Assembly: GCF_000515255.1 (NCBI RefSeq)
Contig: NZ_KI911559.1
Span: 2,243,660 to 2,307,659 of the forward strand
Length of the DNA: 64,000 bases
Source: Rhodovibrio salinarum DSM 9154
Lineage (GTDB): Bacteria > Pseudomonadota > Alphaproteobacteria > Kiloniellales > Rhodovibrionaceae
Direction: 5' to 3'
Part shown: positions 1 to 64,000 of the stretch, piece by piece
How the letters are laid out: each line of letters begins with the position of its first letter
How positions within the stretch are numbered: position 1 is the stretch's first letter
The notes under the pieces: model-generated
The model's database searches: none
The model's input: the letters and a program-made list of their open reading frames with translations, nothing else
What the model was told of the DNA's origin: nothing
Position numbers and translations under genes: made by a program

Positions 1-911
1 TGCTGCAGCGCCGCCCCGCCAGCGAGCTCGCGGCGGCGGCCGCGGCGGAAATCGAGCGGCTGGCAACCGATCTCGCACACGCCGGCACGGTAGCCGGCGA
101 GATGGCGGCGGCGTGGCGTGCCGGGCGGCAATACGTCGGCTTCGCCCGCACGGACACAGCCGATGCGGCGGCGTTCCTGCGCGCCCTAGACACCGTGCTG
201 CACGGCGACTTCGGCGGGCGCGACATGCGCACCGTTGCCGCCCGGCGTCTCGGGGACAGCAAGGCGATCGAGCGCCACCGCGGCGCCATCGCCCGGGTGT
301 TACGCGCGCAGGGAAGCGTCGACCTCGCCGCCGACGACCTGGAAGCGCTGGCGGCCGTGGGCCTGGAGAAGTTTCCTCCGGAAGTGCGTCTCGCCGGCCC
401 CGTCCGCGTGGGCTCCGCCGACCTCGCCGGCCTCACCTTCGCCGCGATCCCGCCGGAACACACCCGCGACGTCGACGTGCCCGCGGGCACGCGGCTCGTC
501 ACCATTGAGAACCTGGCCTCGTTTAACCGGTACGTCCGCGAAGCGCGGCCCGAGAGCGAGGCCGTCGTCTACACGGGCGGCTTCCCGTCGCGCGCGGTGG
601 CCGGGCTGTTGCGCCATCTCGCCGGGCGGATCGACGCGTGCCACCACTGGGGCGATATCGACGCGACGGGGCTGCGCATCGCCGTCGACGTCGGCCGGCA
701 CCTGGGCTGCCTTCCCGCCCTATGGTGCATGGACGCGTCCACCGCACGCGCGCAAGGGCAGCCGGTCGACCCGGCGCCGGCAAACCGCCTTCCGCACACA
801 GGCGATCCGGTTTACGACGCTCTCGCCGCGTTTCTTGGCGGCCCGGAGGCGCATACGCTCGAGCAGGAGGAACTGGACCCGGTCTCGCCGGCTGCGAACG
901 CGGCGGCGTGA
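1..911 (+). CDS. DUF2220 / JetD-like toprim protein, 5' end outside window
   Basis: The frame is open from the first bases of the window, so only the C-terminal 302 or so residues are visible. They contain a toprim-like core: a glutamate in VTIENLASF (bases about 498-525), then TGGFPSRA, then HHWGDIDATG (bases 642-671) with the paired aspartates of the DxD motif. This order matches the DUF2220 domain of JetD, the topoisomerase-VI-A-like nuclease of the Wadjet anti-plasmid system; standalone DUF2220 proteins also exist. The gene ends 348 bp before a convergent helicase-nuclease operon. JetA, JetB and JetC would normally lie upstream, which cannot be seen here. The domain assignment is fairly firm; membership of a Wadjet operon is inference. 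Confidence 0.7.
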   Translation, partial: LQRRPASELAAAAAAEIERLATDLAHAGTVAGEMAAAWRAGRQYVGFARTDTADAAAFLRALDTVLHGDFGGRDMRTVAARRLGDSKAIERHRGAIARVLRAQGSVDLAADDLEALAAVGLEKFPPEVRLAGPVRVGSADLAGLTFAAIPPEHTRDVDVPAGTRLVTIENLASFNRYVREARPESEAVVYTGGFPSRAVAGLLRHLAGRIDACHHWGDIDATGLRIAVDVGRHLGCLPALWCMDASTARAQGQPVDPAPANRLPHTGDPVYDALAAFLGGPEAHTLEQEELDPVSPAANAAA

Positions 912-1259
912 CCACCGGCCAGACCAACGGCGTCGGGCGCCGGATCCACTGCTGAAAGCGACGAACGCTGGGAAGGACACCGCAGTGTACCAGGTGCCTC
1001 CGATCCGGCGGGTGTGGCCGGAGTGACGGCCGCTGACTACTGGAGCCGGTCCTCCCGGGAGGGCGTAGTAGGCCTCCATGGCCATGAGCCGCAAAGGCGT
1101 CCACGTAAGCGCCCATAGCGCGCCGCAAAGAGGCAGCACGTCTTGCATTCTGTCGAGCAGGCGATGTGCCGGTGGGTACATCAGGAACTGGATCCGCGCG
1201 TCTCTGGTCGATGTGTCGCGGGCCCGGGTTGCTGTGCCGATACCTTATCGCCCCCGGTT
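912..1259. other. Convergent intergenic region, nothing recognised
   Basis: This stretch separates the converging JetD-like and AddA-like genes. Short open frames here have no recognisable domain and look like shadows. I see no clear terminator hairpin with a T-run. Confidence 0.4.
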
Positions 1260-4200
1260 TCAGTCCGCGACGACCCGTTCGACGTTGCTGTCGGTAACGT
1301 AAACGATCAGACCCCGCTGCGCGCCCAGCGCATTGAGATAGTCGCGTAGCTGGCTGCGGTACTGCTCCCGCTTTTTTAGGTCGGCGGCGACGTCGGACTT
1401 CCAGTCAACCACAACCGTCGGGCATCCCTGGTCGTCTGTAGCGACAGCGTCGGCGATCCCCGTGAGGATCGTCTCAACGATGTCGTCGACATTTGAAGCC
1501 ATCACAGCGACCTCGGGTACGAGCATGTCGCGAATCTCGGCGATCTCAGGGCAGGCGAGGGCGCGCTCGACGGTACCGGCCATCTCCAAGGGCACCGGCC
1601 CTTCGGACGGGTCGTCCGCCGGTGCGACACCGAGCTGGTCCAGGAGATCACCCGCACGGTCGACCAGGCCCGTCTCCGGCGTCTCGCCCGTCAGCACTTC
1701 CTCGAGCAGTTTGTGGATGACCAGCCCGCGGGTGGTCGACCCCTGTATCGCGGCGGGCCCGGCGACGACAGGGCCGTCCTCGTCGTTGAAGACGACGACC
1801 TCGGCCTCGCCGTCCCCGGCGTAGCCCTCGTGGCGGCTGGGCGACCGCCGGCGGATCGTCGGGCGCGCCGCCGCCACCCGCTCGGCCTCGGCGCGGAAGG
1901 TCTCAGCGTCCTGGTTGTTGGTCGCCGGCGCCGATCGCTCGGGCAGCCCGGGCGCGAAGCCGCTGGTGTCCAGGCCCGGCAGGGCGTCGACCCCCAGGTC
2001 CACGATCTTGTCCCAGGCGTTTGCGTCGGTGCCGGCGTCGCCGTGGGGTAGGACCAGCAGCTGGGCTGCCCGCGTGCAGGCGACGTACCACAGGCGCACC
2101 CGCTCCGACCCGCGCTCGCGCTCGTTCTGATCCAGCGTCGCCTTGTAGTCCGGTGGCGGCGGGCCCATCCGGGCGACGGGCATGTGCAGGGTGTCGTCGG
2201 GCCGGCGCAGCTGCGGTCCGTTCTCTGACTGCGGCGCGCCTACCGCGTTGACGGGGATCACCACCGGCCACTCCAGGCCCTTGGCGGAGTGCATGGTGAT
2301 CACCTGCACCGCCTCCTGCTGGGCGTCGGGCCGCCCCTCCGACTGGCCGGCGGAAACCTCCCACTTGTCGCGCATGTCGCGGGCGAACGCCTTGAGACCG
2401 CGGACGGCGTAGGGCCGGGCAAGCTCGAGGAACAGGTCCACGTTGGCCAGCGCACGTTCCGCCGCGCCTGGGTGGCGGCGCTCCAGGATCGGGCGCACGC
2501 GCATCTCCTCAACGGCCTCCGCCATCAGCTCGAATGGCGTGGTCGTCCGGGCCCGGGCGCGCAGCCCCCTGAGCACCCGCAGCGTGTTCGCTGCCACGGG
2601 CTCGGGCAGGGCGTCCGGGTCGGCGTTGAGGTTGAGCGCCGGGATGCGGTCCGCCCGTTCGGGATCCCGGGGCAGGGCGTGCACGCAGTCGAGCAGCTGT
2701 TCCTCCGTCAGCCCGACGAGTGGCCCGCGCAGCAGCGCGCCCAGCGCCAGGGTGTCGCGCCCGTCGGCGAGCACGCGCGCGAGCGCAATCAGGTCGAGCA
2801 CCTCCTGGCGGCGGAACGCGCCCTTGCCGGCCTGGGTGGCGATGGGCAGACCGGCCTGTTCCAGCGCCGCCTCGTAGATCCAAAGCGAGGTGCCCACGGG
2901 CGCGATCAAGGCGATGTCGCCCGGCCGGCACGGCCGGGTGCCTCCCTCCGCGTCGTCGTCCTTCACCGGGTGCGAGCCCACGAGCTGCCGGCATAGGTCG
3001 GCGACGGCCGTGGCCTCGGCGCGGCGCATGTCGTCGACGGTCGGGTCGTTGTCGGGATCCGAGCTCTCCACGGTGACGTCGAGCCGGGTGACGCGCGGCG
3101 GATCGCCCTCGGCGTCCGTCTTGGTCGCGGAGAGCGCCTCGAAGCCCGGCTGGTCGGCAGCCGAGAGCGGATCGGCGAAGGTCGTGTTGACCCAGTCCAG
3201 GATGCCGGCCTGGGAGCGGAAGTTCGCCGTCACCGTCAGGCGTTCGCCGGCGCCGGCTTCCAGGGCGTCGCGCGCGGCCGTGTAGGCGGCGATGTCGGCG
3301 CCGCGAAAGCGATAGATCGACTGTTTCGGGTCGCCGACCAGGAACAGACGGCCCGGCTCCGGTACCCGCTCGGTCCAGGAAGCGTCGGCGGACTTCTGGG
3401 GCGCGACTTCCGTGAGTCGCCACAGGATGTCCGCCTGGATCGTGTCGGTGTCCTGGAACTCGTCGACCAGGACCTTCTGGTACCGCTCGGCGAGCTTCTT
3501 CCGGACATCCGGGTGGTCGCGCAGGAGGTCGCGCGCCGCGTACAGCAGGTCGTCGAAGTCCATCAGCGCGGCGTTGCGCTTGTATTCGGCGTATCGCTCC
3601 CGGATTTCGGCGAGTGCGCCCAGGAAACCGGCGGCGAGGGCGCCGGACGCCTTTTCCAGCAGCGCATGGAGGGCGGTCTCTGCGTCCGCGTAGGCGGCCT
3701 GGGCGTCCGTGTTCGCCCGCTCGGCCTCGCCCTTGGACGCGCCGCGCCGCTGTCCGGCCGCGACGACCTTGCCCTTCCGGCCCCAGGCCCGGAACGCCGT
3801 CGTGTCCTTCTTCATCGCTGAGATCCGCGGCGGCTCCGCGAGCGTCAGCAGGCCCGCGGCGTCGGGTCCGCTATCGAGCGCGCCCGCGAGCGTTTCGCGG
3901 AGAACCCGCAGTTCTCCCAGCAAGGTGTCGCAGCTCTCCTCGCCTAGGCCGTTGACGTTGCGGGCGAGCGTATCGACGGCCGCCTCGAAGTCGGCCAGGT
4001 CGGCGCGGTCGAGGGTCACCGGCGGCGGCCCGGCGGTGCGGTTGCGTCGGAGGATCGCGGCGCCTTCCTTGATCTTGGCGATCGCGTGATCCGGGTCCCG
4101 GAACAGCATGTGCGCCAGGAGGTCGTCGGCGTCCGACGGTCCGTTGCCGGCGGCGGACAGGTGCTCGCGCAGCCAACGGTCACGCAGCTCGTCGAACACG

Positions 4201-4637
4201 ATGTCCGTCTGCGCCGGGTCCATCATCGTCGCGCCCGGGTCCGTGCCCGTCTCCACGGGGTAGGGCCCGATCAGCTGCTTGCAGAACCCGTGGATCGTCG
4301 TGCAGCTCAGACGATCGAGCCGCCCGCGCGCGGTCCGGAGGTTCGCCGCCTGCGCGTCCGTGGGACCGCCCGGGAACGCCGCGGCCAGTTCCCGCGGGAC
4401 ATCGTCCTGGACAACGCCGTCGACGAACCGGGTGACGCGCTGGTGCAGGGCGCCGGCGGCGAGCTCGGTGAAGGTGATCGCCGCGACGTTGGCCGGGTCG
4501 TGCCCGTCGGCCAGCAGCCGGACGACCCGGCCGGCCATGAGTGCGGTCTTGCCGGTCCCGGCGCCGGCCTCGACGAGCAGCGTGCGGTCGTGCGCGACCA
4601 GCGCGGTGGTGCGGGCGTCCTGGTCGATCAGGGTCAT
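1260..4637 (-). CDS. UvrD/AddA-type ATP-dependent helicase-nuclease
   Basis: The 1125-residue protein is a superfamily 1A helicase of the AddA/RecB group. Motifs appear in the expected order: EAGAGTGKT (Walker A, residues 23-31), DEFQDTD (motif II, about 392), GDPKQSIYRFRGAD (motif III, about 435), HSAKGLEWPVV (about 784), YVACTRA (motif VI, about 856), and a C-terminal PD-(D/E)XK signature VVDWKSD (about 1079). It should unwind and degrade DNA ends together with the upstream partner. Its ATG overlaps the partner's stop codon in ATGA, so the two are translationally coupled. The organisation is that of AddAB, but it sits next to an IS element and a JetD-like gene, so it may be an accessory or defence copy rather than the housekeeping recombination enzyme. 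Confidence 0.88.
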   Translation of the reverse strand: MTLIDQDARTTALVAHDRTLLVEAGAGTGKTALMAGRVVRLLADGHDPANVAAITFTELAAGALHQRVTRFVDGVVQDDVPRELAAAFPGGPTDAQAANLRTARGRLDRLSCTTIHGFCKQLIGPYPVETGTDPGATMMDPAQTDIVFDELRDRWLREHLSAAGNGPSDADDLLAHMLFRDPDHAIAKIKEGAAILRRNRTAGPPPVTLDRADLADFEAAVDTLARNVNGLGEESCDTLLGELRVLRETLAGALDSGPDAAGLLTLAEPPRISAMKKDTTAFRAWGRKGKVVAAGQRRGASKGEAERANTDAQAAYADAETALHALLEKASGALAAGFLGALAEIRERYAEYKRNAALMDFDDLLYAARDLLRDHPDVRKKLAERYQKVLVDEFQDTDTIQADILWRLTEVAPQKSADASWTERVPEPGRLFLVGDPKQSIYRFRGADIAAYTAARDALEAGAGERLTVTANFRSQAGILDWVNTTFADPLSAADQPGFEALSATKTDAEGDPPRVTRLDVTVESSDPDNDPTVDDMRRAEATAVADLCRQLVGSHPVKDDDAEGGTRPCRPGDIALIAPVGTSLWIYEAALEQAGLPIATQAGKGAFRRQEVLDLIALARVLADGRDTLALGALLRGPLVGLTEEQLLDCVHALPRDPERADRIPALNLNADPDALPEPVAANTLRVLRGLRARARTTTPFELMAEAVEEMRVRPILERRHPGAAERALANVDLFLELARPYAVRGLKAFARDMRDKWEVSAGQSEGRPDAQQEAVQVITMHSAKGLEWPVVIPVNAVGAPQSENGPQLRRPDDTLHMPVARMGPPPPDYKATLDQNERERGSERVRLWYVACTRAAQLLVLPHGDAGTDANAWDKIVDLGVDALPGLDTSGFAPGLPERSAPATNNQDAETFRAEAERVAAARPTIRRRSPSRHEGYAGDGEAEVVVFNDEDGPVVAGPAAIQGSTTRGLVIHKLLEEVLTGETPETGLVDRAGDLLDQLGVAPADDPSEGPVPLEMAGTVERALACPEIAEIRDMLVPEVAVMASNVDDIVETILTGIADAVATDDQGCPTVVVDWKSDVAADLKKREQYRSQLRDYLNALGAQRGLIVYVTDSNVERVVAD

Positions 4638-7333
4638 GGCAGGCTCCAGGCGTCGACGAGCTCGCCCAGGCGCGCCCGGAACAGCCCGCGCTTGTCACGG
4701 AAGTACCGGTCCTTGGCGTCGCCGGGCAGCGCGAAGCGCAGATCGTTGTACTTGTCTTCCGTGCCGTCGCCGGGCAGCGCGAGGCCCTGCAGCAGCTGCT
4801 GCCGGCCGAGATCGATGTAGTCGGCCAGGGTCCTCAGCGTCGCCGCCGGATCGTCCAGCGTCAGCGCCTTGTCGGCGAACGGGTAGACGAGGCGCGCGTC
4901 CACGGGCGTCCCGCCCAGAAGGGCCGTCACGGCGAAGCCGTAGAGACAGCGCTGCACCTCCTTGCCGCCGCGGACCTCGATGCGTCCCTTGGGTAGCTTG
5001 CCCGTCTTGTAATCGACCACTGCGGCCGCATCCGCGTCACCGGACAGGTCCAGCCGGTCGATGCGGCCGTTGATGGTGACCTGCGTGTCCGGGATCTGTA
5101 CGGACGCGTGAACGTCCCACGGCGGCGTGTCGCCGGAACCCTCGTCGTCGCGCCAGCCTGTCTGGCCGAACGGGATCTCCGTCAGGCTCCGTTGATCGGG
5201 CAGGGCGCCCGGACCGCCGTCACCAAACTCGGCGGCGAAGGCCGCCGGCACGGCTGCCTCGGCCTGGCGCAGGTGACGGCGCCAGATAAGCGCCGGCGGC
5301 ACGGGGTACTTTTCCGTCCAGTCGGGCGCGATGCGCTCGACGGCCGTGCGCGCGGCCCCCGCGATCTGCTCAGCGTTCGCGTTGGCGATACCCGGGCCGG
5401 CCTCGAGTGCGCGCGTGGCGTCCTGGAAGACGGCGTGGACCAGGCTGCCGAAGGAAAGGGCGTCGAGCACCAGCGGCTCCTCGTCCGCCGCCGGCTCCTC
5501 CCACCGGAGGATGTCGCGCCAGACGTAGCCGAGCGGATCGCGCAGCATGCGCTGGATCGCCCCAGTCGACTGCGGCCGGGCGAGGGCCTCCGCGACGATC
5601 GGGTGGTTCGCGCGGATCAGGCCGTCGTGGGCCGTCACCTCGTCGACGTGCCAGTCGCGCCAGCAAGCGCGCGTGCTGCGCGCCAGCGCGGTCTGGCGGA
5701 ACTCGTCGGGCCGGGCGAGCAGCCGGTCGGCCTCGCTCATCACGTGCTCGGCGACGCGGGCCCGCTCCAGGTAGGTGACGGGGACGTCGTCGGGCCACAG
5801 CGGGCTCGGGCCGAGCTGACGGCCCTCGGCGTCGCGGCGGCTGTGCGACAGCACGACCGACGTCGACGCGCCGGTGACCAGGGCACGGAAGTCGCGCTCG
5901 TCGCGCTCCGGCACGGGCACGGGATCAAGGTCCTCCTGGCGCACGACGTGGTCGGGCAGCAGCGGGTCCTCGCCGTGCCGCCGCGGCCACGCGCGGCTGG
6001 TCACCCCGATCAGCCGGGTGTACGGGCGCGGGGCGCCGGCAACGGTGCTCGCCGGGCCCCAGATGATCGCGCCCGCTGGGTCGACCTCGTCGGGCAGGCG
6101 CAGGCCCTGGAGGGTAACGTCCAGCGCATCGGCGGGCCCCTCGGCGAGCGCCTGGCGCCAGATCGTCCGGCTGACGCCCGACAGCAGTGCCTCGCCGACC
6201 TCGCCGGCGTGCTCGGGACCCAGCTCCAGACGCTCGACGAGATCGATCAGCTCGACGGAGAAGTCGTAGCCGTCCGGCCACTCGGTCACGCGGGCGAGGT
6301 AAGTCCGCCACAGGCGGGCGCTCGTCAACGGCGCGTCCCGCGGCAGGACCCGCGTCCAGGCCGACGGCAGGTCCTGCAGCCGACCGCACTGGCTGTGCAG
6401 CAACGGGACGAGCCGGCGCACGCGGTCCTGGGTGAGTCCGTTGAGCAGGACCTCGGCCAGCGCGGCGCAGACCTGGCCCTCGCCGCACGAGACGACGGGC
6501 CGGCCGTGGGCGAAGTGGAGGGGGATGTTGGCGTCCCGGCTCATCGCCTGGAAGTGCACATCCCAGTCGGCCGGGCTCGCTGCGGCGATGGCGATGTCCT
6601 GCGGGCGAGCGTGACCCGCGGCGATCAGCTCGCGCGCCCAGCGCAGGGCCTCGATCGCCTCGTGCCGCGCGTTCGCGCAGCTGACAGCCGTCCGGGCAGG
6701 CGTCGCAGGCTCCGGCTCGGCGAGCCGGATCGCGGTGCCCGGGATCCAGTCCGGCGCGGGCCGGCTGCCGGGTATCCAGTCGACGGTCACGAACTCGGCC
6801 AGGGCCGTCAGGAAAGGCTGCCAGATGGGTGGCAAGTCCGGGACGCGGTGAACGGTGACGGGCCCGAGCACCGCTGGCGCGTGTGCGAGCCGCGCCCGGG
6901 CGGCATCCGCGAGGTCGCGCGGCCGACGCATGGACGGCCGCAACCGGGCGCACGCCGCCGCGTCCAGTGCCGCGAGGGCCCGCTGGCGCGCGTCCCCGTT
7001 CGCGAGGTCGAGATCAGCGTCCCATGCGCGCTGCAGCGTCACCGTCGTGGCGCGGGTCATGCCCGGGAGCTCCCGCACCGGGTTGAGCGGGCCGATGTCC
7101 GTGTCCGCGAGGGCCTGCTGGATGGCGTCCTGGAGGTGCGCTCGTGGGATGGGCTGCAGGAAGCCGCCGGCCAGCCGGGCGGCCGCCTGGTCGACGCTCA
7201 GCACCTGGCACCCGTGGTCGCGGTCGCGGGCGGCGCGGGTGCGGGCCTCACGGGCGGCGAGCGCGGAATCGACGATAAATGTTCGGCGCAACGCTTGGTC
7301 CCCTGATCGGGTCTTGACCACCTTGTCTAACAT
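4634..7333 (-). CDS. AddB-like PD-(D/E)XK nuclease subunit
   Basis: I chose the ATG at 7331-7333 (MLDKVVK), one base after the stop of the preceding small gene; longer frames overlap that gene. The 899-residue product resembles AddB/RexB or RecC-like scaffold subunits. No Walker A motif is visible at the N-terminus, while the middle (RPQDIAIAAASPADW) looks like a helicase 2A remnant. The C-terminus has the RecB-family nuclease core: RIDRLDLSGD, then VVDYKTG (about 773), then EVQRCLYGF (the QxxxY part, about 793). It probably cuts one strand while the AddA-like partner powers translocation. It is the middle gene of a three-gene operon with 1-bp and overlapping junctions. Confidence 0.8.
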   Translation of the reverse strand: MLDKVVKTRSGDQALRRTFIVDSALAAREARTRAARDRDHGCQVLSVDQAAARLAGGFLQPIPRAHLQDAIQQALADTDIGPLNPVRELPGMTRATTVTLQRAWDADLDLANGDARQRALAALDAAACARLRPSMRRPRDLADAARARLAHAPAVLGPVTVHRVPDLPPIWQPFLTALAEFVTVDWIPGSRPAPDWIPGTAIRLAEPEPATPARTAVSCANARHEAIEALRWARELIAAGHARPQDIAIAAASPADWDVHFQAMSRDANIPLHFAHGRPVVSCGEGQVCAALAEVLLNGLTQDRVRRLVPLLHSQCGRLQDLPSAWTRVLPRDAPLTSARLWRTYLARVTEWPDGYDFSVELIDLVERLELGPEHAGEVGEALLSGVSRTIWRQALAEGPADALDVTLQGLRLPDEVDPAGAIIWGPASTVAGAPRPYTRLIGVTSRAWPRRHGEDPLLPDHVVRQEDLDPVPVPERDERDFRALVTGASTSVVLSHSRRDAEGRQLGPSPLWPDDVPVTYLERARVAEHVMSEADRLLARPDEFRQTALARSTRACWRDWHVDEVTAHDGLIRANHPIVAEALARPQSTGAIQRMLRDPLGYVWRDILRWEEPAADEEPLVLDALSFGSLVHAVFQDATRALEAGPGIANANAEQIAGAARTAVERIAPDWTEKYPVPPALIWRRHLRQAEAAVPAAFAAEFGDGGPGALPDQRSLTEIPFGQTGWRDDEGSGDTPPWDVHASVQIPDTQVTINGRIDRLDLSGDADAAAVVDYKTGKLPKGRIEVRGGKEVQRCLYGFAVTALLGGTPVDARLVYPFADKALTLDDPAATLRTLADYIDLGRQQLLQGLALPGDGTEDKYNDLRFALPGDAKDRYFRDKRGLFRARLGELVDAWSLP

Positions 7334-7334
7334 A

Positions 7335-7610
7335 TCAACGGTTGCAACCGCTTGTCTTCCCACCCTCCTCATGCCGATGTCGTGGTCCTGGCGCTGAGGC
7401 GTTGCCAAGGCGCTTTTCAGCGCGTTCCCGTACCTCGGCAGCCGTGATCCGGGATGATCGCGGCAGCCAGACCGTCGCCTGGTACCAGCCATCTTCTCGT
7501 CGAATCGGCACGCCCTCTTGCCAGCGGATTAGTCCGCCAGACGCTTCCACGGTGTCGGTGAGCACGGCGAGCACCTCGTAGTAGTACGGGCCAATGATCA
7601 GAGCCATCAT
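7335..7610 (-). CDS. Small protein of unknown function, first gene of the helicase-nuclease operon
   Basis: This 91-residue frame (MMALIIGPYYYEV at the start) is preceded by GGAGAAG at a normal distance from the ATG. Its stop lies one base from the start of the AddB-like gene, which supports it as a real operon member. The N-terminal 60 residues look folded (GGLIRWQEG, DGWYQATVWLP); the tail is basic and histidine-rich. I do not recognise a family. Possible roles include an inhibitor or specificity factor for the nuclease, but nothing in the sequence decides this. Confidence 0.55.
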   Translation of the reverse strand: MMALIIGPYYYEVLAVLTDTVEASGGLIRWQEGVPIRREDGWYQATVWLPRSSRITAAEVRERAEKRLGNASAPGPRHRHEEGGKTSGCNR

Positions 7611-7828
7611 GGTGGCTTCTCCACATGGTTGGGTGGGTTCAGAGCAAGGACTGGGAGAAACGTGTTCCCGGCTAATCGCTCAGTTGCACGGCGAGAACCG
7701 CGCCTTCCTGGTAGTAGGCAACAACGGAGTCGTCGCGCTGACGGCGAACTTCGAAGCGGCCATGGCCTGATCCCCTCAAACCGTTCCAGGCGCTATAAGA
7801 GAGCGTCTGGTTTTCGAGGAGATCGGAG

Positions 7829-8107
7829 ATGGCACGACGGAAGCGTTCCCCGGAGGAGATCATCGGCAAGCTGCGCGAGGCCGAGGTGCTGCTGGCGCAG
7901 GGCAAGAAGGTCGGCGAGGTCTGCCGGTCCATTGGCGTCACGGAGCAGACCTACTATCGTTGGCGCAACGAGTATGGGGGCCTCAAGGTCGACCAGGCGC
8001 GGCGGCTGAAAGAGCTGGAGCGGGAGAACGCACGGCTACGGAAGGCAGTCTCGGATCTGACGCTGGACAAGATGATCCTCAAGGAGGCGGCGTCGGGAAA
8101 CTTCTAA
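7829..8107 (+). CDS. IS3-family transposase OrfA
   Basis: A 92-residue helix-turn-helix protein: RKRSPEEIIGKLREAEVLL, then GVTEQTYYRWRNEYGG, then a leucine-zipper-like tail ending at KEAASGNF. This is the DNA-binding half of IS3-family transposases. It ends inside the region where OrfB becomes readable in the other frame. Confidence 0.92.
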   Translation: MARRKRSPEEIIGKLREAEVLLAQGKKVGEVCRSIGVTEQTYYRWRNEYGGLKVDQARRLKELERENARLRKAVSDLTLDKMILKEAASGNF

Positions 8108-8997
8108 GCGCTGCCCGCCGTCGGCGCTGCGTGGCACACGTTCGCCAGCTGCTCGGCGTGTCCGAGCGTCGGGCCTGCCGGGTGCTCGGCCAGGCCCGCT
8201 CGACGCAACGTCATGTGCCACGACGCCGGGACGACGAGGCAGCGCTGACCGCGGACATCGTAGCGCTGGCCAGCGAATACGGCCGTTACGGGTACCGGCG
8301 TGTCGCCGCGCTGCTACGCGCCGACGGCTGGGCGGTGAACACCAAGCGCGTGGCACGCATCTGGCGGCAGGAGGGCCTGAAGGTGCCAACCAAGCAGCCC
8401 AAGCGCGGGCGCCTGTGGCTCAACGACGGGTCCTGCATCCGCCTGCGGCCGGAGTGGCGCCACCACGTCTGGGCCTACGACTTCGTGCAGGACCGCACGC
8501 ACGGCGGCCGGCCGTTCCGCATGCTCACGGTGGTCGACGAGTTCAGCCGGGAGTGCCTGGCCATCCTGGTGGCGCGCTCGCTCAAGTCGGACGACGTCCT
8601 GGCGCTGCTCGGCGAGCTGTTCGTGGCGCACGGACCGCCGGGCTACATTCGCTCCGACAATGGCCCGGAGTTCTGCGCCAAGGCCGTGCGGGAATGGCTC
8701 CAGCGCCTGAATGTCGGCACGCTGTTCATCAAGCCGGGCAGCCCGTGGGAGAACGGCTACTGCGAAAGCTTCAACGGCAAACTCCGGGACGAGCTGCTCA
8801 ACGGGGAAATCTTCTATACCCTGTTGGAAGCCGAAATCCTGATCGAACGCTGGCGGCAGCACTATAACAGCTGCCGCCCGCACAGCGCCCTCGGGTACCG
8901 GCCGCCGGCGCCCGAGGCGATCGACCCGGCATCGGCCGGTCTGGCTCCGCTACGCTCCGCCAGCCCGCCCGATGCCTCAAGCGTGCTCCTGCACTAA
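7960..8997 (+). CDS. IS3-family transposase OrfB (DDE integrase domain)
   Basis: The meaningful part begins near 8095 (GKLLSAARRRR); the stretch before this is orfA in another frame, so the active transposase is probably an OrfAB fusion made by programmed -1 frameshifting just before the orfA stop at 8105-8107. The DDE residues are visible in YDFVQDRTHGG, RSDNGPEF and ENGYCESFNGKLRDE. The reading frame is unbroken to the right end, so the enzyme may be active. Confidence 0.92.
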   Translation: MAQRVWGPQGRPGAAAERAGAGERTATEGSLGSDAGQDDPQGGGVGKLLSAARRRRCVAHVRQLLGVSERRACRVLGQARSTQRHVPRRRDDEAALTADIVALASEYGRYGYRRVAALLRADGWAVNTKRVARIWRQEGLKVPTKQPKRGRLWLNDGSCIRLRPEWRHHVWAYDFVQDRTHGGRPFRMLTVVDEFSRECLAILVARSLKSDDVLALLGELFVAHGPPGYIRSDNGPEFCAKAVREWLQRLNVGTLFIKPGSPWENGYCESFNGKLRDELLNGEIFYTLLEAEILIERWRQHYNSCRPHSALGYRPPAPEAIDPASAGLAPLRSASPPDASSVLLH

Positions 8998-9030
8998 CAT
9001 TGCGGGTGGCACGATCATCGGGGGCAGGCC

Positions 9031-9428
9031 ACGTCGCCGTCGCCGACAGCGAAATGCACTAGGATGTTTCCGGACATCGGTCGTCTCCTCTCGTCGTTGT
9101 CAATTGGCAACTCTCGATCACGACTTGGGGACGGCTCGGGATTTTGGGCAGCTCATCGTTCCAATTTTTTTGAGGCCTTGGCGATTTTTTATCCGGTAGT
9201 TTGGACAGAGGGCGGCCTGGCCCTATGCAGCGCGTCGCGTGGCAGCGCACAGGCCGCTGTACCGGTGTGTTGACAACATCAACCGGCTGTATCGGCCGCC
9301 GTTACCACAGCCGCACGGCACCAATGTGCGGGTGTACGGGCTCGCAATTTCAGCTGTCGGTGCGATTGCTTCAGGTGCCTGCGAGTTGGCAGATCAATCG
9401 TGCGGGCCTGTCTAGTTTTCAGGCCATC
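9031..9428. other. Spacer between IS3 element and recombinase gene
   Basis: About 400 bp without a supported gene. Rejoining the sequence across the IS gives a short open frame behind a GAGGAG sequence near 9080, but it matches nothing I know. No terminator was recognised. Confidence 0.35.
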
Positions 9429-10931
9429 CTATGGGCGCTGATCTCTGTGGCGCAGGAGGTCAGCCGCTCGTTCAAGTTCGGCTGCCGCTGCCATTCCGCT
9501 GGCGTGCAGGTTGTACGGTTCGATCGAGCGTGGGTCCCGGTGATCGAGCATCCATGGCGTCAGGCGAAGCAACGTCGGATCAGAAATCGCCTCCGCGATA
9601 CTGGTCGCGTAAATCGTCCGCACGATGTGCACGCCGATGGCTCTTCCCAGACCGACAGGCTCCGGAGCGGCGGTTCGTTTCCGCATCTGGCGCCACAACT
9701 GGTCGTGTCGGACAGCTTCGCCCTGTTTTCCGATCCAGACGTCGCCCCGGTCCGGCCGATCACCGAGCAGGATCGGTCGGAACTGTTGCCACCAGATATC
9801 GTGATAGACGCCGAGATGCTGGGAAGGGTAGGGCGTGGTCGAAGGCGACCCGTTCTTCGTCCTCGCGAAGACGATCGTCTCGGGTGTCCCTTCGGCGGCC
9901 AGCAGAAGTGTGACGCCAACCTTCAGCGACGTGATGTTCGATCGGCGCTTCGGTCGCAAAGCGAGCAGGGCGATGAAAAGGCCGTCCCGGTACATAGTCG
10001 CTGCTTCCACCGTGCGAGGCATGTCGACCGCGCGGTGCATCATCCGGATACCGAAGAGGTAGAGCTCATCGATCGGAACGAACTGCGCGCGTTTATCTCG
10101 GCGGGCTTCGGCCAGCCGTGCCATTGCGCGCCAGTCGTGCTTGAGCCAGGCCCAGCCCTGTTCCGGGTAAAGACTCCGGCAGGCAGCGTAGATCCGGCCG
10201 ACGTAGTCGGCGAGGCTGACATCGGAGATATCCGAGTTTTCGCCGACGACCGCTTTGACGAAAGCGTCCAGGCTGTCGGGGGTCGGGATTTGGGAAAAAT
10301 CGTGTTGAGCGGCCAGACGCTGGTAGCGGTCCCACGTCGCGAATACTGCTGATCGCCGCGCCGGTGACCAGTTCGCCGTGCTCTTCGCCACCGGGGCATC
10401 CGTCGCTGCTGGGCCCGGCTGCCTCTTGCTCCGCGGCGTCCACTGCGAAGATTTTGCACGCTGTCGGAGGCGGTCCGACACGCGGACATTACTCTGCGCC
10501 AGGCGTTGTCGCTGTTCGGCGGGCCAGTACTCGCCTTCACGCCGCATGCCACGCTCGGTTCGGCCCTGACGCGCACTTTCACGGGCTCTTCTCAGTGTTG
10601 CGCGGCGATCGCGATTGCGCGCCTGAAACGGGGTCCAGTCGACGTCGGGGTACAAGATAACGAGGGCATATACGAGTTCCTCCGTATAGGTGATCGCGGA
10701 GGAAGGCTTTAGGGTCGCCTCGACGTCAGCGCAGAAGGCATCGACCGCATCGGTGACTTCATCTTTCCCGAGGTCGGGCGTGCCAGCGTGCGCGAGCAGA
10801 CGACCATACGCTCGGGCGATGCGCTGGCGGTACCTGGGGGACCAGTCCTGTGGGACCCGGCTCGACGACCATCGTGTGCGGGCTTGATCGGGCCAACTGT
10901 CGACCGGCGTGGACGGGAATGCGGCGGGCAT
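9429..10931 (-). CDS. Tyrosine recombinase (second of a tandem pair)
   Basis: I start at the ATG at 10929-10931 (MPAAFPSTP), 11 bases after the stop of the upstream recombinase, giving 500 residues. The C-terminal catalytic domain shows the first arginine region LLALRPKRRSN (about 327), HIVR (about 440), LDHRDP (about 462) and the nucleophile in IEPYN (about 469). The region before residue 190 is basic and probably the core-binding domain. Tandem large recombinases like this are typical of Tn554-like or recombinase-in-trio elements. The partner lies directly upstream in the same transcript. Confidence 0.8.
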   Translation of the reverse strand: MPAAFPSTPVDSWPDQARTRWSSSRVPQDWSPRYRQRIARAYGRLLAHAGTPDLGKDEVTDAVDAFCADVEATLKPSSAITYTEELVYALVILYPDVDWTPFQARNRDRRATLRRARESARQGRTERGMRREGEYWPAEQRQRLAQSNVRVSDRLRQRAKSSQWTPRSKRQPGPAATDAPVAKSTANWSPARRSAVFATWDRYQRLAAQHDFSQIPTPDSLDAFVKAVVGENSDISDVSLADYVGRIYAACRSLYPEQGWAWLKHDWRAMARLAEARRDKRAQFVPIDELYLFGIRMMHRAVDMPRTVEAATMYRDGLFIALLALRPKRRSNITSLKVGVTLLLAAEGTPETIVFARTKNGSPSTTPYPSQHLGVYHDIWWQQFRPILLGDRPDRGDVWIGKQGEAVRHDQLWRQMRKRTAAPEPVGLGRAIGVHIVRTIYATSIAEAISDPTLLRLTPWMLDHRDPRSIEPYNLHASGMAAAAELERAADLLRHRDQRP

Positions 10932-10941
10932 GCGTGCGCTC

Positions 10942-13032
10942 TTAAAGATTGGCGATTCGACGCCGGATGTCGTCCGGCATCCGTGTGTGCTCGACGAGCC
11001 GGGTGACGTGGTCATCGAGTGCTTGAGCCGCCCATGCGCTCTTCATCTCGACGTACACCCGGGTCGCCCGCGAACCCTCGACGTGACCGAGCAAATCGGC
11101 GACCAACTTCATGTCGGACGTCTGCAGCAGGAGGTACCCGCCCATTAACTTTCGCCAAAGGTGCGGGTTCACCGTGTGTCCGAGCCAAGTGTAAACCCTC
11201 GCCCGGACATCGGCCCCGAGGCGCGTAGTCGGCTGACCTGGGATTTGACCGGGGAAAAGATGCGGGTTCAGCCGATCGTGTGCAGCAAGAAGGGGGCGGT
11301 AGTGGAGGATAAACGTTCGGATCAGCTCAGCCTTCCCGACGCTGAGGCGGGCCTGTTGCTTGCGTCGGCCCTTTTTCCTCGTCTTGCTGATCCGGTAGTA
11401 GAGCATCGCGGGGCCGCCGGGCTTTGCCGGCAGCATGATGTTGGTGTCGAGTAAGGTCCGGGTCAGATCGCCCCAACGGACCGGCAGGGTCTGCTCGATC
11501 AGCATGGCGACAGCCGCTTGCACGTCGCGGGCCATGTCCCTGGTCACAGGACATCCGCGTTGCCTCTGTTCCTCGTTCCGTTTGATGATCCAAATAGGCA
11601 GGCTGAGAAGGCGCGCCATGGTTTCGGCGTCGCCCAGGAAGGGCGCCAAACGCCGGCGATCACGATCCGACAGGCCGTCTGAGTCCTCCCGTTCGGTCGC
11701 CAGCTCGGCACGGAGCGCCCGGAAAGTTAGAAGCTCGTCGGCGGTGATATCCGGCACCCAGCGTCTGGCGATCGAGGATGCGTGTTTGACCAGGTTATCT
11801 GCGTAACCGGTCGCCAGCCCGAGGCGGGGCGAGACATCTTCGTGAATGACGTGGGCGACCAGCTCGGGCGACGCTATGTCCGTGATGCTCGCCAGTTCGT
11901 CCGCCGTGACCAGGCCCGTGCGCACAGCGGCTGACGCCAGAAAGCGCACGCTTCCTTGCTGAGCGCGCAGCGTGCTGTCTTCGAGCGGCGTGAGGTCGCC
12001 GAGCCGCATCTGGCCGTCGAGCTCGGCCTGATGCCGCGGCTGGCGCGCCCGCGCGCGTTCTAGCAGCGTCATCTGCTCGTGGTCAGCGTATCCCGGAACG
12101 CCGCGCGACGCCGCGTACGCGAGCCAGCTTTCCTGGAAGCTGCCGGGGAACGCGCTCCAGGGCAGATCCAGCCGCTCTCGGGCGCCGAGCGTGATCGTGA
12201 CGGCAGGCCAGCCATCGATGCTGGTTGCTGCGTAGTTCCAGGCGCTCCTGAGTTTGGCAAGCTTGCGATGCGGTGAGCGCGTGGAGAGGTCGTAGGCGTC
12301 GCGGAACGCCATATATGAAGCGATCGTCGTATCGGTTACGTCAGCCGGTCGGACGTCTTGCGCGTCGCAGTACCGGATTAGAGGACTCAGGCTGGTCGCC
12401 AGCCAGCTCTCGTCGATCTGGTCGTACAGCGCCCGCCAGTCGGCGCTCACGCCCATGATCGGCTTGGTCTGGCGCGGGATCGCGCGGGCCGTCTCCAGCC
12501 CGCAGCGGACGCTCGACAGCACATCGTTCCATCTTTTTTGTTTGACGCCGAGTGCAGCCGGTCCCCAGCCCTGTTCGCGCATGCGGTTCGAGAGCCAGCG
12601 GGCGTCGGCCGGCACGGCGCCGGGATCTCGCTTCATCCAGTCACAGCAGAAAACTTTGATGTTTCGGATGCGCTTGTCCCGGGTGCCGGCGGCCAGCGTG
12701 TCATCGTCGCGCACGGCCGCAAGCACGTCGGTCATGTAGAGCCCCGCGCGCACCGTCGAGGCCAGGGCCTCGTTACCGCTGGCTGGAACGGTCTCGTCGC
12801 GCCCTGTCAAAACGGTCAGCGGCAGGCCGGTGTGCTCTGCGAGCGCCCGGAGCCCAGCGACATCAGGGTAGCGACTGCGCCCGCCACAGATGTCCGCGAC
12901 GTATTTTGGCCCGCGCCCGATCGCCAGACTGAGCGCGCGCATGGACGTACCGGTTTCCTGGCAGTAGGACCGTAATGCGGCGGCGGCCGGGGAGGGCGTC
13001 GGCACGGCGCGGGCCGGGCGGGCTTGGCTCAT
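10942..13032 (-). CDS. Large tyrosine recombinase with N-terminal helix-turn-helix
   Basis: A 696-residue site-specific recombinase. Residues about 25-60 (MRALSLAIGRGPKYVADICGG in part) look like a Cro/XRE-type helix-turn-helix. The catalytic domain lies in the last 190 residues: LPVRWGDL supplies the first arginine (about 521), NPHLWR the HxxR-type box (about 624), LLGH about 648, and VYVEMK the tyrosine (about 659). It is followed 11 bp later by a second recombinase and preceded by a small excisionase-like gene. The pair probably moves the surrounding element, whose ends I cannot define. Confidence 0.8.
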   Translation of the reverse strand: MSQARPARAVPTPSPAAAALRSYCQETGTSMRALSLAIGRGPKYVADICGGRSRYPDVAGLRALAEHTGLPLTVLTGRDETVPASGNEALASTVRAGLYMTDVLAAVRDDDTLAAGTRDKRIRNIKVFCCDWMKRDPGAVPADARWLSNRMREQGWGPAALGVKQKRWNDVLSSVRCGLETARAIPRQTKPIMGVSADWRALYDQIDESWLATSLSPLIRYCDAQDVRPADVTDTTIASYMAFRDAYDLSTRSPHRKLAKLRSAWNYAATSIDGWPAVTITLGARERLDLPWSAFPGSFQESWLAYAASRGVPGYADHEQMTLLERARARQPRHQAELDGQMRLGDLTPLEDSTLRAQQGSVRFLASAAVRTGLVTADELASITDIASPELVAHVIHEDVSPRLGLATGYADNLVKHASSIARRWVPDITADELLTFRALRAELATEREDSDGLSDRDRRRLAPFLGDAETMARLLSLPIWIIKRNEEQRQRGCPVTRDMARDVQAAVAMLIEQTLPVRWGDLTRTLLDTNIMLPAKPGGPAMLYYRISKTRKKGRRKQQARLSVGKAELIRTFILHYRPLLAAHDRLNPHLFPGQIPGQPTTRLGADVRARVYTWLGHTVNPHLWRKLMGGYLLLQTSDMKLVADLLGHVEGSRATRVYVEMKSAWAAQALDDHVTRLVEHTRMPDDIRRRIANL

Positions 13033-13268
13033 GCGGGTACTCCGTCAGGGTGTCGTGCCGGCGATATGGGTGCGCGCCGCGATTTCTGGCACTGGACGCG
13101 CGGCGGTTTGCGCCAGATCGCGCCGGACGCCGCCGGACGCCGCCAGGTCGCGACATGGACGCCACCGGGGCGGTGCCACCCCGTGCGGGTGAAAACCGCC
13201 TGTCGGCGTCCAGTTCCCGTAACCTGTTGTTTTTTCTGGCACGCCAATCGGCGGGTTCGACCGAGGCA

Positions 13269-13475
13269 TCAGGGCTGCTCTTCGGGCGTGCAACCGCGCC
13301 GGTTTCCGGGGATCAGATCGCCAGCAAGCAGGCGCTGGCGCAGCGCCTCGACCTCGTCCGGATCGAACAAAGCTTTTCGGTACGTTCCACCTCGGGTGAG
13401 CAGGTCCTGTTCGACGAACCTCTCGACCTGCCTTTCAGAATAGCCGAGGCGCTCGGCCGCTTGCTTTTTCGTCAT
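13269..13475 (-). CDS. Excisionase-like small helix-turn-helix protein
   Basis: A 68-residue protein beginning MTKKQAAERLGYSERQVERF, the winged helix-turn-helix start seen in MerR/AlpA/excisionase proteins, with a second basic segment FDPDEVEALRQRLLAG. It lies upstream of the two recombinases in the same orientation, as expected for a recombination directionality factor. A repressor role is also possible. Confidence 0.6.
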   Translation of the reverse strand: MTKKQAAERLGYSERQVERFVEQDLLTRGGTYRKALFDPDEVEALRQRLLAGDLIPGNRRGCTPEEQP

Positions 13476-13777
13476 GGTCGGGCTCCGGGAAAAAAAAGGG
13501 ACTCGATCTTGAGATATCGATTTCCCGGAGCGTCACAACGCGGCTTGGCGAATTTTGTTGTACGGGCCTGAAGCACCGGCCGCGGCGCCGCTGACCTCGA
13601 TAACGCCGGTGAAGAACGGGACCCAGCCAGACCCTGGGAGCCAGCCGTGGGGGAGCGAGCGCTGAGGGTATCAGCGCGCGCGCACGTCAATGGGTTGCAA
13701 AGTGCTAACCTCTGAAACCCAGGCTGCACCCACGCTGATCATCCTGTATGGACCGGGGCAGGGCACGCATGGATCGT
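13476..13777. other. Spacer between excisionase-like gene and KfrA-like gene
   Basis: About 300 bp. I see no supported gene, only GC-rich sequence and no strong hairpin. Confidence 0.35.
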
Positions 13778-14788
13778 CTACGTATCGCTGCTGGGGGTCG
13801 AGGATTTGCTCGATCCGCTTTTGCGGCTAGGACGAAGCTGAGCCAGAAATTCTTGGCGCTCCCGTTGCCAAGCTGCACGATCTGCCGCGTACGCATCCTG
13901 TAAGGCTGACAGCCGACCCTCAGCGTTTCCGCGCGCCGCTTCCGACCGTTGAATGGAGACCTCGAGCTCGGCGCATCTTGACCGAAGTTGCTCACACTCT
14001 TCACGGCACGACGCGAGAGCGGTGTCCCGCGCTTCGACGGTGGCTGTCGCTCCAGCCAAACGCGCGGCGGTCTGCCTCAAGTCGGCACGCGTGTCGTCGA
14101 GACTGCCGGTCGCCGCGTCGCGTTCCGCGATTGCGGTGTCGCGCGCCGCGAGCGCTCTCGCACATTCCTGGTCGGCCCGCTCCGACGCGGCTCGGGCCGC
14201 ATCTGCGCCTTCTTTGGCTGCATCTCGGTCGGCTGCGATGCGATCGTGTTCCTGCTCAACGCATTTCAGGTCGTCTCGCAGTTGCGCCAATGATGCCGCG
14301 AGTTGGTTGTGGTCGCTACGCAGCCGATCACGCTCATGGCGAACGCGTTCGAGTTCGGCCTGCGTAGCGTCGAGGTCGTCACAAAGGTCCTGGGTTTCGT
14401 GGCTGGCCTCCTCGCACCGGGACCACGCATCGCTGATGCGTTTCTTGAGATGCTCGATCTCGGACTGGTGAGCCTCTTGCAGACGCCGCTGCTCCGCAGC
14501 GAGCTCTTCAGTAAGCGTTTGACGTATGCCGTCCTCGAGCCTTTGCAGAGCGCTGTCCACGCAATCGAGACCGGTGGAGATCGCCTTCGGTAAGTCCCGG
14601 GTATCAGAATTGGCTTCTTCGTTCTCAGACGGCAGTGCCTCCTCGCGGAGTTCACGCAGGCATCGCAGTATTGTCGTATGGCTGCCGCCGCCGAGACGAA
14701 GGCGTATTTGCGGAATCGATGGGCGAATGCCCTCTGCAGTCAGGTCGGCGACGGCATTCCGGACAGAGTCGAGTGTGGCGTACTGCAT
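13778..14788 (-). CDS. KfrA-like DNA-binding coiled-coil protein
   Basis: I take the ATG at 14786-14788 (MQYATLDSVRNAVADL), giving 336 residues. Residues 1-55 match the KfrA N-terminal DNA-binding region (IRPSIPQIRLRLGGGSHTTI). From about residue 90 to 310 the chain is an alanine-, glutamate- and arginine-rich long coiled coil, followed by a serine-rich basic tail. KfrA of IncP plasmids is an autoregulated filament-forming protein linked to partition. Here it precedes an excisionase-like gene and two recombinases, which suggests it belongs to the mobile element. Repeats just upstream may be its operators. Confidence 0.75.
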   Translation of the reverse strand: MQYATLDSVRNAVADLTAEGIRPSIPQIRLRLGGGSHTTILRCLRELREEALPSENEEANSDTRDLPKAISTGLDCVDSALQRLEDGIRQTLTEELAAEQRRLQEAHQSEIEHLKKRISDAWSRCEEASHETQDLCDDLDATQAELERVRHERDRLRSDHNQLAASLAQLRDDLKCVEQEHDRIAADRDAAKEGADAARAASERADQECARALAARDTAIAERDAATGSLDDTRADLRQTAARLAGATATVEARDTALASCREECEQLRSRCAELEVSIQRSEAARGNAEGRLSALQDAYAADRAAWQRERQEFLAQLRPSRKSGSSKSSTPSSDT

Positions 14789-14886
14789 GGCGGTCCTCTG
14801 GGCATGGGATCGCCGACGATATGGGAGCGGCATGCGCAGATGGTCCCTTGCGATGGGGTATCGGTGCCGGACCGGTAGCACGGTTT

Positions 14887-14945
14887 TACGCCGGTGCACC
14901 GTTACACCCGTACAATTACAGCTTTACGCTTTTACACCTTACAGC
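14887..14945. promoter_or_regulatory. Iteron-like TAC repeats upstream of the KfrA-like gene
   Basis: TAC triplets inside TTTACRC or TTACAGC-like words recur at 14887, 14903, 14911, 14917, 14925, 14933 and 14940, mostly 6-8 bp apart. They begin about 100 bp upstream of the KfrA-like start. Clustered short repeats here fit an autoregulatory operator or partition site; a replication iteron is less likely because no replication gene is seen. Confidence 0.45.
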
Positions 14946-15136
14946 CTCACCGACGTCGTAGGCGTCACGGAAAGCGTAGCCCTTGAACGAACTCCCATGA
15001 GGCGATCAATCGTCCATAGGCAGCGCTCTTGGCGCTGCATCTGTTCTCAGGGGGTTCTCAGAGAGGGTTCTCGGGCCCGAAAAATGGCGCTGTTTCAAGC
15101 CTTTGACCGATGGCTCTCGGTGGTGTGGTCCGGTGC

Positions 15137-15178
15137 TGTCGCAACTGCTGTCCGGGGATGTCGGAACTCGTGTCCGGT
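15137..15178. repeat. Two tandem 20-bp direct repeats
   Basis: Two copies of the pattern TGTCGSAACTSSTGTCCGG lie at 15137-15156 and 15159-15178, a 22-bp period. They fall between the KfrA-like gene and the next small genes. They could be recombinase arm sites or protein-binding iterons. Confidence 0.5.
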
Positions 15179-15253
15179 CTGGGCGCGGTTGTCGCATCAA
15201 TGGAACCGTTATGGTGTCAGTTCACGGGACGTAACGTTTTGAAAAACCACAAA

Positions 15254-15287
15254 TGGGGCTTCCCAATTGGGATCCACTTGGGCCCCA
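15254..15287. repeat. Nested palindrome
   Basis: TGGGGC (15254-15259) and GCCCCA (15282-15287) flank a perfect 12-bp palindrome TCCCAATTGGGA (15261-15272). No T-run follows, so it is not an obvious terminator. It might mark a recombination site or operator. Confidence 0.4.
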
Positions 15288-15450
15288 CCTGCGGCGCTCG
15301 ACGAGCGTAAGATCTGCATATCTCCGTCTATGTGCATTCTCGCCTATGCGTCATTTCGCATTGTCGGGGACCGCGCCTTGGTCGATCCGGCGATCGCGCC
15401 GTACCACGCCGGCCTTGCCCTGGCCGTGTGTGGCCACTTACCTTTCGGAC

Positions 15451-15759
15451 ATGATCGTGATCGACCGCCTCAAGCAGATATTCACACGCCGCCGGGGCCG
15501 CGCGGCGTGGATGATGCACCAGCTGAGGATTCCATCGAGGAAGCCAATCTACTTTGCGGCGTGTGAATTCAGGGTACCGGTCGAAGGCTTCCTGCGCGGC
15601 ACGCACGACGGCATGGCGCAGAAGTGCCAGTCCCCGGCCCGCGCCCTCTGGTACAACGTTGGTTGGATGCCGGGCGTACAGCGCCCCGTGCTGTTGGCGC
15701 GTCAAGGCTACCGCACCGACATCGACCTGATGGCGACTGACGATGCGCCGCGCAACTGA
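15451..15759 (+). CDS. Small protein of unknown function
   Basis: A 102-residue frame from the ATG at 15451 (MIVIDRLKQIFTRRRGRAAW). A longer in-frame start at 15253 exists, but its extra part is low-complexity. The frame ends ATDDAPRN and overlaps the next gene by 17 bases, suggesting coupling. I recognise no family; no Shine-Dalgarno is obvious. Confidence 0.35.
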   Translation: MIVIDRLKQIFTRRRGRAAWMMHQLRIPSRKPIYFAACEFRVPVEGFLRGTHDGMAQKCQSPARALWYNVGWMPGVQRPVLLARQGYRTDIDLMATDDAPRN

Positions 15760-16090
15760 AACTGACAAGGTTCAGCCACCCACTCGGGCCGAACGCCGCC
15801 GCGTGAGCTCCGTACGGCCTTTCATCGTGCGCGAGGTGTTCGGCCTGATGCTGGCGGCCCTGGTCGCAGCCTATCTGGTCCGTCACGGCCTGACCGTGCC
15901 ACACACGCCCGATCAGCTATGGGAGCTCAACCCGCCGCTGATCATCGCTCTTATGGGATGGGTGCTCGACAGCGGCGAACGCCGCCGGGCCCTCATGCGC
16001 CGCGACCGCCTTTTCCACGGCCAGCAGTCCGAAGGTGTCCGGCGCGAGGCCGACGAGGCAATACGCGCGCTGCAGGCGCGGCGCTCCTAG
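15743..16090 (+). CDS. Small predicted membrane protein, unknown function
   Basis: A 115-residue protein with a basic N-terminus, a hydrophobic segment around residues 33-46 (FGLMLAALVAAYLV) and a second weaker one (LIIALMGWVL), then a charged helical tail. It overlaps the preceding small gene. The pattern (short membrane anchor plus basic helix) resembles small phage- or plasmid-borne membrane proteins, but no name is justified. Confidence 0.45.
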   Translation: MRRATETDKVQPPTRAERRRVSSVRPFIVREVFGLMLAALVAAYLVRHGLTVPHTPDQLWELNPPLIIALMGWVLDSGERRRALMRRDRLFHGQQSEGVRREADEAIRALQARRS

Positions 16091-16662
16091 GAGGCGGCGG
16101 GGTCGACTGGCGCGTCGTGGTGCCCTCGGCTCTTGCAACCGAAACTTTGGCCTCGACACCGAGCCCGCCACACGACTTCCGCAACGAGCCTGAGGTTTTC
16201 ACCTCACAAGCGAGATCTTTGCCCGGCCGATGACAAACTCGTCCAGACTTAATCTCCCAAACAAAGGCGGTGAAATCGCTGATCGGTCGATGCGTATCAA
16301 TATGTTGATCGTAGGTGGTGGGATGTCGCCGGGCTGAATTGGCTCGACTGTGAAACGCGCAGAGCCTGGCCCCGCAAAGGTGTTGTTCACAGGGAGTTGC
16401 GGCGCCGATTGTGGATCGGCGTCGGCGGCTGACCCCTCGAAATCCGCTTGATTCAGGTGGTTGTGGCGCCTATCGGCGTCGTGATCCCATGCCGATCAAC
16501 ACCGATCGGCTCGGTAAGTGCTTGATTGAGAACGGATATGCGGGCTTCATATCTGGTGCCCACGCGCACCTCTTAGGCGCCAACAAGGTTCACAAGCAGC
16601 CGGTAGTGAACTAGCAGGTGGCGGAGTAGGGGCCGGACGGGCTCCCGTCGGGCAGCGGCACG
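16091..16662. other. Spacer holding a dispersed repeat
   Basis: About 570 bp without a convincing gene. A 63-residue frame on the minus strand (16199-16390) has acceptable composition but no ribosome-binding site. The right part carries one copy of a repeat also found near 38.7 kb. Confidence 0.35.
16501..16583 (+). repeat. Dispersed repeat family 1, copy A
   Basis: About 83 bp closely resembling 38698-38784 in the same orientation. Shared blocks include CGATCGGCTCGGTAA, GCTTGATTGAG, GCGGGCTT and the closing GCGCCAAC/TGCGCCAAC. Both copies are intergenic. It could be a decayed insertion-sequence end or a small non-autonomous element. Confidence 0.6.
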
Positions 16663-16707
16663 AAAAAAAACCGCGCCCCCAAGCCCCGATGACCCCTGGG
16701 GACGCGG
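16663..16707 (-). terminator. Rho-independent terminator for the DUF3365 gene
   Basis: On the minus strand a stem of CCGCGTCCCC with GGGGGCGCGG (16671-16707) is followed by eight T residues (the A-run at 16663-16670). It lies about 27 bases after the stop of the DUF3365 gene. Confidence 0.8.
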
Positions 16708-16733
16708 ATCGCGCTTTATAGCGGCACGTCCAG

Positions 16734-17354
16734 TTAATTGGTTGGCAGCGGCTTCACCAGGCTGAAGGCGCCGCGCAGCTCGCCCTTCTCGAAGCCGGTG
16801 GCGCCGTCGGCGGGGTAGTTCTCGTCGACCGCGTTGAGAACCTCTTCCTTCACCTCTGTGCCGTGACAGGCGAGGCAGGCTTCTTGGGTCGGGATCGCCT
16901 TCATGTAGTGGACGTAGCGCCGGCCGCCTTCCTCGATCACGGCTACGTCTTCCATCGTCTTGAAGCCCTCGCCGTCGGCGTGGCGCTGCTGGAACGACTT
17001 CAGCACCGCGCGCTCGCGCGGGCTAGGGCTGTTGCGCGGGTTGCGGACCCTGAGCGCGGTGCGGCCGATCGACCAGTCGCTCTCCGCTGATAGCGTGCCG
17101 CCGATCCGGGGCGCCACCTCGTTGCACACGCCGATCGCGTGCGTGGGCCCGCCCTCCTTGATGGCGGCGGTCAATTCGCCCTTCAGTTCCTGGAAGAAGG
17201 TCTTCACCAGCCCGCGGGCGGCCTTGACCTCCTCCTGCGGAACATCCGCGGCCTCGGCGTCCTGCGCGCCTGCGCGATCGGCTGGGACGGCCACGCCGGT
17301 GGCCGCTGCGAGCGCGACGGCGGCGGCGAGCGTACGCCGGATGTGCATTGTCAT
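16734..17354 (-). CDS. DUF3365 (Tll0287-like) c-heme protein, exported
   Basis: I choose the ATG at 17352-17354 because GGAGGCGCAC precedes it directly; the product has 206 residues. A signal peptide (MTMHIRRTLAAAVALAAATG, cut near AGA-QD) is followed by the DUF3365 fold, with an alternative axial ligand region near GVCNEVAP and a single CLACHG heme c motif at about residues 160-165. Tll0287-like proteins are periplasmic heme sensors or redox proteins. It lies downstream of and co-oriented with the bd oxidase genes. An AT-rich element found near three other genes lies 54 bp upstream. Confidence 0.8.
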   Translation of the reverse strand: MTMHIRRTLAAAVALAAATGVAVPADRAGAQDAEAADVPQEEVKAARGLVKTFFQELKGELTAAIKEGGPTHAIGVCNEVAPRIGGTLSAESDWSIGRTALRVRNPRNSPSPRERAVLKSFQQRHADGEGFKTMEDVAVIEEGGRRYVHYMKAIPTQEACLACHGTEVKEEVLNAVDENYPADGATGFEKGELRGAFSLVKPLPTN

Positions 17355-17407
17355 GTGCGCCTCCAAACCTTCCGTTCGGGTGGGATGAGAATTCGCAGTA
17401 CGAATTC

Positions 17408-17428
17408 GTTATACCGAATATATATCGG
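17408..17428 (-). promoter_or_regulatory. Shared ATATTC element, copy 1 (DUF3365 gene)
   Basis: On the minus strand the core reads GATATATATTCGGTATAAC, 54 bp upstream of the DUF3365 start. The same ATATTC core followed by a TT(N)AC-type tail occurs upstream of the rhodanese, peroxiredoxin and DUF2892 genes, all minus-strand. It could be an operator or an extended promoter element. Confidence 0.5.
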
Positions 17429-17513
17429 GCGCGCGCGTCGCGCGATGCGTCGACCTGCCACGTGGAGAGCAAGCTCGGCGCCGGCGGCACGCGGTCAGGG
17501 ATCGAGACCCGCG

Positions 17514-17702
17514 CTACTGCCCCAAAGCGAGCTTGATCGCTAGCCCGACCAGTGAGAGCGCGGCGACGCTGCCCGCCCACAGCACGCCAAACCAGGCGAG
17601 GCGTTTCCAGGCGCGGTCGGCGCCCGCGCGGGCAGGATCGGCGCGGTCTTCGCGGACCACGCCGATCGCCTGGAGGCAGTTGGAAATCTTGGCGCGCGCC
17701 AT
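17514..17702 (-). CDS. DUF2474-type small bd-oxidase subunit
   Basis: A 62-residue protein beginning MARAKISNCLQAIG, with one transmembrane segment (LAWFGVLWAGSVAALSLVGL) near the C-terminus. Its ATG overlaps the cydB stop by one base (TGATG). Small single-span proteins after cydB (CydX/DUF2474 type) stabilise bd oxidases. The assignment rests on size, position and topology. Confidence 0.75.
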   Translation of the reverse strand: MARAKISNCLQAIGVVREDRADPARAGADRAWKRLAWFGVLWAGSVAALSLVGLAIKLALGQ

Positions 17703-18703
17703 CAGTGATAGCCCTCGTTCGGGTCGACCTTGCCGCGGAACACCCAGTAGACGTAGGCCGTGTAGCCCAGGATCATCGGCAGCAGCACGGCCGTGCCGGC
17801 GAGCAGGAACCACAGGCTGCTGTCGGGCGCCGCGCCGTTCCAGATCGTCACCGAATGGGGCACGATGTAGGGATAGAAGCTGATCCCGATGCCGATGTAG
17901 CAGAGCACGAAAAGGCCGTTGGCGGCCAGGAAGGGCAGGGCGTCCGGCCCGCGTTGCAATCCGCGCGCCAGCAGCGCCGCGCAGCCCAGCACCAGTAGCG
18001 GCATCACGCCGCTGAGGACCAGGTTGGGCCAATCGAACCAGCGGGCGAGGTAGGCGTCGTTCAGCAACGGCGTCCACAGACTGACCGAGCCGATCGCCGC
18101 CAGCGTCAGCGCGCCGAATACCCAGGCGAGGCGCACGGCCTGCTGGCGCGGGTGGCCTTCGGTCTTCATCACCATCCAGGTCGCGCCCAAGAGCGCGTCG
18201 CCGACCACCAGCGCGCAGCCGGTCATCACGCTGAACACCGTCAGCCAGTCGAACCAGCCGCCGGCGTAGCTGCGGTTGGCGACCTCGATGCCCTGGACCA
18301 GCGCGCCCAGCGCCACCCCCTGGGCGAAGGCCGCCAGTATCGAACCACCTGCGAAGGCGGCCGACCAGAAGTGCTTGTGCCGCTTGCTGCGCCAGCGGAA
18401 CTCGAACGCCGCCCCGCGGAACACCAGCGCCAGCAGCATCGCCGTCAGCGGCGCGTAGAGGGCGGGCAGGATCGTCGCGTAGGCCAGCGGGAACACCGCG
18501 AACAGGCCGCCGCCGCCCAGGATCAGCCAGGTTTCGTTGCCGTCCCAGACCGGGGCGACCGAGTTCATCATGATGTCGCGGTCCTGCTCGCTTTTCACCA
18601 GCGGGTAGAGGATGCCGATGCCGAGGTCGAAGCCGTCGAGCAGGATGTAGGCCAGGACCGCCACCGCGATCAGCGCGGCCCAGATGGTTGCTGGATCGAT
18701 CAT
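17702..18703 (-). CDS. cydB: Cytochrome bd-type quinol oxidase subunit II
   Basis: A 333-residue multi-spanning protein starting MIDPATIWAALIAVAVLAY with the family signatures LLDGFDLGIG, APVWDGNETWLI and a GGGGLFAVFPLAYA segment. It pairs with subunit I in quinol oxidation and oxygen reduction in the inner membrane. The form of the downstream subunit I matches the cyanide-insensitive CioAB branch. It is followed by a DUF2474 gene and preceded by a truncated cydA 13 bp away, so its function may be lost with its partner. Confidence 0.93.
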   Translation of the reverse strand: MIDPATIWAALIAVAVLAYILLDGFDLGIGILYPLVKSEQDRDIMMNSVAPVWDGNETWLILGGGGLFAVFPLAYATILPALYAPLTAMLLALVFRGAAFEFRWRSKRHKHFWSAAFAGGSILAAFAQGVALGALVQGIEVANRSYAGGWFDWLTVFSVMTGCALVVGDALLGATWMVMKTEGHPRQQAVRLAWVFGALTLAAIGSVSLWTPLLNDAYLARWFDWPNLVLSGVMPLLVLGCAALLARGLQRGPDALPFLAANGLFVLCYIGIGISFYPYIVPHSVTIWNGAAPDSSLWFLLAGTAVLLPMILGYTAYVYWVFRGKVDPNEGYH

Positions 18704-18716
18704 GGCGGTGTGCCTC

Positions 18717-19919
18717 CTATTCCGCGGGGAAGACCTTGTCGGGCGCGACCGAGGCCGCGGGCGTCAGCCCGGCCGAGCGGGTCGGCCCCTCGGGGCGGTC
18801 GCTCTCGCCGGCCTCCGGCGGCTTCGCCATCAGGCGCAGGATGTAGACCGTGCCAGCGCCGAACAGCGTGAAGTAGACGAGGATGAAGGCGACCAGCGAG
18901 GTCGCGACCGCTGGTGCGCCGACGGCTGAAGCGGAGTCGGCCGTGGTCAGCAACCCGTAGACCGTATAGGGCTGCCGGCCGACCTCCGTGGTGACCCAGC
19001 CGGCGAGTACGGCGACGAAGCCGGACGGCGCCATCGCCACGGCCGCGCGCTTCAGCCAGGTGTCGTCGTAGAGCTGCCTGCGCCGACGCTGGATCAGGCT
19101 CCAGAGGCCGACGCCGACCATCGCGAGGCCGAAGGCGACCATGATCCGGAACGACCAGAACACCCAGGCGGCCGGTGGACGCTGGTCTTCCGGGAAGGCG
19201 TCCAGACCCTTCACCGCGCCGTCCCAGTCGTGGGTCAGGATGAACGAGCCGAGGTTCGGGATGCCGATGGAATAGTGCAACTCACCGGCCTCGTCGTCGG
19301 GAATGCCGAACAGGTAGAGCGGGGCGCCGCTCTCGGTCTCGTAGTGGCCCTCCATCGCGGCGATCTTGGCGGGCTGGTGCTCCAGCGTGTTCAGGCCGTG
19401 CAGGTCGCCGGCCACGATCTGCAAGCGCGTGACTACGATCGCCATCCACATCGCCATCGAGAACATGATCCGCGCCCCGCGGTCGCGGCTGTTCTTCAGC
19501 AAGTGCCAGGCGCCCACGCCGCCGACCACGAACGCGGTCGTGAGGTAAGCGGCCAGCACCATGTGCACGAGCCGGTAGGGGAACGAGGGGGTGAAGACGA
19601 TCGCCCACCAGTCATCGGGTACGAACTGCCCGGCGTCGTTGATCGCGAAGCCGGCGGGCGTCTGCATCCAGCTGTTTACGCTCAGGATCCAGAAGGTGGA
19701 GAACAGCGTGCCAAAGGCCACCATGGCGGTGGCGAACAGGTGCAGCTTCGGGCCAACACGGTTGAAGCCGAACAGCATGATGCCGAGGAAGCCCGCCTCC
19801 AGGAAAAAGGCGCTCAGTACTTCGTAGCCCATCAGCGGGCCTACGATCGGGCCTGCCTTGTCGGCGAAGGTGCTCCAGTTCGTGCCGAACTGGTAGGACA
19901 TTACGATGCCCGACACCAC
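18717..19919 (-). pseudogene. cydA: Cytochrome bd oxidase subunit I (CioA type), 5'-truncated
   Basis: The frame runs 400 residues and starts at GTG inside the conserved block VVSGIVMSYQFGTNWS, which in complete CydA/CioA proteins lies about 65-70 residues from the N-terminus. The missing part includes the first membrane helix and the heme b595 histidine. Directly upstream in frame is a stop codon, and the neighbouring DNA is an IS5-family transposase remnant. The rest is intact (FFLEAGFLGIMLFG, GWVTTEVGRQPYTVYG). The short Q-loop and GRQPY motif fit the cyanide-insensitive group. I infer that an IS-mediated deletion removed the start and promoter. Confidence 0.85.
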
Positions 19920-20410
19920 CGTGGTTCCGGCTCACCGCGCGGCGGCGGGCGCGAGGGGGATTCTCCAGCGCCGAGCGGGCCGAGGCGGAGGCGATCGGCC
20001 GCTCCCGCGGCGGGCGGACCACGAAGTGCCACGGCGTCTGCGACGAACGCGGCCGGCTGCGGCGGTTCTGCATGACGGCCGGCCAGCGCAACGACATCGT
20101 GGCCGCCTGGGAACTGGTGGACGGGATCTCACCGGAGGCCGACGCGCTGATCGGCGACAAAGGCTACGACAGCAACGAGTTGCGCGCCTGGCTGGAAGAC
20201 CAGGGGCTGACGCCGGTGATCCCGTGACGGGAATTGGACGGCCAACGCCCCGCCCAAAACGCCGACCTCTACCGAGAACGCAACCGGATCGAACGCGCCT
20301 TCAACCGCCTGAAGGACTACCGGCGCTTCGCGACCCGCTTCGACAAGCTCGCAACCACATTCGAAGCTACCGTCGCGCTCATCGCTACGCGAATATGGTT
20401 CCTGGTTTGA
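19912..20410 (+). pseudogene. IS5-family (IS427-like) transposase remnant
   Basis: The left part reads DTTVVPAHRAAAGARG, then after a frameshift AEAIGRSRGGRTTK, RLRRFCMTAGQRND, ALIGDKGYDSNELR and, after an internal TGA near 20225, RNRIERAFNRLKDYRRFATRFDKLATTF. This covers the catalytic domain of IS5-group transposases from the first aspartate onward, but the N-terminal half is missing. Frameshift, stop and truncation make it dead. Its left edge coincides with the break in cydA. Confidence 0.85.
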
Positions 20411-20430
20411 GAAGTCCAGACCCGCAGGAA

Positions 20431-20464
20431 AAAGGGCCGTGCGCTGCGAAGCGCACGGCCCTTT
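20431..20464 (-). terminator. Terminator of the dps gene
   Basis: AAGGGCCGTGCGC pairs with GCGCACGGCCCTT around a short loop, with T residues following on the minus strand. It lies about 65 bases beyond the dps stop. Confidence 0.8.
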
Positions 20465-20529
20465 TCGTCAGGTGCGCGCAAGCGGCGGCTCCTCAGATAC
20501 CGGCCGCGTGCGCTGTGCACGTGCGGACG

Positions 20530-20994
20530 TCACGCCCGCATGCTGCGCATCATCCAGATCTGCTTTTCGTGCGCGCCAAGGCGCTCGGTCAGCAAGTCCG
20601 CGGTGGCTGAATCGCCGTGCGCCTCCGCGACCGATACCGACGCCCGGAGCGTGCGGAGCACGGTTTCGTTGTCGGCGATCAGCTCGTCGAGCATCGCCTC
20701 CGCCGTCGGTATCTGTTCGTTCTCTTTGATCGAGCTGCGCGCCTTGAACTTGGCGTAGGTGCCCGGTGCGTAGGCGCCCAACGCCCGAATCCGCTCGGCG
20801 ATATCATCCAGCGCATTCCACAGGTCGCTGTAATGTTCCTCGAACATGTTATGCAGACTGCGGAACCGCGGACCCTCGACGTTCCAGTGGAAGTTGTGCG
20901 CTTTTAGGTAAAGGAAGTAGCTGTCCGCCAGAACGTCGCACAACACGGTGATGGGTGTTTGTTCAGATTCGCTCTGAACGACTGCTTCATTCAT
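20530..20994 (-). CDS. dps: Dps-family DNA-binding ferritin-like protein
   Basis: I start at MNEAVVQSESEQ (ATG at 20992-20994, GGAG seven bases upstream), giving 154 residues. The Dps core is clear: LADSYFLYLKAHNFHWNVEG, FEEHYSDLWNALDDIAERIR, then a C-terminal helix ending HEKQIWMMRSM. The H, D and E residues of the dinuclear ferroxidase site (HNFHWN, DDIAERIR) are present. Dps oxidises ferrous iron with peroxide and shields DNA. It lies between the oxidase locus and the rhodanese gene and has its own terminator. Confidence 0.93.
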   Translation of the reverse strand: MNEAVVQSESEQTPITVLCDVLADSYFLYLKAHNFHWNVEGPRFRSLHNMFEEHYSDLWNALDDIAERIRALGAYAPGTYAKFKARSSIKENEQIPTAEAMLDELIADNETVLRTLRASVSVAEAHGDSATADLLTERLGAHEKQIWMMRSMRA

Positions 20995-21046
20995 CCTAGG
21001 TCTCCATTTGTTTAAGGTTTTCGGGCGTGGGTTTGTGTGATCGGCT

Positions 21047-21982
21047 TTACGGCCGCGCTGGGTTGGTAACCGGCCGGCTGGCGTCCTGCGTCCAGACGTG
21101 CATCGAGCCGTCGAAGAGCTGGGCGTTCTCGTTGCCAAGCACCTTCGACATCACGAACCAGGTCAGCGCGGAGACATGGCCGCTGTTGCAGTACGCGATC
21201 GCGCCATTGTCCATCGACGCGCCCTGGTGGGCGTAGACCGCGCGCAGCGTTTCCGTGTCCCGAAGCGTGGCTGGGCCCTTAGCTGAGACGTTCAGGGTGA
21301 AGGGCACGTTCACCGCGCTCGGGATGTGGCCGGCAGCGTAGACGTAGCCCGCCTGCTCAAGGCCGAGGTAGTAGGGCATCGGCCGGTTGTCGGTCAGCTG
21401 CACGCCGGCGTCGGTGCGTGCGGCGTCGACCTCCGCCACCGTGGCGAGCACGCTCTCGTCCGGGTTTCCGGAGGTGTAGTCGCCCGCCGTGATCTCGACC
21501 TCGCCGGTCGCCATGTCGTGCCCGGCCGCCCGCCAGGCCGCGTTGCCGCCGTCCAGGATCGCGACGTCGTCATGGCCGTAATAGGCGAATGTCCAGTAGA
21601 GCCGCGCCTGCGTGGTGATCTGCCCGGCAGCCTTGCCTGGAGAGGTGATAACCACAGGCTCGTCCGTGTCGACGCCGGCGTCGCGCATCAGCTGCTGGAA
21701 GGTCTCGGCGTCCAGGCGGACCTTCTGCCGCTCGACCCCGTCGATGACGCGCGTGGTACGCACCGCGTCCCAGCTAACGGGTGCGGCACCAGCGATGTGA
21801 GCCTCAGCAAAGGCGTCCAGATTGCGGCGCACGTCCAACACAGCGACCTCGCCGCGGTGCTCGGCCAGCCAGTCGGCGTTCACGACGGGACCGGGTGTCA
21901 CGCGCTCGGCCAGTGCGGGGCTGACGGTGATCGCGCTCGCTGCGAGAAGGGCGGCGGCGATCGGAACCTTCGGGTATGCCAT
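21047..21982 (-). CDS. Periplasmic two-domain rhodanese (sulfurtransferase)
   Basis: A 311-residue protein with a signal peptide (MAYPKVPIAAALLAASAITV, cut near ALA-ER). Two rhodanese domains follow. The first has VLDVRRNLDAFAEAHIAGA but a cysteine-free loop (ITSPGKAAG), so it is structural. The second carries the active cysteine in IAYCNSGHVSA. It should move sulfane sulfur between thiosulfate or persulfides and acceptors in the periplasm. An ATATTC element shared with other stress genes lies 56 bp upstream, and the SulP, DUF442 and MBL genes are its neighbours on the same strand. Confidence 0.88.
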   Translation of the reverse strand: MAYPKVPIAAALLAASAITVSPALAERVTPGPVVNADWLAEHRGEVAVLDVRRNLDAFAEAHIAGAAPVSWDAVRTTRVIDGVERQKVRLDAETFQQLMRDAGVDTDEPVVITSPGKAAGQITTQARLYWTFAYYGHDDVAILDGGNAAWRAAGHDMATGEVEITAGDYTSGNPDESVLATVAEVDAARTDAGVQLTDNRPMPYYLGLEQAGYVYAAGHIPSAVNVPFTLNVSAKGPATLRDTETLRAVYAHQGASMDNGAIAYCNSGHVSALTWFVMSKVLGNENAQLFDGSMHVWTQDASRPVTNPARP

Positions 21983-22037
21983 CGAGGTTCTCCTTATCGT
22001 GGCTATCTCTCCTCGGGAGATAAGCCACCTGTCACTT

Positions 22038-22058
22038 GTTGTGAAATGAATATGTTCG
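22038..22058 (-). promoter_or_regulatory. Shared ATATTC element, copy 2 (rhodanese gene)
   Basis: On the minus strand it reads GAACATATTCATTTCACAAC, 56 bp upstream of the rhodanese start. The inner part GAACATATTC is itself a palindrome. Confidence 0.5.
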
Positions 22059-22166
22059 ACCAGCTTGATCGAGTTTTTCGAACGAGCCGAGCGTCGGGAT
22101 GATCCGGAGCGTACGTCAGTGGGTCTGACTCGTGCGCATGCGGGCCCTCTCGAAGACCATGGTTGC

Positions 22167-23921
22167 TCATGTTGCCGTAGCTACCTGGGCACGGCGGACC
22201 GTGTCCGGGGCCAGGGCCTCCATTGCTTGATGCTGGCTTAGGAACACGCGCCCGCTGAGGTCGTCGAGGAAGGTGCTCCGCGCCAAGTTATCCATCACCG
22301 GGCCTTTCACTTCGGAGAGGTGAAAGGTAACGCCGGCATCTCGCAGACGCGCATTGATCGCCTCCAGGCTCTCCAGAGCACTGGCGTCGATCACGTTGAC
22401 GGCGGAGCACATCAGGATCACGTCGGACACGTCGGGCGATCGCGCGACCAAGTCGTAAACCGTGTCTTCGAGATATCGGGCATTGGCGAAGTAAAGACTT
22501 TCGTCGACGCGCAGGGTTAAGACCTGCGGACTTGTCACCACGCTGTGCCGTTCGATGTTGCGGAAGTGCTCGGTGCCCGGCACCTGGCCGACGACAGCCG
22601 CGTGCGGCCGGCTGGTTCTCCAGATGTGCAGAGCGAGCGACAGCCCGACACCTGTCACCACCCCAGCTTCAACGCCGACGCCAAGGACGATCACCATTGT
22701 CGCGGCCATCGCGGCGAAGTCGGTTTTTGAATAGCGGTAGGTCCGCCGGATTGCACCGAGATCGATCAGCGACAGCACGGCGACGATGATCGTTGCCGCC
22801 AGCGTCGCTTTTGGCAGCGCCTGAAATAGCGGTGTGAAGAAAAGGGCGGTGGCCGCGATGCCGGTAGCCGTGAAGACCCCGGCCATCGGCGTTTCCGCGC
22901 CCGCGTCGAAGTTCACGACCGACCGAGAAAAGCCGCCGGTGACGGGGAAGCCGCCGGAGAACGCCGATGCGATGTTTGCCGTACCGAGACCGGTGAGTTC
23001 CTGGTTGGCGTCGATCCGCTGACGTTTCTTTGCCGCCAGGGTCTGTGCGACCGACACGGACTCGACGAACCCGATCACGCTGATCAACAGCGCCGAGGTC
23101 GCGAGGCTGGACCATAGCTCGAGCTCAAGCGGCGGAACTGTGAAAGGCGGTAGCCCTTGCGGCACATCCCCAACCACAGAGACACCCTGAGTGTCGAGGT
23201 CGAACACTGCGACCGTGGCAGAGGTCACGACGACGGCGGCCACGGGGCCGGCTTTGGCCAGCATGTCGGCTGCGAAAGGCGGTAGCCCGACGCGCTTGCG
23301 CAGCAGCGGTTTCAACTGCGTGCGCACCCAGAACAGAAACGCTGTCGCGCCCGAACCCAGCAGCAGCGTCCAGCCATGCGTCCGCTCCAGCTGCTGCGCC
23401 AGCGAGTGCCCCATCTGAACAAGGGTATGACCGTGTGCGTCGACCCCCAAGATGTGCTTCAGCTGACTGACCGCGATCAGGATTCCGGACGCGGTGATAA
23501 AGCCAGAAATGACGGGATGGCTCAGCAGGTTCGCCAGGAACCCGAGCCGTAGCAGACCCATGGTAAGCAGCATCAAGCCGGACAGCAGGGCGAGGGCAAC
23601 CGCAGCGCCGAGGTAGCCCTCGGTGCCCGGTTCTGCGACCCTTGAGATGGTGGCGGCCGTGAGGAGGGACACAACCGCCACCGGTCCGACGGCAAGCGCA
23701 CGGCTCGATCCGAACAGTGCATAGGCCACCAGCGGCAGGATGCTGGCATAGAGGCCGACTTGCGCCGGTAGCCCCGCTAGCATGGCGTAGGCCAGGCTTT
23801 GCGGGATCAACATGATGGTGACGATGATCGCCGCGACAAGATCCGAGGACAGCTCGCGGCGGCCGTAGTGCCGGAGCCATGTGAGCGCCGGAAGGATCCG
23901 CGACGACGACGGGGAGATCAT
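22167..23921 (-). CDS. SulP-family anion transporter with STAS domain
   Basis: A 584-residue protein. The SulP signature MLIPQSLAYAMLAGLPAQVGLYAS lies near residues 37-60 in the membrane domain, which runs to about residue 420 with around 10-12 spans. A cytoplasmic STAS domain follows, with LYFANARYLED and NVIDASALESLEAINARL. SulP proteins carry sulfate, bicarbonate or other anions; the substrate cannot be told from sequence. The neighbouring sulfurtransferase, DUF442 and MBL genes favour sulfate or another sulfur oxyanion produced by persulfide oxidation. The upstream DUF442 gene is 62 bp away, so they may be co-transcribed. Confidence 0.9.
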   Translation of the reverse strand: MISPSSSRILPALTWLRHYGRRELSSDLVAAIIVTIMLIPQSLAYAMLAGLPAQVGLYASILPLVAYALFGSSRALAVGPVAVVSLLTAATISRVAEPGTEGYLGAAVALALLSGLMLLTMGLLRLGFLANLLSHPVISGFITASGILIAVSQLKHILGVDAHGHTLVQMGHSLAQQLERTHGWTLLLGSGATAFLFWVRTQLKPLLRKRVGLPPFAADMLAKAGPVAAVVVTSATVAVFDLDTQGVSVVGDVPQGLPPFTVPPLELELWSSLATSALLISVIGFVESVSVAQTLAAKKRQRIDANQELTGLGTANIASAFSGGFPVTGGFSRSVVNFDAGAETPMAGVFTATGIAATALFFTPLFQALPKATLAATIIVAVLSLIDLGAIRRTYRYSKTDFAAMAATMVIVLGVGVEAGVVTGVGLSLALHIWRTSRPHAAVVGQVPGTEHFRNIERHSVVTSPQVLTLRVDESLYFANARYLEDTVYDLVARSPDVSDVILMCSAVNVIDASALESLEAINARLRDAGVTFHLSEVKGPVMDNLARSTFLDDLSGRVFLSQHQAMEALAPDTVRRAQVATAT

Positions 23922-23983
23922 GAGGTAACCCTTGGGAAATCGATCGGAAGCGCCGTCGGTGCGGTCACAGGAAACCGCGAGGG

Positions 23984-24409
23984 TTACCGACCGCGGAGGT
24001 GCACGGTTTTGTCCAGAAGATCCGTGAGATCGAAGCCGGCGGCACTCGCCGTCGCCACCAACGCGTCGATATCCGCCGTTTGGCTGTTCGCGAGCGCCCA
24101 GAGCGTGACCGAGCGCTTGCCGCTGCGACAGAAGGCGGCAACTGGGCCATCGCTGTGCGCCAGCGTGCGCGCGAACGCGTCAACCTGGGCCTGTGTGATC
24201 TCACCATCGACCACCGGTTGGTGGAGAAAGGTCAAGCCATGCCGATCGGCGGCCGCGCGCAGGTCGTCCGATTCCGGCTGATCCGGCTGTTCACCATCGG
24301 GGCGATTGTTGACGACGGTGGTGTAGCCCGCAGCCGCTAGGTCCGCCATATCGTCGACGGTCAGCTGAGGTCCGACAGCAAGCGTTTCGGTGACTGGAAT
24401 AACGGGCAT
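23984..24409 (-). CDS. DUF442 / TIGR01244-type phosphatase-like sulfur protein
   Basis: A 141-residue protein with VVNNRPDGEQPDQPESDDL and the P-loop FCRSGKRSVTLWA (C94 to S100), the hallmark of the DUF442 group, which has a tyrosine-phosphatase fold. In the BigR-regulated Blh protein this domain is fused to an MBL persulfide dioxygenase. Here the MBL enzyme is a separate gene 94 bp upstream. The likely role is sulfur transfer or rhodanese-like chemistry during sulfide detoxification. Confidence 0.85.
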   Translation of the reverse strand: MPVIPVTETLAVGPQLTVDDMADLAAAGYTTVVNNRPDGEQPDQPESDDLRAAADRHGLTFLHQPVVDGEITQAQVDAFARTLAHSDGPVAAFCRSGKRSVTLWALANSQTADIDALVATASAAGFDLTDLLDKTVHLRGR

Positions 24410-24502
24410 ATTTTTGTTCCCTCGGATGTCCGAATGAGCGTGCTGATCGGCTGAGGTCGGCTATCTGACCGCGCCTCAGCCGGGTGATCCGGACCTTTAC
24501 CC

Positions 24503-25375
24503 TCAGAGCTGGTTGAGCGGGATTTTCAGGTAGGAGACGCCGTTGTCTTCGGGCATCGGCAGCTGGCCGGCATTGGTGTTGACCTGCAGGGCGTGCAGGA
24601 TCAGCGCCGGCATCGGCAGATCGGCGTCACGCTTCTTGCGGGTATCGACGAAGCTCGCTTCGTCGATACCGTCCTGCACGTGCGGGTTATTGGCCCGCTG
24701 CTGGACGACTGTGGACTCCCACTGCGGCTCCCGGCCGCCCGGCATGTAGTCGTGTCCGGTGAACAGCCGCGTCTCCCCCGGCAGCTCCTCCAGGATGCGC
24801 CGGATCGATGCGTAGAGGGTGTGCGCGTCTGCGCCCGGAAAGTCCGCGCGGGCAGTGCCGAAGTCGGGCTGGAACAGCGTGTCATGCACGAACGCGGCGT
24901 CCCCGATCACATAGGTGATCGAGGCCAGCGTGTGGCCGGGTGAATACATCACCCGCACCGGGATCTCGCCGACCTGGAAGGTGTCGCCGTCGGCGAACAG
25001 GCGGTCCCACTGCCGGCCATCGGTCGGCGTTTCGGCCGGCCAGTTGTAGAGCTTCTTCCAGAGTTGCTGGACATCCTTGACGTGCTCGCCGATCGCGATC
25101 GGCGCGCCGGTCTTCTCCTTGAGATAGCCGGCGGCCGAGAAGTGATCGGCGTGCGGGTGGGTATCCAGGATCCACTGTACGCTCAGGCCCTGCTCCTCAA
25201 CGTACTGCAGAATGGCGTCGGCGTGCTCGCTCGAGGTGCGGCCGGCCTTTTCGTCGTAGTTCAGGACCGGGTCGACGATCGCGCACTGCCGGGTCGCCGG
25301 ATCGGCAACGACATACTGCACGCTGAACGTCTTGGGGTCGAAGAACCCGGTGACATCGGGCTGGGGCGTAGTCAT
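24503..25375 (-). CDS. MBL-fold hydrolase, probable persulfide dioxygenase type
   Basis: I prefer the ATG of MTTPQPDVTGFFD (25373-25375, GAGG upstream), giving 290 residues. The metal site is THPHADHFSAAG (H73, H75, D77, H78), with later ligands in YSPGHTLAS, FVHDTLF and FTGHDY. The arrangement matches Blh/ETHE1-like beta-lactamase-fold enzymes that oxidise glutathione persulfide to sulfite; a glyoxalase-II-like role is the alternative. It lies between a peroxiredoxin and a DUF442 gene on one strand. Confidence 0.8.
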   Translation of the reverse strand: MTTPQPDVTGFFDPKTFSVQYVVADPATRQCAIVDPVLNYDEKAGRTSSEHADAILQYVEEQGLSVQWILDTHPHADHFSAAGYLKEKTGAPIAIGEHVKDVQQLWKKLYNWPAETPTDGRQWDRLFADGDTFQVGEIPVRVMYSPGHTLASITYVIGDAAFVHDTLFQPDFGTARADFPGADAHTLYASIRRILEELPGETRLFTGHDYMPGGREPQWESTVVQQRANNPHVQDGIDEASFVDTRKKRDADLPMPALILHALQVNTNAGQLPMPEDNGVSYLKIPLNQL

Positions 25376-25489
25376 GACGGGGACCTCGTCTGTTTCATAT
25401 TGAGAGTGAGACATCGGCGGGCGGAACGCCCGGCCAGCGTCTCCCGAGGAAGCGCGCCGGCCGGGTCGTACGTGGGTCGCACCGCGGGC

Positions 25490-26131
25490 CTAGACCTGCG
25501 TCGTGCAGAAGTACCAGTCGGTGTAATCGTAGCCCTGCTCGGCGCGCTTCTCGGCCTCCTCGACTGTCGCCGGCGGCGGCACGATCGCCCGGTCGCCCGA
25601 CTGCCAGGCCTCGGGCGTGGCGACGCCGTTGGCGTCGGCGCACTGCAGCGCCTGCACCAGTCGGACGATCTCGTCGATGCTACGGCCGGTGGGCATAGGG
25701 TAGTAAAGCATCGCCCGCAGCGTGCCCTCGGGATCGATCACGAAGGTCGCGCGCACCGCGGAGGTGTCGCTCGCCCCCGGCATGATCATGCCGTAGGCAC
25801 TGGAGACCTGCATCGAAATGTCGTCGATGATCGGGAAGCGGATGTCGACGCCGAAGTTCTGTTTGATGCTGCGCACCCAGGCGATATGCGAATGCGTGCT
25901 GTCGACCGACAGACCGATCAGATCGCAGCCGAGATCGAGAAACCGGTCGTGGTTACGTGCGAAGGCCATAAACTCGGTGCTGCATACCGGCGTGAAGTCG
26001 GCCGGGTGGGAGAACAGCACCAGCCAGCGGCCTTTATAGTCGGCCAGTTTACGTGGGCCGTGGGTGGTCTTGGTGTGGAAGTCCGGTGCCGGCTCGTTCA
26101 GGCGCGGCAGCGTCGGCTGCGTCTCGTTCAT
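25490..26131 (-). CDS. Peroxiredoxin (Prx6 / 1-Cys-like group)
   Basis: A 213-residue protein with the peroxidatic motif PADFTPVCSTEF (C50) and the conserved arginine in SAVRATFVIDPEG. The long C-terminal extension ending YTDWYFCTTQV adds a cysteine (C209), typical of the large Prx6-type enzymes. It reduces peroxides in the cytoplasm. It is divergent from the OxyR-like gene, and the 160-bp gap between them contains an ATATTC element. Confidence 0.92.
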   Translation of the reverse strand: MNETQPTLPRLNEPAPDFHTKTTHGPRKLADYKGRWLVLFSHPADFTPVCSTEFMAFARNHDRFLDLGCDLIGLSVDSTHSHIAWVRSIKQNFGVDIRFPIIDDISMQVSSAYGMIMPGASDTSAVRATFVIDPEGTLRAMLYYPMPTGRSIDEIVRLVQALQCADANGVATPEAWQSGDRAIVPPPATVEEAEKRAEQGYDYTDWYFCTTQV

Positions 26132-26227
26132 AATCTCGCAAGCTCCGCTATCCTCGTGTGTTCAGTTGTTCGGGCCATGAGGGCTGCGCCCGCCGAACAC
26201 CTTTGGATTTAGAGAGCTTGCCGTTTT

Positions 26228-26248
26228 CGGTAAAATGAATATATTTGG
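26228..26248 (-). promoter_or_regulatory. Shared ATATTC element, copy 3 (peroxiredoxin / oxyR-like gap)
   Basis: On the minus strand it reads AAATATATTCATTTTACCG, 97 bp upstream of the peroxiredoxin start and about 45 bp upstream of the divergent regulator. It could serve either direction. Confidence 0.5.
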
Positions 26249-26291
26249 CCAAGCCCATCGAAAAAATCGAATACAAACCAAGGGAGGGCCC

Positions 26292-27218
26292 ATGACCCCG
26301 AGTCTGCGTCAGATGCGCTTTTTGTGCGCGCTGGCTAACGAACTGCACTTCGGCCGTGCCGCGGCAGCCTGCAATGTCACGCAGTCGACCCTTAGTTCTG
26401 GACTGAAGGACCTGGAAGCGGCGCTCGGCGTCACGCTGGCAGAGCGCGGGAACCGGCACGTCATCCTGACGCCGATTGGCGAGGAGATCGCCGTCCGGGC
26501 GCGCGGCGTGGTGGCAGCCGCCGAGGACATCTCGGAACTGGCCGCCAGACATGCGGGCCCGCTTTCCGGCGACCTGCGGCTGGGCGCTATCCCAACTATC
26601 GGGCCGTACCTGATCCCAGCAGCGCTGAGCCATCTGCGACAAAGCTTTCCGGACCTCAAACTCTACCTGCGCGAGGAGTTGACCGAGAGCTTGCTGGCAG
26701 GTCTGCGTGCAGGCCGGCTGGACGCGGCGCTGATTGCGCTGCCTTTCGAAACCGGGGAATTGGTGACCGAGCAGCTTTTCGATGATGGCTATCAACTGGC
26801 CGCGCCGCGGGGCCACGATTTGACAAGTGCCCAAGCCATCGATGGGCGTGAGTTGGCTGACCAACACCTTCTCCTCTTGGAACGCGGGCATTGCCTGCAG
26901 GGGCACGCGCTCCAGGCGATCCCCGAGGTCGCGTTGCCGGCCGATGAGAGTTTCGCGGCGACCAGCCTGACCACGCTGCTGGCGATGGTGCAGGAGGGCA
27001 TTGGTCTTACCCTGATCCCGCAGCTCGCAATCGATGCCGGGATCGCGGGCGCCCATGAAGTTGCGCTGGCGCCCTTGCAGCGGACCTGTCCGCGCCATGT
27101 TGTTCTTGCCTGGCGCCCGACGTCACCGCGCGAAGCGGAGTTCCGTGCGCTTTCCGAGGCGTTCCGGAACGCGCGCGCTGACATGGCTGTAGGGTCCGGG
27201 AGCCGGCCAAATCGGTAG
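26292..27218 (+). CDS. OxyR-like LysR-family regulator
   Basis: I start at MTPSLRQMRFLCAL (26292), which has GGGAGG just upstream; 308 residues. The LysR helix-turn-helix is HFGRAAAACNVTQSTLSSGLKDLE. The effector domain contains LLLLERGHCLQGHAL, placing a cysteine at residue 201, equivalent to E. coli OxyR Cys199. No second cysteine follows where Cys208 would be, so a disulfide switch like that of E. coli cannot form; a one-cysteine sulfenate or persulfide switch is possible. It is divergent from a peroxiredoxin and probably controls it. Confidence 0.85.
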   Translation: MTPSLRQMRFLCALANELHFGRAAAACNVTQSTLSSGLKDLEAALGVTLAERGNRHVILTPIGEEIAVRARGVVAAAEDISELAARHAGPLSGDLRLGAIPTIGPYLIPAALSHLRQSFPDLKLYLREELTESLLAGLRAGRLDAALIALPFETGELVTEQLFDDGYQLAAPRGHDLTSAQAIDGRELADQHLLLLERGHCLQGHALQAIPEVALPADESFAATSLTTLLAMVQEGIGLTLIPQLAIDAGIAGAHEVALAPLQRTCPRHVVLAWRPTSPREAEFRALSEAFRNARADMAVGSGSRPNR

Positions 27219-27471
27219 CGCCCCGGGAGTGACCAGGACCGTGGCGGTCGCGCCAACGCCGACAACAACCGCCGCAGGCCTCCTCGAAGGTGCGCTCGGC
27301 GATCTGCGGGCCAACCTGCGCGAGTCTGCGTTCACATGCCAGGCATCTCCATCATGTCATTGCCTGATACCGAAGCGCGCAACGTGGCTTCACCTTGGGC
27401 GATCGCGCATATCTCTTTGAAAGAATCGCAAACTCACGCGATAGCGGGGTCCAGATAAGGCGATCTTTGCT

Positions 27472-27933
27472 CTAACCGATAGTTTCGGTTGGCCGATCGG
27501 CGACCGATCCAAGCCGGTCGATCAGATCGCCTCTATTGCCGGCAAGTTCGGCGATCGTCACGCTGTCCAGGATCCGTAAGAAAGCGTCTATTGCATCATT
27601 CAGCGTCGTCGACAGGCGGCAGATGCCGATCAACGGACAGCTATTGGTATCGGCGTTGAAGCATTCGACCAGCTCGATCGGCTCTTCCGTCAGGCGGACA
27701 ATCTCACCAACCGTGATCCCGGCGGGATCCCACGCTAGACGGAAGCCACCGCCGCGCCCGCGCACTGTTTCGACGTAGCCCGCTTTACCGAGTTCGTGCA
27801 CGATCTTCATGATGTGGGCTCGCGAAACGCCGTGCGCAGCCGCCACTTGGTCGACCCGGGTCAGTGCGGGCGCACGCAGGGCGGCCATCTGCAACGTGCG
27901 TAGGGCGTAGTTGGTGTAATTCTTGAGCCGCAT
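27472..27933 (-). CDS. NsrR-like Rrf2-family regulator
   Basis: I choose the ATG at 27931-27933 (MRLKNYTNYALRTLQ) because AAGGAGAGAGCG precedes it; 153 residues. The winged helix shows AHIMKIVHELGKAGYVETVRGRGGG. Three cysteines (C91, C99, C105 in ECFNADTNSCPLIGICRL) match the [2Fe-2S] or [4Fe-4S] ligands of NsrR. It likely represses nitric-oxide or respiratory stress genes. No hmp or nor gene is in the window, so its targets are unknown; the bd oxidase and bc1 genes are candidates. Confidence 0.85.
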   Translation of the reverse strand: MRLKNYTNYALRTLQMAALRAPALTRVDQVAAAHGVSRAHIMKIVHELGKAGYVETVRGRGGGFRLAWDPAGITVGEIVRLTEEPIELVECFNADTNSCPLIGICRLSTTLNDAIDAFLRILDSVTIAELAGNRGDLIDRLGSVADRPTETIG

Positions 27934-28079
27934 CGCTCTCTCCTTGGCCGTTCGGCGCTGCACGAGGCTCCCCGATAACCTAGAACTGCGATACCGATTT
28001 GCCCAATCCTGGCGGGCCGCACAATCTGGAGCCGCGGTCGCCCGAGATGCGGGCGATTCCGCGAGCCCACGACGGCGTC

Positions 28080-28280
28080 ATGCATCTGCTCAAGCTCAAG
28101 AAGTTCGTCCGCGCCGACCTGCTGATCCTTGAAGACCGGGACTTGGCGGCGACGACCGAGCAGTAGCCCCGTGACCTGCTGGAGGTTCTGAACGACTGCC
28201 GAGGCCGTGCCGATTGCATGGACGTAAATCTTGGTGCGTCTCGCTACGCACCCGTGGGACGGTTGGGGCAAGCTGGTTGA
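28080..28280 (+). pseudogene. IS21-family istB remnant
   Basis: The frame reads MHLLKLKKFVRADLLILED, then a stop codon after AATTEQ, then PRDLLEVLNDCRGRADCM. This matches the part of IstB ATPases around Walker B (DLLILDD) and the RRDLLEILDDRYGR helix. Only about 60 residues remain. The remnant lies directly beyond the 3' end of the Rieske gene. Confidence 0.7.
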
Positions 28281-28292
28281 TCGCCGTTACGC

Positions 28293-28865
28293 TCAGCCGA
28301 TCTTCACGGTCGTATTGTCGACGAATTCGTACGGCGGCACCACGAGGTTGCTCGGGGCCGGGCCCTTCCTCACGCGCCCCGAGGTGTCGTAGTGAGAGCC
28401 GTGGCAGGCGCAGAACCAGCCGCCCCAGTTGCCGCGCGGTTCGCTTGGCTTGTTGCCAAGCGGGATGCAGCCCAGGTGGGTGCAGACCCCGACCACGATC
28501 AGCCATTCCGGACGTTTGACGCGCGCTTCGTCCGGCTCCGGATCGCGCAGCGTGTCCATGTCGGTCGCGCGAGCCTGTTCGATCTCCGCCTGCGTCCGCT
28601 TGCGCAGGAATACCGGCTTTTTGCGCCACATTACGCTAATCGCCATGCCTTCCTGGACCGGCGAGAGGTCGGCTTCGATGCTGGCAAGCGCCATCTGCGC
28701 CGCACTCGGGTTCATCTGGTCGATGAACGGCCAAGCCGCTGCCGCCGCACCGACCGCTGCCGTCGTGCCGGTAGCGAGGAGTAGGAAATCGCGCCGGCCT
28801 ATCTGCTTGTCGTCGCCCGTGCTGTGGGGCCCGGCCGGCTGCAGGTCGTTCGACCGAGATGTCAT
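28293..28865 (-). CDS. petA: Rieske iron-sulfur subunit of cytochrome bc1
   Basis: A 190-residue protein with a twin-arginine motif ([11 protein letters not shown], residues 23-33), a membrane anchor, and cluster ligands CTHLGC (128-133) and CACHGSH (152-158). It takes electrons from quinol to cytochrome c1. In most alphaproteobacteria petA is directly followed by petB and petC. Here they are 5 kb away and the 3' side is an istB remnant, so the operon appears broken. The upstream region shares a 17-bp element with petB. Confidence 0.95.
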
Positions 28866-28932
28866 GACCTATCGCCTCCTGTTTCGATCCGTCCGGCCAT
28901 GAGGGTCACTGAAGCCGGATGTAAAAAACCTG

Positions 28933-28949
28933 TATTGTGCATATAACTA
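28933..28949 (-). promoter_or_regulatory. Element shared by petA and petB, copy 1
   Basis: On the minus strand it reads TAGTTATATGCACAATA, 68 bp upstream of the petA start. Fourteen of 17 bases match the petB copy. It lies in an AT-rich patch and may be an operator or promoter core. Confidence 0.5.
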
Positions 28950-29371
28950 TTAAGGCCGAACGCCATTCGTATTCAATTAGATGCAACTGTTTGTCGCAGG
29001 GACGGCTGAGGTCGGCCGCTTGCGAGGGCAGGGCCTGGCAAAGCCGTGTATGCGGCATTGATTTTCGCAATCCATATATTAGATATCACTGATATATCGG
29101 AGTGCCGCATCTGCGGCGTTCACAGGGTCACCAGCCGCGAGGAACGACCACCGCTGATGCACAAGTTGTCCGGACATTCCACCCCGGCCGGCGCGGCTTC
29201 TGCTTATGCGTGCCGGTTGCGCCGGTGCGGGCTTGGACCACTGCCTCATGAGGACATCAGCGGCACGTCGCCTGGACCGGTGGGTAAACCGTACGCGTCC
29301 CAAAGGTCCGCGTAGGATACGCGACGAAACGTCATCTGCGGGTAACACAAGCCGCTTCTTACGTCCTCACT
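28950..29371. other. Divergent intergenic region with AT-rich patch
   Basis: About 420 bp between petA and the DUF2652 gene. The segment 29070-29098 (CATATATTAGATATCAC then GATATATCGG) is AT-rich and palindromic in parts, which suits a regulatory region. No gene is supported; a translated frame at 29046 has no family. Confidence 0.4.
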
Positions 29372-30268
29372 ATGTCAACGTTCCAATCCATACTGACGCT
29401 CATCATCGTCTCTGGGGTGGCGCTGCTGGCCGTCTGGGCGGTCGCCGCGTGGCGCCGCCGCGGCGGTCCGGCGGTACCAGGCCGGCGGATTACGCTGAGA
29501 CGGCAGGTTCCACGCGGTCCCGGCGGGACGGCGCCGGTCGGTCCCGCCCGGGATACCTGGCTGGTGATGCCGGATATCACTGGCTACACCCGCTTCTTGC
29601 ATAGGAACCATTTCGCAGAGGTTCACGCCCAGCACCTGGTCACCGAACTGCTGCAAGCGCTGATGGCTGCGGCGCCGCCCGCTCTGACAGTTGCTAAGGT
29701 CGAAGGCGATGCCGTGTTGCTGTTCGCTTCGACAGAGGGGCGCGGCGCCCGCTCGGTCGAAGAGGTGGAGCAGGCGCTGGCGCACGTGTTCCAGGCATTC
29801 TACCGCCGCCGCCAAGATCTGATCCGCTCCAACCTGTGCCGGTGCGCGACGTGTCGGCACATCGACGAGCTTGAACTGAAGGCCGTCGTCCATCGTGGGC
29901 CAGTCACGAACTACAGACTGGGCAACTTCATCGAATTGTCCGGCATGGCCGTCATCGTCGTCCATCGGCTCCTAAAGAACTCGATCCGCCACCGGCGCTA
30001 CGTGTTGGTGACGGATGCGGCCCAGGCGATTATCCCCTCGTTCGCCGCTACCGGAGAGAGCGTGGAGGAACGTGGGCCGGACATAGGCGCGATCGGCTGT
30101 CGAGTGTACCCCTTCGACTTGCCGGACACCTCCGACGGCGGCGTGATGCGACGGTCAAGCGGATACGCCATTCGCGACACCGCGGGGAAGATTGCGGCCA
30201 TCCTGCGAAACCGTCCACAGGTATCGCGCCACCAAACCTCGGATTCGCGACGCGCACCGGACCGTTGA
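29372..30268 (+). CDS. DUF2652 protein with N-terminal membrane anchor
   Basis: A 298-residue protein with one N-terminal transmembrane helix (LTLIIVSGVALLAVWAVAAW). The DUF2652 domain follows: MPDITGYTRFLH, HLVTELLQAL, VAKVEGDAVLLFA. This resembles a class III adenylate-cyclase fold without a full set of catalytic residues. A cluster RCATCRHIDELELK adds two close cysteines. Its function is unknown. It is divergent from petA and precedes the flavoprotein gene. Confidence 0.7.
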   Translation: MSTFQSILTLIIVSGVALLAVWAVAAWRRRGGPAVPGRRITLRRQVPRGPGGTAPVGPARDTWLVMPDITGYTRFLHRNHFAEVHAQHLVTELLQALMAAAPPALTVAKVEGDAVLLFASTEGRGARSVEEVEQALAHVFQAFYRRRQDLIRSNLCRCATCRHIDELELKAVVHRGPVTNYRLGNFIELSGMAVIVVHRLLKNSIRHRRYVLVTDAAQAIIPSFAATGESVEERGPDIGAIGCRVYPFDLPDTSDGGVMRRSSGYAIRDTAGKIAAILRNRPQVSRHQTSDSRRAPDR

Positions 30269-30452
30269 GGTCCAGGAGGACGTAGCAAGCGCGGCGCGTG
30301 ATGTATTGGCGGCGACACGTGGCGCACCGACTGTGCGACGAGCTACGTCAATCGACGCTTGAGGCCGGATTCCATCATGTAGCGAGCTGGCCTTGGCCAG
30401 TGGCCTCTTCGCCCTTGTCGTGCGCGCACCTGTCGCATGTAGCTTGGCGCGC

Positions 30453-30481
30453 TGTGATACACATCACGGTTGCCTAATATG
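30453..30481 (+). promoter_or_regulatory. CRP/FNR-type site and element shared with the second flavoprotein gene
   Basis: TGTGATACACATCACG (30453-30468) is a good CRP/FNR-superfamily palindrome about 95 bp upstream of the flavoprotein start. Overlapping it, ATCACGGTTGCCTAATATG (30463-30481) matches 15 of 19 bases of a sequence upstream of the paralogue at 41057. The second copy keeps only the right half of the palindrome. Confidence 0.6.
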
Positions 30482-30561
30482 TTGAGATGTTTAGGGTCCC
30501 GGCGACATTTTGCAGCGCAAAATCATGTGCTGGTCTAAAGGTTTAGATGAAAGGAGCCTGG

Positions 30562-31998
30562 ATGATGGAACGTCGCGTCGACGTCGCGATCATCGGCGCC
30601 GGAACTGCTGGTCTTTTCGCCCTGCGGCAGGTCAAGCGCTTCACCGACAGCTATGTAGTCATCGATGGAGGGCAGCTTGGGACCACCTGCGCGCGCGTCG
30701 GCTGCATGCCCTCCAAGGTGATGATTAAGACGGCGGAGGACTATCACCATCGCCACGCCCTCGCAGCCGAGGGGATCGCGGGCGGCGACCGTCTCGGGAT
30801 TGAGGCGCCCGAGGCGATGGCGTACGTCCAGCGGATGCGCGACAGCTTCGTTGAGCACGTAATGGGCGGCCCGGTCTCCAAACTGGGTGACAAGCTGATC
30901 CGCAGTCACGCCCGCTTTCGCGCGCAGGGTGAAATCGAGGTCGACGGCGGGGTCGTGCGCGCCGAGCGCGTAATCGTCGCCACCGGCTCCAGGCCGGTCT
31001 TGCCGCGGGCCTGGCAGGCGTTCGGCGACCGTGTGATCACCACCGACCAAGTCTTCGAGCAGTCCAGCCTGCCGCAGTCGATGGCCGTGCTGGGCCTCGG
31101 TGTGATCGGCCTAGAACTGGGCCAAGCGCTGGCGCGTCTCGGCGTCGAGGTCACCGGTATCGACATGCTGCAGCGCCTCGGGGGTCTGAGCGACGAAACG
31201 GTGAACGAGACAGCAGTCGCGGCAATGCGCCGTGAGTTCCCGGTCTGGCTCGGCGAGAAGGCCGAGCTGGCGGAAGGTATGGACGGGCGCATTCGCGTTA
31301 CCGCTGGCGCGAAATCGGTCGAGGTGGAGCAGGTGCTGGTGGCCGCTGGGCGCAAGCCGAACGCGGATCGTCTTGGCCTGGACCAGCTCGGCGTCGAACT
31401 CGACCGCCGTGGCGTGCCCACCTACGACCCGGAGACGATGAAGGTTCCAGGCGAGCCGATCTTCATTGCCGGCGATGCCAACGCGGATCTGCCGCTGCAG
31501 CACGAGGCGCGCGATGAAGGTCAGATCGCTGGTTACAACGCCGCGCGCGGCACCGAGCAGCGCTTCCGCCGGCGCGCGCCGCTTGCGATCGTGTTCTCCC
31601 AGCCAAACGTGGTCACGGTCGGCGAGAGCTGGGCGACGCTGCAGCACCAGGACGTGTTGGTCGGCACCTGCCGTTTCGAGGGCGACCAACGCAGCCGTAT
31701 CAAGCACGCCGACAGCGGAATCGCGCGGATTTATGCAGATCGGCGCGACGGCCGGCTGCGCGGCGCTTCCATGGTGGCGCCGGACGGCGAGCACCTTGGC
31801 CACCTGTTCGCGCTCGCGATCCAGCAGGGCCTGACCGCGGCGGACGTTTTGAGGATGCCCTTCTACCACCCGACGACCGAAGAGCGGGTGCAGGATGCCC
31901 TGCGCGAGATCGCCAACAACACCGAGCAACAACTCGATCAACCGGTGGACCTAGAGTTCTTGGACCACGACGAACGGCAGGTTCGTGCAGCCGAGTAG
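30562..31998 (+). CDS. Dihydrolipoyl-dehydrogenase-like FAD disulfide reductase, copy 1
   Basis: I start at MMERRVDVAIIG (30562) because GGAG lies seven bases upstream; 478 residues. Features are the FAD loop VAIIGAGTAGLFA, redox pair GTTCARVGCMPSK (C43, C48), NAD loop VLGLGVIGLELGQALARLG and a C-terminal PFYHPTTEERVQ supplying the catalytic His-Glu pair. This is the Lpd/mercuric reductase/glutathione reductase family; no pyruvate-dehydrogenase genes are near, so the substrate is unknown. A close paralogue lies 10 kb downstream. A DsrE-like exported protein follows. Confidence 0.9.
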   Translation: MMERRVDVAIIGAGTAGLFALRQVKRFTDSYVVIDGGQLGTTCARVGCMPSKVMIKTAEDYHHRHALAAEGIAGGDRLGIEAPEAMAYVQRMRDSFVEHVMGGPVSKLGDKLIRSHARFRAQGEIEVDGGVVRAERVIVATGSRPVLPRAWQAFGDRVITTDQVFEQSSLPQSMAVLGLGVIGLELGQALARLGVEVTGIDMLQRLGGLSDETVNETAVAAMRREFPVWLGEKAELAEGMDGRIRVTAGAKSVEVEQVLVAAGRKPNADRLGLDQLGVELDRRGVPTYDPETMKVPGEPIFIAGDANADLPLQHEARDEGQIAGYNAARGTEQRFRRRAPLAIVFSQPNVVTVGESWATLQHQDVLVGTCRFEGDQRSRIKHADSGIARIYADRRDGRLRGASMVAPDGEHLGHLFALAIQQGLTAADVLRMPFYHPTTEERVQDALREIANNTEQQLDQPVDLEFLDHDERQVRAAE

Positions 31999-32106
31999 TC
32001 CTTTTGATGAGGTCAGTGTGGGTCTAGTTTAGCTCCAGCAGTCTCGCGCCGGAACCCAAGGGTTTGGCGCCCGCAAATTCTATAGAAGCGCGGTCCAATC
32101 CCGGAG

Positions 32107-32138
32107 TAGGTCAGTTCCAGACGCTTTAATCTGACCTA
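32107..32138. repeat. Inverted repeat in flavoprotein-DsrE gap
   Basis: TAGGTCAG (32107-32114) and CTGACCTA (32131-32138) form a perfect 8-bp inverted repeat with a 16-base spacer. It may be an operator for the DsrE-like gene or a weak hairpin ending the flavoprotein transcript. The remaining gap (31999-32291) holds no gene. Confidence 0.45.
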
Positions 32139-32291
32139 TTGAGCAGTTTGAGGGGATTAGACCAACCCTGTACACAACTCTTCGGTGCAAGGCGATATGC
32201 CGCAGCAGGGCGGCTGGCGAATTACATGCAAATAAGGGAATGTGTGCAGGTCCAACCCGGGCGCACTTCGAACGGTTAGAAAGGCTACGAC

Positions 32292-32723
32292 ATGAAGCGT
32301 GTTTTACTTGTCCTGGCGGCGGCGCTCGCGCTGGCGGGCCCGGCCACGGCGCAGGATAAGCCCAATCTGGTGACTGTCCTGAGCGCCGAGCATCCGCAAA
32401 CGCAATTGATGGCGATGGTGCTGACCATGCAGTCGGTGCAGCAGGGCGCCGAGGCGCGAGTGCTGCTGTGCGGGCCGGCCGGCGATCTGGCGCTGAAGGA
32501 GGCGCCGGCGGCTGCGACCGCGCCTCAGGAGCCCAAGGGCATGAGCCCGCAGGGCCTGATGCGCAAGATCATGGAGACCGGCACCCCTGTCGAGGTCTGC
32601 GCGATCTACCTGCCGAACAAGGGCGTGGGCGCCGAGGCGCTGATCGACGGTGTCGGACAGGCGGAGCCGCCGGCGATGGCGGGCCATCTGCTGGCCGACG
32701 ACACCCGGATTCTGTCGTTCTAA
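32292..32723 (+). CDS. Exported DsrE-like protein
   Basis: A 143-residue protein with a signal peptide (MKRVLLVLAAALALAGPATAQ). The body resembles DsrE/DsrF-fold proteins: EHPQTQLMAMVLTMQSVQQGAEARVLLCGPAGDLAL in segments, PKGMSPQGLMRKIMETG and a conserved-looking cysteine in VEVCAIYLPNKG. Such proteins bind or carry sulfane sulfur; here probably in the periplasm. Two cysteines (about 57 and 97) could be the reactive sites. It fits the sulfur theme of the region. A terminator follows. Confidence 0.75.
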   Translation: MKRVLLVLAAALALAGPATAQDKPNLVTVLSAEHPQTQLMAMVLTMQSVQQGAEARVLLCGPAGDLALKEAPAAATAPQEPKGMSPQGLMRKIMETGTPVEVCAIYLPNKGVGAEALIDGVGQAEPPAMAGHLLADDTRILSF

Positions 32724-32764
32724 AGCGCGCGCCGCAGGCCAAATCGGCACGCGGCGCGCGCTTT
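32722..32764 (+). terminator. Terminator of the DsrE-like gene
   Basis: AAAGCGCGCGCCGC (32722-32735) pairs with GCGGCGCGCGCTTT (32751-32764), directly after the stop codon. Confidence 0.8.
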
Positions 32765-33033
32765 ATCCTGTTGAACTTCCGGCAAAATTACAGGGCAAGA
32801 TGATCCCACCTTGCCTTTTTTGCGTGTCTGCAGCCGCCAGACGACAGCGCCCGCCGCAGGACTGCCCGCTGGCCGCGGATTGAGACCGCGCGCGCATTGT
32901 CAGGGTGTGATCGAGGCCACCTAGTGGGTCTTGGCACCGGCACACCTCTAAAAGTGACAGCGGCGATCGACGGCCCCCGCCGACCGCCTCTCGGCCGACA
33001 AGCCGCACACGCGATGCAGCAAGGAGGTTCGCC

Positions 33034-33324
33034 ATGATGCAACTGTGCAAGACCGCCACAGCCCTTGCCGCCGCAACCGTCCTAGTCGCGGGGACGGTCA
33101 CCGCGGCTGCGGCGAGCGACGACAGAAAAGACGGGGCCTGGCCGGACGTCATCGAGCGCGCGCAGCTCGATTGCACGCCCGGCGACGGCGAGCCGCAGCC
33201 GATGGACCGCGCCTACATCGACGACGACGCCCGCCAGAGCGCGGCGCGTACGGGGGGAAGCGCGCAAGCCGACAATCCGGTGTCGCAGGTGTTCGCGGCG
33301 ATTCAGGTGGCCTCGAAGACCTGA
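33034..33324 (+). CDS. Small exported protein of unknown function
   Basis: A 96-residue protein with a clear signal peptide (MMQLCKTATALAAATVLVAG, cut near AAA-SDD) and a good AAGGAGG ribosome-binding site. The mature part is acidic, about 65 residues, with one cysteine (AQLDCTPGDG). I recognise no family. It lies alone between terminators. Confidence 0.6.
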   Translation: MMQLCKTATALAAATVLVAGTVTAAAASDDRKDGAWPDVIERAQLDCTPGDGEPQPMDRAYIDDDARQSAARTGGSAQADNPVSQVFAAIQVASKT

Positions 33325-33465
33325 GCGGTAAACGGGTGCGACCGACAGCTCGGTCGCAAGGCCTGAGAAGCTGTGATCGAACGGAGGGCTGCCATGCGGA
33401 ACTGGAAGCCTAGCTTTTGCGAGGAAGCTTAGTTCCCCCGGTCCCGGCGATATGGCACTGCTTCC

Positions 33466-33495
33466 CACCCCGCCGCACCGCGGATGCGGCGGGGT
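33466..33495 (-). terminator. Hairpin beyond the NifX-like gene
   Basis: CACCCCGCCGCA pairs with TGCGGCGGGGTG around a 6-base loop. It lies about 130 bp beyond the stop of the minus-strand NifX-like gene and after the plus-strand exported protein, so it may serve both. The rest of the gap 33325-33622 shows nothing. Confidence 0.55.
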
Positions 33496-33622
33496 GTCTC
33501 GTGACCTCTGTTCGAAAGCAGCAGCCGTTCGGAACAATCCTTGTCGAATGATGTCCCGATGTCCGCCGGCATCGGGACGACGCGTTGGTTGGATACGCAA
33601 GGACCGCGCGAAGGCCTGCGGT

Positions 33623-33973
33623 TCAACAGCTGTGGTCGTGCACCTCGGCGTGCGAGATCTGTCCCAGCAGATAGTCCCGAACGGCTTTCTCGGGGTCGGT
33701 TTCGTTGGTCGCGACGGCATCGACGCCGCGCTTCGCCAGCTTGGCAACGAAGTTGTGCCCGCAGCTGCCGCACAGGACGACATCCATCCCGAAGATCGGG
33801 TGGCCGTCCTTGTTGCCCCAGTCGTGCAGGGCCTGCTCCTTGGGCAGGTCCAGCTGGTCGATCAATTCGGCGCCGCCGCCCGGCGCGCCCCGATAGACGA
33901 GAAAGCGCCGGGTCCGCCCGGCGTGCGGCGTGATGGTCCGGAAGTTCTGGCTGGTGACGGCGATGCGGTACAT
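33623..33973 (-). CDS. NifX/NifB-accessory (FeMo-cofactor-binding-like) protein
   Basis: I prefer MYRIAVTSQNFRTITPHAG (start 33973, GGAG upstream); an earlier ATG at 34018 overlaps the petC stop and would couple translation. The 116-residue product has the NifX/YjeB fold: AVTSQNFRTITPHAGRTRRF, VVLCGSCGHNFVAKLAKRGV and ATNETDPEKAVRDYLLG. Two cysteines (CGSC) and histidines (HAEVHDHSC tail) could bind a metal cluster. No nitrogenase genes are near, so this is a standalone member. It is the third gene after petB and petC. Confidence 0.8.
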   Translation of the reverse strand: MYRIAVTSQNFRTITPHAGRTRRFLVYRGAPGGGAELIDQLDLPKEQALHDWGNKDGHPIFGMDVVLCGSCGHNFVAKLAKRGVDAVATNETDPEKAVRDYLLGQISHAEVHDHSC

Positions 33974-34014
33974 GAACTCGCTCCAGGTTGCGGGTAACGG
34001 ACGGGCAGGCGCGC

Positions 34015-34788
34015 TCATTTCTCGACGTCGGCCCAGATCTTGCGCTGCACAGCGTACAGCAGGGCGGTCAGCACGATCAGGAACAGGATCACCTTCAGGC
34101 CCAGACGCTTGCGCTCCTCCATGTGCGGGTTGGAGGCCCAGTGCAGGAAGGCGGTCACGTCATGGGCCATCTGCTCGGGCGTGGCCTGGGTGCCGTCCTG
34201 ATAGTCGACCGCGCCCTGGACCAGCATCTGCGGCATGCTGATCTTGTGGCTGGGGTAGTACGTGTTCCAGTACTGCCCCGGCTGCAGGTTGGCGTCCTGC
34301 GGCGCCTCCTCGTAGCCCAGCAGCAGGGCCCGGATGTACTCCGGCCCGCCCGGCCGGGCGTTGGTGATCACCGACAGGTCCGGCGGGATGGCGCCGTTGT
34401 TGGCGTTCTTCGCCGCTTGCTTGTTGTCGTAGGGGAAGGGGAAGGCATCGGTCGGCTCCGCCGGACGCTCGTACATCTCGCCCTGGTCGTTCGGGCCGTC
34501 CTCGACCGTGTATTGCGCGGCGATCGCCTCGACCTCGTCTTCGCTGTAGCCGATGTCCTCGAGGTTGCGGAAGTGGACATACTTCATGCCGTGGCAGGTC
34601 GAACAGACGGCGTTGTAGACCTGCAGGCCACGCTGCACGGTGGCCCGGTCGAAGGTCCCGAACACGCCCTCGAACTGCCAGGTGTGTTCGGGCAGCGCCG
34701 GCGTCTCGGCGGCCTCGGCCGGGCCAGACGCGAGCCCAAGCCCGGCGGCGGCGATCGCGGCGGCGATCAGCTTACGTATCTCTGCCAT
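34015..34788 (-). CDS. petC: Cytochrome c1
   Basis: I start at MAEIRKLIAAAI (ATG at 34786-34788); 257 residues. A signal peptide (cut near AEA-AE) is followed by heme motif VCSTCHGMKYV (C62 to H66), a distal methionine region near SMPQMLVQG, and a C-terminal anchor (VILFLIVLTALLYAVQR). It accepts electrons from the Rieske protein and passes them to a soluble cytochrome c. It lies 14 bp after petB, and the next gene may overlap its stop. Confidence 0.95.
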   Translation of the reverse strand: MAEIRKLIAAAIAAAGLGLASGPAEAAETPALPEHTWQFEGVFGTFDRATVQRGLQVYNAVCSTCHGMKYVHFRNLEDIGYSEDEVEAIAAQYTVEDGPNDQGEMYERPAEPTDAFPFPYDNKQAAKNANNGAIPPDLSVITNARPGGPEYIRALLLGYEEAPQDANLQPGQYWNTYYPSHKISMPQMLVQGAVDYQDGTQATPEQMAHDVTAFLHWASNPHMEERKRLGLKVILFLIVLTALLYAVQRKIWADVEK

Positions 34789-34802
34789 TGTCCTCTTACC
34801 TC

Positions 34803-36059
34803 CTATTCCGCTGGGCTGGCCGGGGCGATCGCGGGCTGCGCGCTGCCGGACAGGACCGGCTTGGAGATGCTGTGCGGGCGCGGCTTGGGGCGTTCGAACA
34901 CGCCCAGGAGCGGCAGGATCACCAGGAAGTAGGCGAAGTAGTACGCCGTCGCGACCTGCCCGATGGTGGGCCAGATGCCGCTCGGCGGCATCGCACCGAC
35001 GTAGCCGAGCACGATCACGTCCAGCACCAGCAGCCAGAAGAACTGCTTGAAGATCGGCCGATAGCGCCCGGAGCGCACCGGGCTGCGGTCGAGCCATGGC
35101 AGGGCGAATAGGATCAGCACAGAGCCGAACATCAGCACCACACCGCCCAGCTTGTCCGGCACCGCGCGCAGGATCGTGTAGAACGGCAGGAAGTACCACT
35201 CCGGCACGATGTGCGGCGGCGTCACCAGCGGGTCCGCGGGCACGTAGTTGTCCGCGTGGCCCATGTAGTTCGGCGCGTAGAACAGGAAGACCGAGAAGAC
35301 GATCAGGAACACGCCCAGACCGAACAGGTCCTTGATCGTGTAATAGGGGTGGAATGGCACCTGGTCCTGCTGGCCCTTGGGCTCGATGCCGGTCGGGTTG
35401 TTGGAGCCGTAGCGGTGCAGCGCCACTAGGTGCAGCAGCACCGCGCCCACGATCAGGAACGGCAGCAGGTAGTGCAGCGAGAAGAAGCGCTGCAGCGTCG
35501 GGTTGCCGACGGCGAAACCGCCCCACAGCCAACGCGTGACCTCGTCCCCGAAAATCGGCACGGCGGAGAACATGTTGGTGATCACCGTCGCGCCCCAGAA
35601 GCTCATCTGGCCCCAGGGCAAGGTGTAGCCCATGAAGGCGGTCGCCATCATCAAGAGCAGGATGATCACGCCCAGGCCCCACAAGACCTCGCGCGGTTGC
35701 TTGTAGGAGCCGTAGTACAGGCCCCGGAACATGTGGATGTAGACCACGATGAAGAAGAACGAGGCTCCGTTCATGTGGATGTAGCGCAGCAGCCAACCGT
35801 AGTTGACGTCGCGCATGATCTTCTGGATCGAGCCGAACGCGTGATCCACGTGCGGGGTGTAGTGCATCGCCAGGACCACACCGGTCGCAATCATGATGAC
35901 CAGGATGATCCCGGCGAGCGATCCGAAGTTCCAGGCGTAGGTCAGGTTCTTCGGCGTCGGATAGAAGCGCAGGTGCTGGTCGGCGAAGTTGATGACCGGA
36001 AGCCGGTCGTCGAGCCAGCCCAGCACGCCCTTGTAGGGTGTCTGGTAGTCAGCCGCCAT
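34803..36059 (-). CDS. petB: Cytochrome b of the bc1 complex
   Basis: A 418-residue eight-span protein. Key sites are [22 protein letters not shown], the first b-heme region, [21 protein letters not shown] (Qo side, split over the motif), [12 protein letters not shown] containing PEWY, and the paired heme histidines in [11 protein letters not shown] and [22 protein letters not shown]. It oxidises quinol in the inner membrane. petA is not upstream; instead there is a 21-bp inverted repeat and then the octaheme cytochrome genes. Confidence 0.95.
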
Positions 36060-36157
36060 GGCGCGACCTCCTCTCGCGATCGATCACGTCGCAAACCCGC
36101 GCGCGGCTGCGTGCCGGGGTCTTCGCGTGTCGTCGGTCAGGGTGGAAAGCGCCGCCC

Positions 36158-36181
36158 TAAGTTATATTTTAGATATAACTA
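36158..36181 (-). promoter_or_regulatory. Inverted repeat upstream of petB, and petA-petB shared element copy 2
   Basis: AGTTATAT and ATATAACT form a perfect 8-bp inverted repeat with a 5-base spacer, about 100 bp upstream of petB. The minus-strand sequence TAGTTATATCTAAAATA (36165-36181) matches the element upstream of petA in 14 of 17 bases. It touches the stop of the upstream cytochrome b gene. Confidence 0.55.
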
Positions 36182-36850
36182 TATCCGAGTGCGGATGCGA
36201 CCGTCCGAGGGTTCGGACTCAGTGTCGCAGACCGGGCAGCTTTCGCGTGCGTTGGGCCCGGTCTCGACCGCTTCGTAGCCGGTGACCATCGCCTTCAGGT
36301 GCTGGAACACCGTCTCGCCGGTCGTGATCATGTAGACGTGCCCGATCAGGAACACGAGGGTGGCGTAGGCGGTTGCGATGTGCACCGTGGCCACCGGCGC
36401 GAGCGGCACCGGCAGCACGTCGCCGAATAGATTATAGGTCAGGTAGATCAGCCCGGTGATCCAGATCGCTGGCGAGATCACCGCGTTGAACGTCAGGTAG
36501 GCAAACAGTTGCAGCGGATTGTGCTTGCGCCGGCGGCTCGGTCGGAAGGGATGCGGCTCGCCCCGGAAGATGCCGCCGGCGTAGAAGCGCAGCACCGCCC
36601 ACAGCTTGTCCGTGGTGGGCACGTACTGCCGCCATTCGCCGGTGGCGACGTGCCAAAAGATCGCGAACACCCAGACCACCATCAGCGCGATGGCGCAGGT
36701 CACATGCACGGTCGCCGCCTCGGCGTAGCCCAGCACCCGGTAGGTGCCGTGCAGTTCGAAGCCGGTCGCAAGCATGCCGATAATCAGCAGCGACTGCGAC
36801 CAGTGCCAGGCGATCTCGAACGGGCTGAACAGCCGGATCCGCCGTCTCAT
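36179..36850 (-). CDS. Membrane cytochrome b (b561/FdnI-like), partner of the octaheme cytochrome
   Basis: A 223-residue four-span protein: EIAWHWSQSLLIIGMLATGF, ATVHVTCAIALMVVWVFAIFWH, LTFNAVISPAIWITGLIYL, and VATVHIATAYATLVFLIGHVYM. Histidines in WHW, VHV, VHI and GHVY fit two b-type hemes, as in formate dehydrogenase or Ni-hydrogenase b subunits. The tail carries CPVCDTE. Its ATG overlaps the stop of the octaheme cytochrome in ATGA, so they probably form one quinone-linked complex. Confidence 0.85.
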   Translation of the reverse strand: MRRRIRLFSPFEIAWHWSQSLLIIGMLATGFELHGTYRVLGYAEAATVHVTCAIALMVVWVFAIFWHVATGEWRQYVPTTDKLWAVLRFYAGGIFRGEPHPFRPSRRRKHNPLQLFAYLTFNAVISPAIWITGLIYLTYNLFGDVLPVPLAPVATVHIATAYATLVFLIGHVYMITTGETVFQHLKAMVTGYEAVETGPNARESCPVCDTESEPSDGRIRTRI

Positions 36851-38481
36851 CGCGCACGCCTCCGGTAGCGGAAGAAAGCCCTAAGTGACGCGTGGCCGAG
36901 TACGCCCGCGAACGTCGCCAGCACCGCCAGCCAGCCGATCCGGTCCAGCCACGCCGGGGCGTCGCGCCCGGCAATGTAGAAGCTGTCCAGTCCGGTCAGC
37001 CGGCTGTCCTGGCTGTGGCAGTCGGCGCAGCCGACCGCCTGGTCGGCGGGCGCGACCATGTGGGTGATCGGCCAGTACATCTTGGTCTCGACGAAGCCGA
37101 CCTCGCCGGAAAACGGCAAACCCTCGGCCGCCATCGCGGTCTCGATCGCCGGCTCCCATTCCAGGTTCTTCCAGTAGGCAGTGTCGTCCTGGCCGAACAG
37201 CTGCATCAGCACCAGCCGATCGCGCTTGGCGTCGTAGGGCTGCTTGCCGCGCATGATCTTGAACGGCCAGATCCGTGCGTCGGAATCCTCCGGTCCGCCC
37301 GCGAAGCTGTTGATCGCGACCACGCTCTCGGGATCGATCTTGTCCGTGGCTTCGGTGTAGCGCATGTCGCCGTCGAACCAGGCGTAGGACGGGATGTAAT
37401 CCTCCCGCCATTCGATCTCTCCCCAGCGGGTCCAGTAGCTGATCCGTCCGTCGGCGTTGGTCTCGTGGATGCGGCTGCCGTCCTCGGCCAGCCGGCCGGC
37501 CTTCGACCAGTCCCACCAGGTCTTGGTCTGTACACCGCCGCGGGCGATTTCGGGGATGTGGCAGGTCTGGCAGGCGACCCGGTCGCTGTGCTGGTTGAGC
37601 GTGCGCGCGACGTAGCTGCCGTCGTCGTGAACGTCGACACCGTGGCAGGATTCGCAGGTCGCAGCCTGCCGGCGTATACCCGGCTTACCGGTGCCGTGCA
37701 TGTCACGCGCGGTCATGTCGTAGCGCCCGCCGGCCAGCTCGTGGCCGCTGGCGACGTGGCAGTCCTGGCAGGCCATGTCCCCGCCCTCGGGGCTCATGTG
37801 CACGTCGAGCGATCTGGGCGCGTCGATCAGGGAGGAATCCAGGTCGCCGTGCTTGGAGCCGTCGCCGCCGCCGCCGTTGAAGTGGCAGCTGCCGCAGCTG
37901 GCGACGTCCGGCGGGCCGACGTTGCGTGCGACCTTGCCAAGGTCGGGCGGCGTCAGCGTCTTGCCGTGCACTGTGGTGGCGGTCTCCAGCACCCGGCCCG
38001 CGTCCTTGGGCGCCTTATGGTAGGTGCCGGTGGTGTCGTGGCAGACCAGACAGTCGACCCGGGTGTCGTCGGAGAAGTCGAACGACGCGTCCTCCCAGCC
38101 GTAGCCGGTGTGGCAGGAGGTGCAGCGCGGCTCGTTGGTGCGCACATTGGTGCAGAAGTTGTTCAGCACGTGCCGCTTGCCGAGCTGTTGGCCGGTGTCC
38201 GGGTTGGTGTAGTCCCAGGTCCAGTGGATTGACTGGCGGACCTGATGCCCGGCCTCGGTGTGGCACTCCAAGCACGCCCGGGTGACCTCGCGGCCGCTGT
38301 CGAAATCACCCTGCAGCGCTTCGAACTTGCTGTGATCGGCCGTCGAGACGTCCCGCGCTGGCGTTGGCGCGGGCTGCTGCCCGTCTTTTGCCGAGGCGAC
38401 CTGCGGCAGCGTGGCCGCGGCCGCGAGCAGTGAGATCGCAAGACCGGCAAGACGGATCCGGCGGGTTCGGCGCGGGGGCAT
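36847..38481 (-). CDS. Octaheme tetrathionate-reductase-type cytochrome c (OTR)
   Basis: A 544-residue protein with a signal peptide (RLAGLAISLLAAAATLPQVASA) and eight CxxCH motifs in order: CLECH, CTSCH, CLVCH, CGSCH, CQDCH, CESCH, CQTCH and CADCH. A C-terminal membrane anchor lies near residues 515-535. This matches octaheme tetrathionate reductase (OTR) family proteins. In Shewanella OTR reduces tetrathionate, and nitrite or hydroxylamine slowly in vitro. The true substrate is uncertain. The adjacent cytochrome b would exchange electrons with quinol. It opens the minus-strand run that continues to petB. Confidence 0.9.
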   Translation of the reverse strand: MPPRRTRRIRLAGLAISLLAAAATLPQVASAKDGQQPAPTPARDVSTADHSKFEALQGDFDSGREVTRACLECHTEAGHQVRQSIHWTWDYTNPDTGQQLGKRHVLNNFCTNVRTNEPRCTSCHTGYGWEDASFDFSDDTRVDCLVCHDTTGTYHKAPKDAGRVLETATTVHGKTLTPPDLGKVARNVGPPDVASCGSCHFNGGGGDGSKHGDLDSSLIDAPRSLDVHMSPEGGDMACQDCHVASGHELAGGRYDMTARDMHGTGKPGIRRQAATCESCHGVDVHDDGSYVARTLNQHSDRVACQTCHIPEIARGGVQTKTWWDWSKAGRLAEDGSRIHETNADGRISYWTRWGEIEWREDYIPSYAWFDGDMRYTEATDKIDPESVVAINSFAGGPEDSDARIWPFKIMRGKQPYDAKRDRLVLMQLFGQDDTAYWKNLEWEPAIETAMAAEGLPFSGEVGFVETKMYWPITHMVAPADQAVGCADCHSQDSRLTGLDSFYIAGRDAPAWLDRIGWLAVLATFAGVLGHASLRAFFRYRRRAR

Positions 38482-38697
38482 CGTACGCGATCCAGGCTGT
38501 GAGTTCGTAGGACGAACGTGTCACAGACATATTAGTCGACGCTTAATTAACCGGCAAGCAACGGACGTAATGTTGGCGCACGCGTGTCCCGGCTCTGGTG
38601 TCATTAGGCACACCGACCGACACAGGCACGCCGGCGCATGCTGTAAACCCCGGAAACACGGGGCTCCCGGCGTGTGGATCGGCGAGGGGTCACGGTG

Positions 38698-38784
38698 CCG
38701 ATCGGCTCGGTAATTGCTTGATTGAGCACGGATGTGCGGGCTTGACCCCTGTCGCCCACGCACAGTCCTGGCGCTTGCGCCAAC
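38698..38784 (+). repeat. Dispersed repeat family 1, copy B
   Basis: The partner of 16501-16583, same orientation, in the gap between the octaheme cytochrome and the channel gene. The gap from 38482 to 38867 holds no other supported feature; a short hairpin CCCCGG/CACGGGG lies near 38650. Confidence 0.6.
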
Positions 38785-38867
38785 GCGTCGCATGGCCGCC
38801 CAGCGGCCCGCCGCCGACATGATCCGTTGACGTATTCGAGGAGTGGAATGCGAAAAGGGGTTTGTCG

Positions 38868-39851
38868 ATGGCGCAGTCGTTGGCAGAGCGGCCCGAACCG
38901 TGCTGGATCCGCAGCCGCTGGATCGCGCAGCTGCCCGTACCGCTGTTCGCAGTGACCATGGGCCATGCCGGCTTGGGGCTGGCGTGGCGCAGCGCGCACG
39001 CGACCTTCGGCGTGCCGCTCGCGGTTGCGCAGGCGCTGATGGCGTTCGCCGCTGGCGCGTTTGCCCTGGTCGCCCTGGTCTACGCGCTCAAGGTGGTAGC
39101 TTGTCCGGGCGGCGTAGCCGCCGACTTCCGCCATCCGGTGATGATGAACTTCTTCCCGGCGATTTCGATCGGCCTGCTCCTGCTCGCCGTCGGCGCGCTG
39201 CCGCACGACCGACAGCTGGCGGAGGAGCTTTGGATCGCCGGCGCGCTCCTGCACCTTGCCCTGGCGGTAACGATTATCGGCCGCTGGATACGCCGGAACA
39301 CCGAAATCCAGCACGTCAGCCCCGCCTGGTTCATCCCGGTCGTGGGCAATATCGTGGTGCCGATCGCGGGTGTGCCGCTCGGCTACGAGACGGTGTCGTG
39401 GTTCTTCTTCTCGGTCGGCCTGACCTTCTGGGTTCCGCTGTTCACCATCGTGCTCTACCGCCTTATCTTCCACGATCCGCTGCCGCCGCAGATCGCGCCG
39501 CTGCTGTTCATCCTGATCGCCCCGCCGGCGGCCGGCTTCCTCGCCTATATGCAGTTGAACGGCGGCACGCTCGACGTCCTGGCCTATCTGTTGGCCGCGA
39601 GCGCGCTGTTCATTGCTCTTGTTCTGGCCGGAATCGCGGGCCTGTTCCTGCGCCTGCCGTTCGCTTTGTCGTGGTGGGCCTTCACCTTCCCGGCGGCTGC
39701 GCTGTCCTGCGCGATGACGGAGGTACACGCGCTGCTGCCCGGGCCCGCGACGCAAGCGGTGGCTCTCGCCGCGTTGGTCTTCGCCACTGCAATCATCGCG
39801 TTGGTGACGGTGCGCACGCTGGCGGCGCTGGTCACAGGCCAGCTGTTTTAG
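38868..39851 (+). CDS. SLAC1/TehA-family (TDT) anion channel or transporter
   Basis: A 327-residue membrane protein; I use the ATG at 38868 with AAGGGG upstream. About ten hydrophobic segments follow the TDT pattern: VPLFAVTMGHAGLGLAW at the start, FRHPVMMNFFPAISIGLLLLA, and the late LRLPFALSWWAFTFPAAA. The family exports anions such as sulfite (Ssu1), tellurite-related or malate. Given the neighbours, sulfite export is attractive but unproved. Confidence 0.85.
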   Translation: MAQSLAERPEPCWIRSRWIAQLPVPLFAVTMGHAGLGLAWRSAHATFGVPLAVAQALMAFAAGAFALVALVYALKVVACPGGVAADFRHPVMMNFFPAISIGLLLLAVGALPHDRQLAEELWIAGALLHLALAVTIIGRWIRRNTEIQHVSPAWFIPVVGNIVVPIAGVPLGYETVSWFFFSVGLTFWVPLFTIVLYRLIFHDPLPPQIAPLLFILIAPPAAGFLAYMQLNGGTLDVLAYLLAASALFIALVLAGIAGLFLRLPFALSWWAFTFPAAALSCAMTEVHALLPGPATQAVALAALVFATAIIALVTVRTLAALVTGQLF

Positions 39852-39858
39852 CGGCGGC

Positions 39859-40689
39859 TCAGCCGTGTCTCAGCGCGGGCTCTTCCGCTGCGCTGGCGAA
39901 CTGCAGCGTCATCACCTCGCCGGCGGCGAGCGGGCGCCATGCCTCGTCCGTGAGCGGCACGCTGGAGATCAGCGTGACCTCCTGGCAGCCGCCGGGCGGG
40001 CAGGCCTCGGTGCGCACTAGCTTGCCGTCGTTGGGATTGCAGGTCCGCGTCAGGCTGACCAGTCCTGGCGGCGCGATCTCGTCGTCGTGCTGCCGGCGTT
40101 CGTGGCCATGGGCGAACAGCAGTTCGCCGTCCGCGTAGAGGAAGTTGGCGGGGCCGAAGGCGCGCAGGTCGCGGGCGAAAGCTTCGACAGCCGACTGCCG
40201 TGCTGCGACGCTCGGCGCCGTGTGACCGTCGCGGAGCCCCGCGATCCACAACGGCGCCAAACGGTCCATCAAGGCGCAGAAGGCGATCTCGGAATCGGTC
40301 GTACCGATTGGCAAATGGCGGTCCAGGTCGCCGCGCCAGCGGCGGTCGATTGCGTCCAGATCGCCGTTGTGGGTGAACACGTGCATCCGCCCGCCCAGTT
40401 CCCGGACGAACGGCTGCGTATTGGCCAGCATGCAGTCGCCCACCGTCGCCTTACGGATGTGCGCGAGGGCGAGACGGGTCGGGCGCTGCTGGCTGCGCAC
40501 GAACGGGACCCAAGGGCTCCGCGCCGCCGGTTCTGGCTCGCGTAGCCTGCGTACGTCGTAGCCGTCGTAGAAGGTCACACCCCAGCCGTCAGCGTGCGGC
40601 CCCGCCTCGCCGCCGCGACGCGCGAAACGCTCAAGCGACGAGGTCAGGGTCGCGGGATAACGGCTGGCCATGGCCAGCAACTCGCACAT
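39859..40689 (-). CDS. Class II glutamine amidotransferase (YafJ type)
   Basis: A 276-residue protein starting MCELLAMASRYP, so the catalytic Cys2 becomes N-terminal after Met removal. Other Ntn-hydrolase features are HADGWGVTFYDG, LAHIRKATVG and FTHNGDLDAID. YafJ-like enzymes hydrolyse glutamine or related amides; specificity unknown. It lies 42 bp after the DUF2892 gene on the same strand and faces the channel gene with an 8-bp gap. Confidence 0.88.
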   Translation of the reverse strand: MCELLAMASRYPATLTSSLERFARRGGEAGPHADGWGVTFYDGYDVRRLREPEPAARSPWVPFVRSQQRPTRLALAHIRKATVGDCMLANTQPFVRELGGRMHVFTHNGDLDAIDRRWRGDLDRHLPIGTTDSEIAFCALMDRLAPLWIAGLRDGHTAPSVAARQSAVEAFARDLRAFGPANFLYADGELLFAHGHERRQHDDEIAPPGLVSLTRTCNPNDGKLVRTEACPPGGCQEVTLISSVPLTDEAWRPLAAGEVMTLQFASAAEEPALRHG

Positions 40690-40731
40690 GCCAAACCGTC
40701 GTTGTGGAAAATGTGGTGTCAGGTTGGGGGC

Positions 40732-40935
40732 TTAGCTGAACGCCTTGCCCGGAGTGGCGCCCAGCTTCTTCACGATGATCGCCAGCGGGCAGAAGCCGGT
40801 CAGCGACGCCTGCGCCAGGTTGGCGCCGACGAACGCGGTCAGCCACAACCAAGCGGGATCGTGGACCTGCGACAGCGCCAGGCTTGCCAATACCACGATG
40901 CCGGCAAACAGGAGAACGATCCGGTCGATCGACAT
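40732..40935 (-). CDS. DUF2892 small membrane protein
   Basis: A 67-residue protein with two hydrophobic segments (IVLLFAGIVVLASLALSQ and LTAFVGANLAQASLTGFCPLA) and the family ending GFCPLAIIVKKLG. The ATG at 40933-40935 has GAAGGAG upstream. The domain is often found with rhodanese (YgaP) and sulfide-responsive operons. An ATATTC element lies 34 bp upstream. Confidence 0.85.
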   Translation of the reverse strand: MSIDRIVLLFAGIVVLASLALSQVHDPAWLWLTAFVGANLAQASLTGFCPLAIIVKKLGATPGKAFS

Positions 40936-40968
40936 GGCGTGGTCTCCTTCATTTCCGTACACATTTTC

Positions 40969-40989
40969 GTTTAACTGAATATATAGCGG
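40969..40989 (-). promoter_or_regulatory. Shared ATATTC element, copy 4 (DUF2892 gene)
   Basis: On the minus strand it reads CGCTATATATTCAGTTAAAC, 34 bp upstream of the DUF2892 start, close enough to include a -10 region. Confidence 0.5.
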
Positions 40990-41056
40990 CGCGGCGCGCG
41001 GTTTCGAGCCCGCTGCGCGCAGCGGTCGCACCGGCGAACCGTGCGCTGCAAAACAT

Positions 41057-41075
41057 ATCACGGTTTTCTGATACG
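41057..41075 (+). promoter_or_regulatory. Element shared by the two flavoprotein genes, copy 2
   Basis: ATCACGGTTTTCTGATACG matches 15 of 19 bases of the sequence at 30463-30481. It also contains the small inverted repeat TATCA/TGATA. It lies about 120 bp upstream of the second flavoprotein start. Confidence 0.5.
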
Positions 41076-41196
41076 AAAACGACCCCAAATGGGGCGTGGA
41101 CGCTTGCCGCGGCGCGCCCTGCGGTGCCGGCGCCCGAGTGGGGGCGCGCGGCGGGTTGCCGACGAGACAGCCAATCGAAACGGGAGGCCATGAAAG

Positions 41197-42627
41197 ATGG
41201 AACGTGAAGTCGACGTCGCGATCATCGGCGCGGGGACTGCGGGCCTGTTCGCCCTGCGTCAGGTTAAACGCGTCACCGACAGCTACGTCGTGATCGACGG
41301 CGGGCAGCTCGGCACGACCTGCGCGCGGGTCGGCTGCATGCCATCCAAGGTCATGATCCAGACCGCGGAGGACCATCACCACCGCCACGCCCTCGCCTAT
41401 GAGGGGATCGAGGGCGGCATGCAGATCGCCCTGCACAGCCCGCGCGCGCTCGAATACGTCCGGAAGATGCGCGACAGCTTCGTCGAGCACGTGATGGGCG
41501 GCCCGGTCTCCAAGCTGGGCGACAAGCTGATCCGCAGCCACGCCCGCTTCCGCGCGCCCGGAGTGATCGAGGTCGAGGGCAGCACCGTTCGGGCAAAGCG
41601 GGTGATCGTCGCCACCGGCTCGCGCCCGGTGGTGCCGCGGGCCTGGCAGGCCTTCGGCGACCGGGTGATCACCACCGACCAGCTGTTCGAACAGCCCAGC
41701 CTGCCGAACTCGATGGCCGTGCTCGGCCTGGGCGTGATCGGACTGGAGCTGGGTCAGGCGCTGGCCCGCCTGGGCGTCGAGGTGACCGGTGTCGAGATGC
41801 TCCAGCGCGTCGGCGGTCTCGGCGACGACGACGTGAACGCCGCGGCCGTCGAGGCGATGCGCGAGGAGTTCCCGATCTGGCTGGGCGAGAAGGCTCAGCT
41901 CGCCGAGGGTGCCGACGGGCGCGTCCGGGTCAGCGCCGGCGACAAGTCGGTCGAGGTCGATCAGGTGCTGGTCGCCGCCGGCCGGACGCCGAACGTGGAT
42001 GGCTTGGGCCTAGACATGCTGGGCCTGGAGCTGGACGATCGCGGCGTACCCGCCTACGACCCTGAGACGATGAAGGTGCCCGGCGCGCCGATCTACATCG
42101 CCGGCGACGCCAACGCCGAGCTGCCGCTGCAGCACGAGGCGCGCGACGAGGGCCAGATCGCCGGCTACAACGCCGCGCGCGGCACTGCCCAGTGCTTCCG
42201 CCGGCGCGCGCCGCTGTCGATCGTGTTCTCGCAGCCCAATGTGGTCACGGTTGGCGAGAGCTGGGAGAAACTAGCTCGGGAGGACGTGCTGGTCGGCACC
42301 TGCCGGTTCGACGGCGACCAGCGCAGCCGGATCAAGCACGCCAACCGCGGCGTGGCCCGAATCTACGCCGACCGCCGCGACGGCCGGCTGCGCGGCGCGT
42401 CGATGGCCGCGCCCGACGGCGAGCATCTGGGCCACCTGTTCGCGCTGGCGATCCAGCAGGGCCTGACGGCGGTCGATGTGCTGCGGATGCCGTTCTACCA
42501 CCCGACGGTCGAGGAGCGGGTGCAGGACGCCCTGCGCGAGATCGCCGGCCAGACCGAGCGGCAGCCGGACCAGCCGGTCGATCTGGAATTGCTGCACGAC
42601 GACGCCCAGCGCCAGGCGGCCGAGTAA
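41197..42627 (+). CDS. Dihydrolipoyl-dehydrogenase-like FAD disulfide reductase, copy 2
   Basis: A 476-residue paralogue of the protein at 30.6 kb, nearly identical through most of its length. It keeps VAIIGAGTAGLFA, TTCARVGCMPSK (C42, C47), VLGLGVIGLELGQALARLG and PFYHPTVEERVQ. Differences concentrate around residues 60-85 and the C-terminal tail. GGAGGCC lies upstream of the ATG. The high similarity and shared promoter block point to a recent duplication. Substrate unknown. Confidence 0.9.
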   Translation: MEREVDVAIIGAGTAGLFALRQVKRVTDSYVVIDGGQLGTTCARVGCMPSKVMIQTAEDHHHRHALAYEGIEGGMQIALHSPRALEYVRKMRDSFVEHVMGGPVSKLGDKLIRSHARFRAPGVIEVEGSTVRAKRVIVATGSRPVVPRAWQAFGDRVITTDQLFEQPSLPNSMAVLGLGVIGLELGQALARLGVEVTGVEMLQRVGGLGDDDVNAAAVEAMREEFPIWLGEKAQLAEGADGRVRVSAGDKSVEVDQVLVAAGRTPNVDGLGLDMLGLELDDRGVPAYDPETMKVPGAPIYIAGDANAELPLQHEARDEGQIAGYNAARGTAQCFRRRAPLSIVFSQPNVVTVGESWEKLAREDVLVGTCRFDGDQRSRIKHANRGVARIYADRRDGRLRGASMAAPDGEHLGHLFALAIQQGLTAVDVLRMPFYHPTVEERVQDALREIAGQTERQPDQPVDLELLHDDAQRQAAE

Positions 42628-42678
42628 GTGGACGGCCCCGGCCGCGTGCCGGGGCCGGCACCCACACCGTGCACAGAG

Positions 42679-42708
42679 AACGCCGGCCGCGTTGACGCGG
42701 CCGGCGTT
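42679..42708. terminator. Bidirectional terminator hairpin
   Basis: AACGCCGGCCGCG and CGCGGCCGGCGTT form a 13-bp perfect stem with the loop TTGA and a short T-run. It lies between the converging flavoprotein and outer-membrane genes, so it can serve both. Confidence 0.8.
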
Positions 42709-42739
42709 TCGTGTGCGCGGTCCCGCGCTGGCCCTGGAT

Positions 42740-43909
42740 TTAGACCCCGATCCGGGCGCCGACGAAGGCGTTGGTGTTGTCCTTCAACTGCCCGAAGCGC
42801 GTATCGTCATCCGCGCCGAACAGCCAGTTGACCCCGGCTTCCAGCGTCCAGCGGTCGGTCGGGCTCCAGCTGATCCGGGGGCGTAGGTAGCCGTCCTGGG
42901 CGGTCGGCGAGTAGAAGGCGAACAGCGTCGCGGTGATCTGCTCGCCGGGCCAGTCCTTCTGCAACTTGACCGTCCAGAGGTTGCGCCGGTCGTCGCGGTT
43001 CTGGGGGTCGTCCAGCCGTTCGGTGCGGAAGAACTGCACCGCACCGGTCACGTTGGTGACGATCTCCCGCTCGTAGCCGAGCAGCAGGCGCGCTTGGCGG
43101 TTGGGCACGTTCGGGTCGGTGCCGTCGCGGGCGTCCAGGCTGTCGTAGTAGGACACCTCGACGTTGGCGATTCCGCCCAGGTCCGGGACCGGCCCCTCGA
43201 CGCTGGCGCCGTAGGTCCGCAGCCGCGGAAAGGTCGCTTCCCGGGTGCCCGGCAGGAGGCCCTCCGGGCTCTTCCAGTAGCCGTCGTAGAAATAGAGCGC
43301 GGTGTCGTAACGCCCAATCGGACGGTTGAGACGGGCCGCCCACTCGTCATTGGTGAGCGGATCGTCGGGCTGACGCACGTCGAGCGGCGTGCCGTCGCCG
43401 ACGATCCGGCGTTCGAACGGATTGAAGTAACTCAGCCGGTCGCCCGAGATGTAGCGGTCGGCGTCGAACTGCGGCGTGTAGACCAGGTCCAGGTTGGCGA
43501 GGTCGGTATAGACGCTCGCCTTCACCGCGTCCGACGGCGCCTTCAGCATCGTGTCCCGCCGGCCGATGAAGAACGAACGGTAGTCCTTCGGGAACAGGTC
43601 GTTCAGGAACACGAACTCGCCGGTGCTCCAGGTCAGGATCTGCCGACCGGCCTCGACGTCGAGGAAGTCGGTGGCGCGCCAGAGCACGCTCGCCTCGCGC
43701 AGATCGAGCGCGCCTTCGCCGGTCTGCAGGTCCGGTTCGTGCTGCTCCGCCACGGCGTCGGCCAGGAGGTGCGCGCGGATCGTCGCGGTGATGTCCGGCC
43801 AGCTGCGCACGCCCTTGATCTCCGCGCGCGTCTCGGCGAGCGCGAAGCGCTCCTGGTCCGTCCGGTCGCCCAGCCTGGGGCCGGCGCGCGCGTCGACGTA
43901 GCCGCACAC
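42740..43909 (-). pseudogene. DUF1302-like outer-membrane beta-barrel, 5'-truncated
   Basis: The frame gives 389 residues starting at a GTG directly after an in-frame stop. The body matches DUF1302-type barrels: DLREASVLWRATDFLDVEAGR, LTWSTGEFVFLNDLFPKDY, KAPSDAVKASVYTDLANLDL and a terminal aromatic-rich strand. The signal peptide and first strands are missing; the sequence opens with CGYVDARAGPRLG. Upstream DNA encodes no signal peptide in another frame. A copy of repeat family 2 lies about 110 bp away, so the 5' end was probably lost in the same rearrangement. A distant, unusual start is the alternative. Confidence 0.65.
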
Positions 43910-44018
43910 GCGCTAGTCGTTGAGCAGGCCGGACCGATCAACACCCTGGGTGATTGGGTCGCGCGAGCGGTAGGACAGAGCGATTTGTTGCCTCATTTTC
44001 GCGTTCCGACAGTTGCGC

Positions 44019-44147
44019 TTGACTGTTGGAATCGCCTGTGCGCTACTGGGAGTGCAACCGGTGATAAGCCCGGAATTCCGCGGTTTTCGGCGGCTGGCGC
44101 TTAGAATCCTGGCGCCCCAGCCAGCATTTCTGACTACCAGAAAACTT
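44019..44147 (+). repeat. Dispersed repeat family 2, copy A
   Basis: About 129 bp closely similar to 49719-49848, same orientation. Shared blocks include ATCGCCTGTGCGCT, TTCCGCGGTTTTCGG, AATCCTGGCGCCCCAGCCAG and CCAGAAA. It contains an internal inverted repeat around GGCTGGCG and CCAGCC. The two copies bracket potABCD and the amidase. The gap 43910-44353 has nothing else. Confidence 0.7.
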
Positions 44148-44353
44148 CCCCTCGTAGAGCATCACCCAAGGGTGTGCAGAGCTACGTAGTCGGAATTCCT
44201 GCCGCTGGCACTCTGCGCCCGCTTGACCACCGCCACGACCCTTACGCCGCTCTGGTTTCGGCGTTGCTAGGCTTGTCAGGATGAAAACTATAAGCCTAAA
44301 CTCGACCCAGTTTGTATCTCGCTGATATCCCGCCAAAACCTGTTGGAGCCCCG

Positions 44354-45487
44354 TTGCAGGCCCAAGTTACCACCTCCACAGACGTCCAGACGCCCGCGAT
44401 TGACGTCCGTGAGGTCACCAAACTCTTCGGGGGCAGTGCATACTCCGTAAGTGCTCTCGACGGTGTTTCGCTGGCAATCGGTGAAAATGAGTTTTTCACG
44501 CTCCTCGGACCCTCGGGCTGCGGAAAGACCACACTGCTGCGGCTGATTGCGGGATTCGAGCAGCCAACCTCCGGGGCCATCGACCTGTATGGAGAGCCGC
44601 TCGCTGGCCTGCCGCCGTTCAGTCGGCCGGTCAACACCGTCTTCCAGTCATACGCATTATTCCCGCACATGACCGTGGCCGAGAACGTACGTTTCGGTTT
44701 GGAGATGCAGGGCTGGCGGAAGACGGACATGCGGGAGCGCGTCGCAGAGATGCTCGCGCTCGTGCAGTTGGAGCGACATGCCGACCGGAAGCCAGACCAG
44801 CTCTCCGGCGGCCAGCAACAGCGCGTGGCATTGGCACGCGCGCTTGCCAACCAGCCCAAGGTGCTCCTGCTCGACGAACCGTTGTCCGCGCTTGACCTGA
44901 AGCTGCGCAAGGAAATGCAAGTCGAGCTAAAGCGTCTGCAAACCGAGACTGGCATCACCTTCATCTTCGTCACGCACGATCAGGAAGAAGCGCTGACCAT
45001 GTCCGACCGCCTGGCGGTGATGCACGAGGGAAAAGTGTTGCAGGTCGGACGGCCGGAAGACCTCTACGAGCACCCGACGCAGCGTTTTGTCGCCGACTTC
45101 ATCGGCGAGACGAACTTTCTCGAGGCGACGCTGGTTGACGTCGATATCGGGGATGGTGGCGCTGGCGTGCGCCTGCGTCTGGATACGGGCGCCGAACTGA
45201 CCGCCGCCCGGTCGAATGGTCAGACGGCCGGTTGCCGGGTGACACTGGCGGTTCGGCCCGAACGGGTGGCGTTTGGGTCGGCCAACGAAGGGGCAGGGTT
45301 GCCGGGGACGATCGACCGCGTGGTGTACTTCGGTACGGACACCAGCTACCACGTCACCTTGGACGGACTTGACGCGGCGATGCTGGTTCGGGTGCAGAAC
45401 CGCACCGGCGCGGCGCGGCATTTCCGCGAGGGTGATGCGGTTCGCCTGCAGGTGCCACCCGAAGCCGTGCAAGTGTTGCGGGACTGA
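44354..45487 (+). CDS. potA: Polyamine-type ABC transporter ATPase
   Basis: I favour a TTG start at 44354 with GGAG five bases upstream (377 residues); an upstream TTG at 44312 lacks a ribosome-binding site. Motifs are GPSGCGKTT (Walker A), [15 protein letters not shown] (signature), [15 protein letters not shown] (Walker B), [15 protein letters not shown] (H-loop) and a C-terminal TOBE domain with RPERVAFG. It powers uptake with PotB and PotC. Its stop overlaps the potB start in TGATG. Confidence 0.92.
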
Positions 45488-46407
45488 TGGCGACGGGGCA
45501 GACCAGCGCGTCCCTTTGGGCGCGACCCGGCGTGCGCCGGGCGCTGTTGTTGCTGCCGGCGCTCGGCGTGATCGGTGTGTTCATGCTGCTGCCGTTGGGC
45601 CTGATGGCCTACGTCTCGTTCCTGGAACGCGCGCTGCACGGCGGTGTCGAGTGGCACAGCTTCACGCCCGAAGCCTACGTCAAATTCCTGTTCGAACGCG
45701 ATCTGACCGGCAATCTGGAAGTGAACACCGACTACCTGCAGATTTTCGGCCGCTCGTTCCTGCTTGCTGCGACCACGGTGCTGCTGGCCCTGCTGGTTGG
45801 CTTTCCGACGGCGTTCTATATGGCGCTGCAGGATAATCCGCGTTACCGGAACCTGCTGGTTTTCATGGTCACGGTGCCGTTCTGGACCAACCTGCTGGTG
45901 CGCAACTACGCTTGGATCATCCTGCTGCGCAATAACGGCCTGATCGACAACGGCCTTGCCGCGCTAGGCCTGAACCCGGGGCCGCTCGACCTGCTCTACA
46001 CCGACTTCTCCGTATGGGTCGGCCTGACCTACTCGTTCCTCCCGTTCATGGTGCTGCCGATCTACGCCAGCTTGGAGAAACTCGACCTGCGGCTGGTGGA
46101 AGCCGCCTTCGATCTCGGCGCGAACCGTCGCCGGGCGCTGCAGCGGATCGTGGTGCCGCTGGCGCTGCCCGGGATCGTCGCCGGCTGCATCCTGGTGTTT
46201 GTCCCCTGCCTGGGGGCCTACGTAACCCCGGAACTGCTCGGCGGCTCAAAATCGCTGATGATCGGCAACCTGATCCAGAACCAGTTCGGCGCGGCCCGGA
46301 ACTGGCCGTTCGGTGCGGCGTTGGCGTTTGCGCTCCTGGCCTTGGTGCTGCTGGCGATGACGGTCTATGCCCTGCGCTTTCGCCGCGCACCTGCTGGAGC
46401 AACGTGA
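45487..46407 (+). CDS. potB: Polyamine-type ABC transporter permease
   Basis: A 306-residue six-span permease with the EAA-loop region LVEAAFDLGANRRRALQRIVVPLALPG. The long N-terminal periplasmic insert before FLLAATTVLLALLVGFPTAF fits PotB/PotH. It forms the channel with PotC. Confidence 0.92.
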   Translation: MATGQTSASLWARPGVRRALLLLPALGVIGVFMLLPLGLMAYVSFLERALHGGVEWHSFTPEAYVKFLFERDLTGNLEVNTDYLQIFGRSFLLAATTVLLALLVGFPTAFYMALQDNPRYRNLLVFMVTVPFWTNLLVRNYAWIILLRNNGLIDNGLAALGLNPGPLDLLYTDFSVWVGLTYSFLPFMVLPIYASLEKLDLRLVEAAFDLGANRRRALQRIVVPLALPGIVAGCILVFVPCLGAYVTPELLGGSKSLMIGNLIQNQFGAARNWPFGAALAFALLALVLLAMTVYALRFRRAPAGAT

Positions 46408-46521
46408 GATGCCGGCCACCCCCCATCCAGGTCGCGAATCGCGGTCCTCATGTCGGTTTACGGGAGTCTTGTCTGGAGCTCTTGAGGCGTTGGCGCCGCT
46501 CAAGCCTTGGGGCTCGGTGAT

Positions 46522-47328
46522 ATGAGCGGCCGGGCGAAGAACTCGCTCTGGCGTTTTGCCGGGGTCCGGCCGGCGGCGGCGTTCTTTTTCGCGTACCTGT
46601 ATCTGCCGATCCTCATTCTGGTCGCCCTGTCGTTCAACGAGAACCAGACAGTGACGATCTGGACCGGCTTTACCACCGACTGGTACGCCAGCGTGCTAGC
46701 AAACGAAGATATGCTGCGGGCGGCGCGCAACTCGTTGATCGTCGCCGTCTCCGCCACTGTCATCGCGACCCTCGTGGCGACGCTGGCCGCACTCGGCATC
46801 AGCCGGAGCCGCTTTCGCGGCGAGACGGTGATCAATGGCGTGATCGGTCTCCCGCTCGTGGTGCCTGAGATCGTCACCGCGGTTGCCACGCTCTTGTTCT
46901 TCGTGCTGATCGGGCTACAACTCGGGCTGTTGACGGTGATCGTTGGACACACCGTCTTCTGCATCCCCTTCGCCTACCTGCCGATCCGGGCCCGGCTGGA
47001 AGGCATGGACCCGACGCTGCGCGAAGCCGCCGCCGACCTTTATGCAAGCGCCTGGGCAACCTTCAGGCGCGTGACCCTGCCGTTGCTTTGGCCGGGGATC
47101 CTCTCGGGCGCCATTCTGGCGTTCATCATCTCGCTGGACGATTTCGTCATCAGCTACTTTGTGGCCGGCGCGGGCGCGACCACGTTACCGGTCTACATTT
47201 TCGGCATGATCCGCATCGGTGTCACCCCGGAAGTCAACGCACTATCGACGCTGATGCTGCTGGTCTCGATCATCTGCGTTTCGCTCTCATTCCTGGTGCA
47301 GCGGGCTAGACAGATGGGCTCGAATTGA
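46522..47328 (+). CDS. potC: Polyamine-type ABC transporter permease
   Basis: I use the ATG at 46522 (MSGRAKNSLWRFAGV); 268 residues. Family signatures are YLYLPILILVALSFNENQTV, the EAA loop LREAAADLYASAWATFRRVTLPLL and SLDDFVISYFVAGAG. A 114-bp gap separates it from potB, longer than usual in pot operons. Confidence 0.92.
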   Translation: MSGRAKNSLWRFAGVRPAAAFFFAYLYLPILILVALSFNENQTVTIWTGFTTDWYASVLANEDMLRAARNSLIVAVSATVIATLVATLAALGISRSRFRGETVINGVIGLPLVVPEIVTAVATLLFFVLIGLQLGLLTVIVGHTVFCIPFAYLPIRARLEGMDPTLREAAADLYASAWATFRRVTLPLLWPGILSGAILAFIISLDDFVISYFVAGAGATTLPVYIFGMIRIGVTPEVNALSTLMLLVSIICVSLSFLVQRARQMGSN

Positions 47329-47409
47329 CCCGGGTCGTGTCCCGGCGGACACTTCTAGAGGCCAGTGCTCGAGCGGTGCTGACCCGACAACAACAGGGAG
47401 CCTTCAATC

Positions 47410-48474
47410 ATGGGCACGACAACGATCGCACGGCGTCTCGCCGTCGCTGTAGGCACGTTTGCCGCCGCCGTGACGATCAATGCTGGTGGCGCCGCTGCGC
47501 AGGACGCTGGGGAGCTGTACCTCTATAATTGGGCAAATTACTTTCCACCGGAGTTGATCGAGAAATTCGAGCAGGAGACGGGGGTCGACGTCACGCTCGA
47601 CGTCTACGATTCGAACGAGACCATGCTTGCCAAGCTGCAGGCCGGTGCCTCGGGTTATGACATCGTCTTCCCCTCGGGCTATATGCTCGGCGTGATAATT
47701 GATGAAGGACTGGCACGGAAGATCGACGCCAGCGAGCTGTCTAACTTTGGGAATGTTCGCGCGCCACACGACGCGCCAAGCTTCGACCCCGAGCGTGCAT
47801 ACTCGGCGCCCTACATGTGGGGCACCACCGGGATCGCCTACGATACCGACCGGGCGCCCGAGCTGGAGGAAAGTTGGAAGGAGTTCTTCAAGCCGCGCGA
47901 CGCGCTGAAGGGCAAGATCGCCGCGCTTAATGACCAAGTCGAGATGTACAACGCCGGTGCCCGCTATCTGGGCATCGACGTCTGCACCGAACAGCCGAAG
48001 CAGGCCCAACAGATCCTCGATCTGTTGGAAGCCCAGAAACCGCACCTGGCGATGTATTCCTCTACCGGTACGGTCGACCGCATGATCGCCGGCGAGGTTG
48101 TGATGCACCACATGTGGAACGGCGCCGCGCACCGGGCGAAAGAACAGCGTGAATCGATCAAATACCTCTATCCAAAGGAAGGACTGGCCTTCTGGTCGGA
48201 TCATATGGTGGTGGTCAAGAATGCGCCAAATCCGGAAAACGCGCGAACCTTCATCAACTGGATGATGGCGCCGGAGAACGCGGCTGCGGCGTCGAACTAC
48301 ACCGGCTATATGAATGCAATCGAAGGGTCGAGCCAGTACCTGAACGCATCGCTGAAGAATGACCCGGCCGTCAACATGCCGGACGCCTACGCGGACCGGC
48401 TGCGGCCGAGTAAGGAATGCTCGCCGGAAGCCCGCGAGCTCCGCGACAAGGTCTGGACACGGCTGAAGAGCTGA
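47410..48474 (+). CDS. potD: Periplasmic polyamine-type binding protein
   Basis: A 354-residue protein with a signal peptide (IARRLAVAVGTFAAAVTINA, cut near AAA-QD). The PotD/PotF fold is shown by LYLYNWANYFPPELIEKFEQ, YDIVFPSGYMLG, APYMWGTTGIAYD and PKEGLAFWSDHMVV. It delivers putrescine, spermidine or a related compound to PotBC. The aspartate and glutamate positions that set specificity are present, but I cannot choose the ligand. Confidence 0.92.
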   Translation: MGTTTIARRLAVAVGTFAAAVTINAGGAAAQDAGELYLYNWANYFPPELIEKFEQETGVDVTLDVYDSNETMLAKLQAGASGYDIVFPSGYMLGVIIDEGLARKIDASELSNFGNVRAPHDAPSFDPERAYSAPYMWGTTGIAYDTDRAPELEESWKEFFKPRDALKGKIAALNDQVEMYNAGARYLGIDVCTEQPKQAQQILDLLEAQKPHLAMYSSTGTVDRMIAGEVVMHHMWNGAAHRAKEQRESIKYLYPKEGLAFWSDHMVVVKNAPNPENARTFINWMMAPENAAAASNYTGYMNAIEGSSQYLNASLKNDPAVNMPDAYADRLRPSKECSPEARELRDKVWTRLKS

Positions 48475-48512
48475 GGCCCGGCCGAGCGTCCGCTCGGTGG
48501 GGCCTGTGCCGT

Positions 48513-48545
48513 GCTGGCGTGGGCGTCTCCAGGGCCCACGCCAGC
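48513..48545 (+). terminator. Hairpin after potD
   Basis: GCTGGCGTGGG and CCCACGCCAGC form an 11-bp stem about 40 bases after the potD stop. There is no T-run, so it may protect the 3' end rather than terminate. Confidence 0.55.
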
Positions 48546-48634
48546 GCGCTATGGTGCCTGATGCACCTGATCCGGGCGGCAAGGTCGTCCAAGTCAGGTC
48601 TCCATAACCCGCATTCCGGAACGCGAGCCCATCG

Positions 48635-49588
48635 ATGTCAGACGCGCCAAAAGAGCCCGCGGATCTCACGATCGCCCTCTGGGCCACCAATCTCGCGCGC
48701 CCGCTGAATGGGATCGACGCATGGGCTGCTGCGGTTGATGCGCAGATGGCTGAAGCATGCGGGCAGGGGGCAGACCTGTTCGTGATGCCGGAGTACGCAA
48801 GCGCGCAGTGGCTCTCGTTCGCGCCGCCGGACTTGTCGCCGGATCGGGAAGTCCCCTGGATGGCTGATCAGGCGCCGAAGGCCTTGGACGCAGTGCGGCC
48901 TTTGGCGGCGAAGCATGGCATGGCGCTGCTCGCTGGAACCATGCCATGGCGTCTGGACGAAGCGTCCGCAGATGCTCCAGCGGAGGTCAACCGCGCCTGG
49001 CTGATCCTACCGGATGGCACCATCCACGCACAGGACAAGCTCTGTCTGACGCCGGGTGAGAAGGATCCGCTGGCTTGGCAGCTTACGGTCGGCCATACAC
49101 TGACGTTGGTGCGCTGGCGCGGTCTGACGGTTGCTATTGCGATCTGTCTCGACGTCGAACTGCCGGCGCTCTCCGCCAAGCTGGCGCCGCATGCGCCGGA
49201 CCTCTTGCTGGTGCCCTCCATGACCGAGAAGCGTGCCGGCTTCCACAGGGTGAATTCCTGCGCCAGGGCCCGGGCGGTCGAGTTGCAGGCAGCCGTGCTC
49301 ACATGTGGCTGCATCGGAGATGCCGCGACCGGAAAGCCGCGGGAAGGCAACACGGGCGGTGCGGCGGTTTACCTGCCAAGCGAGCCCGAGCTTGGGCATG
49401 TCGGGATCGCAGCGGAGACGGGGTTGATGGCCGAAAGCGATGATGCGGGCCCGTTGCTGATACACCGTTTGCCGTTTGCAAAAATGGCTGGGTTGCGCGC
49501 GGGCGGTGCCGAGGTCTGGCCCGGTGCTTGGAATGCTGCGGCTGTCAACATTGCATGGGCTGGCGACAAGCCAGATAACCAGGCGTGA
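48635..49588 (+). CDS. Nitrilase-superfamily amidohydrolase
   Basis: A 317-residue carbon-nitrogen hydrolase. The triad is E53 (VMPEYASAQW), K135 (HAQDKLCLTPGEKD) and C171 (AICLDVELP). Position after a polyamine transporter suggests an omega-amidase or N-carbamoylputrescine-type activity, but substrate loops differ and no agmatine deiminase is present. It starts 160 bp after potD, so it may have its own promoter. Confidence 0.88.
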   Translation: MSDAPKEPADLTIALWATNLARPLNGIDAWAAAVDAQMAEACGQGADLFVMPEYASAQWLSFAPPDLSPDREVPWMADQAPKALDAVRPLAAKHGMALLAGTMPWRLDEASADAPAEVNRAWLILPDGTIHAQDKLCLTPGEKDPLAWQLTVGHTLTLVRWRGLTVAIAICLDVELPALSAKLAPHAPDLLLVPSMTEKRAGFHRVNSCARARAVELQAAVLTCGCIGDAATGKPREGNTGGAAVYLPSEPELGHVGIAAETGLMAESDDAGPLLIHRLPFAKMAGLRAGGAEVWPGAWNAAAVNIAWAGDKPDNQA

Positions 49589-49615
49589 TCGCGTGAGCCG
49601 CGGGGTTGGGCCGGC

Positions 49616-49659
49616 GATATCTGTCATATCCCGCTGTTGTGCGGGAATGATGCGATATC
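49616..49659 (+). terminator. Hairpin after the amidase gene
   Basis: TCCCGC/GCGGGA forms the inner stem, flanked on both sides by GATATC (49616-49621 and 49654-49659). It lies 28 bases after the amidase stop. No T-run follows, so termination is only likely. Confidence 0.45.
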
Positions 49660-49718
49660 ACAACGGTCGTTCGGGGTTCTTGGGCGCGTAATCTAGGAAC
49701 CCAAGGTGATGGTACCGT

Positions 49719-49848
49719 TTGACTGCGGGCATCGCCTGTGCGCTGCAGGGAGCATAACCGGAGAGAAGTCCGGGTTTCCGCGGTTTTCGGCAGCTGGCGC
49801 TCAAAATCCTGGCGCCCCAGCCAGCTGCGAATAACCTCCAGAAATTTC
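49719..49848 (+). repeat. Dispersed repeat family 2, copy B
   Basis: The partner of 44019-44147. It starts TTGACTGCGGGCATCGCC and ends near CTCCAGAAATTT. The downstream sequence GACCGCGGAAAACCGCG (49878-49894) resembles an inverted piece of the repeat core. Confidence 0.7.
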
Positions 49849-50169
49849 AAGATTATCGCCAGCCGTTAACCCTCGAGGACCGCGGAAAACCGCGATTCCC
49901 GGCGATTTTGCCATAACGCCCGGAAGTCAGCTATCCGCGCGGCGATCGAGCACCCGTTCGCTCGCCAACATGGCCTACAACATGAAGCGATGGTGTTGGC
50001 TCAACAGGCGAAGTATGTCTGCATGACGGCCGATCCAGCAAAAGCTCTGGTCGCTGAACCGAAAACACCGCAACGCGCTGTTAAAAATTCGCCCAACCCA
50101 CCTGGGCAGCCGTTATCTCTGGATCAGGCTCGCTGGAAAGCCAGTTTCCGGAGGTGTCCCCATGAAAAA
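49849..50169. other. Spacer between repeat 2B and the katG terminator
   Basis: About 320 bp without a supported gene. It holds the small inverted fragment near 49880; otherwise I see nothing. Confidence 0.35.
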
Positions 50170-50201
50170 GGCCCCGCGCGGCAGGTGTGCCGCGCGGGGC
50201 C
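50170..50201 (-). terminator. Terminator of katG
   Basis: GGCCCCGCGCGGC and GCCGCGCGGGGCC form a 13-bp stem with a T-run on the minus strand (AAAAA at 50165-50169 on the plus strand). Confidence 0.88.
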
Positions 50202-50223
50202 AATGTCGTCTGGAAAGGTGCAG

Positions 50224-52680
<2,457 letters not shown>

Positions 52681-52682
52681 TT

Positions 52683-52709
52683 AGACCCGCCCCTGGAAGG
52701 GGCGGGTCT
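52683..52709 (-). terminator. Terminator-like hairpin after the TonB receptor gene
   Basis: AGACCCGCCCC and GGGGCGGGTCT form an 11-bp stem, 78 bases beyond the receptor stop. The T-run is weak. Confidence 0.65.
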
Positions 52710-52787
52710 GTCGCTAGCATCTGTTTGAGCTGCCCTGTCGGCGGGAACGTTACGACCGCGAGGCCGCTCCCGCCGCGCGCAGGTGGT

Positions 52788-55193
52788 TTACCAACGGTAG
52801 GTCACGCTCGCGCGCACCTGTTGGGCCTGACCATAGGAGCAGGAGGTCGCGCCGCCGTTGCAGATGACGTAGTCGTCGTCGAGCAGGTTCTTGGCGTTGA
52901 GGCCGAATTCGAACGCTCCCCACTGGTAGCCGATGCGGGCGTCCACCAGGGTGTAGGATGGGTTGGTGATGGTGTTCGCCCCGTCACCCTGGGATTCGCC
53001 CACGAAGCGCACGCCGCCGCCCAGGACGAAGCCTTTGAGCATCCCGGACGGCACCCGGTAATTGGCCCAGACCTTGGCCGTGTGCTCGGGAGTCACCGGT
53101 GGGGTATTGCCTTCGGGCAAGGTGCTCGTGCCCTCGATCGCCTCGGCGTCGGTATAGGTGTAGGAAACGAGCGCGCTCAGCGACTCCGTGATGTCGGCCT
53201 GGGCGCTGAGTTCGAGGCCCTGCGAGCGCACTTCGCCGCCCTGTACCGTCAGATTGGGGTTGTTGGGATCGGGGGAGCGGACGTTCTGTTCCGTCAAGCT
53301 GTAGACCGCCGCGGTGAACAGCGCGTCGTAGCCGGTGGGCGCGTATTTCACGCCGGCCTCGTACTGTTGGGCCGTCTTGGGCTCGAAGGGATCGCCGCTG
53401 CTGTCCGTCCCGATCACCGGATTGAAGGATTCCGAGTAGCTGATATAGGGCGTCACGCCGACATCGAACTCGTAGCCAACGCCCGCGCGGTAGGTCGTTT
53501 CCTGCGCGTCGTAGTCGGTGGTGGTGTTTGTCCGATGGTCCTCGGTCTTTTGATCCAGCCGATCGTGCCGGACGCCCAGCGTGAGGATCACGTCCTCGAA
53601 GACGTGGACTTGGTCCTGCAGGTAGAAACCGACCTGGTCCTGGGTAATCCGGTTGTCCAGGTAGAGCTGCGGCTCGGTGACCTGGACACCGTAGCTGGGA
53701 TCGAAGATATCGATGGCGGGGGCAGGGCCAGACCCACGCTGGTTGTCGGCGACCCGGCGCTGGTAGTCGACGCCGGCTAGCACATGGTGTCGGGTCGGTC
53801 CGGCCTCCAGATTGGCGTGCGCCTGCGTATCGACGTTCCAGGCGTCGAGGCTGTCGTCCACCGTGAAGGAGCTTCTGTTGAGCGTGCGCTGGTCACTCTG
53901 CAGTCCGGCACCGTACAGCACCGCCTGCTCGTTCGTCACATCGGCGTAACGTACGTTCTGACGGACCATGAAGGTGTCGTTGAAACGGTGCTCGAACTCG
54001 TAACCGACGCTGACGCGTTCGGTCTCGAAGGTATCGAAGTTCGGGTCGCCGACGAAGAACTCGCGGTCGATCTGGCCGTTTGGATTGCCCTCCAGCGTGC
54101 CTTGGATCGGCAGCGTGCCGAAGGAGAACTGTTCTTCCTTCTGGTAACTGCTCAGCAGGGTCAGGTGGGTGTCGTCCGACAGGTCAAAGCGGAAGGCCGG
54201 AGCGATGAAGGTCTTATCGTTCTGCGAGAAGTCGACGATGGTTTCGGCATCGCGCACGAGCCCGGTCAGACGGGCCGAGATGCCAGACTCCTCGCCAAGC
54301 GGACCGCCGATGTCGAACTTGCCCTGCTTCCATTCGAAGGTGCCGTACTCGACGCCGATCTCGGCAAGCGGTGTATCCGGCGGCCGCTTGGAGATCAGAT
54401 TGACCACACCGCCGGGTGAGCCGTCGCCGAACAGCACGGACGAGGGACCGCGCAAAATCTCGATCCGCTCCTGTCCGTAGGGCTCCAGCCGGGCAAGCGT
54501 GAAATCTCCATTGGCGAGCTGTAGCCCGTCGCTGTAGGTCGCGTTCTGGGTGCCGTTGAAGCCGCGCAGGCTGAACTGGTTGAAGCGTAGGTCGCGGCCA
54601 TAGCCCTGGGAGACGACGCCGGGCGCGTACTGCAAGGCTTCTTCGACCGAACTGGCGCCCTGGTCCTCGATCTGCTCGCGCGAGATCACCGTGATCGACT
54701 GCGGGATCTCCGTGATCGGCGTGTTGGTCTTGGTCCCGGTCGTGGTCGTCTCGGCTACGTAGCCATCAACCGGGCCCTTGCCTGACTGGCCCTCTCCGGT
54801 GACCTCGATCGGTGCCATCTGCACACTGCTGCCGGACGCGTTGACGTCCACCAGCTGGATCGCGCCGTCTTCGCGCCGGTAGGTGAGGCCGGTTCCGGCC
54901 AGCAGTTGGTTGAGGGCGGCATCAACCGGGTATTGGCCGGTGACGCCGTCGGTGGTCTTTCCGGCCAGCAGCCGGTCGGGTGCGGCGAATTCCAGCCCGG
55001 TCTGACGGCTGAAACGGGTCAGCGCCGATCCGAGGTCGCCGGCTGGAATCTCGAACTGTTGTGTGTCGTCCTGCTCGGCACCGGTCGTTTGCGCGATGGC
55101 GCCGCCAGCTGGAACCGTGGTGGCAAGCGCGGTTGCGACAAGTAGAGCGTGACGCAGCGAACGGCGCGTGGAGAGTGTCGTCTGCTGTGCCAA
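52788..55193 (-). CDS. TonB-dependent siderophore receptor with signalling (STN) domain
   Basis: I choose the TTG at 55191-55193, which has AGGGGG upstream; the longer frame has no ribosome-binding site and a poor signal peptide. The 801-residue protein has a signal peptide (RSLRHALLVATALATTV, cut near AIA-QT), an N-terminal STN domain (FEIPAGDLGSALTRFSRQTG), a plug (IPQSITVISREQIEDQGASS, RGFNGTQNATYSDG, ILRGPSSVLFGDGSPGGVVN) and a barrel ending in SVTYRW. The STN domain talks to FecR, and fecR and fecI lie directly upstream. It imports a ferric siderophore, probably the one made by the adjacent cluster. Confidence 0.93.
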   Translation of the reverse strand: MAQQTTLSTRRSLRHALLVATALATTVPAGGAIAQTTGAEQDDTQQFEIPAGDLGSALTRFSRQTGLEFAAPDRLLAGKTTDGVTGQYPVDAALNQLLAGTGLTYRREDGAIQLVDVNASGSSVQMAPIEVTGEGQSGKGPVDGYVAETTTTGTKTNTPITEIPQSITVISREQIEDQGASSVEEALQYAPGVVSQGYGRDLRFNQFSLRGFNGTQNATYSDGLQLANGDFTLARLEPYGQERIEILRGPSSVLFGDGSPGGVVNLISKRPPDTPLAEIGVEYGTFEWKQGKFDIGGPLGEESGISARLTGLVRDAETIVDFSQNDKTFIAPAFRFDLSDDTHLTLLSSYQKEEQFSFGTLPIQGTLEGNPNGQIDREFFVGDPNFDTFETERVSVGYEFEHRFNDTFMVRQNVRYADVTNEQAVLYGAGLQSDQRTLNRSSFTVDDSLDAWNVDTQAHANLEAGPTRHHVLAGVDYQRRVADNQRGSGPAPAIDIFDPSYGVQVTEPQLYLDNRITQDQVGFYLQDQVHVFEDVILTLGVRHDRLDQKTEDHRTNTTTDYDAQETTYRAGVGYEFDVGVTPYISYSESFNPVIGTDSSGDPFEPKTAQQYEAGVKYAPTGYDALFTAAVYSLTEQNVRSPDPNNPNLTVQGGEVRSQGLELSAQADITESLSALVSYTYTDAEAIEGTSTLPEGNTPPVTPEHTAKVWANYRVPSGMLKGFVLGGGVRFVGESQGDGANTITNPSYTLVDARIGYQWGAFEFGLNAKNLLDDDYVICNGGATSCSYGQAQQVRASVTYRW

Positions 55194-55347
55194 GATGTGT
55201 CCCCCTGCAATTCTCTTCTCTGTGACCCCCGCCGGATAGCGGATCCGGTTGATGCTCACAGGAGGGACGCTGACGCGCGTCGGGACGACAGCGAGAAAAC
55301 CAAAAAAATTTACTGATGCGTGGGGCCGGCCGCTTTTTGGGACGGCT

Positions 55348-56316
55348 TTAGCGGCTGCGCAGGATAACCAGCCCCGGCAGTCGATAGGCCCGGACCGGCA
55401 GCAACTGCTCAAGCCGCCGGACGGCGCGATCCGGATGGGTCAGGTCGATCAAGCCGGTCACACGCAGCTCCGCAAGGGCCGGGTCGAGGACCCAGATTCG
55501 CTCTGAGATATGTCGCCTGAGGTCTGAAATCACGGCGGATAGGGGCTTGGAGCGGAACACCAGCAAGCGTTCACGCCACGCAGCAACGTTTGCCAGGTCT
55601 GCTTGGGTCACCCGCATTGACTTGCCGGACGTGTAGACCAGCTTTTCGCCGCGATGCACGGTCCGGGCTGTCGTTCCCGGATGGTCCTGCAGGACCACGC
55701 GAACCGCGTGTTCCTCGACCACCAAGCTGGTCCGGTCTCCCGCCCGGGTGACCGTGAAGGCCGTACCAAGGGCGGTCATGCGCAACCCGCCTGCATCGAC
55801 GGTGAAGGGGCGATCGGCGTCTGGTGCCACCTGCGTATAGAAGCGTCCGTCGAGCAGCCGCAGGCGTCGTGTGTCGCCGGTGAAAGTGGTATTTACGGCG
55901 GTGGCGCCGTCGAGGACCAGGCGGGAGGTATCCGGCAGCTCAATCTGCCGCAACTCCGACACGTCGGTCGCATAGTCCGCTTGCAGACGCTCCAGCGCGG
56001 GCATCCACAGCAATAGGATGACCGCGACGACGGCGGCTAGCGCGCCGGTCGCGGGAACCCGCCATCCCCTTGATTTGTCGCGCCCGGCTGGCGAAGGGGC
56101 ATGGGCGGCCTGCCCGTAGGCGTCGGGAATGGCATCCCAAAGGGATTCGGCTTCACGCGCCGCAGCCTCGTTGTCCCGGCTGGTGCGTCGCCATGCCTGA
56201 TAGGCGGTCCAGTCAGCGCTCCGGGCATGTCCCGAATTGAGCAGGGTCAACCATTCGAATGCCCGTTCGAGAGCCGCGTCGGACGGGGATGCAGATCGTT
56301 TGCGATCTTCGGACAC
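55348..56316 (-). CDS. fecR: FecR-type anti-sigma regulator
   Basis: A 322-residue protein: cytoplasmic DUF4880 part (AFEWLTLLNSGHARSADWTAYQAWRR), one membrane span (residues 88-108), periplasmic FecR domain (IELPDTSRLVLDGATAVNT, GRFYTQVAPDADRPFTVDAGG) and a C-terminal region that contacts the receptor (VAAWRERLLVFRSKPLSAVI). It relays receptor occupancy to FecI. The gap to fecI is 59 bp. Confidence 0.92.
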   Translation of the reverse strand: MSEDRKRSASPSDAALERAFEWLTLLNSGHARSADWTAYQAWRRTSRDNEAAAREAESLWDAIPDAYGQAAHAPSPAGRDKSRGWRVPATGALAAVVAVILLLWMPALERLQADYATDVSELRQIELPDTSRLVLDGATAVNTTFTGDTRRLRLLDGRFYTQVAPDADRPFTVDAGGLRMTALGTAFTVTRAGDRTSLVVEEHAVRVVLQDHPGTTARTVHRGEKLVYTSGKSMRVTQADLANVAAWRERLLVFRSKPLSAVISDLRRHISERIWVLDPALAELRVTGLIDLTHPDRAVRRLEQLLPVRAYRLPGLVILRSR

Positions 56317-56375
56317 GTGGTGCTCGTCGAAAGTCCATTTGGTGGCGGTGCGCCGCCGCCCTCTACGAACGTGTC

Positions 56376-56888
56376 CTAGCTGGTCGCGTCAGGCAACTGT
56401 CGTTTCAGTTTTCGCAGGGCGTTCATAATGTACTTCGAGACCATGCTCGGGGAGACGTTCATCTCGGCCGCAATCTGTGCGTGCGTTTTGCCGTGAACGC
56501 GATTCATGATCAGCGCGTCGCGTTCGCGTGCGGGCAGGGCCGCTAGCGCCGAACGCAGGATGACGACATGCTGCCGGTCCGCCGTCTGCTGCTCCTGTAG
56601 CGGGGCGTGGTCGCGGGGCTCGAAGGCAAGCTCGTCCATCGGCGGTGTGCGACCACGTCGTCCGCGTCGGCGCACGCCGTCGATCACCAGATTGACGATG
56701 GTACGCCGCAGAAACGACTGCGGCTGTTCGACAGCCGGCCGATCGGCATGCTGCTCGACCGTGGCGGCGTATTTTGCGAAGGCCTCCTGCACGAGATCGG
56801 CCGCCATGTCGGCATCGCCGGTGCGGCGGTAGGCGAACTGTCGCAGAGTGTTTGCATGGTCGCTGTACAGTGCGTCGAGGTCGGTCAT
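56376..56888 (-). CDS. fecI: FecI-type ECF sigma factor
   Basis: I use the ATG at 56886-56888 (MTDLDALYSDHANTLRQF); 170 residues. Sigma region 2 is visible in DADMAADLVQEAFAKYAATV and SFLRRTIVNLVIDGVRRR, region 4 in LPARERDALIMNRVHGKTHAQIAAEMNVS (split motif). It should transcribe the receptor and perhaps biosynthesis genes. Three GCAATT repeats resembling an iron-regulator site lie just upstream. Confidence 0.93.
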   Translation of the reverse strand: MTDLDALYSDHANTLRQFAYRRTGDADMAADLVQEAFAKYAATVEQHADRPAVEQPQSFLRRTIVNLVIDGVRRRGRRGRTPPMDELAFEPRDHAPLQEQQTADRQHVVILRSALAALPARERDALIMNRVHGKTHAQIAAEMNVSPSMVSKYIMNALRKLKRQLPDATS

Positions 56889-56933
56889 CGGGGATCGTAT
56901 CTGTGGCCGTCCAAGAGGTTTCCGGAAGCTACC

Positions 56934-56971
56934 GCAATTGCACTTCATTCGCAATTAGCGCATACGCAATT
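56934..56971 (-). promoter_or_regulatory. Possible Fur-type iron box upstream of fecI
   Basis: GCAATT occurs at 56934, 56951 and 56966. On the minus strand TTGCGAATGAAGTGCAATTG resembles alphaproteobacterial Fur sites. It lies 46 to 83 bp upstream of the fecI ATG, in a short AT-rich patch between divergent genes. Confidence 0.5.
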
Positions 56972-57064
56972 CCCCTCAAGTGCGTGGCCCACTGTCGTAT
57001 CGCGGCTGCCCAACGTCCTTGTCTACGGCAGGCGACTCTGTAGCCGGGCGAAGGAGCTGGCCTT

Positions 57065-57844
57065 ATGAGTGTGGCGCGAGTTTCGCGTACGGAATGGGAC
57101 TTCGATGCGCTGCTTACCGCGCATCTCGCGTGTATCCGGGGCGTTTACTGCGACGGTATCGACGAGCTGTCCGGCGGCGGACGCTATCTGTGGTCACGAT
57201 ATATCCCGGATCCGGTATTCAATTATGCGGTCGACACCGATCCGACGGTGCCAGGCGAACTGCGCCATATCGCCACGCGGCGCCAGCGGCCCGCGGCCGT
57301 GATGGCACGTCAGGCGCCGCCGCCCGGCAATGACTACGCCCTGGAGGTGGAGGCGGCCTGGATGGTGCGGGACCTGCACGCGAACGGACCTCCGTCTCCC
57401 ATCGATAGCGAGGTCCGTATCAGCGCGGGGGACCCGCCTCCGGAAGCGTTCTTGGACGGGTTTTCCCAAACCGAATCAGAAGTCGCCGTGAACAGGCACA
57501 TCGAACGTCACTACGTTCATGCCTTGCGTTGCGGGATCGCCGAACGCGCCGATGCGTCCTGGCATTTCATGGTGCTGCGCGACGGGGCGGCAATCGCCTT
57601 CGGTTCGCTCTACAGGACAGGCGAACTGGCAGGACTCTACAACGTTGCCACGCGCGTCGACGCGCGCAGACAGGGGCTCGCTTCAACCATCACGAGGGCG
57701 GCCTTGCGCGTGGCGCACGAGGCTGGCGCGTCGGCCGCCTTCCTACAGTGCGGCGCAGGGTCCGCTGCAGAGGCCCTTTATCGTAGCCATGGTTTTCAAA
57801 CGGTCTGCCGGCCCTGGTTGCTGGAACTGCCTGCAAGCTCCTGA
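57065..57844 (+). CDS. GNAT-family acetyltransferase
   Basis: A 259-residue protein with GAAGGAG before the ATG. The C-terminal half has the GNAT core: WHFMVLRDGAAIAFGSLY, LYNVATRVDARRQGLASTIT (acetyl-CoA loop) and ASAAFLQCGAGSAAEALYRSHGF. Divergent from fecI, it converges on the phosphopantetheinyl transferase with a 49-bp 3' overlap. It may acetylate an ornithine-derived precursor or protect against the siderophore; this is inference. Confidence 0.82.
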   Translation: MSVARVSRTEWDFDALLTAHLACIRGVYCDGIDELSGGGRYLWSRYIPDPVFNYAVDTDPTVPGELRHIATRRQRPAAVMARQAPPPGNDYALEVEAAWMVRDLHANGPPSPIDSEVRISAGDPPPEAFLDGFSQTESEVAVNRHIERHYVHALRCGIAERADASWHFMVLRDGAAIAFGSLYRTGELAGLYNVATRVDARRQGLASTITRAALRVAHEAGASAAFLQCGAGSAAEALYRSHGFQTVCRPWLLELPASS

Positions 57845-58443
57845 ACCGACGTCGTGTTGTCCGGAGTGCGGGAGAGGAGCCAGACCCGCGGCGGTTCGGT
57901 CTGTGACCAGCACCACGCTCCGGAGGTGTCGTCGGACAGTTCCACAACGCGGCAGGTCAGGGCGAGTCCGGCTTCCACGCCGCCGGCGAGCCCTGCGCCG
58001 GTTGCCTTGCCCAGCGATTCGCAATGACACCAGCGGTTCCGCAGATTAGGGGCAGTGGCCGTCGGATCGGGGAAGAGCTCCGGTAAGTTGGCGGCCAGGA
58101 CCTGCCACTGGATATCCACGCGGTCGCTCTGTACGTCGACACCGATGGTCCCCTCCGGGACGGCACCGACCGCCAGCCATATCTCGACATGCGACAGCGA
58201 TAGGTCGCAGGGGATATCCCCCTGCAGCAGCGGTCGCCCGAATGTACCGTGTCCGAACGCCAAATGCCGATGGTCGACCCCCAGCCACTGGCCTAGAGCG
58301 CGGGCTTTGAATGCGTGCGCAAGCAGGTGGGAATCCCATGTCCCCGCAAGCTCCGGCCAATAAAGCTGGAGATCGGCCGTTCGGGCAAAGGCGACGAACC
58401 CCTGCGGGCTGCCCGCAAGCGCCTGTTGCAGCGCCGCGCTCAC
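57796..58443 (-). CDS. 4'-phosphopantetheinyl transferase (Sfp type)
   Basis: I place the start at the GTG at 58441-58443, overlapping the NRPS stop in GTGA; 215 residues. Signatures are FGRPLLQ, DLSLSHVEIWLAVGA, IGVDVQS and WCHCESLGKATGAGL, the last being the WxxKEAxxK-type helix with a serine and glycine replacing the usual alanine region. It loads the phosphopantetheine arm on the carrier domain of the adjacent NRPS. Confidence 0.85.
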   Translation of the reverse strand: MSAALQQALAGSPQGFVAFARTADLQLYWPELAGTWDSHLLAHAFKARALGQWLGVDHRHLAFGHGTFGRPLLQGDIPCDLSLSHVEIWLAVGAVPEGTIGVDVQSDRVDIQWQVLAANLPELFPDPTATAPNLRNRWCHCESLGKATGAGLAGGVEAGLALTCRVVELSDDTSGAWCWSQTEPPRVWLLSRTPDNTTSVQELAGSSSNQGRQTV

Positions 58444-61400
58444 GTGACCGGCGTCTCTGTCAGTTGGCGCATCGCGGCATCGAACTGTCGGTGGAAGGCG
58501 GGGGCGCCGATGATTCGCAGATGCGTGGTGTTGCGCACGATCTCGACGCTGCGGACGTCGTTGGAGACTTCGTGCCAATCGATCACGTTCATGCCGCGGT
58601 TCAAGGTGTCGTCGGCGATCCAGGCGCGGATTGGACAATCGAACGGGCGCATGACATAGCGTCGGAAGATCAGGGCGTTCTCGATCAGCACGCGGAAGGT
58701 ATGCTCGCGTGTGCCGACCCCCGGACCGTCCGTCGGCAGGTCTTCCTCGGACTTGTGCACGAAGGCGAGGAACTGTCTGTAGGTATGGCTGTCCATACCG
58801 TCGAGGAGCTGTTCCCACTCCGTGCGCATGCCACTGGCCGGGAGCCACTTGCGCACGCGCCGGTCGAGGGCGTCCAGCCGGTCTTCCGGCAGCAGGACCG
58901 GTGCATCCGGCGCGAAATCGGCATCCAGAGCGCCGACGTCGACCATGCCGACGAAGGCGATGTCGATCTCGTCGATCAGGGACCGGGCGGCCTCGAAGGC
59001 CAGAATGCCGCCCCATGACCAGCCGAGGAGCACGCATGGCCCGCCCGTGTGGTCGCGCCGGACGATGTTGGCGTAGCGTTCGGCGATCTCCTCCACCGTG
59101 GCGTCCGGCTTCTCCGGCTGCGTCAGCGAATAACAGATAAAGCCCGTGGCGGGCTGGTCCGGGCCCAGGTGCTCGACAAGCCGGACGTATTCGCGGGTGC
59201 TGACCAGAAGACCGGGAAAGCAATAGAGGTGCGGACGCGTGCCCTGGTGGCTTAGACGCACGACCTCGCTTTCCCGTGCGCCGCCGTCCTTGAGGATGTC
59301 GGCAAAGCTGCGCAGGACGGGATTGTTGAAGACGTCGGCGATCCCGATGTCCAGACTCGGGCGGTCCTGGCGCAACTGCGCAAGGACCGCAAGCGCCGTG
59401 AGGGAATCGCCTCCCAGTTCGAAGAAGTCATCGTCGATGCCGACGGCATCGAGATTCAGGACCGAACGCCAAGTGGCCGCGATGGCCTCTTCCGCCCAGT
59501 CGCGCGGCGGCATCTTTTGCGCCACGGCTTCCTCCGCTGGAGCGGGAAGCGCATTCCGGTCCGTCTTGCCGGTTGAGGTCACCGGGATGCGGTCGAGAAC
59601 AATCAGGCGGGACGGGACCATGTAGTCGGGTAGCTCCCCGGCGAGGAATCCCCGAACCGCGCGGTGGTCGATCTGTGCGCCCGAGGCCGGAACAGCGTAC
59701 CCGACCAGCCAGTCCCCGCCTGGACCCGGCTTTATCGCGACCGCCGCTTCGAGAACGTCCGGATGACGGCGCAGGCAGGCTTCTATTTCACCGAGTTCCA
59801 CGCGGTAGCCACGGAGTTGCACCTGATTGTCGACGCGTCCCAGGAACTCGACCGAGCCGTCGCTCAGCCAGCGCGCCCGGTCGCCGGTGCGGTACATCCG
59901 TGCGCCCGGCCGCCCGAACGGGTTGCTGCGGAAGCGGCGCTGCGTTTCCTCCGGCCGTCCATGATAGCCACGGGCCAGTCCGGAGCCCGCGATGTAGAGT
60001 TCGCCGGGGACGCCGACCGGGACCGGCCTCAGCGCGTCGTCGAGCACGAACGCGCGGCGGTCGCCGACCGCGCGGCCGATCGGTGCGTAAGGCTGCGGGC
60101 AGTCCGTGCCGCGATAGGCCTTCCAGACCATCGGCGAGATGACCGTCTCGGTCGGCCCGTAACCGTTGATCAGAAGGCGCGCGCCCAGGCTTTTTTGTAC
60201 CCGGGAAAGCGTCTCGCGGGGCATCGCCTCGCCGCCGAAGGAGATCATGTCGAGCTGCGGGCGCGGTCCTTCGCTCCGCTCCGCCCAGTCCGCCAGATGG
60301 GCGAGGTAGGCGGGCGGGAAGCCGGCATTGGTGATCGCATGGCGGACCAGCGCGTCGTACGTCTGGTCAACGCTCCATAGCTCGGCATCGCGCAGCACCA
60401 CGCAGGCCCCGATCACCAGCGGCGTCATCCAACGCTCGTGCGCCCCGTCGAAGGCCATCGACAGGAAATGCAGCTCCCGGGAGTCCGCGGTCATTTCGTA
60501 AACGTCGGCGGTCGCGCGGCAATGCATGGCGAGCGGACCGTGGTCCACCGCCACGCCCTTGGGCGTCCCCGTCGATCCCGAGGTGTAGATGATATACGCG
60601 AGCTGGTCTTTGGACGGTGGCGTCAGGGGCCTGGCGGTTTCTTCCGCGTACATCTCCAGCGTCTCGATGGCGACCGCGGGGACGTTCGACGATGGGGGCA
60701 AGGCATCGATGGACTCCGCGTCGGTAACCACGAGCGCAGCCGCGCTGTCCTCCAGCATATACGCCAGCCGATCGCGCGGCTGCTCGCGGTCCATCGGCAC
60801 GAAACCACCGCCGGCTCTGAGAATACCCAGAAGAACCGCGATCTGGATTGGACTGCGGTGCATCAGAACGCCGACGGCGCACTCGGGGCCAATATGCTGG
60901 CCACGCAGCGCGCTGGCGATCCTGTCGGCGCGTGCATCCAACTCGCGGTATGTCCAGCTGGCTTGACCCTGAACGATGGCGGTCCGGTCCGGGGCGTGCC
61001 GGGCCCAGGCGGCGATCATCTCCGGCACGGTGTCGTGGCCGCCCGGCCGCCGTCTTGGCCAGGGGGCCGATAGCCATGCGAGCGCACGGCGATCAAGCAG
61101 CCGCACCTCTGCGATGGTTCGTTCGGGTGCCTGCGCGACCTCGGCGAGCAGCGTGGCGAAATGACGCCGCATCCACGCGATGGCCGAGGTGTCGTGCGCA
61201 TCCGGTCGATGGCGAATGCGCCCGCGCAGGCAGCCGTCGGGACGCACCCGTGTTTCCAGACACAGACCGAACTGTGGCGGAGCGGTCGTGGGGGGCACAT
61301 CGATCTCGACCCCGGGATGTGCGGACCGGAAATCCCGTTCGGACAGATGGTGGAACGCGATGTCGAAGTCGGCTCCGTTGTCGCGCGCCAGGATCGGAAA

Positions 61401-62477
61401 GACCGCTTCCAGCAGACGTTCGAACGGCAGGTCCGCGTAACGGGCCGCCTCCTGGCGCTGTGCAGCGACCGTGCGGATGAGGTGCTCGAAGGAACTGTCA
61501 GGCGCGATATCGAGGTGGCGAACCTGGTCTGTGGTGTAGGGGCCGACGTTCCCGGCTCCGAGCGAAGCCGGTCGGGCGTCTGCGGGGGTGACGATGTACT
61601 GCGCGGTCTGGCCGCTATAGCGCATCAATAGCACCGCGAAGGCGGCCAGAACCGCATCCGCGAGTTCGGCATCGCACCGCTGAGCGATCTGGGCCAGCCG
61701 CGCGGTGTCCGCGTGATCGAGCAGCAGATCGTTGGCGAGGTCGCGCGGGGGCTTCTCGGCACCGGTAACGCCACGGGTCGGCAGTTCGACACGCTGCGGC
61801 GCCTCGCCAAGACGCTGTTGCCAGTAGTGGGCGGCGTCCGCAGCTTCGTCTTGCAAGACGAGCCAGCGGTTGTGCCGGGCGGCGTAGGAGCCGAAGCCCG
61901 GGGCCTCGTTGGGCGCGCCCAGCTTGCCTTGGCGCGCCGCTTCGTAGGCCTGAAGCAGGTCCGTTAAGACGATGCGGGCGCTGGTATCGTCTGCGATCAG
62001 ACGGTGGAGACCGAGGATGAGCTGTGCCCCTTGGTCAGCAGGCACGAGGCCGACACGCCATAGAAGGCCGGTCGCCGGACCCGGCGGCACGGCGAACAGG
62101 GCGTCGGCGCTGTCAATTTCCACGAGACCGTCGTTGGCGGAGGCGTTCCAAAGATCGCTGGCCATTTCCGGCGGCATAACCACTTGTTCCAGCCGTCCGC
62201 CGGCCGCGTTTTCGAAACGCGTGCGAAGTGCGGGGTGGCGCGCCAGGGACCAATGACAGGCGCGGGTCAGGGCGGTGCAGTCGAGCGGTTCCGACAGGGT
62301 GATTTGCCGCAGGACATAGGCGGAGCCGGTTTCCGCACCGTGGCGGAGCGCGGCCCAATGGGCGCGCTGCTCGTGGGTGGCGGGAAAGCGGGTGGTTTCG
62401 GGGGCCTCACCGTCGGCTGCGGGAAGACCGGCCTGCTCGGCGGCGGGGATATGGGCGTAGGAAGCGTTTCGGGTCAC
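58440..62477 (-). CDS. Single-module nonribosomal peptide synthetase (C-A-T-TE)
   Basis: A 1345-residue enzyme starting at GTG with GGAGG upstream. Domains: condensation (about 30-460), adenylation (about 480-1000; YTSGSTGTPKG, NGYGPTETVIS, YRTGDRARW, LRGYRVELGEIEA, VTSTGKTDRNALP), thiolation (DDFFELGGDSLTAL near 1021) and thioesterase (LLGWSWGGILAFEA near 1154, final histidine in NTTHLRIIG). The condensation active site reads HRLIADD instead of HHxxxDG, so the catalytic second histidine is arginine. A single module with a thioesterase, beside an ornithine hydroxylase and acyltransferase, suggests iterative oligomerisation of a hydroxyornithine unit, as proposed for vicibactin-type trihydroxamates. 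Confidence 0.92.
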   Translation of the reverse strand: MTRNASYAHIPAAEQAGLPAADGEAPETTRFPATHEQRAHWAALRHGAETGSAYVLRQITLSEPLDCTALTRACHWSLARHPALRTRFENAAGGRLEQVVMPPEMASDLWNASANDGLVEIDSADALFAVPPGPATGLLWRVGLVPADQGAQLILGLHRLIADDTSARIVLTDLLQAYEAARQGKLGAPNEAPGFGSYAARHNRWLVLQDEAADAAHYWQQRLGEAPQRVELPTRGVTGAEKPPRDLANDLLLDHADTARLAQIAQRCDAELADAVLAAFAVLLMRYSGQTAQYIVTPADARPASLGAGNVGPYTTDQVRHLDIAPDSSFEHLIRTVAAQRQEAARYADLPFERLLEAVFPILARDNGADFDIAFHHLSERDFRSAHPGVEIDVPPTTAPPQFGLCLETRVRPDGCLRGRIRHRPDAHDTSAIAWMRRHFATLLAEVAQAPERTIAEVRLLDRRALAWLSAPWPRRRPGGHDTVPEMIAAWARHAPDRTAIVQGQASWTYRELDARADRIASALRGQHIGPECAVGVLMHRSPIQIAVLLGILRAGGGFVPMDREQPRDRLAYMLEDSAAALVVTDAESIDALPPSSNVPAVAIETLEMYAEETARPLTPPSKDQLAYIIYTSGSTGTPKGVAVDHGPLAMHCRATADVYEMTADSRELHFLSMAFDGAHERWMTPLVIGACVVLRDAELWSVDQTYDALVRHAITNAGFPPAYLAHLADWAERSEGPRPQLDMISFGGEAMPRETLSRVQKSLGARLLINGYGPTETVISPMVWKAYRGTDCPQPYAPIGRAVGDRRAFVLDDALRPVPVGVPGELYIAGSGLARGYHGRPEETQRRFRSNPFGRPGARMYRTGDRARWLSDGSVEFLGRVDNQVQLRGYRVELGEIEACLRRHPDVLEAAVAIKPGPGGDWLVGYAVPASGAQIDHRAVRGFLAGELPDYMVPSRLIVLDRIPVTSTGKTDRNALPAPAEEAVAQKMPPRDWAEEAIAATWRSVLNLDAVGIDDDFFELGGDSLTALAVLAQLRQDRPSLDIGIADVFNNPVLRSFADILKDGGARESEVVRLSHQGTRPHLYCFPGLLVSTREYVRLVEHLGPDQPATGFICYSLTQPEKPDATVEEIAERYANIVRRDHTGGPCVLLGWSWGGILAFEAARSLIDEIDIAFVGMVDVGALDADFAPDAPVLLPEDRLDALDRRVRKWLPASGMRTEWEQLLDGMDSHTYRQFLAFVHKSEEDLPTDGPGVGTREHTFRVLIENALIFRRYVMRPFDCPIRAWIADDTLNRGMNVIDWHEVSNDVRSVEIVRNTTHLRIIGAPAFHRQFDAAMRQLTETPVT

Positions 62478-62649
62478 GCGTTACGGCCTCCGGAGGTGAG
62501 CGTCTCGAACAGGGCTCTCACCGGTTCATGACGACGCCGATAGGGGAGTTGTCAGCGCGCTCGATGATTTTTTTGCACCGCCGGTAAATGAGGCCCGGCC
62601 ACGGTCGTCTTTGTTCTGTGCAGGCTGTAGCAAGGCAAGGAGACCCGCC

Positions 62650-63762
62650 GTGTCCGACCGAGAGCTGCTCCACCGCACATTTCTTCTCCGACGTCCCTGG
62701 GAGGTCCGGCCAACGGGGCCGGATACGCTCGAAGCGAGGGGCGAAACTGGCGACCGCGTGAGCTTTCGTCGTCTGCCTGAGGGGGCGCTCGCGCTTCAGG
62801 ACGGGCAGGATCTTCCGGATTGTCCTGAGCGTCTGGCCGAGGCCACTGCTGCCGCGCTGGAAGCGCTGATGACCCGGGATGCACGTGCCCAAAGCATCCC
62901 GCTCGATTTTGGGCGGTTCGACGCTGCGCAAACCCGGTTGTTCGAGAAGGGCGTGGCGATGCCGGACACTGACGGCGGCGCCGTGGCGCACGCCGACATG
63001 CTGCTGCAGCGACCGGAGGCGTGGTCGCCGTGGCGTCGCGATGCCGGCGCCTATCCCTTTTCGCCGGTGATGACGAATGGACGCCGCCATCCGCAGCGGC
63101 CGCCGAAACCGACCGGGCGCGTCTATGCACGCTACATCCCGTGGCTGGGCCAGACACTCTCGTTCGACGTCGCCGATCCGCAGCAGCATCTGGACCGCTT
63201 CCACCGTTGGATGAACGATCCGCGGGTCGATGCCTTTTTCGAAGAAGCCGGCAGCCTGGACTATCACCGGGACTATCTGCGGGCGTTGACGGCGAACCCT
63301 GGCATGTTGCCGCTGATCGGATGTTTCGACGACGCGCCGTTCGCGTACTTCGAGGTTTACTGGGCGCAGGAGAGCCGGCTGGGCCCGTACTACGACGCGG
63401 ACGACTACGATCGCGGTTGGCACGTGCTGGTCGGCGAGGACGCGTTCCGCGGCAAGGCCTATATCGCGGCGTGGCTACCGTCGCTGGTGCACTTCATGCT
63501 GCTGGACGATCCACGGACCCAACGGATCGTTGGCGAGCCGGCGGCCAACCATCATCAGCAACTGCGCAACCTGCAGCGCTCCGGCTTCGCGCATGTGAAG
63601 AGCTTCGACTTCCCGCACAAACGGGCGGCGCTCGTCGCTCTGACCCGGGAGCGCTTTTTCGGCGACCAGCTCTGGCAGCCGGCCGATCCGCAAATCGCTG
63701 CCGACCCCTGGTTTGATACGGCCTCCGTCGAGGAACCTCGTGCCAAGGAGGGGATGGTATGA
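62650..63762 (+). CDS. IucB/VbsA-like siderophore N-acyltransferase
   Basis: I use the GTG at 62650 (VSDRELLHRTFLL) with AAGGAG eight bases upstream; 370 residues. The C-terminal 190 residues form the siderophore acyltransferase GNAT domain: DVADPQQHLDRFHRWMNDPRV, YFEVYWAQESRLGPYYDADDYDRGW and a late RNLQRSGFAHVKSFDFPHKRA. It should acylate N5-hydroxyornithine to a hydroxamate. Its stop overlaps the start of the next gene in ATGA. It is divergent from the NRPS across a 172-bp gap. Confidence 0.9.
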   Translation: MSDRELLHRTFLLRRPWEVRPTGPDTLEARGETGDRVSFRRLPEGALALQDGQDLPDCPERLAEATAAALEALMTRDARAQSIPLDFGRFDAAQTRLFEKGVAMPDTDGGAVAHADMLLQRPEAWSPWRRDAGAYPFSPVMTNGRRHPQRPPKPTGRVYARYIPWLGQTLSFDVADPQQHLDRFHRWMNDPRVDAFFEEAGSLDYHRDYLRALTANPGMLPLIGCFDDAPFAYFEVYWAQESRLGPYYDADDYDRGWHVLVGEDAFRGKAYIAAWLPSLVHFMLLDDPRTQRIVGEPAANHHQQLRNLQRSGFAHVKSFDFPHKRAALVALTRERFFGDQLWQPADPQIAADPWFDTASVEEPRAKEGMV

Positions 63763-64000
63763 ACCGTTCCGCACCGGTCTATGATCTGCTGGGAGTCGGG
63801 TTCGGTCCGTCCAACCTTGCGCTTGCAATCAGTCTTGCGGAGGCGAGCGAACAACAGGGCGCGCAGCTGCCCCACCTCTTCCTGGAACGTCAGCCGGATT
63901 TCGCCTGGCACCCGGACATGCTGATTCCGGGCAGCGACATGCAGATTTCCTGCCTCAAGGACCTCGTCTCGCTGCGCGATCCCACCAGTCGCTACACCTT
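63759..64000 (+). CDS. L-ornithine N5-monooxygenase, N-terminal part
   Basis: The first 80 residues are present before the window ends. They show the FAD loop DLLGVGFGPSNLALAISL and FLERQPDFAWHPDMLIPGSDMQIS, then KDLVSLRDPTSRYT, which are diagnostic for the PvdA/SidA/IucD/VbsO family. Whether the substrate is ornithine or lysine cannot be fixed from this part; NRPS context favours ornithine. Confidence 0.92.
   Translation, partial: MNRSAPVYDLLGVGFGPSNLALAISLAEASEQQGAQLPHLFLERQPDFAWHPDMLIPGSDMQISCLKDLVSLRDPTSRYT

Follow-up and report, generated by a model that had tools for sequence, protein, structure and literature searches.

The question raised by this locus is what an octaheme c-type cytochrome does beside a membrane cytochrome b and the genes of a bc1 complex, and in particular which compound it acts on and in which direction its electrons pass. 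The window, defined here as the whole 64,000-nucleotide stretch of DNA analyzed from Rhodovibrio salinarum DSM 9154, a halophilic purple bacterium, carries these genes on one strand. Octaheme tetrathionate reductase (OTR) was described in 2004, and published work continues to regard its role in physiology as unclear. On balance, we read the gene pair as encoding a periplasmic enzyme that draws on quinol to reduce tetrathionate-like compounds, built as one inner-membrane complex. That the octaheme protein and the cytochrome b form one complex is, we infer, near certain; confidence in a tetrathionate-like substrate is moderate.

The octaheme gene (36847..38481, minus strand) has an ATG start and encodes 544 amino acids, with a signal-like helix at the N-terminal end and a membrane anchor at the C-terminal end. 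The ORF contains eight CXXCH motifs and no CXXCK. It matches TIGR04315 with 613.9 bits (cut-off 375) over model positions 1–440 of 440, which places it in the OTR family, and it also matches PF11783; no other TIGR04315 gene was found in its own genome. In a single-sequence search, the Shewanella OTR (1SP3) was the sole PDB match at E ≤ 0.001 (E 4e-104), and the predicted structure matches 1SP3 with an E-value of 9e-39 and a TM-score of 0.84 by target length. The predicted structure places the C-terminal helix at residues 510–543. The initial annotation of a tetrathionate-reductase-type octaheme cytochrome with a C-terminal membrane anchor is borne out by these matches.

CXXCK is described in published work as the mark of ONR, and an ONR or NrfA-type identity was rejected because this motif is absent from the window protein and from all 131 aligned octaheme rows. 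The alignment omits L001, which is identical to the window, and L067, which has 12 CXXCH motifs and lies at a contig end. An HAO identity was also rejected, with no HAO entry among the Pfam and NCBIfam matches at E ≤ 0.1 or in the PDB sequence searches. The weak matches of the ORF are mostly general multiheme cytochromes, NrfH, and cytochrome c552 (5ZE8).

Residues K210, C110, and D207 of the window protein align with 1SP3 positions 153, 64, and 150. Position 153, which we take to be the number of the heme-ligating lysine of OTR, is lysine in 131 of 131 aligned rows. Position 64 is cysteine in 130 of the 131, and position 150 is aspartate in 126 and asparagine in five. A lysine is reported to ligate heme in the S. 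oneidensis OTR, and K210 may, by alignment, ligate the active-site heme of the window protein. The active-site lysine and cysteine that had been singled out for inspection are both present; the predicted structure is of poor quality around K210, which was counted against the preferred reading. In the anchor helix, H530 is kept in 125 of 125 tailed rows and R534 in 124. The invariant anchor histidine is new here.

The cytochrome b gene (36179..36850, minus strand, 223 amino acids) overlaps the octaheme gene by four nucleotides. It belongs to PF01292 (81 bits, cut-off 30.1), and its predicted structure contains four long helices, in agreement with the overlapping four-span cytochrome b first noted from the sequence. 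Histidines H16, H49, H157, and H171 are invariant in 34 rows, and all four align with HyaC of E. coli hydrogenase-1 in a profile match (E 3e-4). The protein is probably diheme. Its model resembles FdnI of E. coli formate dehydrogenase-N and HyaC (Foldseek E 4e-3 and 2e-2, probability 1.00), although the scores are modest and no fold match reaches E ≤ 0.001. Against the PhsC model (NF011582) it scores 104.6 bits, below the cut-off of 204.

Searches found 271 relatives, and the closest 80 loci were kept for the pair count. In 78 of these, a cytochrome b gene comes after the octaheme gene; the other two reach contig ends. The pairing is not chance, because it recurs in 78 of 80 loci. A draw of 398 genomes gave 53 matches over the cut-off outside the own genome, 49 of which were read (G165:C44, G141, G224, and G281 were left out). 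Cytochrome b accompanies 43 of the 44 tailed octaheme genes (41 separate, 2 fused; none was found at L127) and none of the five tail-less genes within the flanks read, leaving 48 of the 49 loci in which tail and cytochrome b agree. Natural octaheme–cytochrome b fusions occur at L117 and L119. An anchored OTR with its own cytochrome b is therefore no oddity and is common in other bacteria, including Paracoccus ferrooxidans and Photobacterium. The nearest named genome is Rhodovibrio sodomensis.

The tree comprises 109 rows after an 88% identity filter dropped 22, R. sodomensis among them, and the tail-less Shewanella-type OTRs form a separate branch in it. The tree label "anchored_REC?" reflects length alone, and L012, L041, and L048 carry it through over-long starts; REC domains were judged from Pfam scans. 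Loci were taken from all-ORF searches; a gene caller that favored opposite-strand shadow ORFs in GC-rich genomes recovered the OTR in 66 of 82 sources.

In the proposed mechanism, the octaheme subunit would be exported to the periplasm and adopt the OTR fold there, a lysine ligating its catalytic heme 2, and its single C-terminal helix would hold it beside the diheme cytochrome b. FdnI and HyaC serve subunits that bear a C-terminal helix. The cytochrome b would oxidize quinol, its two hemes would carry the electrons across the membrane to the octaheme wire, and tetrathionate or a closely related polythionate would be reduced to thiosulfate at the active site. Such a complex would stand in for CymA and the small tetraheme cytochrome through which CymA is thought, in published work, to feed the Shewanella OTR. 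In Rhodovibrio it would belong to a sulfide- and persulfide-handling island, returning over-oxidized sulfane compounds to thiosulfate and also serving as an extra quinol sink. The quinone-linked octaheme complex of the initial annotation is upheld as a deduction from the fixed gene pair, the natural fusions, and the four invariant cytochrome b histidines. The direction of electron flow, which had been called not fixed, appears less open than that: given the FdnI and HyaC analogy and the reported +198 mV of the thiosulfate/tetrathionate couple, quinol to tetrathionate would be the favorable direction.

Both genes precede the bc1 genes on the same strand, as first described. The bc1 cytochrome b (34803..36059, minus strand) is a single 418-amino-acid protein with the N- and C-terminal Pfam parts, and a second copy is found in the genome at C1:1144472. 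Cytochrome c1 follows (about 34015..34803, minus strand, putative start), then a Nitro_FeMo-Co (NifX-like) domain protein (33623..34018, minus strand) with homologues near the OTR in L002, L004, L007, L020, and L038. The Rieske iron-sulfur protein lies apart (28293..28865, minus strand) and probably works with the bc1 cytochrome b and c1. Of the loci read, those of Rhodovibrio alone have a bc1 next to the pair. A SLAC1/TDT-type anion channel (38862..39851, plus strand) is encoded divergently from the octaheme gene, with homologues near the OTR in L038, L078, L136, and L144.

The sulfur-rich neighborhood noted initially also holds. On the minus strand are a Tll0287-like domain protein (16734..17366; homologues close to the OTR in L142, L151, L144, and L078), cytochrome bd oxidase subunits II and I (17702..19919), a rhodanese in two matched stretches (21047..21982), a SulP sulfate permease (22167..23921), and a peroxiredoxin (25490..26131). 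Between the last two, the Blh sulfurtransferase-like and persulfide dioxygenase-like parts occupy two genes (23984..25414, minus strand; 23984–24409 and 24503–25414). These cover NF040641 positions 3–128 and 138–423, each below the whole-protein cut-off, with TIGR01244 over its cut-off. The finding of this set (Blh parts, SulP, peroxiredoxin, rhodanese, SLAC1, and cytochrome bd) near the pair is new here. R. sodomensis and other proteobacteria each have some of the set, the portion differing between them, and part of it recurs in G190, L007, and L078. Families picked beforehand from the window and the first loci occur near the OTR in 7 versus 1 of 20 regions (p 0.044), and a stricter set in 5 versus 1 (p 0.18), a weak difference in which test regions L140 and L141 and control L172 are shorter than the rest. 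The Pfam comparison of neighbors covered ORFs of up to 700 amino acids, and the family lists give 25 out of 153 families and 25 out of 185. The neighbors that recur in the Rhodobacterales loci are unrelated cell-envelope and lipid genes, which was counted against the preferred reading.

A palindrome, AGTTATAT-N5-ATATAACT, is located at 36160..36180, where the cytochrome b gene ends, upstream of the bc1 cytochrome b, and is a candidate operator. It is also present in R. sodomensis with a different spacer. Near matches to the FNR box number 10 in the window versus 7.1 expected, and the 380 bases that precede the octaheme gene contain none. A sigma-70 scan of 33500–39900 found no site. The same region contains nine terminator-like sites versus 3.2 expected.

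The main rival to the tetrathionate reading, a possible but less probable one, is that the same complex reduces nitrite or hydroxylamine to ammonium, in detoxification or respiration, downstream of the periplasmic nitrate reductase. OTRs are reported to reduce both compounds in vitro. The own genome has a NapA over the cut-off. Searches for NirK, NirS, and NrfA, in each of which one control genome scored above the cut-off, gave no match in it, and its NirB-type matches all stay below the cut-off. SoxB was not found in it, and SoxY had no match there or in the control genome. With NapA present and SoxB absent, the genome may therefore make nitrite, and no thiosulfate by Sox. All four genomes with only a tail-less OTR carry NapA. 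In Paracoccus ferrooxidans, the start of a nitrate reductase gene is some 8 kb downstream of the OTR, beyond a cyclic-nucleotide-domain gene, and in the window a RirA/NsrR-like Rrf2 gene lies at 27472–27963, about 9 kb from the pair. Against this, the neighbors in the window, G190, L007, and L078 are largely sulfide and persulfide genes, and the association of NapA with tailed OTRs across the 398 genomes is not significant (15 of 41 carriers versus 89 of 357 others, p 0.13). SoxB is weakly associated (12 of 41 versus 47 of 357, p 0.01), kinship confounds both comparisons, and 22 of the 41 carriers have neither gene; co-occurrence was rejected as a substrate indicator on these grounds. The 41 carriers are 45 less the four with only a tail-less gene, and include G141, G224, and G281, whose loci were not read. 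Published reports also count against nitrite: the OTR BOGUAY_2386 of an Orange Guaymas Beggiatoaceae reduced up to 93 µmol tetrathionate/min/mg in vitro, exceeding its nitrite activity, and the Magnetospirillum gryphiswaldense relative MSR1_25550, formerly taken for a hydroxylamine oxidoreductase, has been refiled as an OTR and was reportedly unchanged by oxygen or nitrogen source.

A more speculative extension, which we hold only tentatively, would make the anchored pair a fixed component of a mobile module for persulfide handling (Blh, SulP, peroxiredoxin, rhodanese, SLAC1, Tll0287, and cytochrome bd). The substrate would then be a sulfane or sulfonate compound from the module and not free tetrathionate, and a receiver domain on the cytochrome b of some lineages would let the enzyme report directly on the redox state of quinone or sulfur.

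It is unlikely that the complex runs in reverse, oxidizing a periplasmic sulfur compound and passing electrons to quinone, with cytochrome bd or bc1 as the next acceptor. In favor of reversal, five of the L002–L081 loci, as well as L142 and L144, have a cytochrome bd no more than about 10 kb from the pair (the distance is 17 kb in the window), Rhodovibrio has a second bc1 after the pair, and FdnI and HyaC, the nearest folds of the cytochrome b, feed electrons to quinone. Reversal would nevertheless depend on a donor of low potential (sulfide or polysulfide, for example), and we know of no OTR activity with such a donor. The potential of ubiquinone lies below that of the thiosulfate/tetrathionate couple. 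Because the reported couple lies above ubiquinone, thiosulfate could not easily drive the reversed complex, and less easily still against the membrane potential. That the genes are mere neighbors, with other carriers feeding the octaheme protein and the cytochrome b serving something else, is very improbable: a limited literature search found no biochemistry for the Rhodovibrio pair, but the near-universal pairing, gene overlap, fusions, and tail agreement all oppose it.

Of the 49 loci read from the 398-genome draw, 44 are tailed, and the form with its own cytochrome b thus far outnumbers the tail-less Shewanella one. Paracoccus is genetically workable, and in P. pantotrophus and P. versutus the relatives sit on large plasmids. 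The tailed form is common and occurs in Paracoccus, and the substrate question can therefore be addressed outside Shewanella. How OTR may talk to the quinone pool can be approached directly through the invariant anchor histidine and the natural fusions.

Among known systems, FdnI and HyaC share the four-helix cytochrome b fold at 16–17% identity; their partners are FeS subunits with low-potential donors. The Shewanella oneidensis OTR (1SP3) likewise has eight CXXCH motifs, the position-153 lysine, the position-64 cysteine, and the fold. It is described as soluble, whereas the window OTR is anchored in the predicted structure. Its tree neighbors L088, L090, and L101 lack both a tail and, within about 1.4 kb, a cytochrome b. 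The anchored OTR with a cytochrome b has been partly described already. In Thermosulfurimonas dismutans, the cytochrome b near an octaheme OTR (TDIS_1882/TDIS_1883) has been proposed to fasten the OTR to the membrane, a published prediction likened to the window pair by description, and the window pair falls within this type of anchored OTR with adjacent cytochrome b. BOGUAY_2386 has a thiosulfate-reductase-type cytochrome b gene downstream, as well as thiosulfate/polysulfide reductase genes, and the published assays covered the octaheme protein only. It is reported to be related to the Sedimenticola OTR, and Sedimenticola L038 shares the large tailed group with the window OTR in our tree. The substrate, initially left open among tetrathionate, nitrite, hydroxylamine, and polysulfide, has a partial precedent in relatives with a cytochrome b: BOGUAY_2386, itself absent from the tree, has been assayed, and the TDIS_1882/TDIS_1883 pair is in print.

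The ORF at 36847-38481 (minus strand) encodes a 544-residue protein with eight CXXCH motifs and no CXXCK motif. It matches TIGR04315 across the entire model (613.9 bits, cut-off 375) and also matches PF11783. In a sequence search its sole strong PDB match is 1SP3, the octaheme tetrathionate reductase (OTR) of Shewanella oneidensis; in a profile search a cytochrome c552 (5ZE8, E 2e-4) also matches, weakly and in part. The predicted model has a middling mean pLDDT of 67.9, and a structure search with it returned 1SP3 alone at E ≤ 0.001 (E 9e-39). One predicted helix, at residues 510-543, would form the membrane anchor. Because pLDDT is below 50 around K210 (residues 196-279), the model gives no active-site geometry. 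The genome, a single contig of 4,176,524 bases, has one OTR gene, and the closest named relative is Rhodovibrio sodomensis (92% identity; L002).

The lysine at 1SP3 position 153 (window K210) is retained in all 131 aligned rows. The cysteine at position 64 (C110) is retained in 130, with leucine in one relative's locus (L118), and position 150 (D207) is aspartate in 126 rows and asparagine in five. Going by their numbers in 1SP3, these would be active-site positions. Heme II is named as the catalytic heme of OTR in the literature, and a review describes a lysine outside CXXCH as ligand of the active-site heme in the Shewanella enzyme (PMC12285233). All 125 rows of tailed proteins, which carry a C-terminal hydrophobic anchor, have the anchor-helix residue H530, and 124 of them have R534. 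A histidine so fixed within a membrane helix suggests a position at a heme-b or quinone junction.

The next ORF (36179-36850, minus strand) overlaps the octaheme ORF by 4 nucleotides and encodes a PF01292 cytochrome b. Its model shows four long predicted helices (mean pLDDT 87.5). The nearest solved fold is FdnI of formate dehydrogenase-N (E 4e-3), and HyaC of hydrogenase-1 is also among the nearest (E 2e-2), neither reaching E 0.001. The invariant H16, H49, H157, and H171 align with HyaC in a profile search (E 3e-4), so the cytochrome b likely carries two b hemes.

Relatives in the GTDB set comprise 271 stretches. In 78 of the best 80, a cytochrome b on the same strand comes immediately downstream; the two loci where none was seen (L006 and L067) both run to contig ends. 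An even draw of 398 genomes from the phylum of the window has an OTR gene over the cut-off in 45. Matches over the cut-off outside the own genome number 53, and 49 loci were read: 44 tailed and five tail-less, as in Shewanella. The tailed loci include 41 with a separate cytochrome b (truncated by the contig end in L114), two with a cytochrome b fused to the octaheme protein (L117 and L119), and one in which none was found (L127). None of the five tail-less loci has a cytochrome b within the available flanks. Both plasmid-collection matches examined, from Paracoccus ferrooxidans and Photobacterium, carry the pair. In a 109-row OTR tree built by a quick method, a branch with SH-aLRT 97 separates the tail-less rows and 1SP3 from the rest, and the tailed row L116 joins next to them (support 96). 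The window's OTR groups with tailed rows from alpha- and gammaproteobacteria; its branch is long and its exact position uncertain. Given the pairing, the fusions, and the match between tail and cytochrome b, it is near certain from sequence that the two proteins form one complex.

A C-terminal receiver domain (PF00072, response regulator) is present on the cytochrome b in 14 of 14 long proteins scanned (L117, L119, L105, L108, L110, L120-L126, L128, and L130; the set excludes L113 and L129, of similar length). L117 and L119 encode octaheme, cytochrome b, and receiver as a single polypeptide.

Besides the bc1 genes, the window contains a Tll0287-like gene and genes for rhodanese, SulP, and peroxiredoxin. 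It also contains cytochrome bd (17702-19919), Blh-like sulfurtransferase and persulfide dioxygenase parts encoded as two genes (23984-24409 and 24503-25414), a SLAC1-type channel gene divergent from the octaheme gene, and an OxyR-like LysR gene scoring under the OxyR cut-off. In R. sodomensis, peroxiredoxin, the Blh parts, SulP, and rhodanese all lie ≤10 kb from the pair; neither SLAC1 nor cytochrome bd was found within the 21.6 kb of its locus. Another genome, G190, has homologues on one strand within 14.4 kb, with identities to the window of 63% for SulP, 56% and 47% for the Blh parts, 67% for peroxiredoxin, 49% for octaheme, 48% for cytochrome b, 45% for SLAC1, 42% for Tll0287, and 28-29% for bd. 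In a gammaproteobacterial MAG (L078), one strand carries a metallo-beta-lactamase-fold gene (28% identity with its counterpart in the window), followed in order by Tll0287, bd, SLAC1, octaheme, and cytochrome b. In Marinobacterium (L007), the dioxygenase and Blh sulfurtransferase parts, SulP, and a peroxiredoxin lie downstream of the pair. The recurrent OTR neighbours in Rhodobacterales loci are unrelated to these sulfur island families.

Twenty tailed loci from the 398-genome draw were compared with 20 offset regions of the same genomes, using query families picked after the window and first loci had been inspected. Rhodanese was found in four OTR loci, Tll0287 in three, peroxiredoxin, SulP, bd, and SLAC1 in two each, and DsrE-like in one, versus no offset region for any of these. 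MBL was found in two versus one, and NifX-like and dihydrolipoyl-dehydrogenase-like proteins had no matches in either set of 20. At least one of rhodanese, MBL, peroxiredoxin, SulP, DsrE-like, or Tll0287 occurs in 7/20 versus 1/20 (Fisher p 0.044), with many of the test's matches coming from two loci (L143 and L144); without peroxiredoxin and Tll0287 the counts are 5/20 versus 1/20 (p 0.18). An unselected Pfam scan of 123 neighbour proteins gave rhodanese (3), AhpC-TSA (3), Sulf_transp (2), and Lactamase_B (2), all absent among the 25 families listed for 142 control proteins (25 per set, rarer families falling outside both). The link between OTR and a sulfur-gene neighbourhood is suggestive, not strong.

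The palindrome AGTTATAT-N5-ATATAACT is located at 36160-36180 and at L002:12299-12319 in R. sodomensis. In both Rhodovibrio genomes it is perfect and upstream of the bc1 cytochrome b, with differing spacers. The Rieske and Tll0287 genes have weaker copies upstream (28928-28948, 29070-29090, and 17407-17427). Across the genome the 19-base core has two exact sites and one with 2 mismatches, and 0 of 100 window shuffles equalled the window's two matches at ≤3 mismatches. This palindrome is a candidate operator.

The genome has two bc1 cytochrome b genes, the window copy and G000:C1:1144472. The Rieske gene is about 5 kb from the window's bc1 b/c1 genes (span 28293-36059), and downstream of it is an Rrf2-family regulator gene (27472-27963), closest to RirA and NsrR, both below cut-off. 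Two pyridine-nucleotide-disulfide oxidoreductase genes (30547-31998 and 41197-42627), 83% identical and on the same strand, flank the bc1-octaheme-SLAC1 stretch, a possible trace of duplication or insertion; a dihydrolipoyl dehydrogenase model matches the second above its cut-off. The ORF at 32292-32723 encodes a small secreted-looking protein with no Pfam match and a weak NCBIfam match below cut-off; Marinobacter loci have homologues on the strand opposite the octaheme gene, about 1.7 kb away from it. A peroxidase gene with two PF00141 stretches (50224-52665, catalase-peroxidase-like) adjoins a TonB-dependent receptor gene (52788-55412).

The ubiquinone potential is near +100 mV, and the quinone site of FdnI is on the cytoplasmic side. 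If that of the cytochrome b is likewise cytoplasmic, electrons would pass outward to tetrathionate, downhill chemically and electrically, and transfer from thiosulfate to quinone would be uphill in both respects. PMC9562282 gives a potential of +198 mV for the thiosulfate/tetrathionate couple. The reductase direction, from quinol to tetrathionate, is favoured because this value lies above ubiquinone and outward flow would be electrically downhill.

In vitro, OTRs reduce tetrathionate, nitrite, and hydroxylamine. Nitrite or hydroxylamine as the substrate would fit the NapA found in the own genome, where NirK, NirS, NrfA, and SoxB searches gave no match and all NirB matches fell below cut-off, and the nitrate reductase gene beginning about 8 kb downstream of OTR in Paracoccus ferrooxidans. 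It is a minority prospect, rather unlikely. The Beggiatoaceae OTR BOGUAY_2386 has tetrathionate activity of up to 93 umol/min/mg, exceeding its nitrite activity (PMC6449678). Reported growth tests of Caldithrix abyssi, a carrier of a putative OTR, did not bear out the sulfur-compound respiration predicted for it, so having an OTR is by itself no proof of such respiration.

No description of the octaheme-receiver fusions or the persulfide link was found in searches of the open-licence literature, and passages of PMC6548844, PMC7887784, PMC12774639, and PMC12285233 do not describe them. Additions that these searches did not turn up in print are the fusions, the anchor histidine conserved in all tailed rows, and the island shared with other genomes. 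The octaheme-cytochrome b pair and a proposed membrane tie are already published for Thermosulfurimonas dismutans (PMC4911364), and a downstream cytochrome b is reported for BOGUAY_2386 (PMC6449678). In lucinid symbionts otr is reported to adjoin divergent soxY and soxZ (PMC11237559), and in Dethiobacter rhodanese genes are reported beside distant octaheme relatives that share about 20% identity with OTR or SirA (PMC10376724). The soluble OTR of Shewanella is thought to receive electrons via CymA and a small tetraheme cytochrome; in the membrane-anchored pair, the cytochrome b would take over both of these jobs.
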